Assembly (NCBI RefSeq): GCF_000152905.1
Contig: NZ_AAMY01000002.1
Coordinates: 62,001 to 126,000, forward strand
Direction of reading: 5' to 3'
From: Nitrobacter sp. Nb-311A
GTDB taxonomy: Bacteria; Pseudomonadota; Alphaproteobacteria; Rhizobiales; Xanthobacteraceae
DNA: 64,000 nucleotides
Under the pieces are notes generated by a model that saw nothing but the letters and a program-made list of their open reading frames with translations, was not told the origin of the DNA and made no database searches. A program made the position numbers and the translations under genes. Of this stretch, positions 1 to 64,000 are shown in pieces (the stretch's first letter is position 1; every line of letters begins with the position of its first letter).

Positions 1-810
1 ACGGCCGCGCCGCACGACGCCGTATTCGACGATCTGCTCCATGACCTGCCGTGCCATATTGATCGGTACAGCAAAGCCGATTCCGATATTGCCGCCGCCC
101 GGTGAAATGATCGCGGTGTTGATTCCGACGAGTTCGCCCTTCAAATTGATCAATGCTCCGCCAGAGTTGCCTGGATTGATTGGCGCGTCAGTTTGAATGA
201 AGTCCTCGTAGCCATGCTTGCCAAGGCCGGTGCGACCCAGCGCGCTGACAAGGCCGGAGGTCACCGTCTGACCCAGGCCGAAGGGGTTGCCGACGGCTAT
301 CACGAAGTCGCCGACCTCCAGTTTGTCGCTGTCGCCCAACCGGATAGCCTTGAGATTGTTTCCGCGCTTGATCTGGAGCACCGCGATATCGGTTCCTGGA
401 TCGCGCCCGATCAGCCTGGCCGAGAATCTTCTGCCGTCTTTTGTCGTGATTTGAGCCGTCGATATTTGCGCCACGACATGGTTGGCGGTGAGGATATATC
501 CGCGTTGCGCATCGACAATGACGCCCGATCCCGTGGCCTGGACCTCTCTCTCCAGTTGTCGCGGCAAGTCAAAAAATTCGCGAAAGAAAGGATCGCGATA
601 AAGGGGATTGTCCTCCTTCACGCGGCCACGAACGGAGATATTCACAACCGCCGGCGTGACTTCGCGTACCAGCGGAGCAAGTGTCGGGACCCGCCCACTA
701 CCCAGATCGGGGATTTGAGCCGCGGCTGGACACCACGGCAGCAACGTTCCGATAATGATCAAGGTGAGAAGAATAGGCCGCAATGCTGCGGATGGACGTA
801 TCGTAATCAT
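1..810 (-). CDS. HtrA/DegP-type serine protease (truncated by window edge)
   Basis: Periplasmic trypsin-like protease of the HtrA/DegP family, which degrades or refolds damaged envelope proteins. I translated it from the minus strand; it runs off the window at base 1, so only 270 N-terminal residues are present and any PDZ domains lie outside. A signal peptide covers about residues 1-32. The catalytic triad is visible: His111 in TANHVV, Asp141 in GTDIAVLQI and Ser216 in GNSGGAL. The ATG at 810 gives the complete signal peptide. It has no operon partner inside the window. Family assignment is secure; which paralogue (DegP, DegQ, DegS-like) cannot be said without the C-terminus. Confidence 0.9.
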   Translation of the reverse strand, partial: MITIRPSAALRPILLTLIIIGTLLPWCPAAAQIPDLGSGRVPTLAPLVREVTPAVVNISVRGRVKEDNPLYRDPFFREFFDLPRQLEREVQATGSGVIVDAQRGYILTANHVVAQISTAQITTKDGRRFSARLIGRDPGTDIAVLQIKRGNNLKAIRLGDSDKLEVGDFVIAVGNPFGLGQTVTSGLVSALGRTGLGKHGYEDFIQTDAPINPGNSGGALINLKGELVGINTAIISPGGGNIGIGFAVPINMARQVMEQIVEYGVVRRGR

Positions 811-1199
811 CACGTCGTTAGCCGGTCGGTGTAGATGGCGATTATGTTAGGTTGGGAGCAAATCGAGACGCAGGCGGTCACCCGGGAAGTGAGTTGCAGT
901 TGTTTCTAAATCTGCGCGCTGGATTATCTTGGAATCACAATTTCGACTGCAAGCCCCGGATTCTGGATGTAGGGCTGCCGTGCACTCCTGGCGCTCATGA
1001 AACAATCGTTGGGCCAAAGACTTGGCCGGAACTCAGCAGTCTTGATCCGGCGCGGTAAAAATTTTGCGACGATCTCTTGAACTCGATTTTTCCGTTCCGA
1101 GGTGATTTTCGCATCCGCCGGCTGGGCAGATTTGTGTATGTCAATGTTCGCCTGACTTCGAAACGCGTAGCTGTGCGGCTCTATGAGAGGAACTCGGCT
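811..1199. other. Intergenic stretch, nothing supported
   Basis: About 390 bp between the protease start and the 3' end of the thioredoxin-fold gene. Short open frames here lack ribosome-binding sites and protein-like composition. It should contain the promoter of the protease, but I see no site clear enough to call. Confidence 0.5.
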
Positions 1200-1754
1200 T
1201 TATCCATCTTTCCATTTGATCGAGCAGCCAAGAGATGGGTTTTGATCAGCCGGCGCCATACCGGTTCTCGCAATCGCGCGCATGGCCTCAACCAACTCTC
1301 GGGGCGCCTCCGCACGGGGCGGATCCTTGCGGCCTTCGTCGAGCCGGCCGCGGTACTTGAGCTTGCGGTCGGCGCTGTAACCGAAGAAGTCCGGCGTACA
1401 CACCGCCCCATACGCCCGCGCGACTGCTTGGGTCTCGTCGTGCAGATAAGGAAACGGGAAACTGTGAGCCTTGGCGAAATGCTTCATGTTCTCAAATGAA
1501 TCTTCGGGATAGTTCGCGCCATCGTTCGAGCAAATCGCCACAAAGCCAATGCCCTCCGACAGCAGCACCCGCGCGTCCGCAACCATGCGATCGATCACCG
1601 CTTTGACATAGGGGCAATGGTTGCAGATGAAGACGACGACCGTGCCCTTTCCGCCCGCAAGGTCGTCCAGTGAGTAAGTCTTTCCGTCGGTTGCCGGAAG
1701 CCGGAACTCCGGCGCAGGCGTGTCGAAAGTAACCTGGTCGGCTGTCATCGCCAT
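1200..1754 (-). CDS. Thioredoxin-fold (AhpC/TSA-redoxin type) protein
   Basis: A 184-residue soluble redox protein of the AhpC/TSA-Redoxin superfamily, probably a cytoplasmic thiol oxidoreductase. The N-terminal APEFRLPATDGK block followed by VVVFICNHCPYVKAVIDR is typical of this group; Cys-Asn-His-Cys forms the CXXC active site near residues 44-47. The start at 1754 has a strong Shine-Dalgarno (AAGGAG) about 7 bases upstream; the second Met (residue 3) is a less likely start. It is monocistronic. Substrate unknown. It could act as a peroxiredoxin-like enzyme, but the CXXC suggests disulfide reductase activity. Confidence 0.85.
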   Translation of the reverse strand: MAMTADQVTFDTPAPEFRLPATDGKTYSLDDLAGGKGTVVVFICNHCPYVKAVIDRMVADARVLLSEGIGFVAICSNDGANYPEDSFENMKHFAKAHSFPFPYLHDETQAVARAYGAVCTPDFFGYSADRKLKYRGRLDEGRKDPPRAEAPRELVEAMRAIARTGMAPADQNPSLGCSIKWKDG

Positions 1755-2157
1755 GTCGCGTCTCCTTGTCGCCGAAAGAGAAATATGTGATCGGTTTCGA
1801 AGTTTGATTCCTTCGGCTTCCGGACGGTAACCCCCATCTCCCTGCCTTGTAGAAGGTCAGAAGGTCGCACCTGCTGATGCCGTGTTTGCATTAAAACGTC
1901 CTCATTCTGTGCTGCCGGCTCTACAAGGAAGACGCGCTACGCGGTTTTGCCGACGTGATGCTCAGCGGCGGAGTAGTCGTTGGCCCGGTGAAGGTCTCTC
2001 CGATCTTCTTACGCTAACGACAGACTTGGCGGCGCGGGTCGGCCCGGAGGAAGGTCCGGCCTGGCTAAGCTCATCGGAGGGCCTGACTGAACAAGAACGG
2101 ACCACGTTGGATACTCCCGACAAGGAAGGCCCGGCGGAAGCCGAGCCTTTCTTCTCA
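1755..2157. other. Intergenic stretch, nothing supported
   Basis: About 400 bp separating two minus-strand genes. Long open frames on the plus strand (from about 1882) cover both this gap and the small secreted gene, but they have arginine/serine-rich out-of-frame composition and I do not accept them. No convincing hairpin or repeat was seen. Confidence 0.4.
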
Positions 2158-2433
2158 TCACCAGCCGTACCAGTACGGGTAAACCGGCGGATAGGTGCGG
2201 ACCACCCGATACGGCGGACCATAATAATAGGGAGGCGGGCCATAGACCGGTGGCCTATAGTAGACTGGGGGTGCCGCTGCGGCGGCCAGTGTCCCCGCAA
2301 CCAACCCAAAAGCAACTCCTGGAGCGATTCCAGGACCACCCCAGTAGTGATGACGCCAATGAGCCGATGCCGGTGCAACCGTCCCGATGAGGAGCATTGC
2401 TGCCGCGGCGATTCCAAGAGCAAGCTTTCTCAT
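2158..2433 (-). CDS. Small exported Tyr/Pro-rich protein
   Basis: A 91-residue protein of unknown function. The first 24 residues form a signal peptide (MRKLALGIAAAAMLLIG, cleaved near ASA-HW). The mature part holds a Gly/Ala-rich hydrophobic segment and then a tail dense in Pro and Tyr (PPVYYRPP, PPYYYGPP), typical of small periplasmic or envelope proteins in Bradyrhizobiaceae. The frame is open 26 codons further upstream, but the ATG at 2433 is preceded by a GAGG motif and begins exactly at the signal peptide, so I place the start there. No conserved catalytic residues. Confidence 0.7.
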   Translation of the reverse strand: MRKLALGIAAAAMLLIGTVAPASAHWRHHYWGGPGIAPGVAFGLVAGTLAAAAAPPVYYRPPVYGPPPYYYGPPYRVVRTYPPVYPYWYGW

Positions 2434-2684
2434 GTTCACTACCTCACTTACCTTCAAAGACGTCCGCAAAAGCGGGCGGCTGTATTCCCTTTCCAAGCTT
2501 CGTTTCGCCAAACCGCAGTCCGGCTAGAGGTTCAAGTTAGAACCGTAAGCGCCCACTTCAAGTCTTTCTCGCACGCTTCCGACGAACCAACATTCGGATC
2601 GTGCACCCGCGCTGCTTGATCTGCTGAGTCACCATCTGCTGGCGGGCGCGGCGAGAGCGGCGACGTCCGGTATGGCGAACTCGT

Positions 2685-3119
2685 CTATTTGGTCTGGTTG
2701 TGGGCGCCGCCGGGACGCGAGATGCCCGTCAGCGCTCCGCCTGCCGCACCGTCGTCTGAATTCACGGCAATGTCGCCCAGCGAGAGGATGCCTACCAATT
2801 GCTTGTCGCGATTGAGGACCGGCAGGCGGCGCACCTGAATGTCACCCATATTGTGCGTCACCTCATCGATATTCTGATCGTCGAAGCAGTATTTGACATC
2901 ATCGGTCATGACCTCGCGCACTTTGGTTTGCGGCCCTTTGCCTTGGGCTACCGCGCGCATCGCAATGTCGCGGTCGGTGATCATCCCAACAAGGCGATTG
3001 TTTTCGCCGACGGGCAACGCGCCGGCATCGAGGTCAAACATGAGCCGCGCAGCTTGCTCGATGGTTTCATTGGCGTTGGCAACGCGCACATCGCGCGTCA
3101 TAGCTTCCTGCACTTGCAT
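2685..3119 (-). CDS. CBS-domain pair protein
   Basis: A 144-residue stand-alone CBS-pair (Bateman module) protein. Residues 1-60 are the first CBS motif (VQEAMTRDVRVANANETIEQAA, LVGMITDRDIAMRAVA) and residues 66-125 the second (VREVMTDDVKYCFDDQNIDEV, LVGILSLGDIAV). Such proteins bind adenine nucleotides and report energy or stress state; the partner is not indicated by neighbours. The start at 3119 is supported by AGGAG about 8 bases upstream. The tail after residue 125 is Gly-rich and probably disordered. Family assignment is firm, role unknown. Confidence 0.9.
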   Translation of the reverse strand: MQVQEAMTRDVRVANANETIEQAARLMFDLDAGALPVGENNRLVGMITDRDIAMRAVAQGKGPQTKVREVMTDDVKYCFDDQNIDEVTHNMGDIQVRRLPVLNRDKQLVGILSLGDIAVNSDDGAAGGALTGISRPGGAHNQTK

Positions 3120-3340
3120 TGCGGAACTCCTATTTCTGGATCGGCCTCGACGGAAATGCCGGACTCGGCATCAGGCGCTCCACCGATACCTTGGGAACGA
3201 TTCGAGTACCCGAGGGTTCCTCATTCGCTGGCTTTTTGCGTCTGAACGATATGAGACCGTTTTAGTGCGGCGACGTGATCGGTGCCGATCTCAAGCTCAT
3301 TACGAGGATGCGGACGTTCGGGAGCTACGCTTGGCATTCC

Positions 3341-3757
3341 ATGAAATCAATTCGAGTATCTGAAGTGATCGAAATTCTACCAAGCCCAGACAATGTCTTT
3401 GCGATCCACGTGTCAGGAAGGCTGACCGGCGAGGACTATGATCGGATGCTGGCTGCGATCGAAGCAAAACTGAAAGCGCATGAGCGCATCTTCATGTTTG
3501 TTGACATGATAGGCTTCGACGACATGACGGCAGAGGCATTCCGCAAGGACATATCCTACAGTTTTGGGAAACTCGGCGAATGGCATCGGTTTGCTCGCAA
3601 TGCGCTTGTCACCGACAAACAGTGGATGAAACTGCTCGCCAAGGCCGCGGCGCTGTTCTTGCCGCAGCTCCAGATTCAGACCTTCGAGCCTTCAGACCGT
3701 GATGCCGCGTGGGCCTGGCTGACCGGCGCTTCGTCAAGCAGACCGACTTCTGGATAG
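3341..3757 (+). CDS. SpoIIAA-like (STAS-fold) protein
   Basis: A 138-residue protein resembling the SpoIIAA-like family. The core shows the usual pattern: FAIHVSGRLTGEDYDRM, then IFMFVDMIGFDDMTAEA, KLGEWHRFARNALVTDKQWMK and a C-terminal FEPSDRDAAWAWL. The frame opens at 3275, but residues before MKSIRVSEVIEILP do not fit the family, so I choose the ATG at 3341; 3308 is an alternative. These proteins are soluble STAS-like domains with no proven reaction. It sits next to a CBS protein transcribed the opposite way; no operon. Confidence 0.75.
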   Translation: MKSIRVSEVIEILPSPDNVFAIHVSGRLTGEDYDRMLAAIEAKLKAHERIFMFVDMIGFDDMTAEAFRKDISYSFGKLGEWHRFARNALVTDKQWMKLLAKAAALFLPQLQIQTFEPSDRDAAWAWLTGASSSRPTSG

Positions 3758-3805
3758 GAGATAGGCCAGCCGATTCGGCGACACAGCAGGCCGTAACCCG
3801 CACCG

Positions 3806-3913
3806 TCATGTCGCGTACCGTAGGATTTTCTCCATCTTCTTGCCCTGCGGATTGAATTCCTTTTCGGAGTGATCGGTATCCAATCGGGACCCCGGAACCA
3901 GGTCCACACGCAT
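3806..3913 (-). pseudogene. Possible coding remnant (35 codons)
   Basis: A short minus-strand frame beginning MRVDLVPGSRLDTDHSEKEF and ending at a stop at 3806 has a plausible soluble-protein composition, unlike the two overlapping minus-strand frames. Upstream, another short stretch in a different frame (ending near 3957) also reads like protein. Together they suggest the decayed end of a gene just outside the element boundary. No family recognised. The whole 3758-4152 interval otherwise holds nothing I can support. Confidence 0.25.
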
Positions 3914-4152
3914 GACCGGTCGCGTAGGCAGATCCAACGCCGACTATGACGTGCCCAGCAATGTGCCTGGCGCAATGGCTTTGCTTGCCCCGGCGAGAAT
4001 TTTTGTGGACCCTTTCCGTCTCATCCATCCCCCAGCGGCCGGTGCTGCTGGACGATCGACCTGGACGCCAAATCGATATCAAAGCGCATATGCGCGGCAT
4101 GTGGGCAACACTTAGAGCCTGTTAGGAACTGATTGAATTTGCAATGAAACAA

Positions 4153-4202
4153 TGGCGCACCCGACACGATTCGAACGTGTGACCTTTGCCTTCGGAGGGC
4201 AA
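4153..4202 (-). other. Left attachment site: 50-bp copy of tRNA-Arg 3' end
   Basis: Fifty bases identical to the 3' part of the tRNA-Arg gene at 34230-34306, from the CCA end back into the anticodon stem. Identity stops abruptly at 4203. This is the outer att site of element 1 and probably the original 3' end of the tRNA, displaced by integration. Confidence 0.9.
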
Positions 4203-4220
4203 TGGTAGGCTTATTTCTGA

Positions 4221-4348
4221 TGCTTACCCGAAATTGCTTGGAATTTCCGAGTGCTAGAAATACAATAAATACCGGACGATTTTGAAGGCAACGGTCTTTC
4301 CGGTGATTTCTCCGGTTTACCGTCTCCTGCTTACCCGCTGCTTACCCG
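4221..4348 (+). repeat. Arm-type integrase sites, left end of element 1
   Basis: The decamer TGCTTACCCG occurs at 4221-4230, 4328-4337 and 4339-4348; the last two are spaced 11 bp, one helical turn, just before the integrase start. The same decamer returns at 24215-24224 at the other end of the element. This layout matches arm-binding sites of a tyrosine recombinase; the role is inferred from position. Confidence 0.7.
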
Positions 4349-4355
4349 GTATCAG

Positions 4356-5624
4356 ATGGTCAAGATCACCAAACGCGTTGTCGACGCTGCCGAGGCATCG
4401 GGCGCGGACCGGTTTGTCTGGGATGACGAATTGCCCGGGTTTGGGCTCCGCGTGAAGAAAAGCGGGGCCAAGTCCTTCCTCGTTCAGTATCGCAACGCCA
4501 ATGGCCGGAGCCGGCGGCTCACGGTGGGGCGATACGGTGTCCTGACAGTGGAGGAAGCCCGCAGGGCGGCGAAGATCAGCCTGGCTGATGTCTTGAAAGG
4601 CGTCGATCCGGCTGAAAACAAGAAACTCGATCGCGGGGCCATAACGATTGAGACGCTGTGTCGAGAATATCTCGACAAGGCCGAGCGCGGGCTGATCCTG
4701 ACACGCCGGGGCGAAGCCAAACGCAGATCAACTATCTACACCGACAAGGGACGTGTTGAGCGCCATATCGTCCCGATCTTGGGCAAGCGGACCGTCAAGG
4801 ATGTAACAACCGCAGATATCCGCCGCTTCCAACAGAGCGTGATCAGCGGCAAGACCGCCGCTGACATCAAGACCAAGAAGCGTGGCCGCGCCATTGTCAC
4901 AGGTGGTAAAGGCACCGCCGCTCGCACGATGGGATTGCTGGGTGGAATTTTGAGCTACGCCGTGAATGAGGGCTATCGGCCGGACAATCCGGCACGAGGC
5001 ATCATCCGGCCGAAGGACGAGACACGTGAGTGGCGTCTCGACGACGCCGGATATCGAGCCCTCGGGAAAAAGCTGACAGCAGCCGAAGCCAATGCCGTCA
5101 ACTGGCAACCGATCCTGATCATGCGAGTCATCGCGCTCACTGGATGCCGCCGGGGTGAAATAGAGAGGTTGCTGAAAACCGAGATTGATTTTGCCCGCAG
5201 CGCCCTTCGGCTTGGCGACAGCAAGACGGGCAAGAGCATCCGGCCAATCGGATCGGCCGCTATCGCCGTTCTGAAACAGGCCTGTGAGAAATCCAAATCC
5301 AAATACGTCTTCTCGGCGCTGACGAATGAGAAAAAGCGTTACGTCGGATTGCCAAAGGCTCTCGCCAGCATTGTTGGCGATGCCGTGCCCGGCCTGACAC
5401 CGCATGGCTTGCGTCATTCGTTCAGTTCGACGGCCGAGGATTTGGGCTTTTCGCTGCCGACGATCAAGGCGCTCTTGGGCCATGCTGGAGGCAGCGTGAC
5501 TGAAGGATATATCCACAAAATCGACACTGCTCTGGTTGCGGCGGCGGATCGAATCGCGAGTCATATCGAAACAGCAATGACTGGGAAGAAGGCGGAGAAG
5601 GTTGTCCAGCTTCGGACGACCTAA
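4356..5624 (+). CDS. int: Tyrosine integrase of element 1 (P4-like, DUF4102 N-terminus)
   Basis: Site-specific tyrosine recombinase of 422 residues that would integrate and excise element 1 at tRNA-Arg. Residues 1-90 are the DUF4102-type arm-binding domain ([35 protein letters not shown]). The catalytic domain shows Arg in ALTGCRRGE (about 265), His350 and Arg353 in HGLRHSF, the LLGHA motif and the nucleophile Tyr385 in TEGYIH; all expected residues are present, so it looks intact. The ATG at 4356 lies 7 bases after a pair of arm-type repeats, so integrase binding could repress its own expression. It lies 150 bp inside the left att site. Confidence 0.95.
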
Positions 5625-5717
5625 TGAACCGGCATGGCTAGGGTAGCTCCCGAAAAGCCAGTACCGCACTGGCCTGCCGCGTCGTCAACATGCGGATGCT
5701 CCGAGCGGAGGGGCGGT

Positions 5718-6365
5718 ATGAATGACGAAATAAGCATGTACGCGCCAAAGTTTTTTGAGGCGTGGGAAAGAATGGTGGTGAGTATTGAAAACACATTCCG
5801 TTACGTCGGTGACAGTTCGGAGGAAGAGCGTCCGCGTGCTCTGCAACAGTCACGGTACGTCCTTGCTAGCTTAGCCGTGGCACAACTTTTTAAGGACCTC
5901 GACCAACGGGAGCTCGCTTCTCATTTTCATATTCTTGCGGAGGCGATGCAGGACTTAGTTGATGGTATCCCTCATCCGCTCTTCAAGGTTGAAACTCAAC
6001 CCCGCCGCGGACGACACAATAATACAAGCGCTGTATGGCGCATTCAGTCGAGCCTCTGCGTCGGCATTCGCTTCATGATTGCCGGGGGAGTTACAGAAGA
6101 TGAAGCTGTTTCTTTCGTTATGAAGAAGCACAAAAACTCCTTCAAGAAACTTCTGCGGCCGGGCGCCGGGTTACGTAGTTCGATCAATTCGTGGCTGAAA
6201 AAATTTGAGACAGAGGATGTAAGCAACGACATTGCGCTTAATGCCTATAAGATTGGCATTTCCCGCGTTCCAGAGGCGATGGATAAGTTTCCCGGCGAGC
6301 ACCTCAGAGCGGCAGCTGAAAAGATGGTGGCCGATGCGGCTACTCGCGCAAATCAGCTTCCCTGA
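5718..6365 (+). CDS. Hypothetical protein beside the integrase
   Basis: A 215-residue soluble, mostly helical protein that I do not recognise. The frame opens at 5634, but the ATG at 5718 follows GGAGGGGCGGT, a good Shine-Dalgarno, so I start there. It has no signal peptide or membrane segment. Basic stretches (RRGRHNNTS; KKHKNSFKKLLRPG) in the centre could contact nucleic acid. It is more AT-rich than the integrase and lies between the integrase and the early small-protein operon, a usual place for element cargo or regulatory genes. Function unknown. Confidence 0.6.
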   Translation: MNDEISMYAPKFFEAWERMVVSIENTFRYVGDSSEEERPRALQQSRYVLASLAVAQLFKDLDQRELASHFHILAEAMQDLVDGIPHPLFKVETQPRRGRHNNTSAVWRIQSSLCVGIRFMIAGGVTEDEAVSFVMKKHKNSFKKLLRPGAGLRSSINSWLKKFETEDVSNDIALNAYKIGISRVPEAMDKFPGEHLRAAAEKMVADAATRANQLP

Positions 6366-6420
6366 ATCTAAATGCCTATTTAGGCGCGAGCTTTTCTTTC
6401 TAATCCTCTAATTTAGATTC
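6364..6420. promoter_or_regulatory. Inverted repeat upstream of the early operon
   Basis: GAATCTAAAT (6364-6373) and its exact complement ATTTAGATTC (6411-6420) lie 37 bp apart in an AT-rich gap ahead of the first small DNA-binding gene. A smaller dyad (AAAT...ATTT) sits in the left arm. This could be an operator or a terminator for the upstream gene; there is no U-run, so I favour a regulatory site. Confidence 0.35.
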
Positions 6421-6477
6421 CGGTACCCAGAGCCATCTTCCCCGCATCGCGGAATTGCTCCGCATTGCGAGGACACG

Positions 6478-6741
6478 ATGGAAATTTCTCTTGAAGACAA
6501 CCACGGCGCAGACCGCTTCCTGCGGCGGAAGGAAGCCGCTCAATATGTAACGGCGACTTACGGCTTTCCGTGCTCGCCGAACACGCTCGCCAAACTGGCC
6601 TGCGTCAGTTCTGACGGCCCGCCCTTTCGAATGGCTGGCCGCATTCCCCTTTATCCGCAAGACGGCCTGGATTCGTGGGCTCGCAGCAAGATCGGGCCTC
6701 TCGTTCGCTCGACCTCTGAGCACGCGCGCCACGCCGCGTAA
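6478..6741 (+). CDS. Small helix-turn-helix protein, AlpA/excisionase-like
   Basis: An 87-residue protein with an N-terminal RFLRRKEAAQYVTATYGFPCSP block reminiscent of the helix-turn-helix of AlpA or excisionase-type winged-helix proteins (RRKEAAQYV is the typical recognition segment) and a wing-like segment (GPPFRMAGRIPLYPQDGLDSW). Start at 6478 is supported by GAGGA 5 bases upstream. It leads a chain of tightly packed small genes running to 11449, so it may be the directionality factor or an early regulator of element 1. Confidence 0.65.
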   Translation: MEISLEDNHGADRFLRRKEAAQYVTATYGFPCSPNTLAKLACVSSDGPPFRMAGRIPLYPQDGLDSWARSKIGPLVRSTSEHARHAA

Positions 6742-6827
6742 CCGACCTTGTCCTCAAATGACGAAGCCGGCTGCGCTACTCCCCTGGAAAGGTTCGCGCT
6801 CACCGGCTTCATGCATAGGAACTTCGC

Positions 6828-7034
6828 ATGAAGATTGTACGCAAGCGGCCCTCTCGCCGCAACTCTCTAAGGGCCAGTCAGCCAGATTTGTTTTCTTGGC
6901 ACTCGACTCCCATGCTTCACACCGCTCCGACCGCTGTCCGAAAGCTCGCGCAGCGCTACGGCATCACCGTCCCGCACGCCCTCGTCGTCGCGCGCCTCGC
7001 CGGTCTCGGTATTGAGACGGAGGCGAGGCAATGA
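6828..7034 (+). CDS. Small hypothetical protein of the replication operon
   Basis: A 68-residue basic protein. Residues 30-60 (PTAVRKLAQRYGITVPHALVVARLAGLG) could form a helix-turn-helix: many alphaproteobacterial elements carry such a gene just before their replication module. Its TGA overlaps the ATG of the next gene (ATGA at 7031), indicating translational coupling. A competing frame from 6758 overlaps it in another phase but has no such coupling, so I prefer this one. Confidence 0.55.
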   Translation: MKIVRKRPSRRNSLRASQPDLFSWHSTPMLHTAPTAVRKLAQRYGITVPHALVVARLAGLGIETEARQ

Positions 7035-7309
7035 GCAACAAAATCACCATCCGTTTGCCTGATGGTCGACGCCAGACGTTCGAAGGGCGGGAAGCGTGGA
7101 CATTACGCCACCTCGTTAATGCCGGGCCTACTGGCATCACAACGCTGGAGCAACCCGCGCCGCGCTGGTCGCACTACGTGTTCAAGCTCCGGAAGGCCGG
7201 GCTCGTCATCAGCACCGATCGCGAATCTCATAGTGGTCCATACCCGGGCAGTCATGGCCGCTACCGCCTTGAAACTCCGGTGACCATCGTTTCGGAGGAT
7301 GCGGCATGA
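7031..7309 (+). CDS. Winged-helix-like small protein
   Basis: A 92-residue protein with the pattern of a winged-helix domain: TLRHLVNAGPTGITTLEQP, then SHYVFKLRKAGLVISTDRE, then a GSHGRYRLE wing strand. It is coupled to both neighbours by 4-bp overlaps (ATGA at 7031 and 7306). DNA binding is inferred from the fold pattern; the target is unknown. It probably serves element replication or regulation. Confidence 0.65.
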   Translation: MSNKITIRLPDGRRQTFEGREAWTLRHLVNAGPTGITTLEQPAPRWSHYVFKLRKAGLVISTDRESHSGPYPGSHGRYRLETPVTIVSEDAA

Positions 7310-7767
7310 TTGGCATCCTCAATGTGTCAGTACCGCGTGAGCGCTTCACTCACGCGATCCAACATGGGCCGGAGCATCTTCGGCCCACCATGGGCGCGGC
7401 CCGGGATCACGGCGTAGGTGTTTGCGTCGTGCCTCAAGGTGCAGAGAGGTTCAATCCGCCGCGCAAGCGTCCGAACATCGTCATCGTCGGTGACGACATG
7501 CACGAGGCCAGAGGGCCGACCGCCTTTCATCGGAAATCGCTTGTTCGCTTCATCAAGCGGGCGAGTGGAGCAGTCATCGTGTCATGCGCGCCATTGACGG
7601 CCGCCTATGCCGCAGCCGCAACCAATGCAGCGTTGTTTCGGCAAGACATTCTGATTGTCGAGACCCGGCTGAAGTTTGAGCCGGCATGGAAAACCTTCGT
7701 TGAGGCCCATCATCCGGGCATTGCGCTGCTGCTCTGTACCGTCGAACCGCAGGGAGGCGTACAGTAA
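7306..7767 (+). CDS. Hypothetical protein preceding the primase-helicase
   Basis: A 153-residue soluble protein. The centre RPNIVIVGDDMHEARGPTAF resembles a Rossmann-type beta strand followed by acidic residues, and SGAVIVSCAPLTAAYAAAATNAAL suggests an alternating alpha/beta fold. I do not recognise a family. It is translationally coupled upstream (ATGA) and downstream (TAATG at 7765-7769) to the primase-helicase, so it is likely an accessory of the replication module. Confidence 0.6.
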   Translation: MIGILNVSVPRERFTHAIQHGPEHLRPTMGAARDHGVGVCVVPQGAERFNPPRKRPNIVIVGDDMHEARGPTAFHRKSLVRFIKRASGAVIVSCAPLTAAYAAAATNAALFRQDILIVETRLKFEPAWKTFVEAHHPGIALLLCTVEPQGGVQ

Positions 7768-10532
7768 TGGGCGCGGTCAATCAGGCTTTTGAACATAGCG
7801 GCCGGATCGATTTTGCGGCGGTCAGTCATGCCGCGCGGGTCGCCTTGACCAGCCTTGTGCAGGACTGGCTACCCGACGGCAGGAGAGAAGGCTCCGAATG
7901 GATCTCTCGCAATCCCACGCGTGGCAATACCCGTCCCGGGTCTTTCAAGATCAATCTGTCCACCGGGGTGTGGTCGGATTTCGCGACCGGCGAAGCTGGT
8001 GGCGACGCCATCGACCTGCTGGCGTACCTTAACCGTACATCAAAGCTTGATGCGGCACGCGAGATTGCGCAGCGGCTCGGTGTGACGGGCGGTACGGCGT
8101 CAATACCACGCACAGCGCAGGCGACGAAACCTACGCCGTCTCCGATCGATCTGAACGCGGCCCCAACCTTCCCGGCCCGCACCTCTCCGGACCAGGACGG
8201 CAAGCCCCGGTTTGTGATTGCCGGAGACGAGGGTCCGCGCATCCGGGACGATGAGAAGCGCCGTCACGTCTACCGCGTCGGTGGCGTGCCGGTCCGGATC
8301 AAGATCATGCGCAAGGACGGCAACGCGATGAACGTCTATCGCGTGACGGACACCGACGGCACAACAGGCTGGCAATACCGAAAACCAAAGGGCTTTGCCG
8401 CTGTCCCATACTTCACCGGCAGAAATCCGTTCGAGGGTGAGCAAGACCAATTCATCTACTGGCCCGAAGGTGAGAAGGATGTGGATACCCTTGCGAAGCT
8501 TGGCTTGCCTGCCTTCACGTTCGGCGGGTGTGGTGACGGGCTGCCGTCCGGCTGTGAGCAATACCTCACCGGCCGCAATGTCGTGATCCTCGCCGACAAT
8601 GACGACGAGGGGCGCAATCATGCCGACAAAAAGGCCGCGCTTGCATTTCCAGTGGCAGTCAGCGTCCGCGTCGTTCACTTCGATGACGTTCCGAAGAAAG
8701 GTGACGTATCCGACTGGATCGAGGCGGGACACACGGCGGATGACTTGCGGGCTCGTGTTGACGCTGCGCCGCAATGGACACCGCCGGCTGATGAAGCTGG
8801 GTCGGAGTCTGGCACCACTGTGCTACCCTTCGGTTACAAGTTCACCGAACGGGGACTGATGTGGCTCAATCCAGACGATGACGAGAAGCCGCCAATGCAG
8901 ATTGCCGGCCATTTCGACATCCTCGCGGAGACCCGGGACGGTGAAGGCGGCAGCTGGGGCTTGTTGCTCCATTGGAAGGACCATGATGGCCGCGAGCATC
9001 GCTATGCGTTGCCGCGTGCCATGCTGGCCGGCGATGGATCAGAAGCGCGGCGGGCCTTACTGGATGGTGGCATGTTCATTGCCCCAAGCGCTAAGGCTCG
9101 CACGCAGTTCAACTCGTTCCTGCTTCAAGTGCGATCCCCAAACCGGGCACGTGCAACCCAGCGGGTAGGATGGCACGGTAACTCGTTCGTTCTCCCGGAC
9201 GACTGTTTCGGTGCCGATCAGCGCGACATGCTGCTGTTGCAAAGCGCGACGGCGCACGAGCATTCCTTCCGCCAGAAGGGCACGTTGCAGGACTGGCAGG
9301 ACAATGTTGCGCGCTACGCGATCGGCAACAGCCGTCTGGTCGTGGCGCTCTCGGCAGCCTTCGCCGGCCCGTTGATCGGGCCCTGTTCGGCCGAGGGTGG
9401 GGGCCTGCATTTCCGTGGCGCGTCTTCCACTGGCAAGAGCACCGCGCTCCTGGTGGCTGGTAGCGTCTGGGGTGGTGGCGAGGTCACCGGGTTCGTCCGC
9501 TCCTGGCGCGCCACCGCCAACGGCCTCGAAGGCGTGGCACTCGGACATTCCGACACGCTGCTCTGCCTTGATGAGTTGTCGCAGCTTGCGGCCAAGGATG
9601 CAGGCGAAGCGGCCTACATGCTTGGTAACGGCTCAGGCAAAAGCCGGTCCTCCCGGGATGGTTCGGCGCGACGTGCCGCCAAGTGGCGTGTCATGTTCCT
9701 GTCCTCAGGCGAGATCAGTCTTGCCGACAAGGTCGCCGAGGACGGCCGTGGTCGTCGTCTGGCCGCCGGTCAGCAGGTGCGCATCGTCGACATTCCGGCC
9801 GATGCCGGCGCTGGCATGGGGCTGTTTGAGAACCTGCACGGCTTTGACTCTGCCGAGGCGTTGGCGCGTCACCTGCGCGCTGCCACGATGCAGAACTATG
9901 GCGTCGCTGCTCGCGAGTATCTGGCTGCGGTGGTCTCCAACATCGACGTTCTTCGCAAACAGGTCTCCGAGCTTGTCCGCGCCTTCTGCGAGCAGTTCGT
10001 GCCAGCCGGCGCTGATGGGCAGGTCGAACGGGTAGCCCAGCGGTTCGGGTTGGTCGCCGCCGGTGGCGAGATTGCCGTTCGTTGTGGGGTCGTTCCGTGG
10101 CAGCGTGGTGAAGCGACCTTAGCTGCCGGCCGCTGCTTCGAAGACTGGCTTGCCGTTCGCGGCGGGATCGAACCGGCAGAAGCCCGTGAGGGCATCGATC
10201 AGGTTCGCTCGTTTCTTCTCGCCAACGGCATGGCTCGGTTCATTCCCGCTTGGGAGGATGACCAGGACAAGCGCATTCAGCCGCGCGACGTAGCCGGCTA
10301 TCGCCAGAAGGTCGGCGATGGCTGGGACTACTTCATCACCACCACCGCATGGAAGGAGGAAGTCTGTCGCGGGCTTGATGCGCGCCGGGTCGCGGCGACC
10401 CTAGAGCAGAAGGGCGGCCTGCTTTGCGACACAAAAACTCATCGGACCAACGTCTGTCGCGTGCCGGGCCACGGTCGCTTACGACTCTATCATGTGCCAG
10501 CGCGCTTCTTGGAGGCCGACCATGATGCATAG
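7767..10532 (+). CDS. Primase-helicase: TOPRIM plus DUF927 P-loop protein
   Basis: A 921-residue multidomain replication protein. Residues 40-95 (SFKINLSTGVWSDFATGEAGGD) match the zinc-less primase N-domain seen in DUF927/phage primases; residues about 230-290 are a TOPRIM-like block (YWPEGEKDVDTLAKLG, NVVILADNDDEGRNHA). The DUF927 helicase-like region follows: FTERGLMWLNPDDDEKPP, VGWHGNSFVLPD, a Walker A GASSTGKST at about residue 551 and a Walker B LLCLDELSQ. By analogy to the alpha protein of phage P4 it would prime and unwind at the element's own origin. Start and stop overlap both neighbours, and a cluster of GGTGAC iterons begins 47 bp after its stop. Confidence 0.88.
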   Translation: MGAVNQAFEHSGRIDFAAVSHAARVALTSLVQDWLPDGRREGSEWISRNPTRGNTRPGSFKINLSTGVWSDFATGEAGGDAIDLLAYLNRTSKLDAAREIAQRLGVTGGTASIPRTAQATKPTPSPIDLNAAPTFPARTSPDQDGKPRFVIAGDEGPRIRDDEKRRHVYRVGGVPVRIKIMRKDGNAMNVYRVTDTDGTTGWQYRKPKGFAAVPYFTGRNPFEGEQDQFIYWPEGEKDVDTLAKLGLPAFTFGGCGDGLPSGCEQYLTGRNVVILADNDDEGRNHADKKAALAFPVAVSVRVVHFDDVPKKGDVSDWIEAGHTADDLRARVDAAPQWTPPADEAGSESGTTVLPFGYKFTERGLMWLNPDDDEKPPMQIAGHFDILAETRDGEGGSWGLLLHWKDHDGREHRYALPRAMLAGDGSEARRALLDGGMFIAPSAKARTQFNSFLLQVRSPNRARATQRVGWHGNSFVLPDDCFGADQRDMLLLQSATAHEHSFRQKGTLQDWQDNVARYAIGNSRLVVALSAAFAGPLIGPCSAEGGGLHFRGASSTGKSTALLVAGSVWGGGEVTGFVRSWRATANGLEGVALGHSDTLLCLDELSQLAAKDAGEAAYMLGNGSGKSRSSRDGSARRAAKWRVMFLSSGEISLADKVAEDGRGRRLAAGQQVRIVDIPADAGAGMGLFENLHGFDSAEALARHLRAATMQNYGVAAREYLAAVVSNIDVLRKQVSELVRAFCEQFVPAGADGQVERVAQRFGLVAAGGEIAVRCGVVPWQRGEATLAAGRCFEDWLAVRGGIEPAEAREGIDQVRSFLLANGMARFIPAWEDDQDKRIQPRDVAGYRQKVGDGWDYFITTTAWKEEVCRGLDARRVAATLEQKGGLLCDTKTHRTNVCRVPGHGRLRLYHVPARFLEADHDA

Positions 10533-11163
10533 CTTCGATGGTCTTGCCGATGAGATTTCGGCTCTACTGAAAAATGCTGGTGACGGTGGTGACACTGGTG
10601 ACAGAGCGAAAAACGTGAGTCCTATCAATAATGTAAGCGTCACCAAATTGCGCCGACATGTGTCACCAAACGAAATTGCTTTGGTGACACCCCTCGCAAA
10701 TTTTGGTGACGGCAAACAGGCGTCATTTCAATCACTTAAATGCGGTGTCACCAATGTCACCAGTGTCACCAACAATTTTGAGCAGGGTCAGGCAGCAAGC
10801 GCTGCCGGCGCATCGGCCTCCGACTGGCATGCAATTCTTGCAGGGCTGAAAGGGCGACAGGGCCCCGACTGGATGATGCCGGATCGGTGGGAAATGCTGC
10901 TGCGTGACGCCGAGCGATTTCTCGACCGATGGTCATCGACCGGGCACGCAATGGGCTGGACCGCGCTCGATCTGTTTGGCGTCCATCCAACTCAGCCTGC
11001 TCGCCGGGTCGATGTCATGGGCCTGCTGCTTCTGCTGCAAGGCGGTGAGGTGATTGCGCTCACCGCGGAAGGTGCCTTGATCAGACGGCCTAGCGGGGCT
11101 GTACTACGCTTCCCACGTCCGGCCGCTGGCGGCGTCCTTCTGTCGGAGGCTGCCCATGTTTGA
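10522..11163 (+). CDS. Hypothetical protein containing the iteron array
   Basis: A 213-residue protein of unknown fold. The start at 10522 (ATG ATG) follows GGAGG and overlaps the primase-helicase stop by 11 bp. Residues about 20-83 are low-complexity (GDGGDTGD, then GVTNVTSVTN) because this DNA encodes ten GGTGAC/GTCACC repeats in 9-bp phase. The C-terminal half (DWHAILAGLKGRQG ... LDLFGVHPTQPARRVDVMGLLLLLQGGEVIALTAEGALI) is well ordered. Its TGA overlaps the next ATG. The N-terminal segment is probably a linker shaped by DNA function; the C-terminal domain may partner the helicase. Confidence 0.7.
   Translation: MMHSFDGLADEISALLKNAGDGGDTGDRAKNVSPINNVSVTKLRRHVSPNEIALVTPLANFGDGKQASFQSLKCGVTNVTSVTNNFEQGQAASAAGASASDWHAILAGLKGRQGPDWMMPDRWEMLLRDAERFLDRWSSTGHAMGWTALDLFGVHPTQPARRVDVMGLLLLLQGGEVIALTAEGALIRRPSGAVLRFPRPAAGGVLLSEAAHV
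10579..10770. repeat. Symmetric GGTGAC iteron array, candidate replication origin
   Basis: Ten copies of GGTGAC. Plus-strand copies start at 10579, 10588, 10597, 10683 and 10705; inverted copies (GTCACC) start at 10639, 10662, 10747, 10756 and 10765. The outer triplets are each spaced exactly 9 bp and face one another, giving a palindromic plan. It lies directly after the primase-helicase gene. P4 alpha protein binds GGTGAACAG-type iterons, so an origin role is a reasonable inference; no test is available here. Confidence 0.7.
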
Positions 11164-11449
11164 GGTCTGCATGACGCTCATCCCGTATGACAAGCGTGAA
11201 GGCATTCCGCTCAACGTGGCTGCCGAACGCGCCGGCAAATCGCCAGGCACGATCCGTAACTGGTCCATCGAACACGGTATTGGACGCCGCGTCGGTGGCG
11301 GTCAATGGATCGTCAGCAAGGTCGCGCTGGCGATGTTCCTGGACGGGGACCATGAGGCGCTTCGTCGGTACAAGAGCGGTGACCGGTCCAGCGACGGCGT
11401 TGTCGCTTACTTCAGGAGAGAAGGGCTGGAAGGGCTGTTAGGGAAATAG
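11156..11449 (+). CDS. Small helix-turn-helix protein
   Basis: A 97-residue protein with a MerR/excisionase-like helix-turn-helix: IPLNVAAERAGKSPGTIRNWSIEHGIGRRVGGGQWIVSK, where AAERAGKSPGTIRNW is the motif and RRVGGGQW the wing. It starts inside the previous gene (8-bp overlap) and closes the early operon that began at 6478. It may be the excisionase or a regulator; with the gene at 6478, element 1 has two such proteins. Confidence 0.7.
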   Translation: MFEVCMTLIPYDKREGIPLNVAAERAGKSPGTIRNWSIEHGIGRRVGGGQWIVSKVALAMFLDGDHEALRRYKSGDRSSDGVVAYFRREGLEGLLGK

Positions 11450-11624
11450 CGGGCCGCCTGCCCATGATGATTCCGTAATGATTACCCTGAAAGGGCGCTC
11501 CCGCTGCGAATCCCTCGCCTAAGGAGGCCCTGTTCCGTGAACGGTGATAGACGTAGTATGGAAAAGCCACGACGCGTTCGTCGTACCCTTGACTAGGCCC
11601 CCATGCTCAGACGGAACTAGGGAT

Positions 11625-12515
11625 ATGAGCACAAATAGACGGAATTTTATTTGGGCTTCGTTGCTTTCCGCTACTTATTTGGTTCCGCTCAGGCAAGTAA
11701 GAGGAGCTTCGTCAGGTAGTTTTGACGTAGAGGAAGAGCAACTAGCAACCTCTGGCAGCTTCGATGACGACTATGTCACGCTCGAGCCAGAACTGAAGAC
11801 CAACCCGATCCCAACGCATCCGTCTCGCGTTGCGCTCGTAATTGGTAACTCGCGCTACAATTTCTTCCCCAAACTCGCAAACCCTGAACATGATGCGACA
11901 GACCTTGCGGCAATCCTTCGTTCAACGGGCTTCAAGGTTGTCTTTGGCACTAATTTGCCACGCATCACAATGGAGAACGCAATTGCGACATTTGTGAAGA
12001 ACGCCAGAACAGCAAGCGCTTCGCTTGTATTTTTCGCAGGGCATGGACTGCAATACCAGGGGGTGAATTACCTTGCCCCCGTCGATGGGCAGCTTTCAGA
12101 CGAGACAGACCTGAAAAAATTTATCCGCCTTCAGGATGTAATTGACGATCTACAAAACACCCCTGGCGTAAGGATACTCATCGTAGATGCATGCCGTGAC
12201 AATGATGCGATTACACAGCTAGCGGCAAGTGCACCTACACCTAAATCAAGATCGATAGGTTTGCAGCGTGGCTTGGCAAAAGTAGAGGCTGATGGAATAT
12301 TTGTAGCTTTCGCGAGTCAGGCGAACAAGGTTGCGTCAGATGGCAACGGCCGCAACAGCCCATTTACTGCATCCCTTTTGAAGCGGATCGTTGAACCTGG
12401 CGTGGAACTCAGGACAATTATGACGAGAGTTCGTGGAGACGTCGTGACTGCGACGCATAACGCTCAGCGGCCAGAAGCATGGGATAGCTTGATCGGGGAA
12501 TTTACTTTCCGCTAA
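11625..12515 (+). CDS. Tat-exported caspase-like (peptidase C14) protein
   Basis: A 296-residue caspase-family cysteine peptidase. The catalytic dyad is His140 in VFFAGHGLQ and Cys190 in ILIVDACRDN; the N-terminal strand is RVALVIGNSRY, as in bacterial caspase homologues. Residues 1-28 form a probable Tat signal peptide (TNRRNFIWASLLSATYL), so the protein is predicted to be exported, followed by a 35-residue acidic linker. The frame is open to 11544, but the ATG at 11625 begins at the signal and I choose it. It is noticeably AT-richer than the flanking phage genes and sits alone between the replication and virion blocks, as cargo. Substrate and role unknown. Confidence 0.85.
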   Translation: MSTNRRNFIWASLLSATYLVPLRQVRGASSGSFDVEEEQLATSGSFDDDYVTLEPELKTNPIPTHPSRVALVIGNSRYNFFPKLANPEHDATDLAAILRSTGFKVVFGTNLPRITMENAIATFVKNARTASASLVFFAGHGLQYQGVNYLAPVDGQLSDETDLKKFIRLQDVIDDLQNTPGVRILIVDACRDNDAITQLAASAPTPKSRSIGLQRGLAKVEADGIFVAFASQANKVASDGNGRNSPFTASLLKRIVEPGVELRTIMTRVRGDVVTATHNAQRPEAWDSLIGEFTFR

Positions 12516-12692
12516 ATCTCTCAGTCGGTAATGGAAGATCAGCTGAAAGGCTGTGAACGAATAGAATTTCACGTCCAGTACCGATCATATCCTGCAAATT
12601 CATCAGACTCATTTCATTCCTTCAGAACTGAGGTAGCAGGATTCCGCGCACATCGTACTGTGATCCGCATGACATCATCATGCGGATACGTC

Positions 12693-12863
12693 ATGGAACA
12701 TCACACCAAGCTTCTGCAGTTTCGCGCACCGGAGTCGCTCTCCGAAGCGATCGACGCGGCTGCGAAGCGCGAACTTCAAACCAAATCTGAATACGTGCGC
12801 CGGTCCGTGATTGATCGGCTGCGCGCTGATGGCATTGATCCGTCGTGCCTTGCAACGGTTTAA
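12693..12863 (+). CDS. Ribbon-helix-helix (CopG/Arc-like) protein
   Basis: A 56-residue protein with the ribbon-helix-helix pattern: a basic/hydrophobic strand KLLQFRAPESLSEAI, helix DAAAKRELQTKS, then EYVRRSVIDRLRADG. Such proteins are dimeric DNA-binding repressors, often of phage operons or toxin-antitoxin units; no toxin partner is adjacent. The frame opens at 12531 but only the part from ATG 12693 fits the family (12669 is another possible start). It lies 13 bp before the virion gene and may control it. Confidence 0.65.
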   Translation: MEHHTKLLQFRAPESLSEAIDAAAKRELQTKSEYVRRSVIDRLRADGIDPSCLATV

Positions 12864-12876
12864 GTGAAACCCACCA

Positions 12877-14580
12877 ATGGCTTTAAATCTCACACCTATG
12901 CCCATTCATCAGCTCCAACTCCCATCATCGCAGGCCATCACGCCGGATATTACGCCGCAGCTTTCGCAGCTCGTATCATCTATCAATAAAGGTCAGGAGC
13001 GGCAGACGCTTGCCGACCTGGGCAAGAAGGTGGCAAGCGGTGAGATTGATTATCGTGGCGCTGCCGGCACATTGGCCAGTCTTGGGGAGACGGGCGGCAT
13101 GATGCAGATGTTGTCGCTTGCGGAAGCCAAGGACAAGCTGGCGCGCGAGACGGCGGCATCGCAGCAGTTCAATTCCGGCTTAGGCCGGATATTCGGCGCG
13201 GGTAATGCAACGGCGCAGCTATCCTCTGGCGATCCTCGTGGCATTCGCAACAACAATCCTCTAAATCTGAAAAATTCGCCTTTCACACAGAAGCAGCCAG
13301 GCTTTACTGGCTCGGATGGCCGGTTTGGCCGGTTCGGGTCGATGGATCAAGGGCTGGCGGCGGCAGACAACCTGCTGCAATCTTACGGTCAACGCGGGAT
13401 AAACACTGTCTCCGGCATCATTAATCGGTGGGCACCAGCCAACGACGGGAATCCGGTCAGCGCATATGCTCAGTTTGTCGCGCGCAAGGCTGGCGTTGAT
13501 CCGAACGCGCCGATCGACATGAACGACCCTGCGGTGCGCCACCGCGTCGTCGGGGCGATGGCGGAATTCGAGAATGGCCGACCGGTGCAGGTGGCATCCG
13601 CCGACAATTCGGTTCTCCCGGCCAACTCTCAACCAGCACAAGGCGGTGGGCAGCCCGGCCTCACCGCAGCCAATATCCCGATGCTGTTACAGGCTCGCTC
13701 GAATCCAAACCTGCCAGCGTCGCAGCGTGAATTTGCCGACAAGCTGCTCACCAGATGGCTGGATGAGAGCAAGACGCCGGACAAGATCAAGACACTTCAA
13801 CAATTGAAGGCGGCCAGCGGATATCAAGGCTCCATTCTTGACCTTGAGAAGGAGTTGAAGGCGGCGGGAGCAATCAACATAGACCAGCGCGCGGAGAGTG
13901 GCGAGGCCAAGGCAGCCGGTGAAGCGGCTGGCAAGCGTCGGGCCGATATGTTTGCGGCGGCAGGATCGGCAGGCAAGACATTGACGAACCTGTCCCGGAT
14001 GGAGGGGCTTCTCAATCAGGTTTCGCAGGGCAAGCTAGCGCCGGCCCGTATGAATATCTCTGCGTGGGCCAAGGCCATGGGCCTTAATGATCAGGTTGCC
14101 GAGAGCATCGGTCTGGACCCGAAGGGAGCCGGTAGCGCTCAGGCGTTGCAATCGCTTATCAATGAGAGCGTCGTCGGCAAGATCGGTGCTGGCGGTTTCC
14201 CGGCGAACAACTTCTCCGATGCCGACCGCGCATTTATCACGGACATTTTTGCCAAGTTGGGCAACGAACCGCGCGCGAACAAAATCATCATTGAAGGCGC
14301 TCGCCGGATGGTAAAGCTCGACGTTGAGCGGGCCAGAGCGTTTCAGGCATTCAAGCGCGACCCCTCCAACAAGGGTCGCGGGTTCGAGGACTTCGAACTC
14401 GATTGGGCTGAGAAGATGGCCCAGCGCGATGTGTTTGGCGATCTGCGGCGCGAAGCTGAATCCATCATCGGGCCGCAGCAATCAGCAGATCCGCCCGTTG
14501 AGGGCGCGCGTCAGGCCAGGGATGGCAACTTCTACGTGCCGGACCCGAACCGCCCCGGTAAGTATTTGCAGGTGCAGTAA
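12877..14580 (+). CDS. Virion-interior protein with lysozyme-like domain
   Basis: A 567-residue phage structural protein. Residues about 110-235 carry the signature of virion-associated peptidoglycan hydrolases (RGIRNNNPLNLKNSPFTQKQPGF, then FGRFGSMDQGLAAADNLLQSYG, INRWAPANDGNPVSAYAQFVA), which helps DNA pass the cell wall at infection. The rest is helical and Ala/Gln-rich, as in internal core proteins. Its TAA overlaps the ATG of the next gene (TAATG). In typical podophages such genes follow capsid and tail genes; here these are absent. Confidence 0.75.
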   Translation: MALNLTPMPIHQLQLPSSQAITPDITPQLSQLVSSINKGQERQTLADLGKKVASGEIDYRGAAGTLASLGETGGMMQMLSLAEAKDKLARETAASQQFNSGLGRIFGAGNATAQLSSGDPRGIRNNNPLNLKNSPFTQKQPGFTGSDGRFGRFGSMDQGLAAADNLLQSYGQRGINTVSGIINRWAPANDGNPVSAYAQFVARKAGVDPNAPIDMNDPAVRHRVVGAMAEFENGRPVQVASADNSVLPANSQPAQGGGQPGLTAANIPMLLQARSNPNLPASQREFADKLLTRWLDESKTPDKIKTLQQLKAASGYQGSILDLEKELKAAGAINIDQRAESGEAKAAGEAAGKRRADMFAAAGSAGKTLTNLSRMEGLLNQVSQGKLAPARMNISAWAKAMGLNDQVAESIGLDPKGAGSAQALQSLINESVVGKIGAGGFPANNFSDADRAFITDIFAKLGNEPRANKIIIEGARRMVKLDVERARAFQAFKRDPSNKGRGFEDFELDWAEKMAQRDVFGDLRREAESIIGPQQSADPPVEGARQARDGNFYVPDPNRPGKYLQVQ

Positions 14581-17276
14581 TGCCGACATTCACGCCTGTT
14601 GATTTTGATCCATTTGCAGACCCGCCTTCGGGCGGCGTGCAGACCGTTCCGGGTCAGAACGGTGTGCCCACGCGCGTCATTATGGATATGGGGCAGCCTT
14701 CATTCGGCCCTAAGCTCGTGCCGGTAGATCATGATCCTTTCGCAGAGCCAAGCATGGCGGCTGACATTGCAAAGTCTGCCGGTGTCGGTGCTGCCAAAGG
14801 CGCGCTTGGGATGGCGGGAATGGCTGGCGATGTCCGGACGATGCTTTCCAACGGTATCGACCTTGCGGCACAGAAACTCGGTATCGCCCCCGAAAGAGTC
14901 CAATCATTCAAGGATGCGATCTACGAAGTCATGACGCGCGCCAGCGTGCCGACTTCGATACTGGCAAATGCGCCGACGACGAGTGATTTGCAGGGACAGG
15001 TCGAGAAGGTAACCGGACCTTTCTATAAGCCGCAGACCACAGCCGGCGAATATGCGCAGACGACCGGCGAGTTCCTGCCCGCCGCTTTTGGCGGCGAAGC
15101 AAGTTGGTTATCGCGTGGCGCTCGCGTTCTTGCCCCGGCAACGGCAAGCGAAACCGCCGGGCAGGTGACAAAGGGAAGAGACATAGAGCCTGTTGCGCGT
15201 TTTCTCGGAGCGCTGGCAGGCGGTGGTATGGCTGCGGCGGCAGAAAGGCCGGGAAACGCTGCTCGATCAATATCGAACCAACTCCCCGAAGGCGTCACAC
15301 CGAAGATGGTCGATCAGGCGGAAGCTCTGATGGCCCAGGCCCGGCAGCATGGCATTGACCTATCGTGGCCGGAAGCGTTGAGCCAGGTCGCCGGCCGTCC
15401 CGTGCTATCCAATACCATGCGCCACCTTGAGGCGTCGCCTCAGACCGAAGCGCAGATGGCAGAGTTCTTCGGTCGCAGGCCCCAACAGGTGGAACAGGCC
15501 GCCCGTGGGCGGTTCGATCAGTTCTCGCCTGTCAACCAGGCTCCGAGCACAATCGGTCCAGATGTCAGCAGCGTCGCGCAGCAGGTTATGCGCGGCTCGC
15601 CAGAGGCACAAATCCTCGATGACGTGCTTTGGCGGGCTGGCCCCCGCGTCACGCCGGAAGGCGCGGGCAATGTCATCCAAGGCGAACTTGATAATGTCTA
15701 TCGCGGTCGGGAAGGGATGAGAGCGGCGCTCGCGGAGAAGGACTATGGAGCCGCCCGCAACGCGGAGGCCACGATCCCGCTCAATGGGGGGCATCGGATT
15801 GCCGATGTCACGAAGCACTATCTCGACCGCCCGAACATACCGATCATTCTTGATGACGCTGAACGAGCGGCGGCGCGGGCTCAATGGCTGGTAGACAATA
15901 ATCCGACGAGCAAAATGCCGATCGTCGGGGAGCGGGCCACCGAGTTCGGACAGGTCGATGCGTCGGCGGTGCTCCGTCAGTTGGACGGCGCGCTGGACAC
16001 GGCCAAGGGCGCGGTGCGTCAGGGGCTGAAAGCGGCTCGTTCTGCGCTGTTCAAGCCGGACGGCACACTGGATATGTCGGTTGCCGGGCTTCACAACTCG
16101 CGAGAGGCGATTAATGACCTGATCTCGCAGGCCAAGCAGGCCGGGGCAAATCATACTGTTTCGCGGTTGCAGGACACAAAGCGGGCGCTGGACCGGGCCC
16201 TTGAGCAGGTTCCTGCTTATGGTGATGCTCGGAGAAATTTTCAGGCCGCTTCCCGCCCTCTTGAGCCATTCGACCAGAGCCGAGTGCCCGGTAAGATCAT
16301 CGAGCGCGACGAGTTCAACAGCCGCTTTGTAATGCCGCCTGAGCGCGTGCCGGGCGCGATCCAGAACAACGGACCATCGGCGGCGCGCGAGTTTAACGCG
16401 GTCGCATCACCAGCGGCGCGGGAGGCATTCGAGCAACATATCGTCACGCAGGTATTGGACCGGGCGACACGCGAAGGCGCTGATCTGTCGGCGGATGGTA
16501 TTCGATCCGCTATCCGGCAGAACGAAGACTTGCTTCGCCAATACCCTGGCGTGCGCGACCGGTTGGAGAGTGTAGCAATCGCGCGTGACGGGCTGGCTAG
16601 GCTAGAAAACACGCCGGTCGGGAAGCTGGCGCAGCGCGACCTGACGACGAAGCAGGCGGTTGATGCCTTGTTCCCGAAGAACCCGCTCCCGCACAGCGAG
16701 ATCGAAATAGCGGAGACGGTCGGGAAACTCGCGGAGCGTAAGCCCCGCGTAGCTGCTGATCTTGTCCGCGTGCATGTCGAGAGCACGTTCAACCAGGCGG
16801 CGAAGGATTTGCAGACCGGGGCAAACCAGGCTGGCGGTGCAAAATTTCGCGCTCAGTTGATTGCAAACCCTCAAGCCCGCGCGAATCTGCAAGCGGCCGT
16901 TGAAGCGCTGCCGAATGGCGCAGAGCGGTGGCAGGGGTTCAATCGTTTCCTTGACATCCTTGAGGCGACAGGAACGCGGCAGGGTATTGGTTCGCGCACC
17001 GCATACAACGACATGATCAATGAGATGCAGAAGGCCGGCGGGGTGGTGCAGACAGGGGCGAAGGTCGTCGCGCAGCCTCTTAGCTTTCTGAGGCCGCTTG
17101 CTGACAAATACGAACAGTGGAAGCTCGGCAAGAATTTGTCAGGGGCCGCTCGTATCCTGACTGATCCGAGATCAGCCAACATGCTACGTGCCTTGGTCAG
17201 AACGAGGGATGGGAGGCGGTCGGCTGCCCTGACCGTACGACTGCTCACGTATGCGGACGCGTCGCGTGTTCAGTAG
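14580..17276 (+). CDS. Large virion-interior/ejection protein
   Basis: An 898-residue, mostly helical protein without catalytic motif. The first 60 residues contain the repeated phrase VDFDPFAD/VDHDPFAE (residues 3-10 and 47-54), a short internal duplication also common at the N-terminus of large phage proteins in this group. A Gly/Ala-rich hydrophobic stretch lies at about residues 60-85 (AKSAGVGAAKGALGMAGMAG) and again at about 210-222, so membrane contact is possible. It is coupled to the lysozyme-domain gene. I infer an internal virion or DNA-ejection role from size, partner and composition; no family can be named. Confidence 0.65.
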   Translation: MPTFTPVDFDPFADPPSGGVQTVPGQNGVPTRVIMDMGQPSFGPKLVPVDHDPFAEPSMAADIAKSAGVGAAKGALGMAGMAGDVRTMLSNGIDLAAQKLGIAPERVQSFKDAIYEVMTRASVPTSILANAPTTSDLQGQVEKVTGPFYKPQTTAGEYAQTTGEFLPAAFGGEASWLSRGARVLAPATASETAGQVTKGRDIEPVARFLGALAGGGMAAAAERPGNAARSISNQLPEGVTPKMVDQAEALMAQARQHGIDLSWPEALSQVAGRPVLSNTMRHLEASPQTEAQMAEFFGRRPQQVEQAARGRFDQFSPVNQAPSTIGPDVSSVAQQVMRGSPEAQILDDVLWRAGPRVTPEGAGNVIQGELDNVYRGREGMRAALAEKDYGAARNAEATIPLNGGHRIADVTKHYLDRPNIPIILDDAERAAARAQWLVDNNPTSKMPIVGERATEFGQVDASAVLRQLDGALDTAKGAVRQGLKAARSALFKPDGTLDMSVAGLHNSREAINDLISQAKQAGANHTVSRLQDTKRALDRALEQVPAYGDARRNFQAASRPLEPFDQSRVPGKIIERDEFNSRFVMPPERVPGAIQNNGPSAAREFNAVASPAAREAFEQHIVTQVLDRATREGADLSADGIRSAIRQNEDLLRQYPGVRDRLESVAIARDGLARLENTPVGKLAQRDLTTKQAVDALFPKNPLPHSEIEIAETVGKLAERKPRVAADLVRVHVESTFNQAAKDLQTGANQAGGAKFRAQLIANPQARANLQAAVEALPNGAERWQGFNRFLDILEATGTRQGIGSRTAYNDMINEMQKAGGVVQTGAKVVAQPLSFLRPLADKYEQWKLGKNLSGAARILTDPRSANMLRALVRTRDGRRSAALTVRLLTYADASRVQ

Positions 17277-17432
17277 GTCGATGATCTTGCCCAAACCGAC
17301 CGTCGCGAGCAGCGCTGCGAGCATGGCGACAATGGCAGGAGCCAATCCTTCCCCGTGCAGCACGTTGGCACAGAAGTAAAACACCGGACCAGCAACGGCC
17401 ATTTGGAAAATGATCCAACCGAACTTGTTCAT
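17184..17432 (-). CDS. Small two-helix membrane protein (holin-like size)
   Basis: An 82-residue protein with two hydrophobic segments (WIIFQMAVAGPVFYFCANVL at about 6-25 and APAIVAMLAALLATVGLGKII at about 31-51) and a basic tail. Size and topology are like a class II holin, but that is only by analogy. It is transcribed against its neighbours and its last 31 codons overlap the 3' end of the 898-residue gene on the opposite strand. No strong Shine-Dalgarno. I give moderate confidence because the membrane pattern is clear. Confidence 0.45.
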   Translation of the reverse strand: MNKFGWIIFQMAVAGPVFYFCANVLHGEGLAPAIVAMLAALLATVGLGKIIDLLNTRRVRIREQSYGQGSRPPPIPRSDQGT

Positions 17433-17526
17433 TTGTCGTTCTGCTCAAGAGGTTTGAAGTAGAGAACACTGTGCACTGGACACGCATCCGACAGAGAGCG
17501 TTTTGTTTTCATAAAGGCAGTATAGC

Positions 17527-18069
17527 ATGATCAGCTTTGAAAACGCATCCTTAGGGCTTCCGAGCTTCGTTCGTCCTCGCCCGGAGCCTTATCAATCTGA
17601 CGGTCCCTTCGGGCAATTCGTCTTCTGGCTTCCGGGCAAGACAGGCAATGATGCATTGGACCATGCCTTGGGGCGGCAGCATTTTGAAACCGCCCTCACG
17701 TTCGCGCGCGCCATCCAGTCCAACACATTCTTGGCATTCGTATTCGGTGGCATTTGCCAGCATGGCGCTGGATCGATGGAGCGCGGATTCATCGAGGCTC
17801 TTTCCACCAGGGCGACTTTTGGCCGGCTGCCGGGCATGATCACGGAGGACGAGGCATTCGAACTCTTCAGCGCGACCGGGACGACCGAAGACGAGGTGAG
17901 GTTTGGTGAGACCGAGGCTCGGGACTATTTGACCCTGGCGCGGGAGACGCAATGCCCGGAGGTGATTGCCGCCTTGATGGAGTCGATTGTCCGTTGTGAA
18001 ATGCGCCACGGCTCCCTGTCCTTTTTCTGGACCGTCTGCGGCGCGGCGTACCTGGGAGCGCTGAATTGA
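17527..18069 (+). CDS. Hypothetical phage protein
   Basis: A 180-residue acidic soluble protein, not recognised. It shows no signal peptide or nucleotide-binding motif. Its stop TGA overlaps the ATG of the DUF5681 gene (TGATG at 18067-18071), so the two are coupled. The conserved-looking centre (TFLAFVFGGICQHGAGSMERGFIEALSTRATFGRLPG) and C-terminus (REPEAT-free, helical) suggest one globular domain. It probably belongs to the late phage block. Confidence 0.6.
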   Translation: MISFENASLGLPSFVRPRPEPYQSDGPFGQFVFWLPGKTGNDALDHALGRQHFETALTFARAIQSNTFLAFVFGGICQHGAGSMERGFIEALSTRATFGRLPGMITEDEAFELFSATGTTEDEVRFGETEARDYLTLARETQCPEVIAALMESIVRCEMRHGSLSFFWTVCGAAYLGALN

Positions 18070-18515
18070 TGGCTGGCGCTGATGATACAGTGGGAAAGCA
18101 GCGCGGGAGACCATTCGAAAAGGGGCAGTCTGGCAACCCTGCCGGGCGTCCGAAGGGATCGCGCAACGCGACCACGGTTGCGTTGGAAAGCCTGCTGGAT
18201 GGTCAAGCCGAGGCGTTGACGAATAAAGCGGTGGAACTGGCGCTGGGTGGTGACATAGCCGCGCTGCGGCTATGCATGGACCGCATTCTCCCACCCCGAA
18301 AGGATCGCCCGGTGACGTTCGATCTGCCCGACATCAGGAGCGCCAGCGATGCCGCTGCTGTGACGTCGGCCATTCTGGCGGCCGTGGCGAACGGTGAGAT
18401 CACGCCCGCCGATGCCGGCGAGATCGGGAAGCTCGTTGAAGCATACGTGAAGGCATTCGAAACGGCCGAGCTGGCGGAGCGTCTTGAGCGGCTGGAAAGG
18501 ATGACTGCGCAATGA
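18069..18515 (+). CDS. DUF5681 protein
   Basis: A 148-residue protein with the N-terminal DUF5681 signature RGRPFEKGQSGNPAGRPKGSRN. Genes with this domain lie next to phage terminase genes in many alphaproteobacterial prophages and are often considered small-terminase-like. Here no large terminase follows. A coiled-coil ends the protein (ELAERLERLERM). The frame begins with TTG at 18066, but the ATG at 18069 overlaps the upstream stop and is the natural start. Confidence 0.8.
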   Translation: MAGADDTVGKQRGRPFEKGQSGNPAGRPKGSRNATTVALESLLDGQAEALTNKAVELALGGDIAALRLCMDRILPPRKDRPVTFDLPDIRSASDAAAVTSAILAAVANGEITPADAGEIGKLVEAYVKAFETAELAERLERLERMTAQ

Positions 18516-18548
18516 GCATCGGCTGCCACGAGCCTTGGGGATAATGAC

Positions 18549-18737
18549 ATGACCAGAAGCATTGACACTCGATTGAAGGATATCGAGGCCAGACTGTCGC
18601 CGGTAGCGTTCCGGACGTGTCATCGCGTCGTCGGCGACTCTGTGGTCGAGTGCGAGGCGGTGACGGCGGCTTTGATCGCCGATGGCCGGGCCTCGCCCTC
18701 AGACAGGTTCATTCATCGCGTGATGGTAATGCCATGA
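18549..18737 (+). CDS. Small coiled-coil protein 1 of a coupled trio
   Basis: A 62-residue protein starting MTRSIDTRLKDIEARLSP. The first 20 residues form an amphipathic helix with the pattern shared by the next two genes (S/T-I-x-x-R-L-x-x-L/I-E-A-R). Its TGA overlaps the next ATG (ATGA at 18734). The remainder (FRTCHRVVGDSVVECEAVTAALIAD) resembles a compact beta/alpha unit. Function unknown. Confidence 0.55.
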   Translation: MTRSIDTRLKDIEARLSPVAFRTCHRVVGDSVVECEAVTAALIADGRASPSDRFIHRVMVMP

Positions 18738-19117
18738 CGACGCGCAGCATCACCACGCGCATTGAGAAGCTGGAAGCGCGTCGGCGCAACGACGATGAAA
18801 TGCTGATGCTGTGGCGCAAGCCCGGCGCCGATATCGACGCGGCGGTGTCGTCAGCCAACAAGGCCGGGATGTTCGGTTCCGGCGATCTGGTGTTATGCGG
18901 TGAATGGCACGGCGAAGACGATCCGCCGGCGGCGCGCTGGGTCCAGCGCATTAAGAGCGATTTGACCGAGCCGGAGATGGGAAGCCTCTACAAGACGCTA
19001 AAGAAGATGGTTGTCGATCGATCCGATAATAGCGGTACCGAGGACATGCCCGCACCCTATCTCAGCCACTTGTCGGATGAGACATTGTGGCAGCTCGCTA
19101 TAGGGGTTCGAACATGA
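18734..19117 (+). CDS. Coiled-coil protein 2 of a coupled trio
   Basis: A 127-residue protein beginning MTTRSITTRIEKLEARRRND, which repeats the N-terminal helix of the previous gene. The frame is open to 18617, but ATGA coupling at 18734 and the shared N-terminus fix the start. The middle (PGADIDAAVSSANKAG, GDLVLCGEWHGEDDPPAARWV) looks globular. It is followed by ATGA coupling to the third member. No family recognised. Confidence 0.6.
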   Translation: MTTRSITTRIEKLEARRRNDDEMLMLWRKPGADIDAAVSSANKAGMFGSGDLVLCGEWHGEDDPPAARWVQRIKSDLTEPEMGSLYKTLKKMVVDRSDNSGTEDMPAPYLSHLSDETLWQLAIGVRT

Positions 19118-19302
19118 AAGCGATTGAGAGACGACTTGCTGCGTTGGAACAGCGCGAATCAGTGAATGCCCGGCAGATGCACGTCATCAAGGCGATCGAT
19201 CGTGATGACGGCATGCGTCAGATTTCCGAGTTGATGTCTGCCGGCGCTGTTGATCAGAACGACGGTTTCCTGTGCATTACCGGAAAACCGATAGTCCAAT
19301 GA
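19114..19302 (+). CDS. Small coiled-coil protein 3 of a coupled trio
   Basis: A 62-residue protein starting MKAIERRLAALEQRESVNAR, again the same helix pattern as its two upstream neighbours. The body (MHVIKAIDRDDGMRQISELMSAG) could bind a partner. The start at 19114 is set by the ATGA overlap with the previous stop. Three such genes in a row suggest duplication of a helix module fused to different bodies. Confidence 0.55.
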   Translation: MKAIERRLAALEQRESVNARQMHVIKAIDRDDGMRQISELMSAGAVDQNDGFLCITGKPIVQ

Positions 19303-19401
19303 TGGCTGCTGTGGCGGCGCCTGCAAGAACTGCTGCATTTGAAAGTGCAGGCCTTTATCAGAGGCCAGCTTGGCTTGGCTAAAGTACGATATCGGTTCGC
19401 T

Positions 19402-20007
19402 TCATCGTCGTTTCCTCTCTTTTAGTGTGTGCTCCAGCCGCGTCACGGCCATGATAATGGGCTTCAACTCTGCGGGGGCGCGGCTATAGCCACGGCCTTG
19501 CGGCCCATCGAGCATCGAAATGAGACCGCGGGGTATTAACTCCCAATTTGATGGATCGCTGTCAGCTCTGTCGCCCTTGCATTTCAGAAAGTACCCGGCA
19601 GGAATTGCGCCGTACTTCTGTTCCCATAAATATCGATGTTTTGGGACGAAGTGTTTCGGCGCAATGTAAATCGCTGTGTATCCATCTTTTGTCAGAAATT
19701 CGAATCCGATCTCTCGGATGCGTTTGAATTTATGCTTGGGAATGTTGCCGACCTTGAAGGCATTCGCCGGCCGATGCCCAACAGGAAATTTATATCTCGG
19801 TTTCCAACCCGGAGGAGGTCCCGTTCGGCCGGTGAGCCATCGGTTGCGCTTGCGTAACTCGTCCAAGTTACGGATGGAAATATCGCAGCGACCGAACCGC
19901 TTTACAAATTCAGCGTGCATATCTGATCTAAGCATCTGGCAATGCTGCTCAACAAAATCCAGTTCGTCCTTCGTGTATTTCACACGACTACGACGGGACC
20001 CGCTCAT
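19402..20007 (-). CDS. HNH endonuclease with N-terminal DNA-binding domain
   Basis: A 201-residue protein of the phage HNH type. The N-terminal 60 residues (YTKDELDFVEQHCQMLRSDMHAEFVKRFGR) form a helix-turn-helix-like domain found in such nucleases, and the C-terminal HNH core is PKHRYLWEQKYGAIPAGYFL followed by KGDRADSDPSNWELIPR. The second canonical His position is Lys (FLKCKGD), a variant also known in active family members. It may be a selfish homing nuclease or act in packaging. Start ATG is coupled (ATGA) to the upstream gene. Confidence 0.8.
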   Translation of the reverse strand: MSGSRRSRVKYTKDELDFVEQHCQMLRSDMHAEFVKRFGRCDISIRNLDELRKRNRWLTGRTGPPPGWKPRYKFPVGHRPANAFKVGNIPKHKFKRIREIGFEFLTKDGYTAIYIAPKHFVPKHRYLWEQKYGAIPAGYFLKCKGDRADSDPSNWELIPRGLISMLDGPQGRGYSRAPAELKPIIMAVTRLEHTLKERKRR

Positions 20008-20282
20008 TTCGCGCTGACTACTTTTAGCGCTGGGAGATTGGAGCCCGGCTTTTCCATCATCGTAAGGTATGGGCGCGGATCAGCGCCATCGAAATCAGTC
20101 ACCATCTTCGCGGTCTGTAACTGCACTGCTGCGGTCCGCAGAATTTGATCGGCAACACCAACCATTGCCTCAGCGCGTTTGTGCTCCTGGTCGATCTTCT
20201 CGGGAGTACTGTCCTCGTCGGCTAGTCGCTCGATCTGCGCAAACAGGTGGTCGTTGAGATCACAAAGACGGTTCTTGGTCAT
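20004..20282 (-). CDS. Small phage protein, coupled to the HNH gene
   Basis: A 92-residue protein starting MTKNRLCDLNDHLFAQIERL. The frame opens at 20327, but the 15 earlier residues look random, so I start at 20282. This N-terminus (MTKNR-cDLN-HLFaqlERL) is a pattern I associate with small proteins of Mu-like and other phages, usually near regulatory genes. It is predicted helical. Role unknown. Confidence 0.6.
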   Translation of the reverse strand: MTKNRLCDLNDHLFAQIERLADEDSTPEKIDQEHKRAEAMVGVADQILRTAAVQLQTAKMVTDFDGADPRPYLTMMEKPGSNLPALKVVSAK

Positions 20283-20505
20283 GATGCTGATTCTCCAATG
20301 CGATGAATGCATCAAGTAGTAAGGCATGGGTTCCCGATAGATCGAGCTAACGGGAACTCTCTGAATCCTCGATATCCCTCCACAGAACTTAAATAGGACG
20401 CGTGGTTGTCCGGCCGACCTAGCTACAAAAAGCTCCGGCTGTCGCGTCTTTTCCTCCGGCCAAGAGAATTTCAGATCATCGAATTGTCTTCTAAGAAGCG
20501 GCGAT

Positions 20506-21036
20506 TTACGCCGTGGTGCGCGCCGCCATGTCGATCACGGCGTCACAAAGTTCTCGCATATGGAGATGAGCCAAATCTGCTGTATCGTGTGGCTCGTCCC
20601 AAAATTCAGATGCGTGGTATTTCGCTACACGCGCTTTGACGAGCAGTCCAGCCAGAGTCATCGTCGGGATCGCTAGGATTTTGCGACAGATGGGGTCCAT
20701 TGCATCTGTGATCTCGTCAGGATCGCCATCTTTATATGCGTCGTTCAATCCGACTTCATCCCAAAGGCGATCATAGGCTTTGATGTCGTCTCCCGTTTTG
20801 AAGGGGTTTGCGGCCCTCCATCCGTCCATACGGCGCCTGTGCTCGTCCCAAAGTGGCCGCAACCTCGCTGTTTCAACCTCAAGCTTCTGAACCAGCTTAT
20901 CGTGCTCGTGCCCGAGCCTGATCAACTCAGCATCCCGGTTCGATGTAGCCGTCACCGCAACGCCCGGCGCTACAACTGCACCCGCAGCAGCGAGAAATGA
21001 ACGGCGCGTTGTATTGGCGGTATTACCCTGTGCCAC
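20506..21036 (-). CDS. Tat-signal protein 1 of element 1
   Basis: A 176-residue protein with a GTG start at 21036, preceded by AGGAGG at ideal distance; the Shine-Dalgarno overlaps the stop of the upstream Tat gene. Residues 8-28 (NTTRRSFLAAAGAVVAPGVAV) are a twin-arginine signal. The mature part is acidic and helical with several Trp (RLRPLWDEHRRRMDGWRAANPF). Paired with the next gene, it encodes an exported protein of unknown role. Confidence 0.65.
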   Translation of the reverse strand: MAQGNTANTTRRSFLAAAGAVVAPGVAVTATSNRDAELIRLGHEHDKLVQKLEVETARLRPLWDEHRRRMDGWRAANPFKTGDDIKAYDRLWDEVGLNDAYKDGDPDEITDAMDPICRKILAIPTMTLAGLLVKARVAKYHASEFWDEPHDTADLAHLHMRELCDAVIDMAARTTA

Positions 21037-21040
21037 GCTC

Positions 21041-21457
21041 TTAACCTCCTACCATTAGGGGTGACGTAGCCAACGTCCTCAGAAACTGGCCTGATGTGTC
21101 GGGAATGCACCCCTCGTCGTATTCCAGAAGCCACGCTACAGCGGCAGCAAGGCCGGCCATCGTGGTTGGGGCTGTAGATGTGAGCAGATCGGCAGCTTCT
21201 TCGTTCGCCTCGACCGCCGCATCCAGCCTATCTTCAGCCTCTTGTGTGGTCTCGCGCCCATCTCTCAGCGCCTTGACTTCGTCGGCGGCGAGCGATGCGG
21301 CCGCGAATTCTCTGAAAGCCGATCGATGGCGTTCAATGACCGCGAATATCGGATCAATCAGTTGCGGTGCTGCTGCGGCCGGCAGAACAGCGGCTGCAAC
21401 CGCGCCAGATAGAAAGCCCCGTCTCGTCGTGGTAGGAATCGTCTCAGCTTGTGCCAT
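21041..21457 (-). CDS. Tat-signal protein 2 of element 1
   Basis: A 138-residue protein with a twin-arginine signal (TTTRRGFLSGAVAAAVLPAAAA) and a helical mature part (IFAVIERHRSAFREFAAASLAADEVKAL). Its signal resembles that of the gene below it, and both may come from one duplication. Stop codon overlaps the downstream ribosome-binding site, so the pair is cotranscribed. No enzyme motif is seen. Confidence 0.65.
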   Translation of the reverse strand: MAQAETIPTTTRRGFLSGAVAAAVLPAAAAPQLIDPIFAVIERHRSAFREFAAASLAADEVKALRDGRETTQEAEDRLDAAVEANEEAADLLTSTAPTTMAGLAAAVAWLLEYDEGCIPDTSGQFLRTLATSPLMVGG

Positions 21458-21475
21458 GAGTGATAGTCTCCGATG

Positions 21476-21823
21476 CTAGAGCTGATTTGAAAGAAGGGCT
21501 ATCTCCGCCCGAGCGGCGTTGACCGTCCGGGAAACGTCCGGCCAGCTTTCGCTGTACGAAGCCAATTCAATGGTGCGGTTAAGAACGGCGATGCGCGCCG
21601 CCTTGTCGACCGTCGGCATCGCGGCCAGACGAGCGACCTCGCGCGCCTCGGCCCACGCCTGTTTGAGCGCCCATCCGAAACATTTCCAGCCGATGCTGGA
21701 AAACTTGATGGCTGGATACTTGTAGGTCTCGCGGAAGATGGCCCACGCCCGCGCCATGATGGCCTTGCGGTTGAATTTGGGCATAGCTCCGCCGCTCACC
21801 GTAATGGTGCTTTTCGTGGTCAT
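21476..21823 (-). CDS. Hypothetical phage protein
   Basis: A 115-residue basic helical protein (KFNRKAIMARAWAIFRETYKYPAIKFSSIGWKCFGWALKQAWAEARE in the centre). It is the first gene of the leftward operon that ends with the HNH gene. Another start is possible at residue 14. It is divergent from the XRE repressor and its promoter region contains the repressor operators, so it is probably repressed with the operon. Confidence 0.55.
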   Translation of the reverse strand: MTTKSTITVSGGAMPKFNRKAIMARAWAIFRETYKYPAIKFSSIGWKCFGWALKQAWAEAREVARLAAMPTVDKAARIAVLNRTIELASYSESWPDVSRTVNAARAEIALLSNQL

Positions 21824-21852
21824 TGGTGATTGCCTTTGTCGACTTATCGTGC

Positions 21853-21871
21853 AATACCTGAGGTATTAAAT
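21853..21871. promoter_or_regulatory. Operator 1 of the XRE repressor
   Basis: First of two identical 19-bp copies centred on the dyad ATACCTGAGGTAT, in the 61-bp gap between the divergent genes. Position suggests binding by the adjacent XRE protein and control of the leftward operon. Confidence 0.7.
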
Positions 21872-21884
21872 TATCGGTGAGTCA

Positions 21885-22151
21885 ATGTCAATACCTGAGG
21901 TATTAAATCCAACGAGCGAACAGATTCGTGCCGCGCGCGCGCTACTACGCTGGGAGCAGCGAGACCTGGCAGAAGCGTCAGGAATATCTTTGCCTAGCGT
22001 GAAACGCTTGGAGACGCAGCCCGGTCCATTGGCCGCACAAGAGCGCACAATCAGGCAATTGATTGCCGCCCTCGAAAAGGCTGGCGTCGAGTTCATCGCG
22101 GAGAATGGCGGTGGGGCGGGGGTTAGGATGAGGAAGCGCAGAAAACGCTGA
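21885..22151 (+). CDS. XRE-family transcriptional regulator
   Basis: An 88-residue helix-turn-helix regulator: EQIRAARALLRWEQRDLAEASGISLPSVKRLETQPGP is the standard XRE DNA-binding unit (RDLAEASGISLPSVKRLE). It stands between divergent units and is the likely repressor of the leftward operon. Its own first codons overlap the second copy of the 19-bp operator, so it probably represses its own synthesis. The C-terminal tail is basic (RMRKRRKR). Confidence 0.85.
   Translation: MSIPEVLNPTSEQIRAARALLRWEQRDLAEASGISLPSVKRLETQPGPLAAQERTIRQLIAALEKAGVEFIAENGGGAGVRMRKRRKR
21890..21908. promoter_or_regulatory. Operator 2, overlapping the start of the XRE gene
   Basis: Second identical copy of the 19-bp sequence with dyad ATACCTGAGGTAT, 37 bp after the first. 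It covers codons 3-8 of the XRE gene and is read as Ile-Pro-Glu-Val-Leu-Asn, so the protein sequence here is constrained by the DNA site. Confidence 0.7.
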
Positions 22152-22392
22152 GGTTTGCGGGCGGTCTGAGGCGGCTTCGAACTACCTAGGCGATTCACGA
22201 ATTAATGAATGATCCAGTTGGATCGGCATTCGTTATTTGCCTGTCAAGGAAGTTTGTGCATATATGAGCGTGATTTCGGCCATGCTTGCAACCTACTGAA
22301 ATTACTGATCATTATTCAGACAGCGACTCAAAGCGGAGTCAATTCAGCAGGTTAAGGGCTGGCGCGGGGGCGAAATTTTTGGAGCGCGCGAC

Positions 22393-22572
22393 ATGGGAAA
22401 CGCACTGAAAACGATTTTTGATTCGGGCGTGCAGGTCCATGCTTCTTCTGAAAATCAGTCCATGACCGGCTTCGATTGGGACCTTTCTGATGAGGCGAAG
22501 AAGACCATCGATGAGATCGAATCCAACATTCGGTCTGCCGAGCAGATAGGTGGTCGTCTAGTAGCCGGCTAG
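22393..22572 (+). CDS. 59-residue protein, first gene of cargo pair
   Basis: A 59-residue protein, MGNALKTIFDSGVQVHASSE at its start, acidic and partly helical (DEAKKTIDEIESNIRSAEQIG). The ATG at 22393 and TAG at 22572 leave only 9 bp to the next gene, so the two are one transcription unit. It is too short for most ORF filters. Small proteins before a large protein often act as chaperone, immunity or substrate. No family recognised. Confidence 0.6.
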   Translation: MGNALKTIFDSGVQVHASSENQSMTGFDWDLSDEAKKTIDEIESNIRSAEQIGGRLVAG

Positions 22573-22581
22573 TCGTCAAGG

Positions 22582-24201
22582 ATGACGATCCGTGTCCTTG
22601 CACTCGATTCCCCAGAGCGTTGGACAGATCTAGAGGCGCTTCTTGGCACCGGACAAGGCAATCCTTTAATCACCGGGAATCTCGTTCGCCACCTCCGAGA
22701 GTTGGGCGCGCGCTCCGTGCTGATGGACGATGACTATATTGACCGGGATTTCAGCGAAGCATTCAGTGCTTACTACGCCAAAACATTCAAAAGACATTCT
22801 AAGGTTTGCAAGCGCATTCTCTTCTTCTCGTGCGAACTTGATTTCTTAGCTGCCGATCCAGTCGAGGAAGCAGCGCATCGCCTGGAAGGCGTCAACGCCG
22901 AATTCTTTCTAGGCTTTATCGTGCTTCGCCCAATCTCGAAGTCTCCGATCAGCCAGGCAATCCTTCGTCCGCCCGCAGCGCCGACAAACTACGAACGACA
23001 TCTACTCGTCAGAGCGCGGTACACAGTCCATATCCTTGGGGCGGAGTTGTCGATCGAATCCGTACCCATGACCCAACAAGACTCCCGTGTTGGAGCATGC
23101 GCGCAAGCAAGCATCTGGGTCAGCGCTCGACACATTCATGCGAGACATCGCGGCCCCTGGCTCTCTACAGTCAATATTACTGACGCCGCGATTGCGCGCT
23201 CAGAATCGCAGGTAAACTCCACACTCCCCGCAGGATCGGAATTTCTCACTGTCAATAACACCGTCGCAGCGTTTCGAGCCGCAGGGCGCGAGCCGCTCAT
23301 TTACGCCGCTGGCATGGACGCCAACGGGAAAACTCAATGGGGTAATCTTCGACCTCAAGAGATTATCAATCGGTATGTCGACTCGGGCATACCGGTGTCC
23401 GTGTGGGTGAAGTTTCCTCAATCGTCTATAGCGCACAGCATTGTCGTAACAGGGCAGGTATTGGCACCCAAAGCGCCGGCCACGCTGCCGCAGCGGCCGA
23501 CGCGAGCTGAATACTGCTCAGCGTTTCTCATGAACGACGATCAGCAAGGGCCGAACCTTCGCCTTCCAGCAACATCTTCTTGTTCGATCGGCGATGTGCA
23601 GAACAACGTGCAGGACAGTACGATTGTTTTAATCATCCCCCTGCCCTCGAAGGTCTATTTACCAGCCGAAACTGCCGAAACACTGGCTTGGGCAATTTTG
23701 GACAACTACGTCTCAGACTGGTCCTCGCACAAAACCAGAAACGCTGACACTCTCGGCACATCTGAACGGCTGGGCGACGGTGTTGCGACGGCTCATGCGG
23801 CCAACAAGATTGTTGCGCGCACTTACCTCACTTATGGATGGAAATATAAGCACAGAGCAATTCGGAACGACCTAAACGCAAGTGTAAAACAGATCGTTCG
23901 AGACCTTGATGTTCCGCGATATGTTTACGTCACGGAGTTCTCGCTTACGTCCCAATTGGACGACAAAGAACTAGCAGCCCGGAGAGTGATTGCGCATGTG
24001 GTCGTGGACGCGACCGCCAAGCACCATGACTTTGAGTCCATACTTCTTTTTCACGCTCCGGGAATGTGCCTTTGGCACAGCCATGGTGTGAACAACACGT
24101 TCGACCGTTTTGTGATTGCAACACCGGAAGACGGCGAATACTTCCCAAAGACGCGCGGAGACATGGACTTTGCCGCTTTTTATGCGTCCAAGAGACAATA
24201 A
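22582..24201 (+). CDS. Papain/C39-like fold protein, second gene of cargo pair
   Basis: A 539-residue protein that I do not recognise as a named family. Residues 160-295 show a cysteine-peptidase-like layout: MTQQDSRVGACAQASIWV with Gln165/166 and Cys173, and SSIAHSIVVTGQ with His285; this is the Gln-Cys-...-His order of papain-like C39 peptidases and transglutaminase-like domains. The N-terminal 120 residues (LVRHLRELGARSVLMDDDYI, CKRILFFSCELDF) and C-terminal 250 residues have no known motif. It is visibly AT-rich compared with the phage genes and ends 70 bp from the att site, the usual place for accessory cargo. Enzymatic function is inference. Confidence 0.6.
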   Translation: MTIRVLALDSPERWTDLEALLGTGQGNPLITGNLVRHLRELGARSVLMDDDYIDRDFSEAFSAYYAKTFKRHSKVCKRILFFSCELDFLAADPVEEAAHRLEGVNAEFFLGFIVLRPISKSPISQAILRPPAAPTNYERHLLVRARYTVHILGAELSIESVPMTQQDSRVGACAQASIWVSARHIHARHRGPWLSTVNITDAAIARSESQVNSTLPAGSEFLTVNNTVAAFRAAGREPLIYAAGMDANGKTQWGNLRPQEIINRYVDSGIPVSVWVKFPQSSIAHSIVVTGQVLAPKAPATLPQRPTRAEYCSAFLMNDDQQGPNLRLPATSSCSIGDVQNNVQDSTIVLIIPLPSKVYLPAETAETLAWAILDNYVSDWSSHKTRNADTLGTSERLGDGVATAHAANKIVARTYLTYGWKYKHRAIRNDLNASVKQIVRDLDVPRYVYVTEFSLTSQLDDKELAARRVIAHVVVDATAKHHDFESILLFHAPGMCLWHSHGVNNTFDRFVIATPEDGEYFPKTRGDMDFAAFYASKRQ

Positions 24202-24203
24202 GG

Positions 24204-24224
24204 TGCTTACCTCCTGCTTACCCG
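24204..24224 (+). repeat. Arm-type integrase sites, right end of element 1
   Basis: TGCTTACCTC (24204) and TGCTTACCCG (24215) in an 11-bp spaced direct repeat immediately after the cargo gene stop. The second is identical to the three copies at the left end of the element. This supports 24204-24270 as the attR arm of element 1. Confidence 0.7.
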
Positions 24225-24270
24225 CAAGATTTTCTACTCTTTGATATATCCGCTAAGGTATTGAAATCGC

Positions 24271-24315
24271 TGGCGCACCCGACACGATTCGAACGTGTGA
24301 CCTTTGCCTTCGGAG
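24271..24315 (-). other. Middle attachment site: 45-bp tRNA-Arg copy
   Basis: Forty-five bases identical to the tRNA-Arg 3' end; identity stops five bases earlier than in the left copy. It is shared by both elements as the junction between them. Confidence 0.9.
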
Positions 24316-24401
24316 CACACACGCCGCCTAATTTCTTCAGCATATTCAATAGGTGCGCCGCTGAAACTGGTGCGAACAAACGGCGAAAAATGCCACGTTG
24401 C

Positions 24402-24418
24402 GCGGACGAATCGCGGAC
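24402..24418 (+). repeat. Arm-type repeat, left end of element 2
   Basis: GCGGAC at 24402 and 24413 (11-bp spacing). The same pair with the same spacing occurs at 34188 and 34199, next to the tRNA. Likely arm sites of the second integrase. Confidence 0.5.
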
Positions 24419-24420
24419 AG

Positions 24421-25443
24421 TCATGACAGAGCCTCCACGGCACTTCGAAGGTGATCGGGGTGATGGTGGCCGTAGACCCGCTGGAGGGTCTCCGGTGTCA
24501 TATTCAGATATCCGGACGCTTCCCAGATCGGGACGCCTTTTTGCATGAGCCAGGTTGCACAGGTGTGCCGGAGAACATGCGGCGTCACGCCGGCGAGCTC
24601 GCCGCGATCGCAAGCAGTGGCGAAACTGCGCTTGATGTCCTTCAGTCGCCGGCCGTTCTCATGAATGACAAAACCTAATTCCGTGCCACGCTGGCAGGCC
24701 CGCTTCAGATGCGACAGTAAGCGCGCGGGAATCGGAATCCGGGATCTGCGCTTGTTGGTCCGACGTGCGCCAGGTTGATTGAAGTCAATTCGGCCATTGA
24801 CGAGATCGATTTGCGGCCAGCGCAGCGAAAGAATCGCCTCTTTCCGCTGCCCGGTGTAGAGACCGATCACAATGAATAACGGCAGATGGAGTCGCACGCG
24901 CGGCTCCCTGAGAGCTGCTCGCAAGAGAGCCGCGGCCTCCTTACGTGTTAGCCAACGATCACGGGGCTCCGCACCATCCGGCAAATCAACGGCAACCACC
25001 CGCAGCAACCGGCCGCAACGGTGCGCGTGATTGATCGCGGCGCGCAGAACGCCAAGCTCGCGCCGGGCCGTACCAGGAGCTCGCGCTCGCGAGACGCCGT
25101 ATTTCCGGCACGTCTCGCGTGTCACCTCGGCAACCGTTTTCCCCTGCCAGTAGGGCACCATCGCCTTGACCGCGGCAGCTATCCGCCATGGTGCCGCCGT
25201 TTCCGGCGCGTGCTCCTCCGTGTAGTCGGCAAGGACGTCGGTTATGAGGACTTCAGCGGGATCACGCGGGCCGGCGTCCCGCGTGCGGATGTGGAGGAAG
25301 TCAGCGAGGGCGGCTTCAGCGACTGCGCGGTCCGCAGAGCCCGTTGAGCGCTCGCGGCTGCGTCCACCTTCGGTCCAGACGATATAATAACATTGGCGCT
25401 TGTCGAGAAACCGGAGGCGCGGCCCGGAGTTTCTGCGCGGCAT
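24421..25443 (-). CDS. int: Tyrosine integrase of element 2
   Basis: A 340-residue tyrosine recombinase. The N-terminus RLRFLDKRQCYYIVWTEGG is typical of a group of alphaproteobacterial prophage integrases. The catalytic Arg-His-Arg/Tyr residues are visible: GLYTGQRKEAILSLRW, HVLRHTCATWL (Arg292) and nucleophile Tyr324 in RVYGHHHPD. It is transcribed toward the middle att site. Its first 67 codons overlap the excisionase-like gene in another frame. It differs in N-terminus from the integrase of element 1, so the two elements are independent integrations at one tRNA. Confidence 0.93.
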   Translation of the reverse strand: MPRRNSGPRLRFLDKRQCYYIVWTEGGRSRERSTGSADRAVAEAALADFLHIRTRDAGPRDPAEVLITDVLADYTEEHAPETAAPWRIAAAVKAMVPYWQGKTVAEVTRETCRKYGVSRARAPGTARRELGVLRAAINHAHRCGRLLRVVAVDLPDGAEPRDRWLTRKEAAALLRAALREPRVRLHLPLFIVIGLYTGQRKEAILSLRWPQIDLVNGRIDFNQPGARRTNKRRSRIPIPARLLSHLKRACQRGTELGFVIHENGRRLKDIKRSFATACDRGELAGVTPHVLRHTCATWLMQKGVPIWEASGYLNMTPETLQRVYGHHHPDHLRSAVEALS

Positions 25444-25637
25444 GGTGACACCGTGTTTTCAATGATGAACTGATCGAGCGCCTCACGCGGAATGAGGACG
25501 CGCGCTCCAACCGGAGTTCGAGCCATCTGGCCGGCCGCGACGAGCGAACGAACCTGCGATTCGGTGATGCCGAGATATTCGGCAGCTACTTTCACCGTTA
25601 CTAGACGAGGAAGATCGGAAAGCGACAGAGCCGCCAT
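25242..25637 (-). CDS. Excisionase-like helix-turn-helix protein overlapping int
   Basis: A 131-residue frame whose first 65 residues are a clear MerR/Xis-type helix-turn-helix (LVTVKVAAEYLGITESQVRSLVAAGQMARTPVGARVLIPREALDQF). It runs 202 bp into the integrase gene in a different frame, and its tail (Ser/Thr/Ala-rich) has a composition that looks imposed by the integrase codons. It starts 3 bp after the stop of the upstream gene. Directionality factor is the most likely role. Confidence 0.75.
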   Translation of the reverse strand: MAALSLSDLPRLVTVKVAAEYLGITESQVRSLVAAGQMARTPVGARVLIPREALDQFIIENTVSPCRAETPGRASGFSTSANVIISSGPKVDAAASAQRALRTAQSLKPPSLTSSTSARGTPARVIPLKSS

Positions 25638-25640
25638 GGT

Positions 25641-26264
25641 TCACCGTCCCTGCTTTCGCTTCGTCTTCTTGCGAGTTACGGGGCGCGCCTTTTTTGCCAC
25701 CTTCACTCGTGGCACCTTATAAGTGATCGTTACTACGCGTTCGACCCGGTCCTCCTCCCAATCGATGAGATTTATCCAGTCATCAGGCAACAGATCTGAA
25801 AGAGTGATAATCAAAAAGAACGAAGGACCGACAACGCCCGAGAGGTCTTTTAGCGTCGTTTCACATGGGAGTCGGCGGAGATTGAATTTTCCCTGCTTGC
25901 CGACCTCCACCAATACATGTTGATCTTGGAACCATTGCCGGTCGCCAATGGACCGAGAACTGCAAAACTCCTCATAGACCGGCAGTACCAGCATTGCGAT
26001 ATCCACCGCAGCCTGGGCGGCATGACCTGCTTTCGTCAGATCAACAACTAGCTTGGTGACGGCGATATCCGATGCCGAATACCGATTCCATCCGCCCGAC
26101 ATCATAGTGTCGGGGAAAAGTCCGTTGCGCCTTCGCCATGCGCGAAGAGTCGCAGGCTCGCATCCTGCGACCTTGCATACGGCGGACGCCAGATACTCGC
26201 GCGGGTCGACCTCTTCATCTTCGCCATCACGGCCGATATATTGAACGCCCTTCGCCACGGCCAT
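25641..26264 (-). CDS. MerR-like helix-turn-helix protein of element 2
   Basis: A 207-residue protein. Residues 30-95 (VCKVAGCEPATLRAWRRRNGLFPDTMMSGGWNRYSASDIAVTKLVVDLTKAGH) are a MerR-type winged helix with the NRYSASDI wing. The rest is an uncharacterised effector-like domain (FFLIITLSDLLPDDWINLIDW) and a very basic tail (KVAKKARPVTRKKTKRKQGR). The frame opens at 26336; I choose ATG 26264, with modest certainty. It is the gene before the excisionase-like gene, in the same unit, and may regulate it. Confidence 0.65.
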   Translation of the reverse strand: MAVAKGVQYIGRDGEDEEVDPREYLASAVCKVAGCEPATLRAWRRRNGLFPDTMMSGGWNRYSASDIAVTKLVVDLTKAGHAAQAAVDIAMLVLPVYEEFCSSRSIGDRQWFQDQHVLVEVGKQGKFNLRRLPCETTLKDLSGVVGPSFFLIITLSDLLPDDWINLIDWEEDRVERVVTITYKVPRVKVAKKARPVTRKKTKRKQGR

Positions 26265-26379
26265 CTCCACAATTCGAAACAAGATTATCGATTCTGCTAT
26301 TCGATGCAAGCGTTTCGTTTCTGCGCGAGCGCGCAAAGGTAGGCGACTGGGGAAATTCCCCAGTCGCTCACCATTCGGA

Positions 26380-26664
26380 TCAGTTCAGATGTTTAGCCTC
26401 GCCGCCTCTCGGCACGTTGTCGACGAACTTCTTTCCGCTTTTAATCAGCGGAAGCTGCCCGATCGCGCCCTCGAGCATTTCGCGGGAGAGCACAAGCCGA
26501 ACGACGATGAATCGTTCGTCATCATCGCCACCGATCGAGCGGTTTGCGTAGAATGTTAGGCGAACTACGTCGGCCCCGATGAAATCAACACCGGCAACCC
26601 CATCGCAGAAGACGTCTGGCACCCGATCCGGATCAAGATAATTATCGCGAGGGAAGCGCGTCAT
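26380..26664 (-). CDS. Small hypothetical protein of element 2
   Basis: A 94-residue acidic protein (MTRFPRDNYLDPDRVPDVFC, then DVVRLTFYANRSIGGDDDERFIVVRLVLSREMLEGAIGQL). The beta-rich pattern suggests a small globular domain. The ATG at 26664 is preceded by GGAGGG 7 bases upstream, so I reject the longer frame starting at 26769. It overlaps the 3' end of the upstream gene by 23 bp. Confidence 0.55.
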   Translation of the reverse strand: MTRFPRDNYLDPDRVPDVFCDGVAGVDFIGADVVRLTFYANRSIGGDDDERFIVVRLVLSREMLEGAIGQLPLIKSGKKFVDNVPRGGEAKHLN

Positions 26665-27244
26665 TCGAAGACCCTCCCTCTCTGGATACAGAGTACGCAC
26701 CGTTGCTGCCGCAGGCGCGGCGGTCGACGTCGCAATTACCCGCCTCGTTGAGAAAAACAATTCCGTCATCGACGAATCGGCGCACAGCGGGGATCAGAGC
26801 GATGCCCGACGCGCCCATCAATATTTCGATCGATCGATTTAGTCGCTCGCAAGCATTGGAAAGGCGAATCGTGGCTCGTTCCCATGCAATGGCAACTTCT
26901 GGCGATTCGGTCGGGGAACGGCCAGAAAGAGCAACCCGTTCCGGAGCGGCACAGGCTGCTCCCCCAAGAATTGACGACTGCGGCGGCGGAGTAGCACTGC
27001 ACTGGTCTACCTGTTCCGGTCGGGCAAAGGTAGAAACGGCGAATTTAGGCCGTTCCGTATTGGAATGGCCTAAATTCGACAGCCTTGAACCCGCCGAGCG
27101 GCGCAAATGAATCGTGCCTGCCGGGAACAATTCTTCGGCCAGGCCGCGCTGTGCGGGCCTAGCGCTGCGCGGAGACGGTATGCCAGCTTGCAGGTTGGCC
27201 GGCGCATCCAGCGCCCGCCTGTCGCGTTCTGTGGGGGATTTCAT
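26642..27244 (-). CDS. Hypothetical protein of element 2
   Basis: A 200-residue frame. Only the C-terminal half looks like folded protein (EVAIAWERATIRLSNACERLNRSIEILMGASGIALIPAVRRFVDDGIVFLN). The N-terminal half is Pro/Arg/Ala-rich and contains the large inverted repeat at 27041-27077, so it may not be coding. Start is uncertain (27244 or further in). It is transcribed with the genes below it. Confidence 0.4.
   Translation of the reverse strand: MKSPTERDRRALDAPANLQAGIPSPRSARPAQRGLAEELFPAGTIHLRRSAGSRLSNLGHSNTERPKFAVSTFARPEQVDQCSATPPPQSSILGGAACAAPERVALSGRSPTESPEVAIAWERATIRLSNACERLNRSIEILMGASGIALIPAVRRFVDDGIVFLNEAGNCDVDRRACGSNGAYSVSREGGSSNDALPSR
27041..27077. repeat. 16-bp inverted repeat with 5-base loop
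   Basis: GAATTTAGGCCGTTCC (27041-27056) pairs with GGAATGGCCTAAATTC (27062-27077) with a single mismatch and a 5-base loop. It lies in the weak N-terminal half of the preceding frame. No U-run follows on either strand, so a protein-binding or cruciform site is more likely than a terminator. Confidence 0.5.
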
Positions 27245-27580
27245 TGGTCGTGCTCTCGGTTTTGGCTTGCTAAGGCCACGCCGGTGGCGGACCGGCAGCC
27301 GGGAGTTAGCAACCAGCCGAGAGACTGGCGGCGGCGCTTTTAAGCCCGAAAGCTCTGGACATGGCGCAGCCCTCCCGGCCATATTGACCAGGTTGGAGCG
27401 CACGCCAATGCGCTACCTCATTCAGCCGCGGGTCACCTCCGACGCCAATCGGGGTGATATGCTGACCAAGCATGAAGCGACGATATCTCGGTCCGGGTTG
27501 CTAAGCCCACGGACGATAACACCTGCGTCGAAGAAAAAAGTCCAGTCCCCATTTAGGGCGCGCCGCGCTTCGGACGACCA
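27245..27580. other. Unassigned stretch before the hairpin-flanked gene
   Basis: About 335 bp with open frames on both strands but no convincing protein. It contains a potential long stem between the TTGCTAA near 27265 and its complement TTAGCAA near 27305. Probably promoter/5' leader of the leftward gene block. Confidence 0.3.
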
Positions 27581-27611
27581 AAAAACCCCCTAACGAACTG
27601 TTAGGGGTTTC
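27581..27611 (-). terminator. Hairpin 1, terminator of the nuclease-like gene
   Basis: A stem CCCCTAAC/GTTAGGGG with a GAACT loop; on the minus strand it is followed by a T-run, so it serves as a rho-independent terminator 93 bp beyond the stop of the minus-strand gene. Nearly the same sequence recurs at 30272-30299. Confidence 0.75.
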
Positions 27612-27703
27612 CGAAACCCTCCGAAGTACTTGCAGCAAACTGGAACCAGCTGGCAACCTTGCGCCATACCGGAACGAAGTCATGTGTCCAATGCGCCTGC
27701 TAC

Positions 27704-30190
27704 TCAAGACGAACGCGCTGACCGGTGAGCACGACGCGCGAGCCGCTTTTGCCAGTACTCCTGTCGTTCAACGTGAAACGGCCTCATATTGAGATAGATT
27801 TGCTGTGTGGCGTCTGCAAGCATGGACAATGTCCGGATTCGGTTGGTGCTGGAAAACTGCGCGTGCTTTCCCCCAAGCGTTTTCCATGTATGCGAAACAC
27901 TGTAGTCCATTGTTAATTCGTGCGAGGTGAGCAGCAAGACGGGATTTGTCGGCTCGCCGAAGGCATTTACGCGTCTTCCCCACTTCACGAAGCCTTGCAA
28001 AATATTGGTTTCGGCTGGTGTAAAATGATCGCGGAGAACAGCGATCACAATCACCGCTTCAGGTAATTTTGCTGCGACGGACCTAAGCTTTGTCAACTCG
28101 CTCGGTTTTATAAGCTCGCCTTGGCCGAGCGATTTTGCTTCGCCAATCACCAGTTGGGGAGGACGCCGCGTTTCACGCAAGCCGTCGTCGCTGTGCCAGG
28201 CAATAAAATCGACCTCGCGTGTAACTCCGTCAAACGCCAGGTCCATCGCGGTAGCGAACGTCATCCGATCCATTGTATCGATGGCGCGGTTGACGACGCG
28301 AAGCGCAAGAAGAGCGCTATAGGAACCCCTGCCGAAATCTGGCACTGAGAAGGGGCCGACAACACGGTAACTCCAGTTGCCATTTTGATTGCGCAACGCG
28401 GCCTGCGGAAACTCATACGAATTTAGGCAGCGTTCACAGTTCAGTCGATAATCAACCGCTGTTAGCGAATTCCAGTTTGTAGTCTTACAAGTTGGACAGT
28501 CGATTTCCAAACCCAGACGTATGACATTCGCATCGGTGAATTGCTTCAAGTCTGGACTACGAAAAAGCTCGCGCTTTCTTTTGACGATGAGATCTCGCCA
28601 GGCCTTGACTGAGGCCGTGCGTAGCTCAAAACTCTCTTCAACGGCATCGTCCTTCAGGCGCCTGCGTCGCAGTCCGCCCGCCATCTTGTTCAATAGCTTG
28701 AGAGTGTTTATGTCGGCCAACATGCCGACTCTATTTAGTCCGCCCAAATGCTCTAGCATCTGTTTAGCAATATGTCCCGGCTCAGAAAGGCTCGCAGTAA
28801 TTCCAATCTTTTTCAGCGAATCAATAATAGCTTCCTCAGACCTCAGCAAAGAAACGTACTGTTCCAGACTCGAAAACTGTTGCGAAAAGACCCAGCCCTC
28901 GCTTCCAATCGGTATATGTTCGCCGCCCATGCCAAGACGTGGCCACGAACGATCGAACGTATTAAAGGGCAGTATGGTGGCCGCGCTTTGGTCCCAAAAA
29001 GTAGACGGCTTAAGCACATTTACCCAACGGTGATCGCCCCCGCCGTAACGGCTCGAAAACTTGGGTACCAATGGTTGAAACGTCGTAGTCAAACGTTTCT
29101 CTTCGTCTTTAACGATTAGGTTCACACGCTTTTCCTCGGCGGTGACTAGTAGGCGCGTGGCGCGATGGACAAAGGGATTATGGTGATCGACCCAGATCGG
29201 CGTGCGCCATAGTTTCACTAAGAGTGCCCCAGCAGGGAGACCCGTTTTGAGCTTTCCTAACAGAGCCTCTGTGGTCGTTTTCTCTATCGAGCGGCTAAAC
29301 TCGATTGTCGCGTTATGCATGACTCCGTTTGGATTACCGACAACCGGACGATGTTGAGATCTTACGAACTCAGATATGTCATCCGACAGTGCCTCGAACC
29401 AAGTTATCGGAATGGGCAGAACTGGACTGGGTTCGAGTTTCAAATTCCAAACATCGATAAGGTCGGTGGCCCTTGTCGGATCAAAAACGAACAAAACAGG
29501 ATCGTGGTGCCAATATCGCTGCGCGTCGAGCCCGTAGCGCGTCGCGCGGAGTGGAGTCAGTGACCCGTTAGCAAAAACGCGACGCCAGGTTTCTGGCGAA
29601 GCTTCGGCCTGCTCAGGCTTGTACACGTCTACGTAAGCGGCCTGAGCATAGGTCAGATCGGTCGACGTGGGATACACCCCAAATATGCACTCGACCAGGC
29701 CGTCGCCCCGCTGAGGTTTGACCAATAAGCAATCACTCTTTTCGCGGAGAACAAACCTCTGCTCAGATTCATATACATGACGAAACACGTCAAGGATGTT
29801 CAGCCCGTATGCAGGCTCTGAATAGCTGCGACCGCCTTCTGATTCGAAGAATTGCTTAAGGGTAATGGCCGACGCTCGCGTCGCATGTTCCTGGCGAATG
29901 CTGCCAAGGCCTGCCTTCTCTAACAAACCCTCTTCTGCCTCGACATACACGTCTGGCTCAAAGAACCGGGCGTAACCCTTCGAAACAGATAACCCATTCA
30001 AACGTTCGTATGACTCTGCCTTCCATTCGGGAGGCGGTCTATTGAACACCGGAATGATCACATTATAAGACCCACCCCAAAGACACGTGCATGCACGCAT
30101 AATCGAGCGCACTGATGCAAGGTCCGAAGGTCGAACGAGAAATCCGATCCGAGTCGGCCTGAGCCTAATTTCGGCCATGAGTTCGGACAC
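27704..30190 (-). CDS. Large zinc-finger and PD-(D/E)XK-like protein (candidate defence gene)
   Basis: An 828-residue protein of unknown name. The N-terminus (RIGFLVRPSDLASVRSIMRACTCLWGGSYNVIIPVF) looks conserved. In the C-terminal third, a four-Cys zinc ribbon (CPTC at 565-568, CERC at 585-588) is followed by a nuclease-like core with Asp661 in EVDFIAW, then Glu684-x-Lys686 in VIGEAKS: the D...ExK order of PD-(D/E)XK nucleases. Of three possible starts I choose GTG 30190, which has GGAGG 9 bases upstream and precedes the conserved N-terminus; 30223 and 30178 are alternatives. It is AT-richer than its neighbours and has similar hairpins on both sides. Anti-phage defence is an inference from fold, size and location. 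Confidence 0.7.
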   Translation of the reverse strand: MSELMAEIRLRPTRIGFLVRPSDLASVRSIMRACTCLWGGSYNVIIPVFNRPPPEWKAESYERLNGLSVSKGYARFFEPDVYVEAEEGLLEKAGLGSIRQEHATRASAITLKQFFESEGGRSYSEPAYGLNILDVFRHVYESEQRFVLREKSDCLLVKPQRGDGLVECIFGVYPTSTDLTYAQAAYVDVYKPEQAEASPETWRRVFANGSLTPLRATRYGLDAQRYWHHDPVLFVFDPTRATDLIDVWNLKLEPSPVLPIPITWFEALSDDISEFVRSQHRPVVGNPNGVMHNATIEFSRSIEKTTTEALLGKLKTGLPAGALLVKLWRTPIWVDHHNPFVHRATRLLVTAEEKRVNLIVKDEEKRLTTTFQPLVPKFSSRYGGGDHRWVNVLKPSTFWDQSAATILPFNTFDRSWPRLGMGGEHIPIGSEGWVFSQQFSSLEQYVSLLRSEEAIIDSLKKIGITASLSEPGHIAKQMLEHLGGLNRVGMLADINTLKLLNKMAGGLRRRRLKDDAVEESFELRTASVKAWRDLIVKRKRELFRSPDLKQFTDANVIRLGLEIDCPTCKTTNWNSLTAVDYRLNCERCLNSYEFPQAALRNQNGNWSYRVVGPFSVPDFGRGSYSALLALRVVNRAIDTMDRMTFATAMDLAFDGVTREVDFIAWHSDDGLRETRRPPQLVIGEAKSLGQGELIKPSELTKLRSVAAKLPEAVIVIAVLRDHFTPAETNILQGFVKWGRRVNAFGEPTNPVLLLTSHELTMDYSVSHTWKTLGGKHAQFSSTNRIRTLSMLADATQQIYLNMRPFHVERQEYWQKRLARRAHRSARSS

Positions 30191-30271
30191 GATGAGGAGC
30201 CTCCACCTACGCGTTTTCTTCACCCGTCGACGTTTTCGTCACCGCGGGGTGCCCCTAGATGCGCACCCGGT

Positions 30272-30299
30272 AACCCCTGACGAACCGTTAGGGGTTTTT
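30272..30299 (+). terminator. Hairpin 2, upstream twin of hairpin 1
   Basis: AACCCCTGAC, loop GAACC, GTTAGGGGTTTTT. It stands 80 bp before the start of the nuclease-like gene and is oriented as a terminator for plus-strand transcription. Over about 25 bases it matches hairpin 1 in the same orientation with few differences. Confidence 0.65.
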
Positions 30300-30430
30300 G
30301 GCGAAAAGCTAAGTCTATATCACCCCAGGGCTGACGATGTGTTTTAGACCCACGCCCGGTCAAGGGTCCGACTGCCAACAGACGTTGCAGTTATTAGCAA
30401 AGCGGTAAGCTGCGCATAGGAGGCGAAGCT

Positions 30431-30781
30431 ATGAAGCCAAATCACCTACTGATCGCGCTCGGAATCGTTTTCGTTATTTTTCTCGAAATTTGGGAGCCGG
30501 ACGCGTCGAAAGCTTTGGTAAGAACGGCTGGACGCATTTTTGCCTTGTTGGTCTCGTGCGCCTTTCTTTATCAGGCCTATCAGGCTGGGATTTCGGCGCT
30601 AAAGGGCATCAACACCGAAGCATCCGCCCCCGTTCCCGATCCTGGGTCCGCATCCAACAGGTTTGCAGCGCTGTCCTGGTGCTTAATAGCATCTGCGCTT
30701 GCAGTGCTTGGAATTTCCTACGCTCTAGATCTTGATATTTTGGACCCTGTTTTCCGCGCGCTAGCGGGAAGTTCAAACTGA
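30431..30781 (+). CDS. Small membrane protein
   Basis: A 116-residue protein with three hydrophobic segments (LLIALGIVFVIFLEIW at about 6-21; IFALLVSCAFLYQAYQAGI at about 36-54; LSWCLIASALAVLGISYAL at about 80-98). An AGGAGG Shine-Dalgarno stands 8 bases before the ATG. It is divergent from the nuclease-like gene and convergent with the capsid gene. Unknown function; possibly a partner of the nuclease-like protein, but transcribed away from it. Confidence 0.65.
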   Translation: MKPNHLLIALGIVFVIFLEIWEPDASKALVRTAGRIFALLVSCAFLYQAYQAGISALKGINTEASAPVPDPGSASNRFAALSWCLIASALAVLGISYALDLDILDPVFRALAGSSN

Positions 30782-30898
30782 GGGACCATTTCGTTTCCAC
30801 AATCGCAAGCGTCCCGAGAAAGGCCGCCTGCCCGGCTATTGCCCGTCATCATCTACCAGCGGCGATCCATCCACGGTCGCCGCTGGTTGAAGACAGCT

Positions 30899-32122
30899 TC
30901 AGCTTGCGCTGAACCTCAGAAGCTTCACGGCCTCACTGTTCTGCAGGCCACCGCCAACGCGGCGGTAGGCGTAGAAGATGACGTGAGGCTTCGCGGTATA
31001 AGGATCGCGCATCAGTCGCAGACCGGGTCGATCGACGACAATGTAGGTTTGTTCCAGGTCCCCAAAGGCGATCGACAGCGAGTCCTCTGCAATGTCGGGC
31101 ATCTCTTCATCAAGCTCGACAGGAAAGCCGCAGAGCGAGGCAGGCTGCCCCTCGCGCGCGTCAGCCCAAACGAAGCGACCCTCGGCATCCTTGAGTTTTC
31201 GGACAACCCCCGCCGTCGATAGATTCATCAGCCAGCGTGCATTTGGACGATACGGTGCTCGAAGGCTGTAAACGACGTTGAATAGGGCGTCGCCTCCGTT
31301 CACCGATGTCGATGCCGCCGCGAACCCGCCGTCGACGCCGGTGATGATGTGCTGAATCGTTCCCCACGGACGTACGCCGTCCTTGTCCGTCGACGTGCTA
31401 TAGGTCAAAAGCCCGCGCGGCTTTTTGATACCGTCACCGGTCACGTAACCTTTACCTTCCGTCCGCGCGAACTTATCCGCGATTTTTCCCTCGAGCCATT
31501 GGCCAACGTTGATTTCACTGTCGTCCAGCAACCGTTGCGTGATCGGTTGCGAGGTGTAGATCTCGTGAAGGGGCACGGACAGGTAACGCAACGACGATGT
31601 TGTGAGGGACGGCCGTTCTTCCCGTTCACCCACCCACTCAGCACCGATGTCAGAGGGATCGATCGGCTCCTCAAAAGAATCTCCCCGTTCGATAGTCACG
31701 CGCCGCGCCAGCCGGCCCAGTGGCGATACATCGAAAACCTTGCGCTGAATCTGCTTTGAGATGGTCGGCGTGACAAGGTAGCCACCCTCCGGATCGCTGT
31801 CGCTTGACATTCCCGCGACCGGCCTGGCCATGGCCTTAATACCTGCATCGCTGCCATTTTTGGCAAACAAGCCGACAGCCGACCGCTCCGTCGCAGCCGC
31901 GGAATTGTCAGGAACAAGGCTGCCGCCGCCGACCTTCAGCGCGGCAAGCGAGGAGTTGATCGCGTCGATATCCTTTTCGATTCCGTCGATTTTCCCGGCA
32001 TTATTCTCCTTGAATGACCCAAACGCGTCGATCAGTTCGGTGAGAATCGCGGCTGGAGAATTGGCATCGGCGCGTGCTTGCGCCAATAATTTTTGTCCTC
32101 GCTGACGAAGGTGCTCACTCAT
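30899..32122 (-). CDS. HK97-fold major capsid protein
   Basis: A 407-residue HK97-family major capsid protein. The N-terminal 70 residues are a coiled coil (delta-like scaffold domain, DAFGSFKENNAGKIDGIEKDIDAI), and the shell domain has family landmarks: GGYLVTPTISKQI, SPLGRLARRVTIERG, EWVGEREERPS, EIYTSQPITQRLLDDSEIN, and a C-terminal block PHVIFYAYRRVGGGLQNSEAVKLL. It overlaps the upstream small gene by 4 bp. No protease, portal or terminase lies nearby, so it is a lone virion gene in a 10-kb element. Confidence 0.92.
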   Translation of the reverse strand: MSEHLRQRGQKLLAQARADANSPAAILTELIDAFGSFKENNAGKIDGIEKDIDAINSSLAALKVGGGSLVPDNSAAATERSAVGLFAKNGSDAGIKAMARPVAGMSSDSDPEGGYLVTPTISKQIQRKVFDVSPLGRLARRVTIERGDSFEEPIDPSDIGAEWVGEREERPSLTTSSLRYLSVPLHEIYTSQPITQRLLDDSEINVGQWLEGKIADKFARTEGKGYVTGDGIKKPRGLLTYSTSTDKDGVRPWGTIQHIITGVDGGFAAASTSVNGGDALFNVVYSLRAPYRPNARWLMNLSTAGVVRKLKDAEGRFVWADAREGQPASLCGFPVELDEEMPDIAEDSLSIAFGDLEQTYIVVDRPGLRLMRDPYTAKPHVIFYAYRRVGGGLQNSEAVKLLRFSAS

Positions 32123-32310
32123 GGCGGCACAGTCCTTTCATGATCGCGGGGCGCGTTGTCCATCTCGCCTCGCACCTCGGAAATCATCCTGCGGCGGACA
32201 GCCTTGCTATAGCCGGCTTCCGCGAGTAGGCGATCGATGACACGAGCGACGGGAATAATTTTTCGACCCGACGCGCGTGCCACCATTTCCGCTGCTTCGC
32301 GCGTTAACAT
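32119..32310 (-). CDS. Small protein coupled to the capsid gene
   Basis: A 63-residue basic helical protein (TREAAEMVARASGRKIIPVARVIDRLLAEAGYSKAVRRRMISEVRG). Its TGA overlaps the capsid ATG (ATGA at 32119-32122), so it is expressed with the capsid. It could be a scaffold helper, head completion factor or regulator; nothing in the sequence decides. Confidence 0.65.
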   Translation of the reverse strand: MLTREAAEMVARASGRKIIPVARVIDRLLAEAGYSKAVRRRMISEVRGEMDNAPRDHERTVPP

Positions 32311-32330
32311 TCGCGCACCCGCTTAGGGTG

Positions 32331-32450
32331 ATGGTTGAGAAAATTTCTTCGCCAGCGCCTGACATGGCGGTTACGGCAGCGCCTGACATGCCGTCTATTC
32401 TTGAGCGATCTACAGGGATCGGCAGCGCATGGCGTGCCTTTCGGGACTGA
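32331..32450 (+). other. Short plus-strand frame with internal repeat
   Basis: A 39-codon frame from ATG 32331 whose start contains a DNA duplication (GCGCCTGACATG occurs twice, 27 bp apart, from about 32356). The reading is protein-like at its end (SILERSTGIGSAWRAFRD), but it opposes its neighbours and has a weak Shine-Dalgarno. I list it only because nothing else accounts for 32311-32514. Confidence 0.2.
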
Positions 32451-32514
32451 GAATCGTCCAAGAACATCCGTAGCGGAACATGCATGCGGAGTTTCTGTCA
32501 AGACGAGCGACGAG

Positions 32515-32754
32515 CTACGCATGCCCGACACCCGTTCGCGAGCTCAAAATCTCCTTCGCGAGGCCCGCAAGAACGTAACCGACTTCATCGGGTTCGGAAT
32601 CTTCAAGCAGGAGGTTGATCGCTTGGGCTAGCATCACCGGAGCGATCAGATTGCGCGGTAGATTGTGCTTTGACCACTCCTCGACGCACATGGCAACGAA
32701 GCGTTGAGGCAGCAGATTTGGACTGTTGGTCTCTGCAGATGTTTCGACTTTCAT
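32515..32754 (-). CDS. Small hypothetical protein of element 2
   Basis: A 79-residue helical protein (NLLPQRFVAMCVEEWSKHNLPRNLIAPVMLAQAINLLLEDSEPDEVGYVLAGLAKEIL). The composition is that of a compact helical domain. No family recognised. It is in the same direction as the capsid and replication genes. Confidence 0.55.
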   Translation of the reverse strand: MKVETSAETNSPNLLPQRFVAMCVEEWSKHNLPRNLIAPVMLAQAINLLLEDSEPDEVGYVLAGLAKEILSSRTGVGHA

Positions 32755-32855
32755 GAGAATACCCGAGTGGCTTTCTGTATTTAATTCCGAAATTTTGCGT
32801 ACGAAGGGGGGCCGCCGGTCCCGGATCGAGCAGCCCTAAAGTTTTGACCCACCCC

Positions 32856-33095
32856 CTAGGGTGGCCGCGGTGAGCGCGCGCGGAAGGCGCACTGGCGGCA
32901 TGCCGACGAACAAAAGCGGGCGTCGGATCGGGTGCTTCGAAAGGAGCCTCGACAGCGTTCGCAGGTGAGCGCTTTGACGCGTTTGCTTGCTCGCAAGTGG
33001 CGGGCATAACACCGCGCACAACGGCCCTTCACCGCATTGAGCGGAAAAGGTTTCAAACAGTCCGAGCAGCAGCTAACGGTTTTGAATATGGACAT
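32856..33095 (-). CDS. Small zinc-ribbon protein
   Basis: A 79-residue protein with seven or more cysteines in paired arrangement: CCSDCLKPFP ... CARCYARH, then CERCRGSF ... FCSSACRQC. This suggests two zinc-binding knuckles. Start at 33095 or 33122. It is downstream of the initiator-like gene and may assist replication or bind DNA. Function unknown. Confidence 0.6.
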   Translation of the reverse strand: MSIFKTVSCCSDCLKPFPLNAVKGRCARCYARHLRASKRVKALTCERCRGSFRSTRSDARFCSSACRQCAFRARSPRPP

Positions 33096-33176
33096 CACGT
33101 TACAGATTTCCGGAGTGCGCATTGCGAACCTCGCCGCTCCGTAACGTAGCGGCGAACCAAAGCAGATGGTCGACAG

Positions 33177-33860
33177 CTAGGGCGGCTGCGCCTCGCGCAC
33201 CTCGAGCCGGACGCGTTCCAGCGTTTCAGTGTTCAGACGGCCAGCGCGTTCTTGTGCCGTGAGCTGATCGAGCCGGCCGACTGGCAGGTTGCCAAGAATC
33301 ATCCAGCCGTCAGGGCCAAGGCGCTGCGCGATGCGGTTCTGAATTGTTTCAGGACGCTCGGATCTGACCGATGACCTGCTCGCAGGATGCATGGCTGATC
33401 GCTGCGTCGCTTCCTTCCCATTGCCAGACCGACTGAGGTTCTCCACAGGAGGCGGTGGTGAAGAGGGTAAGGGAGAAGTGATGGTTCTATGATGGTTCAT
33501 AGATGTGCGATGAGTCGCACAATTCGATGTGCGATCGGCGCACATCAAAGCCTCGGATTGAGCACCGGTTTGATGTGCGTCCGTCGCACATCTATTCATG
33601 CATAGCTCGTAAGTATGGACCCTCTTTCGAAGACCGCCGGCGGCCCGAATCACCCTGATGAATCCGATCTCCTCGAGCGCCTTGACGTGGCGAAGTACGG
33701 TCTCGCGCCGGCATGATGCTTCGCGACCGATGGTCGCCATGGATGGCCAGCACCGCCCCGTGACGTGGTCGGCGTGGTTCGCGAGTGAGATCAGGACCAG
33801 CTTTGAGCGCGGGTCGTTGATGTGCTGTTCGAGCGCCCAGGCGACCGCTTGGATACTCAT
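33177..33860 (-). CDS. Replication-initiator-like winged-helix protein with internal dyads
   Basis: A 227-residue protein. Residues 1-85 form a winged-helix DNA-binding domain ([61 protein letters not shown]), the kind found in phage replication initiators. Residues about 90-165 are a polar, Pro/Ser-rich linker, and the DNA encoding residues 90-120 contains three 21-bp dyads. The C-terminal 60 residues (IQNRIAQRLGPDGWMILGNL, ERVRLEVREAQPP) form another domain. This is the architecture of lambda O: DNA-binding domain, origin in the linker, helicase-recruiting tail. It is ATGA-coupled to the upstream gene. Confidence 0.75.
   Translation of the reverse strand: MSIQAVAWALEQHINDPRSKLVLISLANHADHVTGRCWPSMATIGREASCRRETVLRHVKALEEIGFIRVIRAAGGLRKRVHTYELCMNRCATDAHQTGAQSEALMCADRTSNCATHRTSMNHHRTITSPLPSSPPPPVENLSRSGNGKEATQRSAMHPASRSSVRSERPETIQNRIAQRLGPDGWMILGNLPVGRLDQLTAQERAGRLNTETLERVRLEVREAQPP
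33502..33592. repeat. Three 21-bp dyads inside the initiator-like gene
   Basis: GATGTGCG/CGCACATC-type palindromes at 33502-33522, 33526-33546 and 33572-33592 (the first has a degenerate right half). Starts are 24 and 46 bp apart, about one and two units. Candidate origin iterons of element 2; origin function is an inference from position in the gene. Confidence 0.65.
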
Positions 33861-34150
33861 GCGCTCGACTCCCCGCACGCGGGAGCGAAAAGCTCTTCAA
33901 GAAACCGTTTGCGGACGTCCGGCGCGGCGGAGCGCCAGGCGTCGCGCAGCGGCTGTAGAGCATCCGCAACGCCGGCGGCTCGCGCCATGCCGTCGCGAAT
34001 TCGCTGGCGCACCGCCGGGTCCGCCATGCGAATCTTCGTCTCTTCGCTGACCCTTGCCCGCTCGGCCGGATCAGCCCACCGTGCGCGGTTTCTTTCCGCG
34101 ATTTTCGCCTTAGCCTCGGGCGAGTGCTTCCAGCCGCTGGGCTTCGTCAT
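33857..34150 (-). CDS. NUMOD3-like small basic protein
   Basis: A 97-residue protein beginning [20 protein letters not shown], a pattern like the NUMOD3 DNA-binding motif ([26 protein letters not shown]). It is ATGA-coupled to the initiator-like gene and is the promoter-proximal gene next to the tRNA end. It may bind DNA. The C-terminus ([26 protein letters not shown]) is helical. Confidence 0.55.
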
Positions 34151-34187
34151 GGAAGCACCACGACGGAACGACGCGAGAACACGTTAC

Positions 34188-34204
34188 GCGGACATTCAGC
34201 GGAC
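34188..34204 (+). repeat. Arm-type repeat, right end of element 2
   Basis: GCGGAC at 34188 and 34199, 11 bp apart, matching the pair at 24402/24413 in sequence and spacing. Likely right arm of the element 2 att site. Confidence 0.5.
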
Positions 34205-34229
34205 GGGGATGGCTTGAAATGTAAGAAAG

Positions 34230-34306
34230 TGGCGCACCCGACACGATTCGAACGTGTGACCTTTGCCTTCGGAGGGCAACGCTCTATCCAGCTGAGCTAC
34301 GGGTGC
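34230..34306 (-). tRNA. tRNA-Arg (anticodon CCG), integration target
   Basis: A complete 77-base cloverleaf with encoded CCA. The 7-bp acceptor stem (GCACCCG/CGGGTGC), D arm (GCTC...GAGC), anticodon stem TTGCC/GGCAA with loop CTCCGAA giving anticodon CCG, and T arm are all intact. Decodes CGG. Its 3' half (up to 50 bases) is repeated at 24271 and 4153, so it is the attachment target of both elements, and its function was preserved at integration. Confidence 0.95.
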
Positions 34307-34434
34307 GAGGCATTCCATTTAGCCGATTGACGGGGCGGCGGCAATGTCCGCAGGCAGGCCGTTCTTCAAAATCGCGACGGCTCCCCCCGCGGAGACTGCC
34401 CGGATGATGGGCTACGCGCGCCCGGCGCGACAGG

Positions 34435-35526
34435 TCAACAACCCAGCGCCACGGGACGAAACGCCTGTAGCAAATGCTGATCGATCTTGTCGCCCATCTC
34501 TTCCATGGCCGCAAAGGATTTGGCGTGCGTAAAAGGAAGGCGATAGGCTCGCTTCTCGACCAGAGCGGCATGAATATCCACGATCGTGGTGAGGCGCACG
34601 ATGTCGCTAATCTGCTCGCCACGCAGACCATCGGGATAGCCCGAGCCATCGAGCATCTCATGATGGTGCAGAACGACATCGAGCATCTCGGACGGAAAGC
34701 CACCCTGCTTCAGCAAGGCTTCGTAGCCAAGGCGCGCATGCCGGCGGATTTCATCCTTCTCGTCGTCATTAAGCCTGCCTGGCTTGTCGAGGATCGCGAC
34801 GGGAATGAAAGCCTTGCCCACATCATGGAGCAAGGCGGCGCGGGCAAGCCGGCGCTGATCTTCCTCACGCATTCCGAGATGCTGCGCGAAGGCAGCGGCG
34901 AAGCCTGTGACGAACAGACAGTGGCGGTAGGTATGAGTATGGTGACGTCCGACAGTAGACAACCACTCACGCAGCGAGGTGAGCTTGATCGCCATCAGAA
35001 TCTCTTGCTCCGCCTCCACGACATCGCTGAATGAGAGTGGAACGCCGGCCGGAAGACTCTCGAAGATCTTCACCAGTACAGCATGCGCAGCGGCAATACC
35101 CCGATTCAAAGCGTTGGCGTTGGCCACCGTGTCGCTGCCGTCGTCGTCCGGAAATGCGGAGCGGACACGTTGTAGAACGACTTGCGCGTCCAACGGACGC
35201 GAGATGGTGTCGGTGGCGCCGAGCGCCCACGCTTGCATCGATCCGTGATGAAGGGCGTCTGCAAGAACGAACAGCCGCGGCATCGATCGATAGGCCTCGG
35301 CGCACAACTTGCTGCGCACCTGCAGCACGCTTTCGGGAGAACGCAAATTAATGTCGACGACGATACCCGAAAATCGGCCTGCCGGCCGGTCCGGAATTTC
35401 CGAAGTCCGGGTGGTATCGACGTCGGCTGCGCATTGCAGAATAGCCCATAGATCGCTGCTGCGATCGGTCCGGTCGGACGCCAGGAGAAGGCGGCGCCTT
35501 GTGCGCGATCCGGTTGTGGGCGTCAT
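34435..35526 (-). CDS. HD-GYP domain cyclic-di-GMP phosphodiesterase-like protein
   Basis: A 363-residue protein. The C-terminal half is an HD-GYP domain with HDVGK, the HHHEMLDGSGYPDGL block and VDIHAALVEKRAYR, the metal-binding residues expected of a c-di-GMP phosphodiesterase. The N-terminal 125 residues are receiver-like in pattern (GIVVDINLRS, RLFVLADALHHGSMQAWALGATDTISRPLD) but appear degenerate: the phosphoacceptor region lacks clear Asp arrangement. Start at 35526. It is the first chromosomal gene after the elements. Confidence 0.88.
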   Translation of the reverse strand: MTPTTGSRTRRRLLLASDRTDRSSDLWAILQCAADVDTTRTSEIPDRPAGRFSGIVVDINLRSPESVLQVRSKLCAEAYRSMPRLFVLADALHHGSMQAWALGATDTISRPLDAQVVLQRVRSAFPDDDGSDTVANANALNRGIAAAHAVLVKIFESLPAGVPLSFSDVVEAEQEILMAIKLTSLREWLSTVGRHHTHTYRHCLFVTGFAAAFAQHLGMREEDQRRLARAALLHDVGKAFIPVAILDKPGRLNDDEKDEIRRHARLGYEALLKQGGFPSEMLDVVLHHHEMLDGSGYPDGLRGEQISDIVRLTTIVDIHAALVEKRAYRLPFTHAKSFAAMEEMGDKIDQHLLQAFRPVALGC

Positions 35527-35969
35527 TGGTCCTCATTGGTGGCAACTCGGCGCTTTCGTGAACTGTAGCCGATAAGTAGATTCGCGAAGATTAAGGGGTA
35601 GCGTTAACGCTTGTGTAAGCCGCACGCCGACAATTCAACGAAACAGACCGCGTCAGCCAGGATTTCCAGGCATCCAGCCCGCCGGCTGCCCGTGGCGAGA
35701 GGTGACCACGGTCATCTGCCGCCACTCGTGGAAACAAAATACGAATGTGTTAGAATTGCCATCGGGAGCTTTTCGCGAACCAAGACGTCATTGCGAGTCG
35801 TCCGGAACTCCAGACGATCTCCATTCTATCGTGCCAACGAGAGCCTTTCCGCCTCTGATTGAATCAGAAGCGGGGCTCTCAGATTTTGATTTGACGCGTT
35901 TTCTTCACGCGAACCGGTATCCACTTCGTTCGAAAACGCTGTAGGCGGCATCATGAAGCAGCGGACATT
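35527..35969. other. Intergenic stretch with interspersed repeat copy A
   Basis: No coding frame supported in 440 bp. The right part holds repeat copy A (35841-35943). Ends in a 17-bp tandem duplication that contains the next start codon. Confidence 0.5.
35841..35943 (+). repeat. Two-hairpin interspersed repeat, copy A
   Basis: About 103 bp: a first hairpin (CTCTGATtgAATCAGAAG type) followed by a second arm ending in GAAAACGCTGTAG. Highly similar to copy B at 36784 and copy E at 60246. Confidence 0.8.
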
Positions 35970-35986
35970 ATGAAGCAGCGGACATT
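35953..35986 (+). repeat. 17-bp tandem duplication across a start codon
   Basis: ATGAAGCAGCGGACATT occurs twice in tandem (35953-35969, 35970-35986). The second copy begins the gene at 35970; the first gives a six-codon frame. Confidence 0.9.
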
Positions 35987-36329
35987 GTTTTTTGGGTCGA
36001 CAGGCCTTGTTGCATTTTTCGCGGCCTGTATCCTTCCGGGCCACGCGCAACCGGCGATCCCGGGGCCGACATATTCGCCGCCATTCACGGCAACGTTATC
36101 GAACAATATCCCGTTGGCTTTCGGCATGAATGAGGTGACCGCCGCAGCTGCCCTCGGCGGACCCCTGAACTACATTGGAGGCTCGCCGGGCAACGAAGTA
36201 TTTCTGGCGTTCCGAAGCTACAGCGGCAGCGGCTTTTTCGGCCGCAAAGACCGGCTCTACCTGCAATTCCGCAGAGGACTTCTGGTGGGCTGGAAGGACG
36301 ATTGGGGCCATCACTGGATGTGGCGATAA
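35970..36329 (+). CDS. Small exported protein of unknown function
   Basis: A 119-residue protein with an N-terminal signal peptide (FFGSTGLVAFFAACILPGHAQ) and a mature domain containing NIPLAFGMNEVTAAAALGGPLNYI and FGRKDRLYLQFRRGLLVGWKDDWG. No catalytic motif. The start is the second member of a 17-bp tandem duplication. Likely a periplasmic protein; family not recognised. Confidence 0.7.
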   Translation: MKQRTLFFGSTGLVAFFAACILPGHAQPAIPGPTYSPPFTATLSNNIPLAFGMNEVTAAAALGGPLNYIGGSPGNEVFLAFRSYSGSGFFGRKDRLYLQFRRGLLVGWKDDWGHHWMWR

Positions 36330-36424
36330 TGGAATCCATCGTCGAGAAAACAGTAAATGGTTCGCGCTCTGCCGTCGCGTCACTTGTCGCGGCCCATTGA
36401 TCCTGCCGGTTCTGCGCTCGCCGA

Positions 36425-36739
36425 TTAATCCCGTGAATAGCCGATCAGCGGCGGACGCGGCCGGAACAGCAGCATCAGAAGAAGGCCCGCAACCCCGAGC
36501 ACGGCGAAGGCCGGCTGATTCAGAACCAGCTTGATGAAATGCCACGCCCAAGGCGCAGTGGCTTCGACCTGAATGCGAACCGTTTGTTGACTGACCTGAT
36601 GAATTTCGTTCCAGAATTCGCCGAGTTTGGTCAGCCGCAGGGTCTGATCGGCAATTGACCGGGCGCCGTCATAGACCAGAAAGATGAAGCCGCCGGCAAG
36701 CAGCAGCAGTCCGATGAAACGAAAAATCGCACGGATCAT
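36425..36739 (-). CDS. Small two-TM membrane protein
   Basis: A 104-residue protein with TM segments MIRAIFRFIGLLLLAGGFIF (1-22) and FAVLGVAGLLLMLLFRP (about 80-97) and a soluble loop between. The longer frame from 36850 includes interspersed repeat copy B, so I start at ATG 36739, preceded by AAGGAG. Function unknown. Confidence 0.7.
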   Translation of the reverse strand: MIRAIFRFIGLLLLAGGFIFLVYDGARSIADQTLRLTKLGEFWNEIHQVSQQTVRIQVEATAPWAWHFIKLVLNQPAFAVLGVAGLLLMLLFRPRPPLIGYSRD

Positions 36740-36783
36740 GTCCGCACCTGCTCCTTGTCTGGCGGCGGTCGCAGTCGCCCTTA

Positions 36784-36886
36784 GAGCCCTTCCGCTTCTG
36801 ATAGAATCAGAAGCGGGCTCTATGATTTTGATTTGACGCGTTTTCTTCACGCGAACCGGTGTCCGCTTCGCTCGAAAACGCTCTAG
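36784..36886 (+). repeat. Two-hairpin interspersed repeat, copy B
   Basis: About 103 bp, the cleanest copy: first stem GCTTCTGAT/ATCAGAAGC with a three-base loop, second arm bounded by GCGTTTTC and GAAAACGC. Same strand as copies A and E. Confidence 0.85.
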
Positions 36887-37206
36887 CCCTCGAGCGCGCG
36901 GAATTCAACCTCGTCAGCTTCTCTTTCGAACTCCTTGCGGCGGCCCTTCTTGCCCCACCCCACGGGGCGCCGCACCTGCCGGGAGACATTGACGCTCGAA
37001 AACAGGGGCTCTATAAGACCCCGCAATGGCGGCGGGGTGATCCTGCCGCCGCTGTTCTTTGAAAAACGCCCCTCGCGAATCGTGAGTTCCGCGGACGGCA
37101 TTTTCAGGAACACCCGAAAAACATATTCAGGCTCATCCGCGCACCCGACGACCGGCCACCGGCTGGCCTCTCGCGGTGGGACACTGCCGAAGGATTCGTC
37201 GAGACC

Positions 37207-37473
37207 ATGGCCAATACGACCTCCGCCAAGAAAGCGACACGCAAGATTGCCCGCCGAACCGCCATCAACAGGTCGCGGCGTACCCTGATGCGCGGCTCGG
37301 TCCGGATCGTCGAGGAAGCGATCGCGAAGGGCGATCGCGACACGGCGATCCAGGCGATGAAGCGCGCAGAGCCGGAATTGATGCGGGCTGGCCAGCAAAA
37401 GATCATTCATAAGAACAATGCAAGCCGCAAGATCTCCCGGTTGACGCATCGAATCGCCAAGCTTGCAAAATGA
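37207..37473 (+). CDS. rpsT: 30S ribosomal protein S20
   Basis: An 88-residue, very basic three-helix protein that binds 16S rRNA in the small subunit. It begins [19 protein letters not shown] and ends THRIAKLAK, full family length. In many Rhizobiales it lies just before dnaA, as here. A rho-independent terminator follows at once. Confidence 0.97.
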
Positions 37474-37503
37474 GCTGATCTTAAGACGTTATTCGTCAGC
37501 ATT

Positions 37504-37536
37504 AAAAAGGCCCGGCCGATCGCCAGGCCTTTTTTT
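37504..37536 (+). terminator. rpsT terminator
   Basis: Stem AAAGGCC/GGCCTTT with internal G-C pairs and a seven-T run, 30 bp after the rpsT stop. Confidence 0.85.
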
Positions 37537-38807
37537 GTGTGGCCAAAGCGTTCCTCTACCAGATAGCGCGGTGACAGGCTACTTCAACACGTCCTACCGC
37601 ATCGCCTTGCGACGGCATCACGCATCGATCGTCACGGCTATTTGATTCGCTTCACGTCGCACGATGCGAGCGAGGCGGCGAGACAACGCCACGATATGAT
37701 TGATTGGATCTACCACAATAGCCATCCGGTTGAATTTGGCGTCCACTTCCATTCAGAGGCGGCGCTTTGGCCATGACTCCCATCCGATATATTCGGAAGG
37801 ATATAGCCTGAAGTTTTGCAAGGCCGGTCCCATGAGCATATGGCCGGCGTGGGTTACCCGCAAAAACAGCCAGAAAAAAATGCGCCTAGCTAATCACTTA
37901 TCTCCATAGTGTGATGAAGCACTTCCAAAACGACCTCGCGCTTCGCCCTGGTTTATCCTTTCTTAAAATATTTTAGACAGCGCGGCGGATTTGTAACACC
38001 TCACGAAACGCATCGAATCCGCGCGCAGATTCAAACCGTTGCTGATTGAATGCGCTGGAGATGGAGGACATCTCGCTTATTCATTCGATTTACGCGACGC
38101 AGCCGCGACGTGAAAGCCGTTGCGAGAATTGAGGCGTGGTGTATTTCTCTGGGGCTCGCGGCGCTCGCGGCTCTTCAGATCGTGCGGTTTTTGAGAGCCT
38201 TGGGCGGACGTGCATATCGGCGGCGATATTCTCGTTAAGTGAAGCTTTCCTTGTGATGGCGAATGGCAACTCATAGCAACATGAGAACGGATATTCCGTG
38301 CCGAAATTTCTCCACTGCGTCGTTTACCTCGAACGTTTGTCAGCAGGAGATACGCTTAGGCCATGCCGCATCTCCACCACAGGGAGCCGGCGAGTTGACT
38401 TGGTAAGTTAGAGTGCGAGCGTAGCGATCCGACAATCTGGCGTCGGGTTTGCGGATTGAATTGAAAATTGATGTGAGAGAACGTCTCGGCGCGATCCATC
38501 GCAGCGAGGAGGGGGTTTATGTCAAACAAAAACAACGCCACCAGATTTCATTCATGGGATTATCTTACGAACGTTTTCACGAACACGACGACATTTCTGC
38601 GTTCTTCCGTGCGGTATACAGGCGGCCCCTCTAGCCGCTGCTGACCTCTTCGTTTCGTTTTCAGCCATTTGAACCGCTTGCGGTGGTTTTGCCGAACGGT
38701 TGTTCATGGCCGAAACGAAGCGCTTCGGAGGATCACAGCAAATGCGTGACCTTCCGAAGAGGCCGCCGCATCCGAACATCATCCAACCAGAAAAGTCGTC
38801 ACAAGAA
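37537..38807. other. rpsT-dnaA intergenic region
   Basis: About 1.27 kb without a supportable gene, except that the longer dnaA frame starts at 38700. It includes an AT-rich stretch near 37940-37975 (GGTTTATCCTTTCTTAAAAT). I scanned both strands for the consensus DnaA box TTATCCACA and saw none. A frame near 37697 reads protein-like for about 25 codons (MIDWIYHNSHPVEFGVHFHS) but has no proper context. It may hold dnaA promoters; origin function is not shown. Confidence 0.4.
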
Positions 38808-40235
38808 ATGTCAGACATAGAACAGGAGCGCTGGTCGCGTGTGAAGGGTCGATTGCGCTCGACCGTCGGAGAGGACATCTATTCAAGCTGGTTCGCGAGA
38901 ATGGATCTGGAAAGCGTCCACGGAGAGAGCGTCCGCTTGTCGGTGCCGACGCGGTTCCTGAAAAGCTGGATCCAGGCGCATTATGCCGAACGTGTGCTGG
39001 CGTGCTGGCAAGCCGAACTGCCGGACGTTCACCGGATCGATCTCACCGTGCGCTCGGCCATGCGTTGCGCCGCGCCGGTCAGGGAAGCGCCCGCCCCCGA
39101 TGTGCGCCGTCTCGAACGCGGCGAAGGCCGGGACGGCACTGAGCTGAAAACGGTCGCGACCGCGCCGGCGTCCGCCAACCACGACGCTCTCGGCGGTTCG
39201 CCTCTCGACCCGCGGCTGACGTTTCAAAGTTTCGTCACCGGTCGCTCCAACGCGCTTGCCCATGCGGCGGCGCGGCAGGTCGCCGAAGGCCGGCGCGGCG
39301 ACAGCGTGATGTTCAATCCACTTTACATCCATGCCGGCGTGGGCCTTGGCAAAACCCACCTGCTGCAAGCCGTCACGTGGGCGGGCAATGCAGGCACGGA
39401 GCGCAGAGTCCTTTACCTGACGGCGGAGAAGTTCATGTATGGCTTCGTCGCCGCTCTCAAAACGCAGACGGCGCTTGCTTTCAAGGAAGCGCTCCGCGGC
39501 ATCGATGTTCTGGTCATCGACGACTTGCAGTTCTTGCAAGGGAAATCGACACAGGCCGAATTCTGCCATACGTTGAATGCGCTCATCGATGCGGGTCGTC
39601 AGGTCGTCATCGCCGCCGACCGGCCGCCGTCAGATCTGGAAAGCCTCGATGATCGCGTACGATCCCGGCTGGCCGGCGGGCTCGTGGTGGAAATGGGTTC
39701 GCTCGGCGAGGAGCTCCGGCTCGGCATCCTGAGATCGCGTGTTGAAGCTGCGCGAGCACATCACGCCAGCTTCGACGTGCCGGAGCAGGTTTTGGATTAT
39801 CTGGCGAAAACGATCACGCACAACGGGCGCGATCTCGAAGGAGCGATCAACCGGCTTCTGGCGCACAGCAAGCTCAACGCCCAGCCGGTCACTCTCGAAA
39901 TGGCCGAGCGCGAGGTCCGCGACCTGGTCCGCCCCCAAGAACCGAGGCGCATCAAGATCGAGGACATCCAGCGGGTCGTTGCGCGGCAGTACAATGTGAG
40001 CCGCTCCGACCTTCTGTCGTCGCGCCGTACCGCCAACGTGGTGCGGCCGCGGCAGGTCGCAATGTATCTCGCCAAAACGCTGACCTTGCGTTCCCTGCCC
40101 GAGATCGGGCGCCGGTTCGGGGGCCGGGATCATACCACCGTGCTGCATGCCGTTCGCAAGATCGAGGCGTTGGTGTCGAAAGATGTGACGCTCTCCGACG
40201 AAGTCGAATTGCTGAAACGCCAGCTTCAGGAATAG
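38808..40235 (+). CDS. dnaA: Chromosomal replication initiator DnaA
   Basis: AAA+ initiator that unwinds oriC. Domain I begins [21 protein letters not shown], domain III has Walker [11 protein letters not shown] and Walker [14 protein letters not shown], and domain IV holds the signature [16 protein letters not shown]. From ATG 38808 the length is 475 residues, as in relatives. The frame is open to 38700, adding 36 residues ([16 protein letters not shown]) that do not fit known family starts; neither start has a clear Shine-Dalgarno. Followed by dnaN, recF and gyrB in the classical order. Confidence 0.95.
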
Positions 40236-40376
40236 CCGGAGCGCGGATCTATTATCGGTCAAAATGCCGGGAATTAACCCGGGCCAGTGTAAGCCAAGGC
40301 TTGCACCGGCCGCTCTTCCGCGCCACTTTGCGATCCCGTCGGGTTTGGGCAAAAATCAACCTGCGCTTCGGGATTT

Positions 40377-40403
40377 AAGATGCCGCGGTCCGCGCGGCAT
40401 CTT
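40377..40403. promoter_or_regulatory. Perfect 11-bp hairpin between dnaA and dnaN
   Basis: AAGATGCCGCG and CGCGGCATCTT pair perfectly around a 5-base loop, 37 bp before the dnaN start. No T-run follows, so it may be a partial terminator, attenuator or mRNA stabiliser in the dnaN leader. Confidence 0.5.
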
Positions 40404-40439
40404 CAGCACATGTCGTGAATTTGATCGGACGGATTTACA

Positions 40440-41558
40440 ATGAAGGTCACCGTCGAACGCGCGCAACTGCTGAAATCGCTTAGCCACGTGCATCGCGTGG
40501 TGGAACGGCGGAACACGATCCCGATTTTGGGGAATGTGCTGGTTCGCGCCGAGAACGCCAAACTGTCGCTGAAGGCGACCGATCTCGATCTGGAAGTGAC
40601 GGAAACTCTGTCGGCGGAAACCGGGACCATCGGCTCGACCTCGGTTCCGGCGCACATGTTCTACGACATTGTCCGCAAGCTGCCTGAAGGTGCCCAGATC
40701 CTGCTGGAAGGCGACGGCGACCGGTCGGTTTTGGCCATCCGGGCCGGACGCTCTCGCTTCACCCTGCAGACGCTGCCGGAGAACGATTTTCCCGATCTCG
40801 CAGCCGGCGAGATGACCCATGCCTTCACGCTGGCTGCCGCAGACCTGAAGCGGCTGATCGATCGCACCCAGTTCGCGATCTCGACCGAAGAGACCCGCTA
40901 TTATCTCAACGGCATCTATCTGCACGGCGCGGGCAACGCAAAGAGCGCGACGCTGCGCGGTGTTGCGACCGACGGTCACCGTCTGGCGCAACTCGATCTC
41001 GCTTTGCCGAAGGGTGCCGAGGGAATGCCGGGCGTCATCATTCCGCGCAAGACCGTGGGCGAGGTGCAGCGGTTGATCGAGGACAGCGAGGCCGAGATCG
41101 GGATCGAGTTGTCACAGGGCAAGATCCGCTTCACCATCGGCAATGTCGTGCTGACCTCCAAGCTGATCGACGGCACCTTCCCGGACTACGGCCGCGTCAT
41201 CCCGCAGAACAACGACAAGGAACTGGTCGTCGATAAAAAAGATTTCGAGGCTGCGGTCGATCGTGTCTCGACGATTTCCAGCGAGCGCGGCCGCGCCGTG
41301 AAGCTGGCGTTATCCGCGGGCAAGCTCGTTCTGTCCGTGACCAATCCCGACTCCGGCAGCGCCACCGAGGAGCTTGAGGTCGAATACGCCTCCGACGCAC
41401 TCGATATCGGATTCAACTCACGCTATCTTCTGGACATCGCCGCGCAGATCGAGGGTGAGGCGGCGGTGCTGAAGCTGGCTGACCCCGGCTCGCCAACGCT
41501 GGTGCACGACAGGGATTCCAGGGGCGCGCTCTATGTCCTGATGCCGATGCGGGTGTGA
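40440..41558 (+). CDS. dnaN: DNA polymerase III sliding clamp (beta subunit)
   Basis: A 372-residue clamp of full length with three repeated domains: MKVTVERAQLLKSLSHVHRVVERRNTIPIL at the start, LKRLIDRTQFAISTEETRYYLNGIYLH in domain 2, and the C-terminal ALYVLMPMRV, which ends with the standard clamp tail. It tethers polymerase III to DNA and lies 204 bp after dnaA with the hairpin in between. Confidence 0.97.
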   Translation: MKVTVERAQLLKSLSHVHRVVERRNTIPILGNVLVRAENAKLSLKATDLDLEVTETLSAETGTIGSTSVPAHMFYDIVRKLPEGAQILLEGDGDRSVLAIRAGRSRFTLQTLPENDFPDLAAGEMTHAFTLAAADLKRLIDRTQFAISTEETRYYLNGIYLHGAGNAKSATLRGVATDGHRLAQLDLALPKGAEGMPGVIIPRKTVGEVQRLIEDSEAEIGIELSQGKIRFTIGNVVLTSKLIDGTFPDYGRVIPQNNDKELVVDKKDFEAAVDRVSTISSERGRAVKLALSAGKLVLSVTNPDSGSATEELEVEYASDALDIGFNSRYLLDIAAQIEGEAAVLKLADPGSPTLVHDRDSRGALYVLMPMRV

Positions 41559-41837
41559 GGAATTTCTCGGATCGCGTGGTATCCACCCTCCCCCTGTGGG
41601 AGAATTGCCCGAGTGAGACGAGGGCAGGTGAGGGTTCAAGCCACACAAGACCCGCACATAGGCACAAGTCGTCATTACCGGAAAACTTGGCTCGAAACCT
41701 GGGAGCTTGGCGTGTCACCTTCCCCTGTTACAATCCACGAATTATCGAGCCTCATTGATTGACCCCTCACCCGGCTCGGGTCATTCGACCCTTGCTACCC
41801 TCTCCCGCAAGGGCAGAGGGTCATATTGCCCGGCGTC

Positions 41838-42983
41838 ATGATCGCCTCCCGCATCCTCCGCCTCAGTCTCAGCCAGTTTCGCAACTACAGCTCCGCGGCG
41901 TTGAAGACGCGCAGCAACATGGTCGTGCTGGCCGGACCGAACGGCGCCGGCAAGACCAACTGCCTCGAGGCGATATCGCTGCTGTCGCCGGGACGCGGAT
42001 TGCGGCGCGCGACGCGCGACGACATCGCAGACAACAGGGGGGATGGCTCCTGGGCGGTGTCGGCCGAGGTGCAAGGCCCGCTCGGTCTTGCAACGCTCGG
42101 CACCGGCATCGACGCGCCGAACAATGAAACCGCCCCGGGCGGGCGGCGCTGCCGGATCGACCGCGAACCCGTCGCATCGGCAGCCGCGTTCGGCGACCAT
42201 CTGCGCATGGTCTGGCTGACGCCTTCGATGGACGGCCTGTTCACCGGGCCGGCGTCGGACAGGCGGCGTTTCCTTGACCGCCTGGTGCTGGCGATCGACA
42301 GCGACCACTCCGGCCGCGTCTCGGCGCTGGAGCGCAGCCTGCGTTCGCGCAACCGCCTGCTCGAGATGCGCAATCACGACGACCTCTGGTGCGACGCCGT
42401 CGAACGCGAAACCGCCGAACTTGCCGTCGCGGTCGCGGCGATGCGCGCCCAAACTATAACACGCCTTTCCGTCGCACTGGAGGCTCGCGGCAGCACCTCG
42501 TCATTCCCTTCGGCAAGAATCGGCCTCGATGGCTGGATGGAAAACAAGCTGCTGACCGAGCCGGCCACAGCGGTGGAGGACCGATACCGCGAGATCCTGC
42601 GCGCCAGCCGCGCCCGCGACGCCGCCGCCGGCCGCACGCTCGAAGGTCCGCATCTCACCGATTTCGAGGTGATCTATGCGCCGAAGGACATGCCCGCGAA
42701 GGAGGCTTCCACCGGCGAGCAGAAGGCGCTCCTGATCGGCCTCGTGCTGGCCCACGCCCGGCTCGTGGCCGAGATGACGGGCATCATACCGCTGCTGCTG
42801 CTTGACGAAGTCGTGGCTCACCTTGATCCCCACCGCCGCGACGCGTTGTTCAGCGAACTTGCCGGTCTGGGCGCCCAGGTCTGGATGAGCGGAGCCGACC
42901 CGGCCGCCTTCGCAAATGTTGGCGCCGGCAGCGAGACCTTCAACGTGGATTCGGGCCGCATCGGCCGTGAACCACCCTCATAA
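41838..42983 (+). CDS. recF: RecF recombination mediator ATPase
   Basis: A 381-residue SMC-like ATPase that loads RecA at gaps and stalled forks. Walker A GPNGAGKTN at about residue 34, signature STGEQKALLIGLVLAHARL and Walker B PLLLLDEVVAHLD are all present. The frame has a TTG at 41826, but the ATG at 41838 gives the usual family start (IASRILRLSLSQFRNY). Typical place between dnaN and gyrB. Confidence 0.95.
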   Translation: MIASRILRLSLSQFRNYSSAALKTRSNMVVLAGPNGAGKTNCLEAISLLSPGRGLRRATRDDIADNRGDGSWAVSAEVQGPLGLATLGTGIDAPNNETAPGGRRCRIDREPVASAAAFGDHLRMVWLTPSMDGLFTGPASDRRRFLDRLVLAIDSDHSGRVSALERSLRSRNRLLEMRNHDDLWCDAVERETAELAVAVAAMRAQTITRLSVALEARGSTSSFPSARIGLDGWMENKLLTEPATAVEDRYREILRASRARDAAAGRTLEGPHLTDFEVIYAPKDMPAKEASTGEQKALLIGLVLAHARLVAEMTGIIPLLLLDEVVAHLDPHRRDALFSELAGLGAQVWMSGADPAAFANVGAGSETFNVDSGRIGREPPS

Positions 42984-43129
42984 TAATGCCGTCGAAACCC
43001 GGCCGGACAAGTCAGGCTTCCGGTGTCCCGGTCAGAGCCCGAAGGTCTCGTGATTTTCGCCTCAACGCACCGGTTGCCCGGGTTGCGAATCACGATTTGG
43101 GAGGCTTCACGAATCGACTATTCCCGGCC

Positions 43130-43158
43130 TTGAAAAAACCGATAAAAACCACATATCT
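43130..43158 (+). promoter_or_regulatory. Possible gyrB promoter
   Basis: TTGAAA (43130-43135) and ATATCT (43153-43158) are spaced 17 bp, 115 bp before the gyrB start. This resembles a housekeeping sigma promoter; the match at -10 is weak. Confidence 0.35.
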
Positions 43159-43263
43159 TCAAAGACTTGCATGGCATCACTTTGCGCTAGGCGCGGTGCC
43201 GCTTTCATGTCAGAAATAAGTTTCTCAACAATATTCGCCGCATCCGTCTCGGGACACTTCTGA

Positions 43264-45714
<2,451 letters not shown>

Positions 45715-45820
45715 GTCGGCGTCCGCCTCAATAAGCGATTCGAATTCCGCTCGTCTGGTTGCGGCGTGGCTATGCGGCCCGAACTGACGGTCATGCCGGC
45801 ACGGATCGCGATTGCGACAG

Positions 45821-46387
45821 CTACCGCACGACGCCGGACGTGAAGCCGGGCCTGCGATGCGGCGGCTTGATTTCCTTTTTCAGGAAACACCGCGCGGCTT
45901 TGCCGGCGTATCCCGGCCGCGCATAGGTCCAGGCCCGGCATTTGCTGTCGGCATCGCACGCATGACGGCAAATCTGATCGGCGTCGGCTCTGTCGTCTTT
46001 CCTGATTTCGAAGCTGCGATAGTCGCCGCCTGAGCGATCGGTGGAGCTTTCCACCGGCCCGATCCGCCGCTCGATCACACCCGCGCCGCGCACGCCGGAC
46101 ACGCAGCACCGATTCGCGATCCGCGGCGGCACGGCGTTCTTGAGCCAGCATACCGCGGTTTCCGACCGTTCGCTGGGATAACTGAAGCTCCAGGCGCGGC
46201 AGCGACGGTCGCGTTCGCACGCCAAACCGCAATCAGCCGGATCGCCGGAGCGCAGCGGCGCCCGGAGATAGTCCGCGCCGGGACGGTCGAAATTCACCTG
46301 AGCACAGGCCGGACGCACCGCCGGAACAGAGATCCACAACAGCGCAGCAGACAGCGTCAGGCCGACCTTCAGCGCGTAGACTTTCAT
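45821..46387 (-). CDS. Exported PAN/Apple-domain protein
   Basis: A 188-residue protein with a signal peptide (MKVYALKVGLTLSAALLWISV) and two PAN-like modules, each with the pattern DYLRAPLRSGDPADCGLACERDRRCRAWSFSY or DYRSFEIRKDDRADADQICRHACDADSKCRAWTY, plus Cys in CWLK and CFLK. PAN domains bind carbohydrate or protein. The frame opens at 46441, but ATG 46387 begins the signal. Role in the periplasm unknown. Confidence 0.82.
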   Translation of the reverse strand: MKVYALKVGLTLSAALLWISVPAVRPACAQVNFDRPGADYLRAPLRSGDPADCGLACERDRRCRAWSFSYPSERSETAVCWLKNAVPPRIANRCCVSGVRGAGVIERRIGPVESSTDRSGGDYRSFEIRKDDRADADQICRHACDADSKCRAWTYARPGYAGKAARCFLKKEIKPPHRRPGFTSGVVR

Positions 46388-46603
46388 CAGGTGCCGCAAA
46401 ACGACGTATCCCGAACAAGGACGTGCGCGGATGGGGTTCATTAAATCGCGCCCTCAATGTACGTTGGATGAACAATCGCCGCGAAACAACCCGCTGACCC
46501 GATCATACCTCGATTCGGCGGAAGCCGATCGCTTCGAACCCGCGAAGCGACGGATGCGTCATTGTCAGCCGTTCCGCCGCGAGTTCATGATGCGAATCTC
46601 CTC

Positions 46604-46700
46604 TGGAGCGTTTTCGAACGAAGCGAATATCGGCTTCGCGTGAAACGCGTCAGAACACCAATCCCGAGCTTCGCCTCTCAGTCAAAAGCGAAAAGCTCTC
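46604..46700 (-). repeat. Two-hairpin interspersed repeat, copy C (degenerate)
   Basis: A diverged copy in the opposite orientation: GAGCGTTTTCGAACGAAGCG at one end and AAAGCTCTCTAG at the other. It lies beside the gshA stop in the 310-bp gap with the PAN gene and could function in transcript ends. Confidence 0.6.
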
Positions 46701-48070
46701 TAGAAGGCATATTCGCTATATGCGGGTTCCACCGAACCACCCCACGCGCCGTTGAACTTTTCCAGCATCTCCTCGGCCGGAGAGCGGCCTGAATCCAGAA
46801 TTTGATCGAGCGGCTCCAGATGCCGCGACTCATCGCGACCCAGATGGTCGAGACGGCCGCGCCGGCGCAGGCCCCCATGCGCCAGCACGAGGCACTCCTT
46901 GGCAATTTCGAACAGATAGTGACTTTTGATCCGGACCTTGAAGCCCAAGCGAGAGACGTCATCGCGCAACGCCTGGCGTTCCTGCGCGTTCCAACGCTTC
47001 GCGATGTCCCACGCGGCGTCAAGACTGGTGTCGTCGTAGAGCAATCCGACCCAGAACGCCGAAAGCGCCGGCAGACGCCCCCAAGGCACGCCGTCGGCGC
47101 CACGCATTTCCAGATACCGCTTGAGCCGCACCTCCGGAAAAATCGTCGACAGATGATTGGCCCAGTCCGAAAGGGTCGGCCGCTCGCCGGGGATGGCGCT
47201 GTTCCTGCCGTCTAGAAAGTCACGAAACGAGGAACCGGATACGTCGATATAATTTTCGCCGCGCTTGACGAAATACATGGGAACGTCGAGTGCGTAATCG
47301 ACCCAGCGTTCGAAACCCATGCCGTCCTCGAACGCCCAGGGGATCATTCCGGCGCGGGCATTATCAGTGTCGCGCCAGATTTCCGAACGATACGACAGGA
47401 AGCCGTTCGGCTTGCCTTCGGTGAAAGGAGAATTTGCGAACAGCGCTGTCGCAACCGGTTGCAACGCCACCGAGACCCGCAGCTTCCTGACCATGTCGCT
47501 TTCGGACGAGAAGTCGAGATTGGTCTGCACGGTGCAGGTCCGGAACATCATGTCGAGGCCGTAGCGGCCGACCTTCGGCATGTAGTCGCGCATGATCCGG
47601 TAGCGGCCCTTGGGCATCATCGGAATCTGCGACAGCGACCAGGACGGAGTCATGCCGAGGCCCAGAAAGCCGATGCCGAGCGGCGTCGCGACCTCCTTGA
47701 CCTGCGCCAGATGCGCCGCAAGCTCGGATTGGGTCTGATGCACGGTCTCCAACGGCGCGCCCGATAATTCGAACTGTCCTCCCGGCTCCAGCGAAATCGC
47801 ACCGCCCCCGGTGACGTCATGAAGTCCGATGATGTTGCCCTGCTCCATGATCGGCTCCCAGCCGAGCAACAATTGCATACCTTCGAGCAAGGCGCCGATG
47901 CCGCGTGGTCCTTCGTAAGGCACGGGGTCATGCCCCTGAAGCGTGAACGGAGTTTTCTCGTGCTCGGTGCCGATGCGGAATTCGGATGCCGGCTTTATGC
48001 CGGCCTCCAGCCAGGCCACGAGTTCGTCGCGCGATTGCAGCAGCGTCATATCGATCTGGTCACGCGCCAT
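46700..48070 (-). CDS. gshA: Glutamate-cysteine ligase (plant/alphaproteobacterial type)
   Basis: A 456-residue enzyme catalysing the first step of glutathione synthesis from glutamate and cysteine with ATP. The motif series is that of the GCS2/plant-type class: EFRIGTEHEKTPF, GGAISLEPGGQFELSGAP, MFRTCTVQTNLDF, MRGADGVPWGRLPALSAFWVGLLYD and the C-terminal AYSEYAF. The start at 48070 fits the family. Two Met residues near the start (1 and 8) are alternatives. Confidence 0.93.
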   Translation of the reverse strand: MARDQIDMTLLQSRDELVAWLEAGIKPASEFRIGTEHEKTPFTLQGHDPVPYEGPRGIGALLEGMQLLLGWEPIMEQGNIIGLHDVTGGGAISLEPGGQFELSGAPLETVHQTQSELAAHLAQVKEVATPLGIGFLGLGMTPSWSLSQIPMMPKGRYRIMRDYMPKVGRYGLDMMFRTCTVQTNLDFSSESDMVRKLRVSVALQPVATALFANSPFTEGKPNGFLSYRSEIWRDTDNARAGMIPWAFEDGMGFERWVDYALDVPMYFVKRGENYIDVSGSSFRDFLDGRNSAIPGERPTLSDWANHLSTIFPEVRLKRYLEMRGADGVPWGRLPALSAFWVGLLYDDTSLDAAWDIAKRWNAQERQALRDDVSRLGFKVRIKSHYLFEIAKECLVLAHGGLRRRGRLDHLGRDESRHLEPLDQILDSGRSPAEEMLEKFNGAWGGSVEPAYSEYAF

Positions 48071-48736
48071 AGAAGATTCCGATGCGGGGCGGTGCGATCG
48101 TACGCACGCGATGTCGGTTTAAGAATATCGAGCCGCCTGGCCCCAAATCGAGAAAGATGAAAGAGACATCATCGCGCGGACGGGCTGTCTCTCCCTGCAA
48201 GCGCCTGAGCCTCATTGCAGGAACAATCGGGCCGGTCAAGCAGCCCGCAAAGGATGGAGGCGTCAATCGCCGAGAGTTTGAGCCGGCCGCTCGACCGTGC
48301 GCCAGGATCGCGACGGCCTCGCGGTTCTTGGTCGCCGACCACATCTGTTTTGCGATGCGGAAGGTAAATTTTACGAGCCGACTTCACGCCCGCAATCTGA
48401 TGGCTTTGGAAGGGCGCGCCGATCCATCGGCGCCGATCAGGGCGTCAGCAACCGAAGACAACCGTCGCGCAGCCCCGGCCGGATTACAATCATTGATTGA
48501 ATCATGAGGAAAAATCTCCCTCAGGATGTAACCGATCCGGATAACTCCCCCTGTCAGCGTCTCAAAATGACACTTTTAGCAAGCGGAGACCCCGCTCCTT
48601 AACCGCTTGTTTACCGTAACACGAAAAGGTTGAGCCTCGAGGGCGAGACCCGCGCCGGTTTGAATCGTTCCTTATCAAGCAGGCGGGGGGAAACGCGAGG
48701 GCGCATTTGGGTGCGCGGTCGATACCGGACGAAAGC
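48071..48736. other. Intergenic stretch, nothing supported
   Basis: About 665 bp between the divergent gshA and Sel1 genes. Several small frames on both strands overlap, but none has a good start or protein-like composition. It must carry promoters for both genes; no clear site is seen. Confidence 0.4.
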
Positions 48737-51700
48737 ATGAATTCGCGTGGATCGTCGAGCGACGACGGAATCGAATCATCCGACGCTGCCGCGCGCCGCG
48801 CCGGCATAACCCCTCCCGACGGGCTCAGTTCCGGCGCCGGCAGCACCCTGGAGGATCCGGCCCAGCCCGAAGCCGCGAGCCAGGACATCCGCGACGTGGC
48901 GGATATTCATCAACGGCTGGATTCCATCACGCGCCAGATCGATCAGTTGTCAAACCCGGCCGCGGATAGCGGCGAACCTGCGGTCGCCCGCCAGCTCAAC
49001 GATGCCATTTCGCGGCTCGATGCCCGGCTCGCCAGGGTCGCCGCCCAGACGGCCGGAGACGATCCGCAGCAACGTATGGCCGACCGGGGATTAACCGAGA
49101 TCTACAATCGATCGCCATCGCCGGATTCCGTCACGCTCGAATCTGCGATCGCGGAGGTCGTCGCCCGCCAGCATGAACTCGATGAGGCTTCACGCGCGAC
49201 GTTCTCAAACAGCTCGGCACCTTTAACCTCGGGGTTGAGAACACCGCGACCGGCGACGGATTTCTCCAGCCTCGAACGGCAACTCTTCAAGATCACGAGC
49301 CAGATCGAATCGTTGCAACGCCCGGAGGGAATCGAGCAGTCGATCGCCGCATTCCGCATTGAGCTTGCCGGTATCCGTCACGTTATTACCGAAGCAATGC
49401 CGCGCCGTGCGATCGAATCGATCGAAAACGAGATTCGCTCGCTGTCGCGGCGCATCGAGGAGGTCCGTCACAACGGCAGCGACGGTCAGGCGCTGGCGAG
49501 TATCGAACAGGCCCTCAATGAAATCCACGAGGCGCTGCGATCGCTGAAACCGGCGGAGCAGCTCGCAGGATTCGACGAGGCCATCCGCAATCTCGGCGGC
49601 AAGATAGATACGATCGTGCGGGACAGCGGCGATAGCGGCATGACGCAGCAGCTGGAGAACGCGATCGGCGCGCTTCGCAGCATCGTCTCGAACGTCGCCT
49701 CCAACGACGCGTTGGAGCGGCTCAGCAACGATCTCAGCATGCTGTCGTCTAAAGTCGATCAGCTTAATCGGCCCGAAAGCCACGGCGATTCTTTCTCCGC
49801 GCTCGAACAGCGCATGGCCGCGCTAACGGCGACCCTGGAGAACCGCGAAGGCCCGGCCCCCGGCGGCAGTTCCGAACAACTTGAAGAGGTGGTGCGGGCG
49901 CTGTCCGAGCGCCTCGACCGTCTGCCCGCCGGTCACGATTCGTCCTCTGCTCTGGCCCACCTCGAACAGCGAGTTTCACTGCTGCTCGAACGCCTGGAGA
50001 CCGCGAGCGACCATTCAGGATCCCATCTCGGGCGCGTCGAGGAGGGGTTGCAGGACATCCTGCGTTGCCTGGAACGGCAGCAGGCCGGACTCGTGGCGAT
50101 GTCCGAAAACGGTCCGCGTAGCGCCGCCCCAACCATGGACAGCGAGGTCGTCGAAGCGATCAAGCGCGAATTGTCCGAGATGCGCTTCTGCCAATCGGAA
50201 AACGACCGTCATACCCAGGACTCGCTCGAGGCCGTTCACAACACGCTGGAGCATGTGGTCGACCGGCTGGCGATGATCGAAAGCGACCTTCGCGCGGTTC
50301 GCGCCATGCCCACCCGGGCCGAGCCGTCCCGCGGCGGAATCCCAGAACGGGCAGCCGATCTGCCGCCCAAGCCGGAACTGCCGAACCCCGTTCTATCGCA
50401 GATGGCCACGCCGCCCGCTCCGACCCTCACCGCAAAAGCGGCGTCGACCCCGCACGCCAAGGCTGACGTCCTGATTCCGAGAGACACCTCCGATGCGGAT
50501 CGCGTCGCGCCATCGGTGACCGCGCCCTCGCCGCGTCCGGCGATCGACCCGGCGCTGCCGCCCGATCATCCACTCGAGCCCGGCACCCGTCCGGCAGGAC
50601 GCCCAGCATCGCCGCCGGAGCGAATCGCGGCCTCCGAAAGCGCGATCGGCGCCGTCGCCGAAGCCCCACGCGACCAGTCCGGCTCATCATTCATCGCCGC
50701 CGCTCGCCGCGCGGCGAAGGCGGCCGCCGCCGCTGGGGCATCGCCCGACAAATCCGGCCGAACCAAGGTCGCCATCGAACCGGCGCGTCCCGCCACAGGC
50801 GGATCGGACATCACCTCCAAAATCCGCTCACTGCTCGTTGCAGCGAGCGTGATCGTGATCGTTCTCAGCAGTTTCAAGTTCGCGATGACGCTGCTCGACA
50901 GTCCCCCGCGCGAGATCCTCAGCGAGAGCGGCCCGGCCGCTCCCGTGACGAAGCCGCCAGCCGAAGCCGAGCCCGGCGCCGAGATTCCGCCGTCGCCTTC
51001 GACGAACGCGCCCACACCGATCGACCGGCACTCGATGGTTACACCGCCGGCAGGCGACAGTGCGGCTCCGACCGAAGAGCCGTCAGATGTGCCGGCAAGC
51101 CAGCGGGCAACCACATCCGCCGACATCACGGGTACGATCCCTGACGAACACGTGCTCGAACCGGCGGCAACTTCGCCTTCCGAATCACTGCCCGACAGCA
51201 TCGGCGGCGCGACACTGCGCACTGCCGCGCTGCAAGGCGACGCGGCGGCCGCATTCGAAGTCGGCGTTCGCTATGCCGAAGGCAAAGGCGTCGCCGTCAA
51301 TTACAACGAGGCCGCGAAGTGGTACGAGCGGGCCGCGCATGCTGGCATCGTGCCGGCCATGTTCAGGCTTGGCACTCTGCATGAAAAGGGGCTCGGCGCG
51401 AGCAAGGACATCGATGCGGCGCGCCGCTATTATATGCTGGCGGCCGACCGGGGCAACGCCAAGGCGATGCATAACCTCGCCGTGCTCGATGCCGATGGCG
51501 GCGGCAAAGGCGCCGACTACACGAGCGCTGCGCAATGGTTTCGCAAGGCGGCTGAGCGGGGTATTGCCGACAGCCAGTTCAATCTCGGTATTCTTTACGC
51601 ACGCGGCATTGGCGTCGAACAGAATCTCGCGAAATCCTACAAGTGGTTCAGCCTCGCCGCCGCCCAAGGCGACGTGGATTCAGGACGCAAGCGCGACGAA

Positions 51701-51904
51701 GTCGCCAAGCGACTTGATGCGCAGTCCCTGGCTGCGGCCAAGCTGGCGGTTCAAACGTTCGTGCCTACGCCCCAGCCTGACGATGCCGTCAAGGTTCCCA
51801 GTCCCGCCGGCGGATGGGACAGCGCGGCCGCAAAGCCCCACGCAAAAACCGCGCCGCGCAAGGCCGCGACGGCGAACCCGGCGACACGGCACACCGCACG
51901 TTAA
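48737..51904 (+). CDS. PodJ-like coiled-coil membrane protein with Sel1 repeats
   Basis: A 1055-residue single-pass protein. Residues about 50-520 are repeated coiled-coil segments (IESIENEIRSLSRRIEEVR, LERLSNDLSMLSSKVDQL), followed by a Pro/Ala-rich linker, one TM (LLVAASVIVIVLSSFKFAMTL at about 698-718), and a periplasmic part with four Sel1 repeats (AAFEVGVRYAEGKGVAVNYNEAAKWY; PAMFRLGTLHEKGLGASKD; KAMHNLAVLDADGG; QFNLGILYARGIGVEQN). This order is that of PodJ, a polar scaffold for flagella, pili and division in Caulobacter. The frame has a TTG at 48707; I prefer ATG 48737. Polarity role is inferred. Confidence 0.82.
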   Translation: MNSRGSSSDDGIESSDAAARRAGITPPDGLSSGAGSTLEDPAQPEAASQDIRDVADIHQRLDSITRQIDQLSNPAADSGEPAVARQLNDAISRLDARLARVAAQTAGDDPQQRMADRGLTEIYNRSPSPDSVTLESAIAEVVARQHELDEASRATFSNSSAPLTSGLRTPRPATDFSSLERQLFKITSQIESLQRPEGIEQSIAAFRIELAGIRHVITEAMPRRAIESIENEIRSLSRRIEEVRHNGSDGQALASIEQALNEIHEALRSLKPAEQLAGFDEAIRNLGGKIDTIVRDSGDSGMTQQLENAIGALRSIVSNVASNDALERLSNDLSMLSSKVDQLNRPESHGDSFSALEQRMAALTATLENREGPAPGGSSEQLEEVVRALSERLDRLPAGHDSSSALAHLEQRVSLLLERLETASDHSGSHLGRVEEGLQDILRCLERQQAGLVAMSENGPRSAAPTMDSEVVEAIKRELSEMRFCQSENDRHTQDSLEAVHNTLEHVVDRLAMIESDLRAVRAMPTRAEPSRGGIPERAADLPPKPELPNPVLSQMATPPAPTLTAKAASTPHAKADVLIPRDTSDADRVAPSVTAPSPRPAIDPALPPDHPLEPGTRPAGRPASPPERIAASESAIGAVAEAPRDQSGSSFIAAARRAAKAAAAAGASPDKSGRTKVAIEPARPATGGSDITSKIRSLLVAASVIVIVLSSFKFAMTLLDSPPREILSESGPAAPVTKPPAEAEPGAEIPPSPSTNAPTPIDRHSMVTPPAGDSAAPTEEPSDVPASQRATTSADITGTIPDEHVLEPAATSPSESLPDSIGGATLRTAALQGDAAAAFEVGVRYAEGKGVAVNYNEAAKWYERAAHAGIVPAMFRLGTLHEKGLGASKDIDAARRYYMLAADRGNAKAMHNLAVLDADGGGKGADYTSAAQWFRKAAERGIADSQFNLGILYARGIGVEQNLAKSYKWFSLAAAQGDVDSGRKRDEVAKRLDAQSLAAAKLAVQTFVPTPQPDDAVKVPSPAGGWDSAAAKPHAKTAPRKAATANPATRHTAR

Positions 51905-52028
51905 TCCAGATTCACCCACTTCGGACGTGATCGGCGGATCAGAAATGCCGGCCCGTCGCGAATTCTTTAACCCCCGCCGCCGATGATTTCGGCTATGCAG
52001 GGATGCGGCTCGCGGCCGTGCCGCGACT

Positions 52029-52133
52029 AGATCATGATCCGATCAAGTCGAATCGGATCATGCTCTGGAAACGATTGTCTGGTCGGATTTTCTTGCGACG
52101 AACCGGTATCCACTTCGCCGGAAAATGCTCCAA
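52029..52133 (+). repeat. Two-hairpin interspersed repeat, copy D (stem replaced)
   Basis: The second half matches copies A/B (GACGAACCGGTATCCACTTC), but the first hairpin has a different stem, ATGATCCGAT/ATCGGATCAT, which is still fully complementary. It is at the 5' side of the TauE gene. Confidence 0.65.
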
Positions 52134-52191
52134 AGGTCCAAGCTGCGACAGGCGCCGGCCCGCCAGCAGCCAAATCCGAAAACGAACGCGC

Positions 52192-53118
52192 GTGCAGCTT
52201 TACCTTCCGATCGCCGATATTCCGGTCAACGTGTTCCTCATCCTGGCGATGGGGGCGGCCGTCGGGTTCGTATCGGGGATGTTCGGCATCGGGGGAGGCT
52301 TCCTTATGACGCCTCTGCTGATCTTTATCGGCATCGCCCCGGCGGTTGCCGTTGCAACGGTCACGAGCCACATCGCAGCCTCTTCGTTCTCGGGAGCGCT
52401 GTCCTACTGGCGCAAGCGCGCTGTCGATCCGATGCTCGCGGTGATTCTGCTGAGCGGCGGTATTATCGGAACCGTATTCGGGGTCTCGACCTTCACGCGT
52501 CTGCGCTCGCTGGGACAACTCGATCTCCTGATCGCGCTATCCTACCTCGTGCTGCTGTCCGGCGTCGGCGCGGCAATGTCCTGGGAGGGGCTGCGGGCGA
52601 TGCTTCGGGCCCGGCAGGGCCGGACCGTGCCGCTGCGACGCTCGGGCGGCCATGGCTGGGTCCATGGCCTGCCGCTGAAAATCCGGTTCAAGCGTTCCAA
52701 GATTTACCTTTCGGCCATCCCGGTCATCGCCATCGGCCTCTTGATCGGTTTCATTGGTGCGATCATGGGCATCGGCGGGGGCTTCATTCTGGTGCCGCTG
52801 CTGATCTATCTGCTGCGCGTGCCGACGTCGACGGTGATCGGCACTTCCATGGTGCTCACGCTCATCACCATGACGTTCGCCACGGTGCTGCACGCCGCCA
52901 CCAACCATCTCGTCGACGCCGTGCTGGCGTTGATCCTGATGACCGGCGGTGTGACCGGCGCGCAATTCGGGGCCCGCGCCGGCCAGCGTATCCGGGGCGA
53001 ACATCTTCGGCTGCTGCTCGGATTGTTGATTTTGGCGGTCGGTACTCGGTTCGCGATCGAACTGGGCATCCGACCCGCCGATCTCTACACCGTTCACGAC
53101 GCCACGGGCGGCACATGA
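52192..53118 (+). CDS. TauE/SafE-family sulfite/anion exporter
   Basis: A 308-residue membrane permease of the TauE/SafE family with about eight TM helices in two repeats, each with the family motif: AVGFVSGMFGIGGGFLMTPLL and LIGFIGAIMGIGGGFILVPLL. The frame is open to 52003, but that part is repeat copy D; GTG 52192 (VQLYLPIADIPVNVF) is the family start. Substrate is likely a sulfonate, sulfite or organic anion. Its TGA overlaps the next gene ATG. Confidence 0.9.
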   Translation: MQLYLPIADIPVNVFLILAMGAAVGFVSGMFGIGGGFLMTPLLIFIGIAPAVAVATVTSHIAASSFSGALSYWRKRAVDPMLAVILLSGGIIGTVFGVSTFTRLRSLGQLDLLIALSYLVLLSGVGAAMSWEGLRAMLRARQGRTVPLRRSGGHGWVHGLPLKIRFKRSKIYLSAIPVIAIGLLIGFIGAIMGIGGGFILVPLLIYLLRVPTSTVIGTSMVLTLITMTFATVLHAATNHLVDAVLALILMTGGVTGAQFGARAGQRIRGEHLRLLLGLLILAVGTRFAIELGIRPADLYTVHDATGGT

Positions 53119-53903
53119 GAATGCGCGCAACACGGTCGGCGGGATTCGCACTGCTGCTCGGGGCGATCCTCGGCGCCGGCGAGGCGCGCGCCGAGCACCT
53201 TATCGTTTCCGTATCGAACCATCGCGTCACCGTGACGCCGAACTATTCCGGCGAGGAACTGGTGCTGTTCGGCTCGATCGAGCGCGACGACCATACGCCG
53301 CTTCCACGCACCGGCTACGATCTCGTCGTAACTGTCAGCGGCCCGCCCGTCGACATGGTCACGCGTCGCAAGGAGCGTTGGTTCGGCATCTGGGTGAATG
53401 CCAATTCCCGGCAATTCCTCCAGGTCCCGACCTATCTTGCGGTGTTCGCCAACCGGCCGCTGGACAAGATCGCCGCGCCGGATCTTCTGCGCCGGCAACG
53501 ACTCGGGCTGAACAACGTGCTGCTCACGCAGCGCGTCGGTTCCGACTACGCCGACGTGGTACCCAGCGATCCGTTCCGCCGCGCCTTCATCAGGCTACGA
53601 AGCGAACAAGGACTATACCGCGAGAACACTTCAGCGGTGACCTTCCTGACCCCGACCCTGTTCCGCACCGGCATCCCGCTCCCCGCGGAGGTGCCGACCG
53701 GCACTTTCACCATAGACATCAAGCTGCTTGCCGACGGAGCGCTGATTGCAAAGACCGATACGGCGTTCGAAATCGTCAAGGTCGGATTTGAGCAATTCGT
53801 GGCCACGGCCGCCAAGCAACACGGTCTGGCTTATGGCGTGGCGACGGCGCTTATGGCGTTGATGGCCGGCTGGATGGCGTCGATCGTTTTCCGCAGAGAC
53901 TGA
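53115..53903 (+). CDS. TIGR02186-family exported protein, partner of the permease
   Basis: A 262-residue protein with a signal peptide (ATRSAGFALLLGAILGAGEARA), a beta-rich periplasmic part (SVSNHRVTVTPNYSGEELVLFGSIERD, NRPLDKIAAPDLLRRQRLGL) and a C-terminal TM (VATALMALMAGWMASIVF). This is the family always found after this type of TauE permease. ATGA overlap at 53115 indicates one operon. Role in transport is inferred from context only. Confidence 0.85.
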   Translation: MRMRATRSAGFALLLGAILGAGEARAEHLIVSVSNHRVTVTPNYSGEELVLFGSIERDDHTPLPRTGYDLVVTVSGPPVDMVTRRKERWFGIWVNANSRQFLQVPTYLAVFANRPLDKIAAPDLLRRQRLGLNNVLLTQRVGSDYADVVPSDPFRRAFIRLRSEQGLYRENTSAVTFLTPTLFRTGIPLPAEVPTGTFTIDIKLLADGALIAKTDTAFEIVKVGFEQFVATAAKQHGLAYGVATALMALMAGWMASIVFRRD

Positions 53904-53967
53904 GTTCTTGACGTTCCTGGGGCGAGAGCAGCCACGCGGGGGCCGTGCGGAATCAGGTCAACCGCCA

Positions 53968-54639
53968 TCAACAGCAACGCGAGGCCGCGATCGCGTGCAA
54001 ACGGCTGTGTCCGAGCACATGCGCGGTGAAGTCGGCCGAGAAGATTCTGGCGAACGCCCTGTTTCGAATGCTCAAGCCTCCTGCATAGGCGCCGAACGCC
54101 GGCATCACCATGCGCGCGCCATCGCTGGCGAAACAACGCCGCTCCATCGAATGGCCCCGCGTCGAGACCCGCGCCTTGGGATGCAGATGACCTGCGATTT
54201 CGCCGAACGCGCCTGTCGGTTCATGACGAAACACGATCCCGCCCATCATCAACTCTGTTGCGACAATGCCACCGAGGCCGGAAGGCGGCTCCGGATCATG
54301 ATTGCCCGAGATCCAGATCCAGTGGCGGCGCGCCTGCAAGGTCGACAGCGCCTCGCGATCCCGCGCGCTCAGACGTCCATGAGCGTCGCGATCGTGAAAA
54401 CTGTCGCCGAGCGCGATCACCGTGCGCGGATCGAACCGCCGAATGACGGCGGCGAGCCGCATGAGCGTCGCAATCGTATCATAGGGCGGCAGCAGCACGC
54501 CGCGCATCGCGAAGCTCGATCCCTTTTCCAGATGAAGGTCGGAGACGACGAGCAGGCGCTCCCGTTCCCAGAACAGCGCGCCCGTGAGATCGGCAGCGAA
54601 GCCCGCGCCCGCGACGGTGACGGCGGCAACGCGGATCAT
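53968..54639 (-). CDS. pdeM: Ligase-associated DNA damage response endonuclease PdeM
   Basis: A 223-residue calcineurin-like phosphoesterase of the PdeM group. Metal ligands are seen in VVSDLHLEKGSSF, ALGDSFHDRD, ISGNHDPEP, FRHEPTG and GHLHPKA. It would cut or process DNA ends with the DEXH helicase encoded just upstream. ATG 54639 follows GAGGGAGAGC; the frame extends to 54777 without family match. No ligase or exonuclease of the usual cluster is nearby. Confidence 0.9.
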   Translation of the reverse strand: MIRVAAVTVAGAGFAADLTGALFWERERLLVVSDLHLEKGSSFAMRGVLLPPYDTIATLMRLAAVIRRFDPRTVIALGDSFHDRDAHGRLSARDREALSTLQARRHWIWISGNHDPEPPSGLGGIVATELMMGGIVFRHEPTGAFGEIAGHLHPKARVSTRGHSMERRCFASDGARMVMPAFGAYAGGLSIRNRAFARIFSADFTAHVLGHSRLHAIAASRCC

Positions 54640-54706
54640 CTGCTCTCCCTCTCCCTCGTGGGGAGGGGACGCGCCACGCGCGCGGCAATCCCAATTCGGC
54701 ATCAGC

Positions 54707-57277
54707 TCACGTTCCCATCGCCTCGCGAACCAGTTGCGCGGCGGCTTCGGCCAGCAATTCGTCCGACGCTTCGCCATAGATCGCCTCGCGGCCGATCTCC
54801 AGCATCACGGGCACCGCGAGCGGCGAAATGCGGTCGAGCGGCTTGTGGGTAATCCGGCTCCTGATCCGCGCCAGCATATCGCTGAGGCGACGGATATCCA
54901 GCAGCCCGGCCGCGGCATCCGCCCGCGCCGCGCGCAACAGCACGTGGGCGGGCTGATGCTTGCGTAGCACGTCGTAGACGAGATCGGTGGAGAACAAAAC
55001 CTGCCGCCGGCTTTTTTCCGTACCGGTGAAGCGGCGCGGAATCAGGCCGGAAATGATCGCGCAATTGCGGAAGGTGCGCTTCATCAACGCGGATTCCGCA
55101 AGCCACGCTTCCAGATCGTCGCCCAGCATGTCCGGGTCGAACAAGGCATCGAGATTCAGTCGCCGCTGCCGGATCATCGACGAGGGATCGCCGAGCATCC
55201 AGACCGCCAGCGCATACTCGTTGGCGACGAAGCCGAGCGGCCGCGCTCGCGCGCGCTCCAACCGCCGCGTCAGCAACATGCCGAGAGTCTGGTGCGCAAG
55301 CCGGCCCTCGAAAGGATAGCAGACCAGATAATGCTTGTCGGCGCGTGGAAAAGTTTCGACGATCATCTCACGCGCATGCGGTACGCGTGAAAAATGCGAC
55401 TGTAGCATCAACCATTCGCGCACCTGATCCGGCAGGTCGCCCCATGCGCGCTTGTCATCGAGCAGATTGCGGACGCGTTCGGCTAGATAGGTCGAAAGCG
55501 GAAACTTGCCGCCCATGTAGGACGGCACCTTCGGGTTCTCGTCGTTGGCGCGTGAAACATAGACCTGATCCTCGACCAGCGCTTCAAAGCGCACGATCTC
55601 GCCGCCGAATACAAAGGTGTCGCCGGAAACCAGGCCTTCGATGAAATACTCCTCGATCTCACCCAATATCCGGCCGCTGCGTGCGATAGCACCGGTCGAA
55701 CCGGAACCACCGTGCCGCGACCGTACCAGCCTCACCTTCAGCATCGCCTCCTCGACGATGGTGCCGACGTTGAGGCGGTAGCTTTGCCGCGCGCGCGGAT
55801 GGGCGACGCGCCAGCGCCCCTCTTGATCCTGCCTGATGCGGGCGAAACGCTCGTAGCTCTTCAGCGCATAGCCGCCGGTGGCGACGAAATCGATCACGCC
55901 GTCGAAGTCGGCGCGCGTCAGCGCCGCATAGGGCGCTGCGGTCCGCACCTCGTCATAAAGCTCCTCGGCATGGAACGGCCCGCCGCAGGCGCAGCCCATC
56001 ACATGCTGCGCAAGAACGTCGAGCGCGCCCGTGCGCAACGGCGGCGTGTCCTGCGCATTTTCGTTGACCGCATCGATGGCGGCGCGGCATTCCAGCACCT
56101 CGAATCGATTAGCCGGCACCAGAACCGCGCGCGAGGCTTCGTCAAGACGGTGGTTGGCGCGGCCGATCCGCTGCATCAGCCGCGAGGCGCCCTTGGGCGC
56201 GCCGATGTTGATGACGAGATCGACGTCGCCCCAATCGACGCCGAGATCGAGCGAGGAGGTACAGACCACTCCGCGCAGCCGGCCGGCCGTCATCGCCTGT
56301 TCCACCTTGCGGCGCTGCGCGACATCGAGCGAGCCGTGATGCAGCGCGATGGCGAGACCGTCGTCATTGATACGCCAGAGATCCTGGAACAACATCTCGG
56401 CCTGGCTCCGGGTGTTGACGAACACCAGCGTAGTCCTGTTGCGCCTGATGAGATCGTAGACCTCGGCCAGCGCATGGCGCGCCGAATGGCCCGCCCACGG
56501 CAGCCGTTCGCTTGTGTCCAGCATTTCGACAATCGGAGCGGCGGCGCCGCCGGCCTCGACGACGTCGGCCGAAACGGTCTTGCCGTCGGGCTGCGGCACC
56601 AGGAACCGCGCCAGCGAGTCCGGATCGGCCACCGTCGCCGACAGGCCGATCGTCCGCATTTGCGGCGCGAGACGCCACAGCCGGGCCAGCGCCAGCGACA
56701 ACAGATCGCCTCGTTTCGAAGTCACCAGCGCATGCAGTTCATCGAGCACCACGCGCTGCAGCGACGCGAACAGGAAGGGCGCATCGTCCGATGCCAGCAA
56801 AAGCGCGATCTGTTCAGGAGTGGTCAGCAGGATGTCCGGCGGATAGCGCCGCTGCCGTTGCCGCCGTGACACCGGCGTGTCGCCGGTTCGGGTCTCGATC
56901 CGGATCGGCAGACCCATCTCCGTGATCGGGATTTCCAGATTGCGGGCGATATCGACCGCGAGCGCTTTCAGCGGAGAAATATAGAGCGTGTGAAGGTGTT
57001 TTCCCTTTCCCGCCCGGGGACAGGGAGACGAGATTTCCACCAGCGTCGGCAGGAACCCGGCCAGCGTCTTGCCCGCGCCGGTGGGCGCGATCAGCAGCGC
57101 CGAACGGCCGGCGCGAGCCTCTCGCAGCAACGCCAACTGGTGCGCGCGCGGCCACCATCGCCGCGCCGCGAACCAGCGCAGAAAGCGGTCGGGCAGCAAG
57201 GACTGTTTTTCGCGATCAGCGATTCCCACGCTGCCAGAGGTAGGCCGTCCCGCCTGTCCGGTCGAGTTCGGATGCAA
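54707..57277 (-). CDS. Ligase-associated DEXH-box helicase (Lhr-like)
   Basis: An 856-residue superfamily 2 helicase. Walker A APTGAGKTLAG, box II DELH in VVLDELHALV, motif III GLSATVAD, motif VI QRIGRANHR, and the Lhr-type winged-helix and DUF4175-like C-terminus. It is the helicase of the bacterial ligase-associated DNA repair cluster (LigD-independent). The gene for PdeM follows 67 bp downstream. Start at 57277 gives a 27-residue leader before the conserved DRFLRWFAARRW; a start nearer to that is possible. Confidence 0.92.
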   Translation of the reverse strand: MHPNSTGQAGRPTSGSVGIADREKQSLLPDRFLRWFAARRWWPRAHQLALLREARAGRSALLIAPTGAGKTLAGFLPTLVEISSPCPRAGKGKHLHTLYISPLKALAVDIARNLEIPITEMGLPIRIETRTGDTPVSRRQRQRRYPPDILLTTPEQIALLLASDDAPFLFASLQRVVLDELHALVTSKRGDLLSLALARLWRLAPQMRTIGLSATVADPDSLARFLVPQPDGKTVSADVVEAGGAAAPIVEMLDTSERLPWAGHSARHALAEVYDLIRRNRTTLVFVNTRSQAEMLFQDLWRINDDGLAIALHHGSLDVAQRRKVEQAMTAGRLRGVVCTSSLDLGVDWGDVDLVINIGAPKGASRLMQRIGRANHRLDEASRAVLVPANRFEVLECRAAIDAVNENAQDTPPLRTGALDVLAQHVMGCACGGPFHAEELYDEVRTAAPYAALTRADFDGVIDFVATGGYALKSYERFARIRQDQEGRWRVAHPRARQSYRLNVGTIVEEAMLKVRLVRSRHGGSGSTGAIARSGRILGEIEEYFIEGLVSGDTFVFGGEIVRFEALVEDQVYVSRANDENPKVPSYMGGKFPLSTYLAERVRNLLDDKRAWGDLPDQVREWLMLQSHFSRVPHAREMIVETFPRADKHYLVCYPFEGRLAHQTLGMLLTRRLERARARPLGFVANEYALAVWMLGDPSSMIRQRRLNLDALFDPDMLGDDLEAWLAESALMKRTFRNCAIISGLIPRRFTGTEKSRRQVLFSTDLVYDVLRKHQPAHVLLRAARADAAAGLLDIRRLSDMLARIRSRITHKPLDRISPLAVPVMLEIGREAIYGEASDELLAEAAAQLVREAMGT

Positions 57278-57517
57278 GGCGCGCGGATCGAGGGCGAATC
57301 AGCGAATACCCGAACTCGTCGGGAGTTTAGCTTCAGTGAGGCCTTCAGACCGCGGACGAGCGGCGACCGGGTCTGGGATCGCCAAGCAAGGCTCTGATTT
57401 ATGTAATATTTCCGCCGTCGCAGCATCATTCCCCGCAGGTGTGACTACCGAACCACAGACAAGTTTCCCTTCAAAGCGTACAGTCTCGGGGTTGTTTGCA
57501 GACGGGGACCATCAATA

Positions 57518-58879
57518 ATGAAAAGAATTCTGCTCGGCGTTCTGCTGGCCAGCACCGCGATGAGCGCCCAGGCGGCGGATCTCGCACCGCGCCCTTACAC
57601 CAAGGCGCCGCCGATGGCCCCGGTCTATGATTGGACGGGCCTTTACCTCGGCGTGAACGCCGGCCTGGGGGTCGGTCGCAATCGCGCCGTGCATGATTTC
57701 GGCCCGCTTGCAATTTCGACGCATCTACAGCCGCTCGGCGCAGTCGGCGGCGGCCAGATCGGCTATAACTGGCAGACCAATTCGTTCTTTGGCCCCATAG
57801 TGTTCGGCGTCGAAGCGGACCTCCAGGGCGCCGACATGACCGACAACCGGACCAACTTTATCGGCGCGCTCCAATACAACCAAAGACTCAACTGGTTCGG
57901 CACGGCGCGCGGCCGCGTCGGTCTGGTCAACGGTCCGATGATGACTTACCTAACCGGTGGTTGGGCTTACGGTAACGTTGGCACCACCGTCATTCAAGGC
58001 GGTGTGCCGTCAGCCTTCGGCGGCGGACGCAGCGGCTGGACCTGGGGCAGCGGCGTCGAAGCAGCGCTCGGCGGCAACTGGACCGGCAAGATCGAGTATC
58101 TTTATCTCGATCTCGGCAATCGCACCGACTTCATCGGCGGCCAGGCGCTGCATTCCGAGCTGCGCGAGAATATCTTCCGCGCCGGCCTGAACTATCGCAT
58201 CGGCGGCCACAGCCCCTACGTACCGATGGTCACCGCAAACTGGAACGGCCTGTATCTCGGCGGCAATTTCGGCGGCGGCGTCGGTCGCAACCGCACCACC
58301 ATCTCCAATCCGGCCGGCAATCTCGCCCAATTCAACCTCGCGCCCAACGGCTTCGTCGGAGGCGGCCAGATCGGCTACAACTGGCAGGCTGGCAACATCG
58401 TCTTTGGCCTCGAAACCGACTTCCAGGGTTCGACCTTGGAAGATAACAAGGCCTGCTTCTTCTGCGTGCCCGGAGCCTCGGTCGATTTCAATTCGAAGCT
58501 ACAGTGGTTTGGCACCGTGCGTGGCCGTCTCGGCTACGCCGTCGGAAACTCGATGTTCTACGCCACCGGCGGTTTCGCCTATGGCAACGTCCAGACCGCG
58601 CTCAACACCCCGCTCAACAATTTCAGCTTCTCCAATACCCGCACCGGTTATGCCGTGGGCGGTGGCATCGAGACGCCGCTTCCCCTGGTGAACCTGTTCG
58701 GCGGGCCCCTATTCGGCCCGAACTGGACCTCAACGACGGAATATCTCTACGTCGACCTCGGCCGCTCGAGCTTCAATATCGGCGGCGGGCCGAACGTGCT
58801 GACGACAGGGGCGCAGGAGCATATCTTCCGCACCGGCCTGAACTATCACTTCAATATGCCGACGGTCGCGCACTACTGA
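57518..58879 (+). CDS. Two-domain outer membrane beta-barrel protein (Omp31-like)
   Basis: A 453-residue outer membrane protein. After a 20-residue signal (MKRILLGVLLASTAMSAQAA) come two tandem barrel domains, from about residue 39 (DWTGLYLGVNAGLGVGRNR) and residue 242 (NWNGLYLGGNFGGGVGRNR), each with GQIGYNWQ, FGVEADLQG/FGLETDFQG, RLNWFGTARGRVG/KLQWFGTVRGRLG and ending NYRIGG or C-terminal FRTGLNYHF. The usual family member has one barrel, so this is a fusion by duplication. A strong terminator follows. Confidence 0.88.
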   Translation: MKRILLGVLLASTAMSAQAADLAPRPYTKAPPMAPVYDWTGLYLGVNAGLGVGRNRAVHDFGPLAISTHLQPLGAVGGGQIGYNWQTNSFFGPIVFGVEADLQGADMTDNRTNFIGALQYNQRLNWFGTARGRVGLVNGPMMTYLTGGWAYGNVGTTVIQGGVPSAFGGGRSGWTWGSGVEAALGGNWTGKIEYLYLDLGNRTDFIGGQALHSELRENIFRAGLNYRIGGHSPYVPMVTANWNGLYLGGNFGGGVGRNRTTISNPAGNLAQFNLAPNGFVGGGQIGYNWQAGNIVFGLETDFQGSTLEDNKACFFCVPGASVDFNSKLQWFGTVRGRLGYAVGNSMFYATGGFAYGNVQTALNTPLNNFSFSNTRTGYAVGGGIETPLPLVNLFGGPLFGPNWTSTTEYLYVDLGRSSFNIGGGPNVLTTGAQEHIFRTGLNYHFNMPTVAHY

Positions 58880-58937
58880 TCGTAACTGCCAGGTATTCCC
58901 AGCCCTGGTCTGGAAACCAAAGTTTGGGGGAGTGGGC

Positions 58938-58972
58938 AAGAAAGCCGCATCGCATCGCGATGCGGCTTTCTT
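58938..58972 (+). terminator. Terminator after the barrel gene
   Basis: A perfect 15-bp stem (AAGAAAGCCGCATCG and complement) with a 5-base loop, ending in a short T-run, 59 bp after the stop. Confidence 0.88.
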
Positions 58973-59190
58973 CATCGATATGTGACCCACGCCCGGCGAT
59001 GGCCGCGCAACACTGCCGGCGGAACCAGCGACGCAATGCGGGGCTGACCGGCTTCCCTCGGCCCGGCCCCGGATCCCAGCGGGATGATCTCGAAATTTCG
59101 TCGCCCGCGACGGGCCGTCGCACTTGCGCGCCCTGATCCGTCATTCCCATGTTCTGGATGTCGGCCATCTCTACAATCTTTCGAGGAAAG

Positions 59191-60114
59191 ATGAATTATT
59201 TTCGCACTGCGATCCTGCTGGCGGGCCTCACGGGCCTGTTCATGGGCGTGGGTTATCTGATCGGCGGCGCCAGCGGCGCGATGATCGCCCTCGTCGTTGC
59301 CGCCGGGACCAATATCTTTGCTTATTGGAACTCCGACCGCATGGTATTGTCGATGTACGGCGCACATGAGGTCGATGCCGGCACCGCGCCCGACCTGCAC
59401 CGGCTGGTAACCGAGCTGGCTGTGCGTGCCGGCCTACCGATGCCGCGGGTGTTCGTGATGGACAATCCGCAGCCTAACGCTTTCGCCACCGGCCGTAATC
59501 CGCAGAATGCCGCCGTGGCGGTGACGACGGGGCTGATGCAATCCTTGAGCCGCGAGGAACTGGCTGGCGTGATCGCGCACGAACTGGCGCACATCAAACA
59601 TCACGACACGTTGCTGATGACCATTACCGCGACCATCGCCGGCGCGATCTCGATGCTGGCGCAGTTCGGCATGTTTTTCGGCGGTAACCGCGACAACAAC
59701 GGGCCCGGCATCATCGGTTCGCTGGCGATGATGATCCTCGCGCCGATCGGAGCCATGCTGGTGCAGATGGCGATCAGCCGCACTCGCGAATACGCCGCCG
59801 ACGAGATGGGCGCGCGCATCTGCGGTCAGCCGATGTGGCTTGCCTCGGCGCTGGCCAGGATCGACAATGCCGCGCATCAGATCCCGAACATGGAGGCGGA
59901 GCGCGCGCCCGCGACCGCGCACATGTTCATCATCAACCCGCTATCGGGCCAGGGCATGGATAATCTGTTTGCTACCCATCCCTCGACCGAAAACCGCATC
60001 GCGGCATTGCAGAAGCTCGCCGGGCAATCCGGCGGCGGCCTTGCGCCCGAGACAACGCCCGCGCCGCGCGGCCCGTGGAACCGCGGAGGGGCGCGCCGTG
60101 GTCCGTGGGGTTAA
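59191..60114 (+). CDS. htpX: Membrane zinc metalloprotease HtpX
   Basis: A 307-residue M48B inner-membrane protease that degrades damaged membrane proteins. HEXXH is [10 protein letters not shown], a third zinc ligand is in [10 protein letters not shown], and there are four TM segments ([76 protein letters not shown]). The frame opens at 59149; ATG 59191 ([12 protein letters not shown]) matches the family and follows GAGGAAAG. C-terminus is Pro/Arg/Gly-rich. Confidence 0.94.
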
Positions 60115-60544
60115 GCGGACCTCACGATCCTGACTGCGGGAAAAGCGTGAGGCGCGCCGACGCGCAGGATCGAACAGCCGCATTCACTCGCCAGCCCGCT
60201 CGAAACACCCTCGGAGTTGTCCGGGTAGCAGCGCATCGAGGACGAGAGCCTTTCCGCTTCTGATCGAACGAGAAGCGGGGACTATGATTTTGATTTGACA
60301 CGCTTTCCTTCACGCAAACTGGTATCCATCCCCGGATCAAGCCCGAGGACGCGCTTCGCCGGAAAACGAAATTAGCAAATTGCAAATCGGCGTTTCGGGC
60401 CCGGATCATACCGGAGCTTGCCTCTCGTAAAAAATACTTGGAACCAAAGAGGGGACCAAGGCGTTTTATACCGATTGTGACCGGTATGCGGCGTCATTGG
60501 GATCACCCTTTCCCCCGACCGGCTACCCAACAACCTGTCCATTG
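60115..60544. other. Intergenic stretch with repeat copy E
   Basis: About 430 bp between htpX and the sensor kinase, containing copy E (60246-60370) and the probable promoter of the kinase. TTG and other codons in frame extend the kinase to 60497, but I see no strong start there. Confidence 0.4.
60246..60370 (+). repeat. Two-hairpin interspersed repeat, copy E (with insertion)
   Basis: Same order as copies A and B, but with about 20 extra bases (CATCCCCGGATCAAGCCCGA, near 60328) between the CTGGTATCC block and the end of the second arm. Confidence 0.75.
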
Positions 60545-63364
<2,820 letters not shown>

Positions 63365-63497
63365 TGTCGGCCGCGAAGGGGTTTGGTGCGATACATCCCA
63401 TGAAGATCGCGGCCACGAAGATCGCGGTTTTGCGCGTGGCGTCGTCCGCTCCGTGCCGGGGCGGTGCGAGCGCTCTTGGCCTTAAACTTGGGAATGA

Positions 63498-64000
63498 TCA
63501 CACATTGCCGGTCAGGAACGGATTGCTTACACGCTCGCGGCCAATGGTCGACCCCGGGCCATGTCCGCATATGAAAGCAACGTCATCCCCGAGCGGCAAA
63601 AGCTTGTCGGTAATTGACTTGATCAGCATGGCATGGCTGCCGCCGGGCAAGTCGGTGCGGCCGACGGAACCATTGAACAACACGTCCCCGACATGCGCAA
63701 AGCGCATCTCCGGATTGAAAAAAACCACGCTTCCCGGCGAATGACCGGGACAATGAAGGACATCGAACGTAAGCTGGCCGAGTTCGATCCGGTCGCCTTC
63801 CTCGAGCCAGCGGTCGGGGGTAAAGTTGCGCATTCCGGTCATGCCGTAGTGGCGTCCGCTTTCGACGACATGGTCAAGCAGGAACTTGTCGGCGATATGC
63901 GGCCCCTCGATAGGGACCTTCAATGTGTCACGCAACTCCGCGGCGCCGCCCACATGATCAATATGGCCGTGCGTCAGCCAAATCCGTCCGACGCTCACAT
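63498..64000 (-). CDS. Metallo-beta-lactamase-fold hydrolase (truncated by window edge)
   Basis: C-terminal 167 residues of a MBL-fold hydrolase of the glyoxalase II type. Metal ligands: THGHIDH, HCPGHSPGSVVF, GDVLFNGSVGRTDLPGG and CGHGPGSTIGRER. The upstream part is beyond the window; the GTG near 63998 is internal, not the start. Such proteins hydrolyse thioesters of glutathione or similar; substrate not known here. Confidence 0.9.
   Translation of the reverse strand, partial: VSVGRIWLTHGHIDHVGGAAELRDTLKVPIEGPHIADKFLLDHVVESGRHYGMTGMRNFTPDRWLEEGDRIELGQLTFDVLHCPGHSPGSVVFFNPEMRFAHVGDVLFNGSVGRTDLPGGSHAMLIKSITDKLLPLGDDVAFICGHGPGSTIGRERVSNPFLTGNV

Follow-up and report, generated by a model that had tools for sequence, protein, structure and literature searches.

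A candidate single-protein PD-(D/E)XK-type nuclease carried by a tRNA-associated, capsid-bearing island in Nitrobacter sp. Nb-311A

Nucleases of the PD-(D/E)XK kind are built around an alpha-beta-beta-beta-alpha-beta core that places an Asp on the second strand and an ExK motif on the third, and the nuclease domains of Cdn1, Card1 and Can2 belong to this kind. Cdn1 (PMC12825302), Can2 (PMC7969007) and Card1 are effectors of type III CRISPR systems in which a CARF domain is combined with a nuclease. Cap4 unites a SAVED domain and a nuclease within CBASS, and CoCoNuTs are described as an McrBC branch equipped with coiled coils. The protein considered here is encoded in a window of 64,000 nucleotides (the whole stretch of DNA analysed) from Nitrobacter sp. 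Nb-311A. It is best explained, with a probability of about 0.6, as an undescribed single-protein nuclease of the PD-(D/E)XK kind that travels as stand-alone mobile cargo and most likely acts against phages or competing mobile DNA.

The gene resides in an island of approximately 10 kb, delimited by perfect 45-bp repeats, which carries an integrase, an HK97-type capsid gene and a replication initiator. Its features, in window coordinates, are as follows:

24271..24315 (+): att repeat at the left island end, a perfect 45-bp repeat
24421..25443 (-): tyrosine-recombinase integrase of the island (Pfam Phage_integrase 6.8e-16; PHROG integrase 5.4e-52)
25242..25637 (-): HTH_17 excisionase-like protein (Pfam)
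25641..26336 (-): MerR-type HTH regulator (Pfam)
27587..27607 (-): terminator-like hairpin directly 3' of the gene
27704..30190 (-): gene for the 828-aa zinc-ribbon/PD-(D/E)XK protein, with a GTG start (homologue starts and upstream GGAGG)
30274..30294 (+): near-identical copy of the hairpin upstream of the gene, 19/21 positions (2 mismatches)
30899..32122 (-): HK97-type major capsid protein (NCBIfam major_cap_HK97 2.7e-93, over the cut-off)
33177..33878 (-): replication-initiation-like protein (PHROG 3.2e-22)
34230..34274 (+): att repeat at the right island end, within tRNA-Arg, a perfect 45-bp repeat
34230..34306 (-): tRNA-Arg (CCG), the integration target, with the right att repeat at one tRNA end

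An integrase accompanied by attL and attR sites at a host gene, the combination by which PICIs and other satellites are recognized, is found here, and the att-bounded island with its integrase, capsid and replication initiator appears, as read from sequence, to fit the "satellite-like element" of the first-pass annotation. Among the element proteins scanned (some small ORFs lay outside the scan), no terminase, portal or tail gene was detected, nor any methyltransferase in Pfam, PHROGs or NCBIfam, and the phage records contained no near DNA match of the island. The tRNA-side flank is matched in 9/9 genomes of the genus, its own included; no empty attachment site was shown, positions 1-4145 of the window being unmatched in the 5 relatives' loci compared. 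A third copy of the 45-bp repeat is located at 4153, which indicates two islands in tandem; the second of these (4153-24315) encodes a DUF927 protein and a caspase-domain protein alongside an integrase of its own (4356-5624).

Relatives of the capsid gene occur in many genomes (71/101, its own included), and two of the nearest were examined: L040, beside a tRNA-Ser in the same genome, and L041, in another genome. The integrase of L041 is supported by Pfam, and that of L040 is read from a weak tblastn match (E 0.004) and by eye. Neither of these capsid-bearing stretches contains a match to the window gene. Their cargo differs from that of the window island and includes, in L041, a metallophosphoesterase protein of 1113 aa with a match to PDC-S60, a PADLOC candidate (7.1e-18), so that capsid-bearing islands with exchangeable cargo are indicated in these bacteria.

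The full open frame of the gene covers 27704-30223 (-) and comprises 839 codons counted from its first GTG. The start at 30190, which yields 828 residues, is preferred because this GTG occupies the same alignment column as the first possible start codons of three homologues (L003, L004 and L005) and is preceded, 9 nt upstream, by GGAGG as read from the sequence; the 828-residue gene proposed earlier is thereby borne out. Between the window gene and L002, 81.5% of synonymous and 22.2% of non-synonymous sites differ, and the corresponding values for L005 are 84.0% and 24.4%. Against the four closest homologues, synonymous sites are saturated at a non-synonymous difference of 22-35%, a pattern that marks a conserved protein rather than a chance frame, and the window gene is under purifying selection. 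Its GC content is 51.5-52.8% across 28001-30000, below most of the window, in agreement with its earlier description as AT-rich. A terminator of its own had likewise been ascribed to the gene, and a terminator-like hairpin does occur downstream at 27607-27587, the scan being weak taken alone because the scanned region holds 7 such sites where shuffled sequence averages 4.3 (sd 2.4). With a near-copy of this hairpin upstream as well, hairpin repeats flank the gene on both sides. Local alignment of the two gene flanks scores 38, compared with a maximum of 30 in 1000 mononucleotide shuffles, a lenient null, and a search of the window and the compared loci (574,481 bases, duplicates included) for further hairpin copies, allowing as many as 4 mismatches, found none. 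Both the upstream hairpin copy and the third 45-bp repeat are features absent from the first-pass annotation.

The encoded polypeptide can be divided into the following parts:

29291..30190 (-): N-terminal alpha/beta (Rossmann-like) module, residues 1-300 (conservation; AlphaFold2 pLDDT 79.0, pTM 0.83)
28427..28498 (-): zinc ribbon, C565xxC568...C585xxC588 (Cys invariant in 15/15 rows; zinc-ribbon matches below the Pfam cut-off)
28208..28210 (-): D661 codon, predicted active site (sequence and conservation)
28133..28141 (-): E684-A685-K686 codons, predicted active site (sequence and conservation)
28037..28327 (-): PD-(D/E)XK-type core of the nuclease, spanning residues 622-718 (model secondary structure and conservation)

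The AlphaFold2 model of the full protein, built from 12 rows, has a pLDDT of 76.8 and a pTM of 0.73. Its C-terminal core follows the order helix 622-637, strand 643-653, strand 656-666, strand 679-686, helix 696-708 and strand 712-718, with E659 and D661 on the second strand and E684 and K686 on the third, and this predicted strand order is the one typical of PD-(D/E)XK nucleases. In the main branch of the family, C565, C568, C585, C588, E659, D661, E684 and K686 are invariant in 11/11 full-length rows. When a remoter branch is added, the four Cys, E659, D661 and E684 persist in 15/15 C-terminal rows (a count that leaves out the N-terminal fragments L013 and L016) and K686 in 14/15, the catalytic Lys being missing from L023; rows with as little as 16% identity still retain the predicted active site. 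The N-terminal module is conserved as well, with R11-P12-x-R14, W38-G39-G40, D80 and D243....W248-N249 retained. Most of what the first-pass annotation had read from the protein itself holds accordingly. The conserved N-terminus and the four-Cys ribbon are confirmed by these alignments, and the D...ExK core, for which structure prediction had been suggested as the check, reappears as a nuclease-type core in the predicted model, which leaves that reading unrefuted. The expectation that homologues retain D661, E684 and K686 stands throughout the main branch and fails for K686 in one row of the remote branch.

Besides the window protein, the family contains 10 full-length relatives with identities of 21-65%, distributed over genome contigs (L002-L005), plasmids (L006 and L007), a viral contig (L008) and further genomes (L010, L011 and L012), and fragments near contig ends in two genomes (L013 and the pair L014/L016). 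L006 and L008 are alike in the alignment, so they do not count as two independent lineages. The remoter branch is formed by L023, L027 and L028 and is linked to the main branch by hhalign with a probability of 99.5 and an E of 1.3e-22 over 631 columns, that is, most of the length; a second Burkholderia glumae plasmid carries a copy 99.9% identical to L027. Only 2/72,556 plasmid records (those of L006 and L007) contain relatives, and none of 50,697 phage records contains a homologue with three queries. Scans of viral contigs with L012, L010, L023 and L007 as queries returned no relative, and the scan with L008 returned the same contig.

The family is rare and patchy. With its own genome counted and with overlapping samples, the frequency is 1/101 among relatives, 3/397 in the order, 1/385 in the class and 5/398 in the phylum, one of these five being the remote L023 genome. 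It reaches 2/78 in the class of G531, and the remote branch as query gives 1/200 and 1/101. The L010 copy, from a genome (G184) of the same order as the window, shares 40% identity with the copy on a Photobacterium plasmid and 31% with that of the window, and because it is closer to the plasmid copy than to its order-mate, horizontal transfer is indicated.

Sixteen distinct places were compared, namely the window, L002-L008, L010-L012, the two fragmentary genomes, L023, L027 and L028. Signs of mobile elements are present at 10/16 and were not noticed at 6/16, many neighbours having been read by eye. L002 adjoins a resolvase and is accompanied by an integrase, L004 lies among conjugation genes (a T4SS coupling protein and an ATPase), and L006, L007, L027 and L028 are plasmid-borne, the L027 gene standing behind three tandem recombinase genes. 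A Mu-type transposase is found upstream of L008, an integrase-like protein beside tRNA-Thr at L011/L018, and a tyrosine recombinase on each side of L012/L019. The places at which no mobile-element gene was noticed are L003, L010/L017, L005 (a DUF2971 neighbour, with tRNA-Pro nearby), G570/L020 (a HigB-type toxin-antitoxin pair), G531/L021-L022 (a DUF2130 neighbour) and L023, where a 1226-aa protein showing a weak AAA match is encoded 9 bp upstream of the gene. A look for homologues in other defence islands had been suggested as a check. L007 has a clear defence neighbourhood, in which a PrlF/YhaV pair, an AbiJ-like gene and IetAS (E 1.5e-149 and 0) all fall within approximately 8.5 kb upstream, and L018, with a 1313-aa protein whose NACHT/AAA matches fall below the cut-off, is suggestive; at the other places no clear defence neighbourhood is seen.

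At the limits used, the window protein has no match in Pfam, NCBIfam, PHROGs or PADLOC, and none by sequence in the PDB up to E 1. PADLOC-DB 2.0.0 yields 0 families for it and for the 7 other members tested. The HMM search proposed for PD-(D/E)XK and defence families returns none over the cut-off for the window protein, described PD-(D/E)XK families in Pfam included, although such a Pfam match would help to recognize a member of the superfamily rather than define one. Among the C-terminal rows, Pfam matches are sub-threshold or scattered and mostly concern zinc-binding families, REase-ARP (0.078) and Hjc (0.08) each appearing in 1/15 rows. A profile of the C-terminal part (A9) finds no nuclease in the PDB; the 11 chains that it retrieves (best E 0.054) are for the most part zinc-finger or ribbon proteins. 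The A3 profile gives one PDB match, viral VP1 at E 2.8, which was taken as chance. Four homologue accessions were nowhere found in open-licence papers, a corpus in which absence is weak evidence, and a search of such papers for zinc ribbon, PD-(D/E)XK and defence surfaced the CoCoNuT work alone; the available part of PMC11229360 contains nothing on this family. The earlier judgement that the protein is undescribed and that no known system can be named is upheld by the searches of Pfam, PADLOC, PHROGs, NCBIfam and PDB sequences.

Fold comparison raises the question of whether the protein is a cyclic-nucleotide-gated effector, that is, a relative of Card1, Can2, Cdn1 or Cap4 whose CARF/SAVED-like N-terminal sensor would be triggered by type III CRISPR or CBASS messengers. 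The N-terminal module is indeed alpha/beta with conserved charged and aromatic residues, the window's genome has two SMODS cyclase matches over the cut-off, and in the Foldseek list of the full model against the PDB the best three entries are Cdn1 (E 1.4e-3, probability 1.00, 333 columns), Card1 (2.8e-3) and Can2 (3.2e-3), with Cap4 at ranks 11 (E 0.27), 29 and 32. However, neither the PDB nor the viral library yields a match at E <= 0.001 with the full model, and the superpositions on Cdn1, Card1 and Can2, for which the Foldseek output does not give the aligned residues, have an rmsd of 8.5-22.6. In the viral library, a Bacillus phage protein ranks first (8.9e-3) and a restriction endonuclease holds rank 22 (115 columns, 4.3 A, E 0.63). 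The N-terminal model alone (1-300) retrieves no CARF or SAVED protein among its best 50 of 633 PDB matches, in which glutamate racemases rank first and provide the sole match under 0.001. A glutamate-racemase-like N-terminus was itself rejected, since the match (E 3.0e-4, rmsd 17.6, TM 0.21) superposes poorly and is of a generic two-domain alpha/beta kind. Scans for Cas10 and SMODS covered 10 carriers, those of the window, L002-L005, L010-L012 and the two fragmentary genomes. The Cas10 palm model has matches in 5/10 carriers, 1 of them over the cut-off, but none in the window's genome, and all are in open frames of 137-460 aa. As these frames are short and the model also matches in an E. coli control, the matches are read here as GGDEF cross-hits, and none of the 10 carriers has a convincing Cas10. 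SMODS occurs in 2/10, the window's genome included. Membership in CARF/SAVED, raised by the Cdn1, Card1 and Can2 matches, is not adopted because the N-terminal model lacks such a match and the carriers are mostly without cyclases, and a cyclic-nucleotide trigger is regarded as possible but disfavoured, at a distinctly low probability.

Another unlikely reading is a type IV-like restriction enzyme, in which the N-terminal and middle parts together with the ribbon would read modified or foreign DNA directly and the nuclease would then cut it, with no partner methyltransferase. Such an arrangement agrees with a single protein that joins a nuclease-type core to a zinc ribbon and with the lack of a methyltransferase among the element proteins scanned; against it, no known modification-reading domain was matched in Pfam. 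It is still harder to favour a nuclease in the service of the element itself, one that would serve replication or recombination, or interfere with a helper phage, instead of defending the host. The carrier element does have integrase, capsid and replication genes, L027 follows its tandem recombinases and L008 lies near a Mu-type transposase, but the carriers differ in kind (a tRNA island, a Mu-like viral contig, plasmids and conjugative DNA), the gene has a terminator-like hairpin of its own, and the capsid-bearing stretches L040 and L041 are without a match to it.

The preferred reading is that of a stand-alone nuclease directed against phages or rival mobile elements. The att-bounded island, the conservation of the active site, the nuclease-type strand order of the predicted model and the purifying selection are directly supported, and from these and the context of the relatives we infer catalysis, sensing and defence. 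One polypeptide would combine an N-terminal alpha/beta module, a middle region, a zinc ribbon and a C-terminal metal-dependent PD-(D/E)XK nuclease. The N-terminal half, with its conserved R11, R14, D80, D243, W248 and N249, is likely the sensing or recognition part, and the ribbon likely contacts nucleic acid. On infection, the N-terminal half may respond to something then present, upon which the nuclease would cut nucleic acid, most likely shielding the host and the island from phages or competing mobile DNA. This anti-phage or anti-plasmid role is suggested by the mobile settings, by analogy and by the one place that lies clearly in a defence island. In its favour are a lone gene that has a terminator-like hairpin and sits in an island with integrase, att sites and capsid, the top (weak) fold matches of the predicted model to nucleases of CRISPR defence (Cdn1, Card1 and Can2), the mobile setting of 10/16 places, the defence island at L007, the rarity of the family and the presence of other cargo in other capsid-bearing stretches. 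Counted against it are the absence of a PADLOC match, of a Foldseek match at E 0.001 and of a PDB nuclease for the C-terminal profile, the 6/16 places without mobile signs, the lack of a homologue in the 50,697 phage records, and L023 without its Lys.

A more speculative proposal, offered tentatively, is that the protein is a stand-alone analogue of the ligand-gated CRISPR and CBASS nucleases. Its Rossmann-like half would bind an infection signal that does not come from Cas10 or CD-NTases, such as a phage-derived or stress metabolite, and would switch on its own zinc-ribbon nuclease, with satellite-like islands, plasmids and Mu-like phages spreading the gene at low frequency. If the N-terminal half is a sensor, identification of its trigger would be a test of whether nucleases can be ligand-gated independently of CRISPR or CBASS cyclases, and if the protein is defensive, it represents a compact one-protein system. 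In either case, a coherent unnamed family is defined, with two branches, an 828-aa prototype and a testable predicted active site, outside the models of PADLOC, Pfam, NCBIfam and PHROGs.

Compared with known systems, the predicted protein shares with Cdn1, Card1 and Can2, the best PDB fold matches of its model, an alpha/beta module ahead of the nuclease. It differs from them in its length, over twice that of the matched chains (342-399 residues), in having a zinc ribbon and a middle region, and in that its N-terminal half alone has no CARF match (best 50 of 633) and the 10 carriers no convincing Cas10. Cap4 is present in the same fold list, but at E 0.27 or worse and with a SMODS cyclase in 2/10 carriers; unlike the window protein, Cap4 has its nuclease first. 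CoCoNuTs and McrBC-type type IV restriction were the literature match on zinc ribbons and defence islands; no GTPase or AAA match is found in the window protein (Pfam up to E 0.1). PICI-type phage satellites resemble the island in size (approximately 10 kb), tRNA att site, integrase, regulator, replication initiator and phage head gene; they differ in that the capsid is the sole phage structural gene among the island proteins scanned and that no helper is known for the island. Within the libraries and literature searched, the family and its architecture appear to be new; as a kind, defence-type nucleases made of one protein and carried by mobile DNA are already known.

The gene for the zinc-ribbon/PD-(D/E)XK protein is flanked on both sides by near-identical hairpins (window 27587-27607 and 30274-30294), a pair that possibly serves as a cassette boundary for cargo exchange. 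The tRNA-Arg att sequence of the gene's island is shared by another island, which forms a tandem with it, occupies window 4153-24315 and has an integrase of its own. Neighbouring 567-aa and 898-aa proteins, to which no family is assigned, are found there alongside the features below; this second island is a possible further defence module.

Features of the second tandem island
4356-5624, integrase
7767-10532, DUF927 protein
11544-12515, caspase-domain protein

In the main branch of the family, the locus around member L011 encodes, 4.7 kb upstream of it, a protein of 1313 aa whose NACHT/AAA matches stay sub-threshold (L018:6-3947). In genome G531, the family member is present as N-terminal and C-terminal parts on two contigs (L014 and L016), a state that may represent either a split gene or an assembly break. 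Among the remoter relatives, one member is preceded, 9 bp upstream, by the gene for a protein of 1226 aa that matches AAA weakly (L023:2530-6210), and the two possibly constitute a two-gene version. Another remote-branch member is carried by a plasmid of Burkholderia glumae (L027:2414-7254), where it comes after a tandem array of three tyrosine-recombinase genes and a small protein.

Two capsid-bearing stretches that lack the gene, L040 in the same genome and L041 in another, each contain a related capsid gene, with differing neighbours: a WYL-domain protein and a weakly PtuB-like protein (0.015) in L040, and a metallophosphoesterase resembling the PADLOC candidate PDC-S60 and an Arr-like protein in L041.
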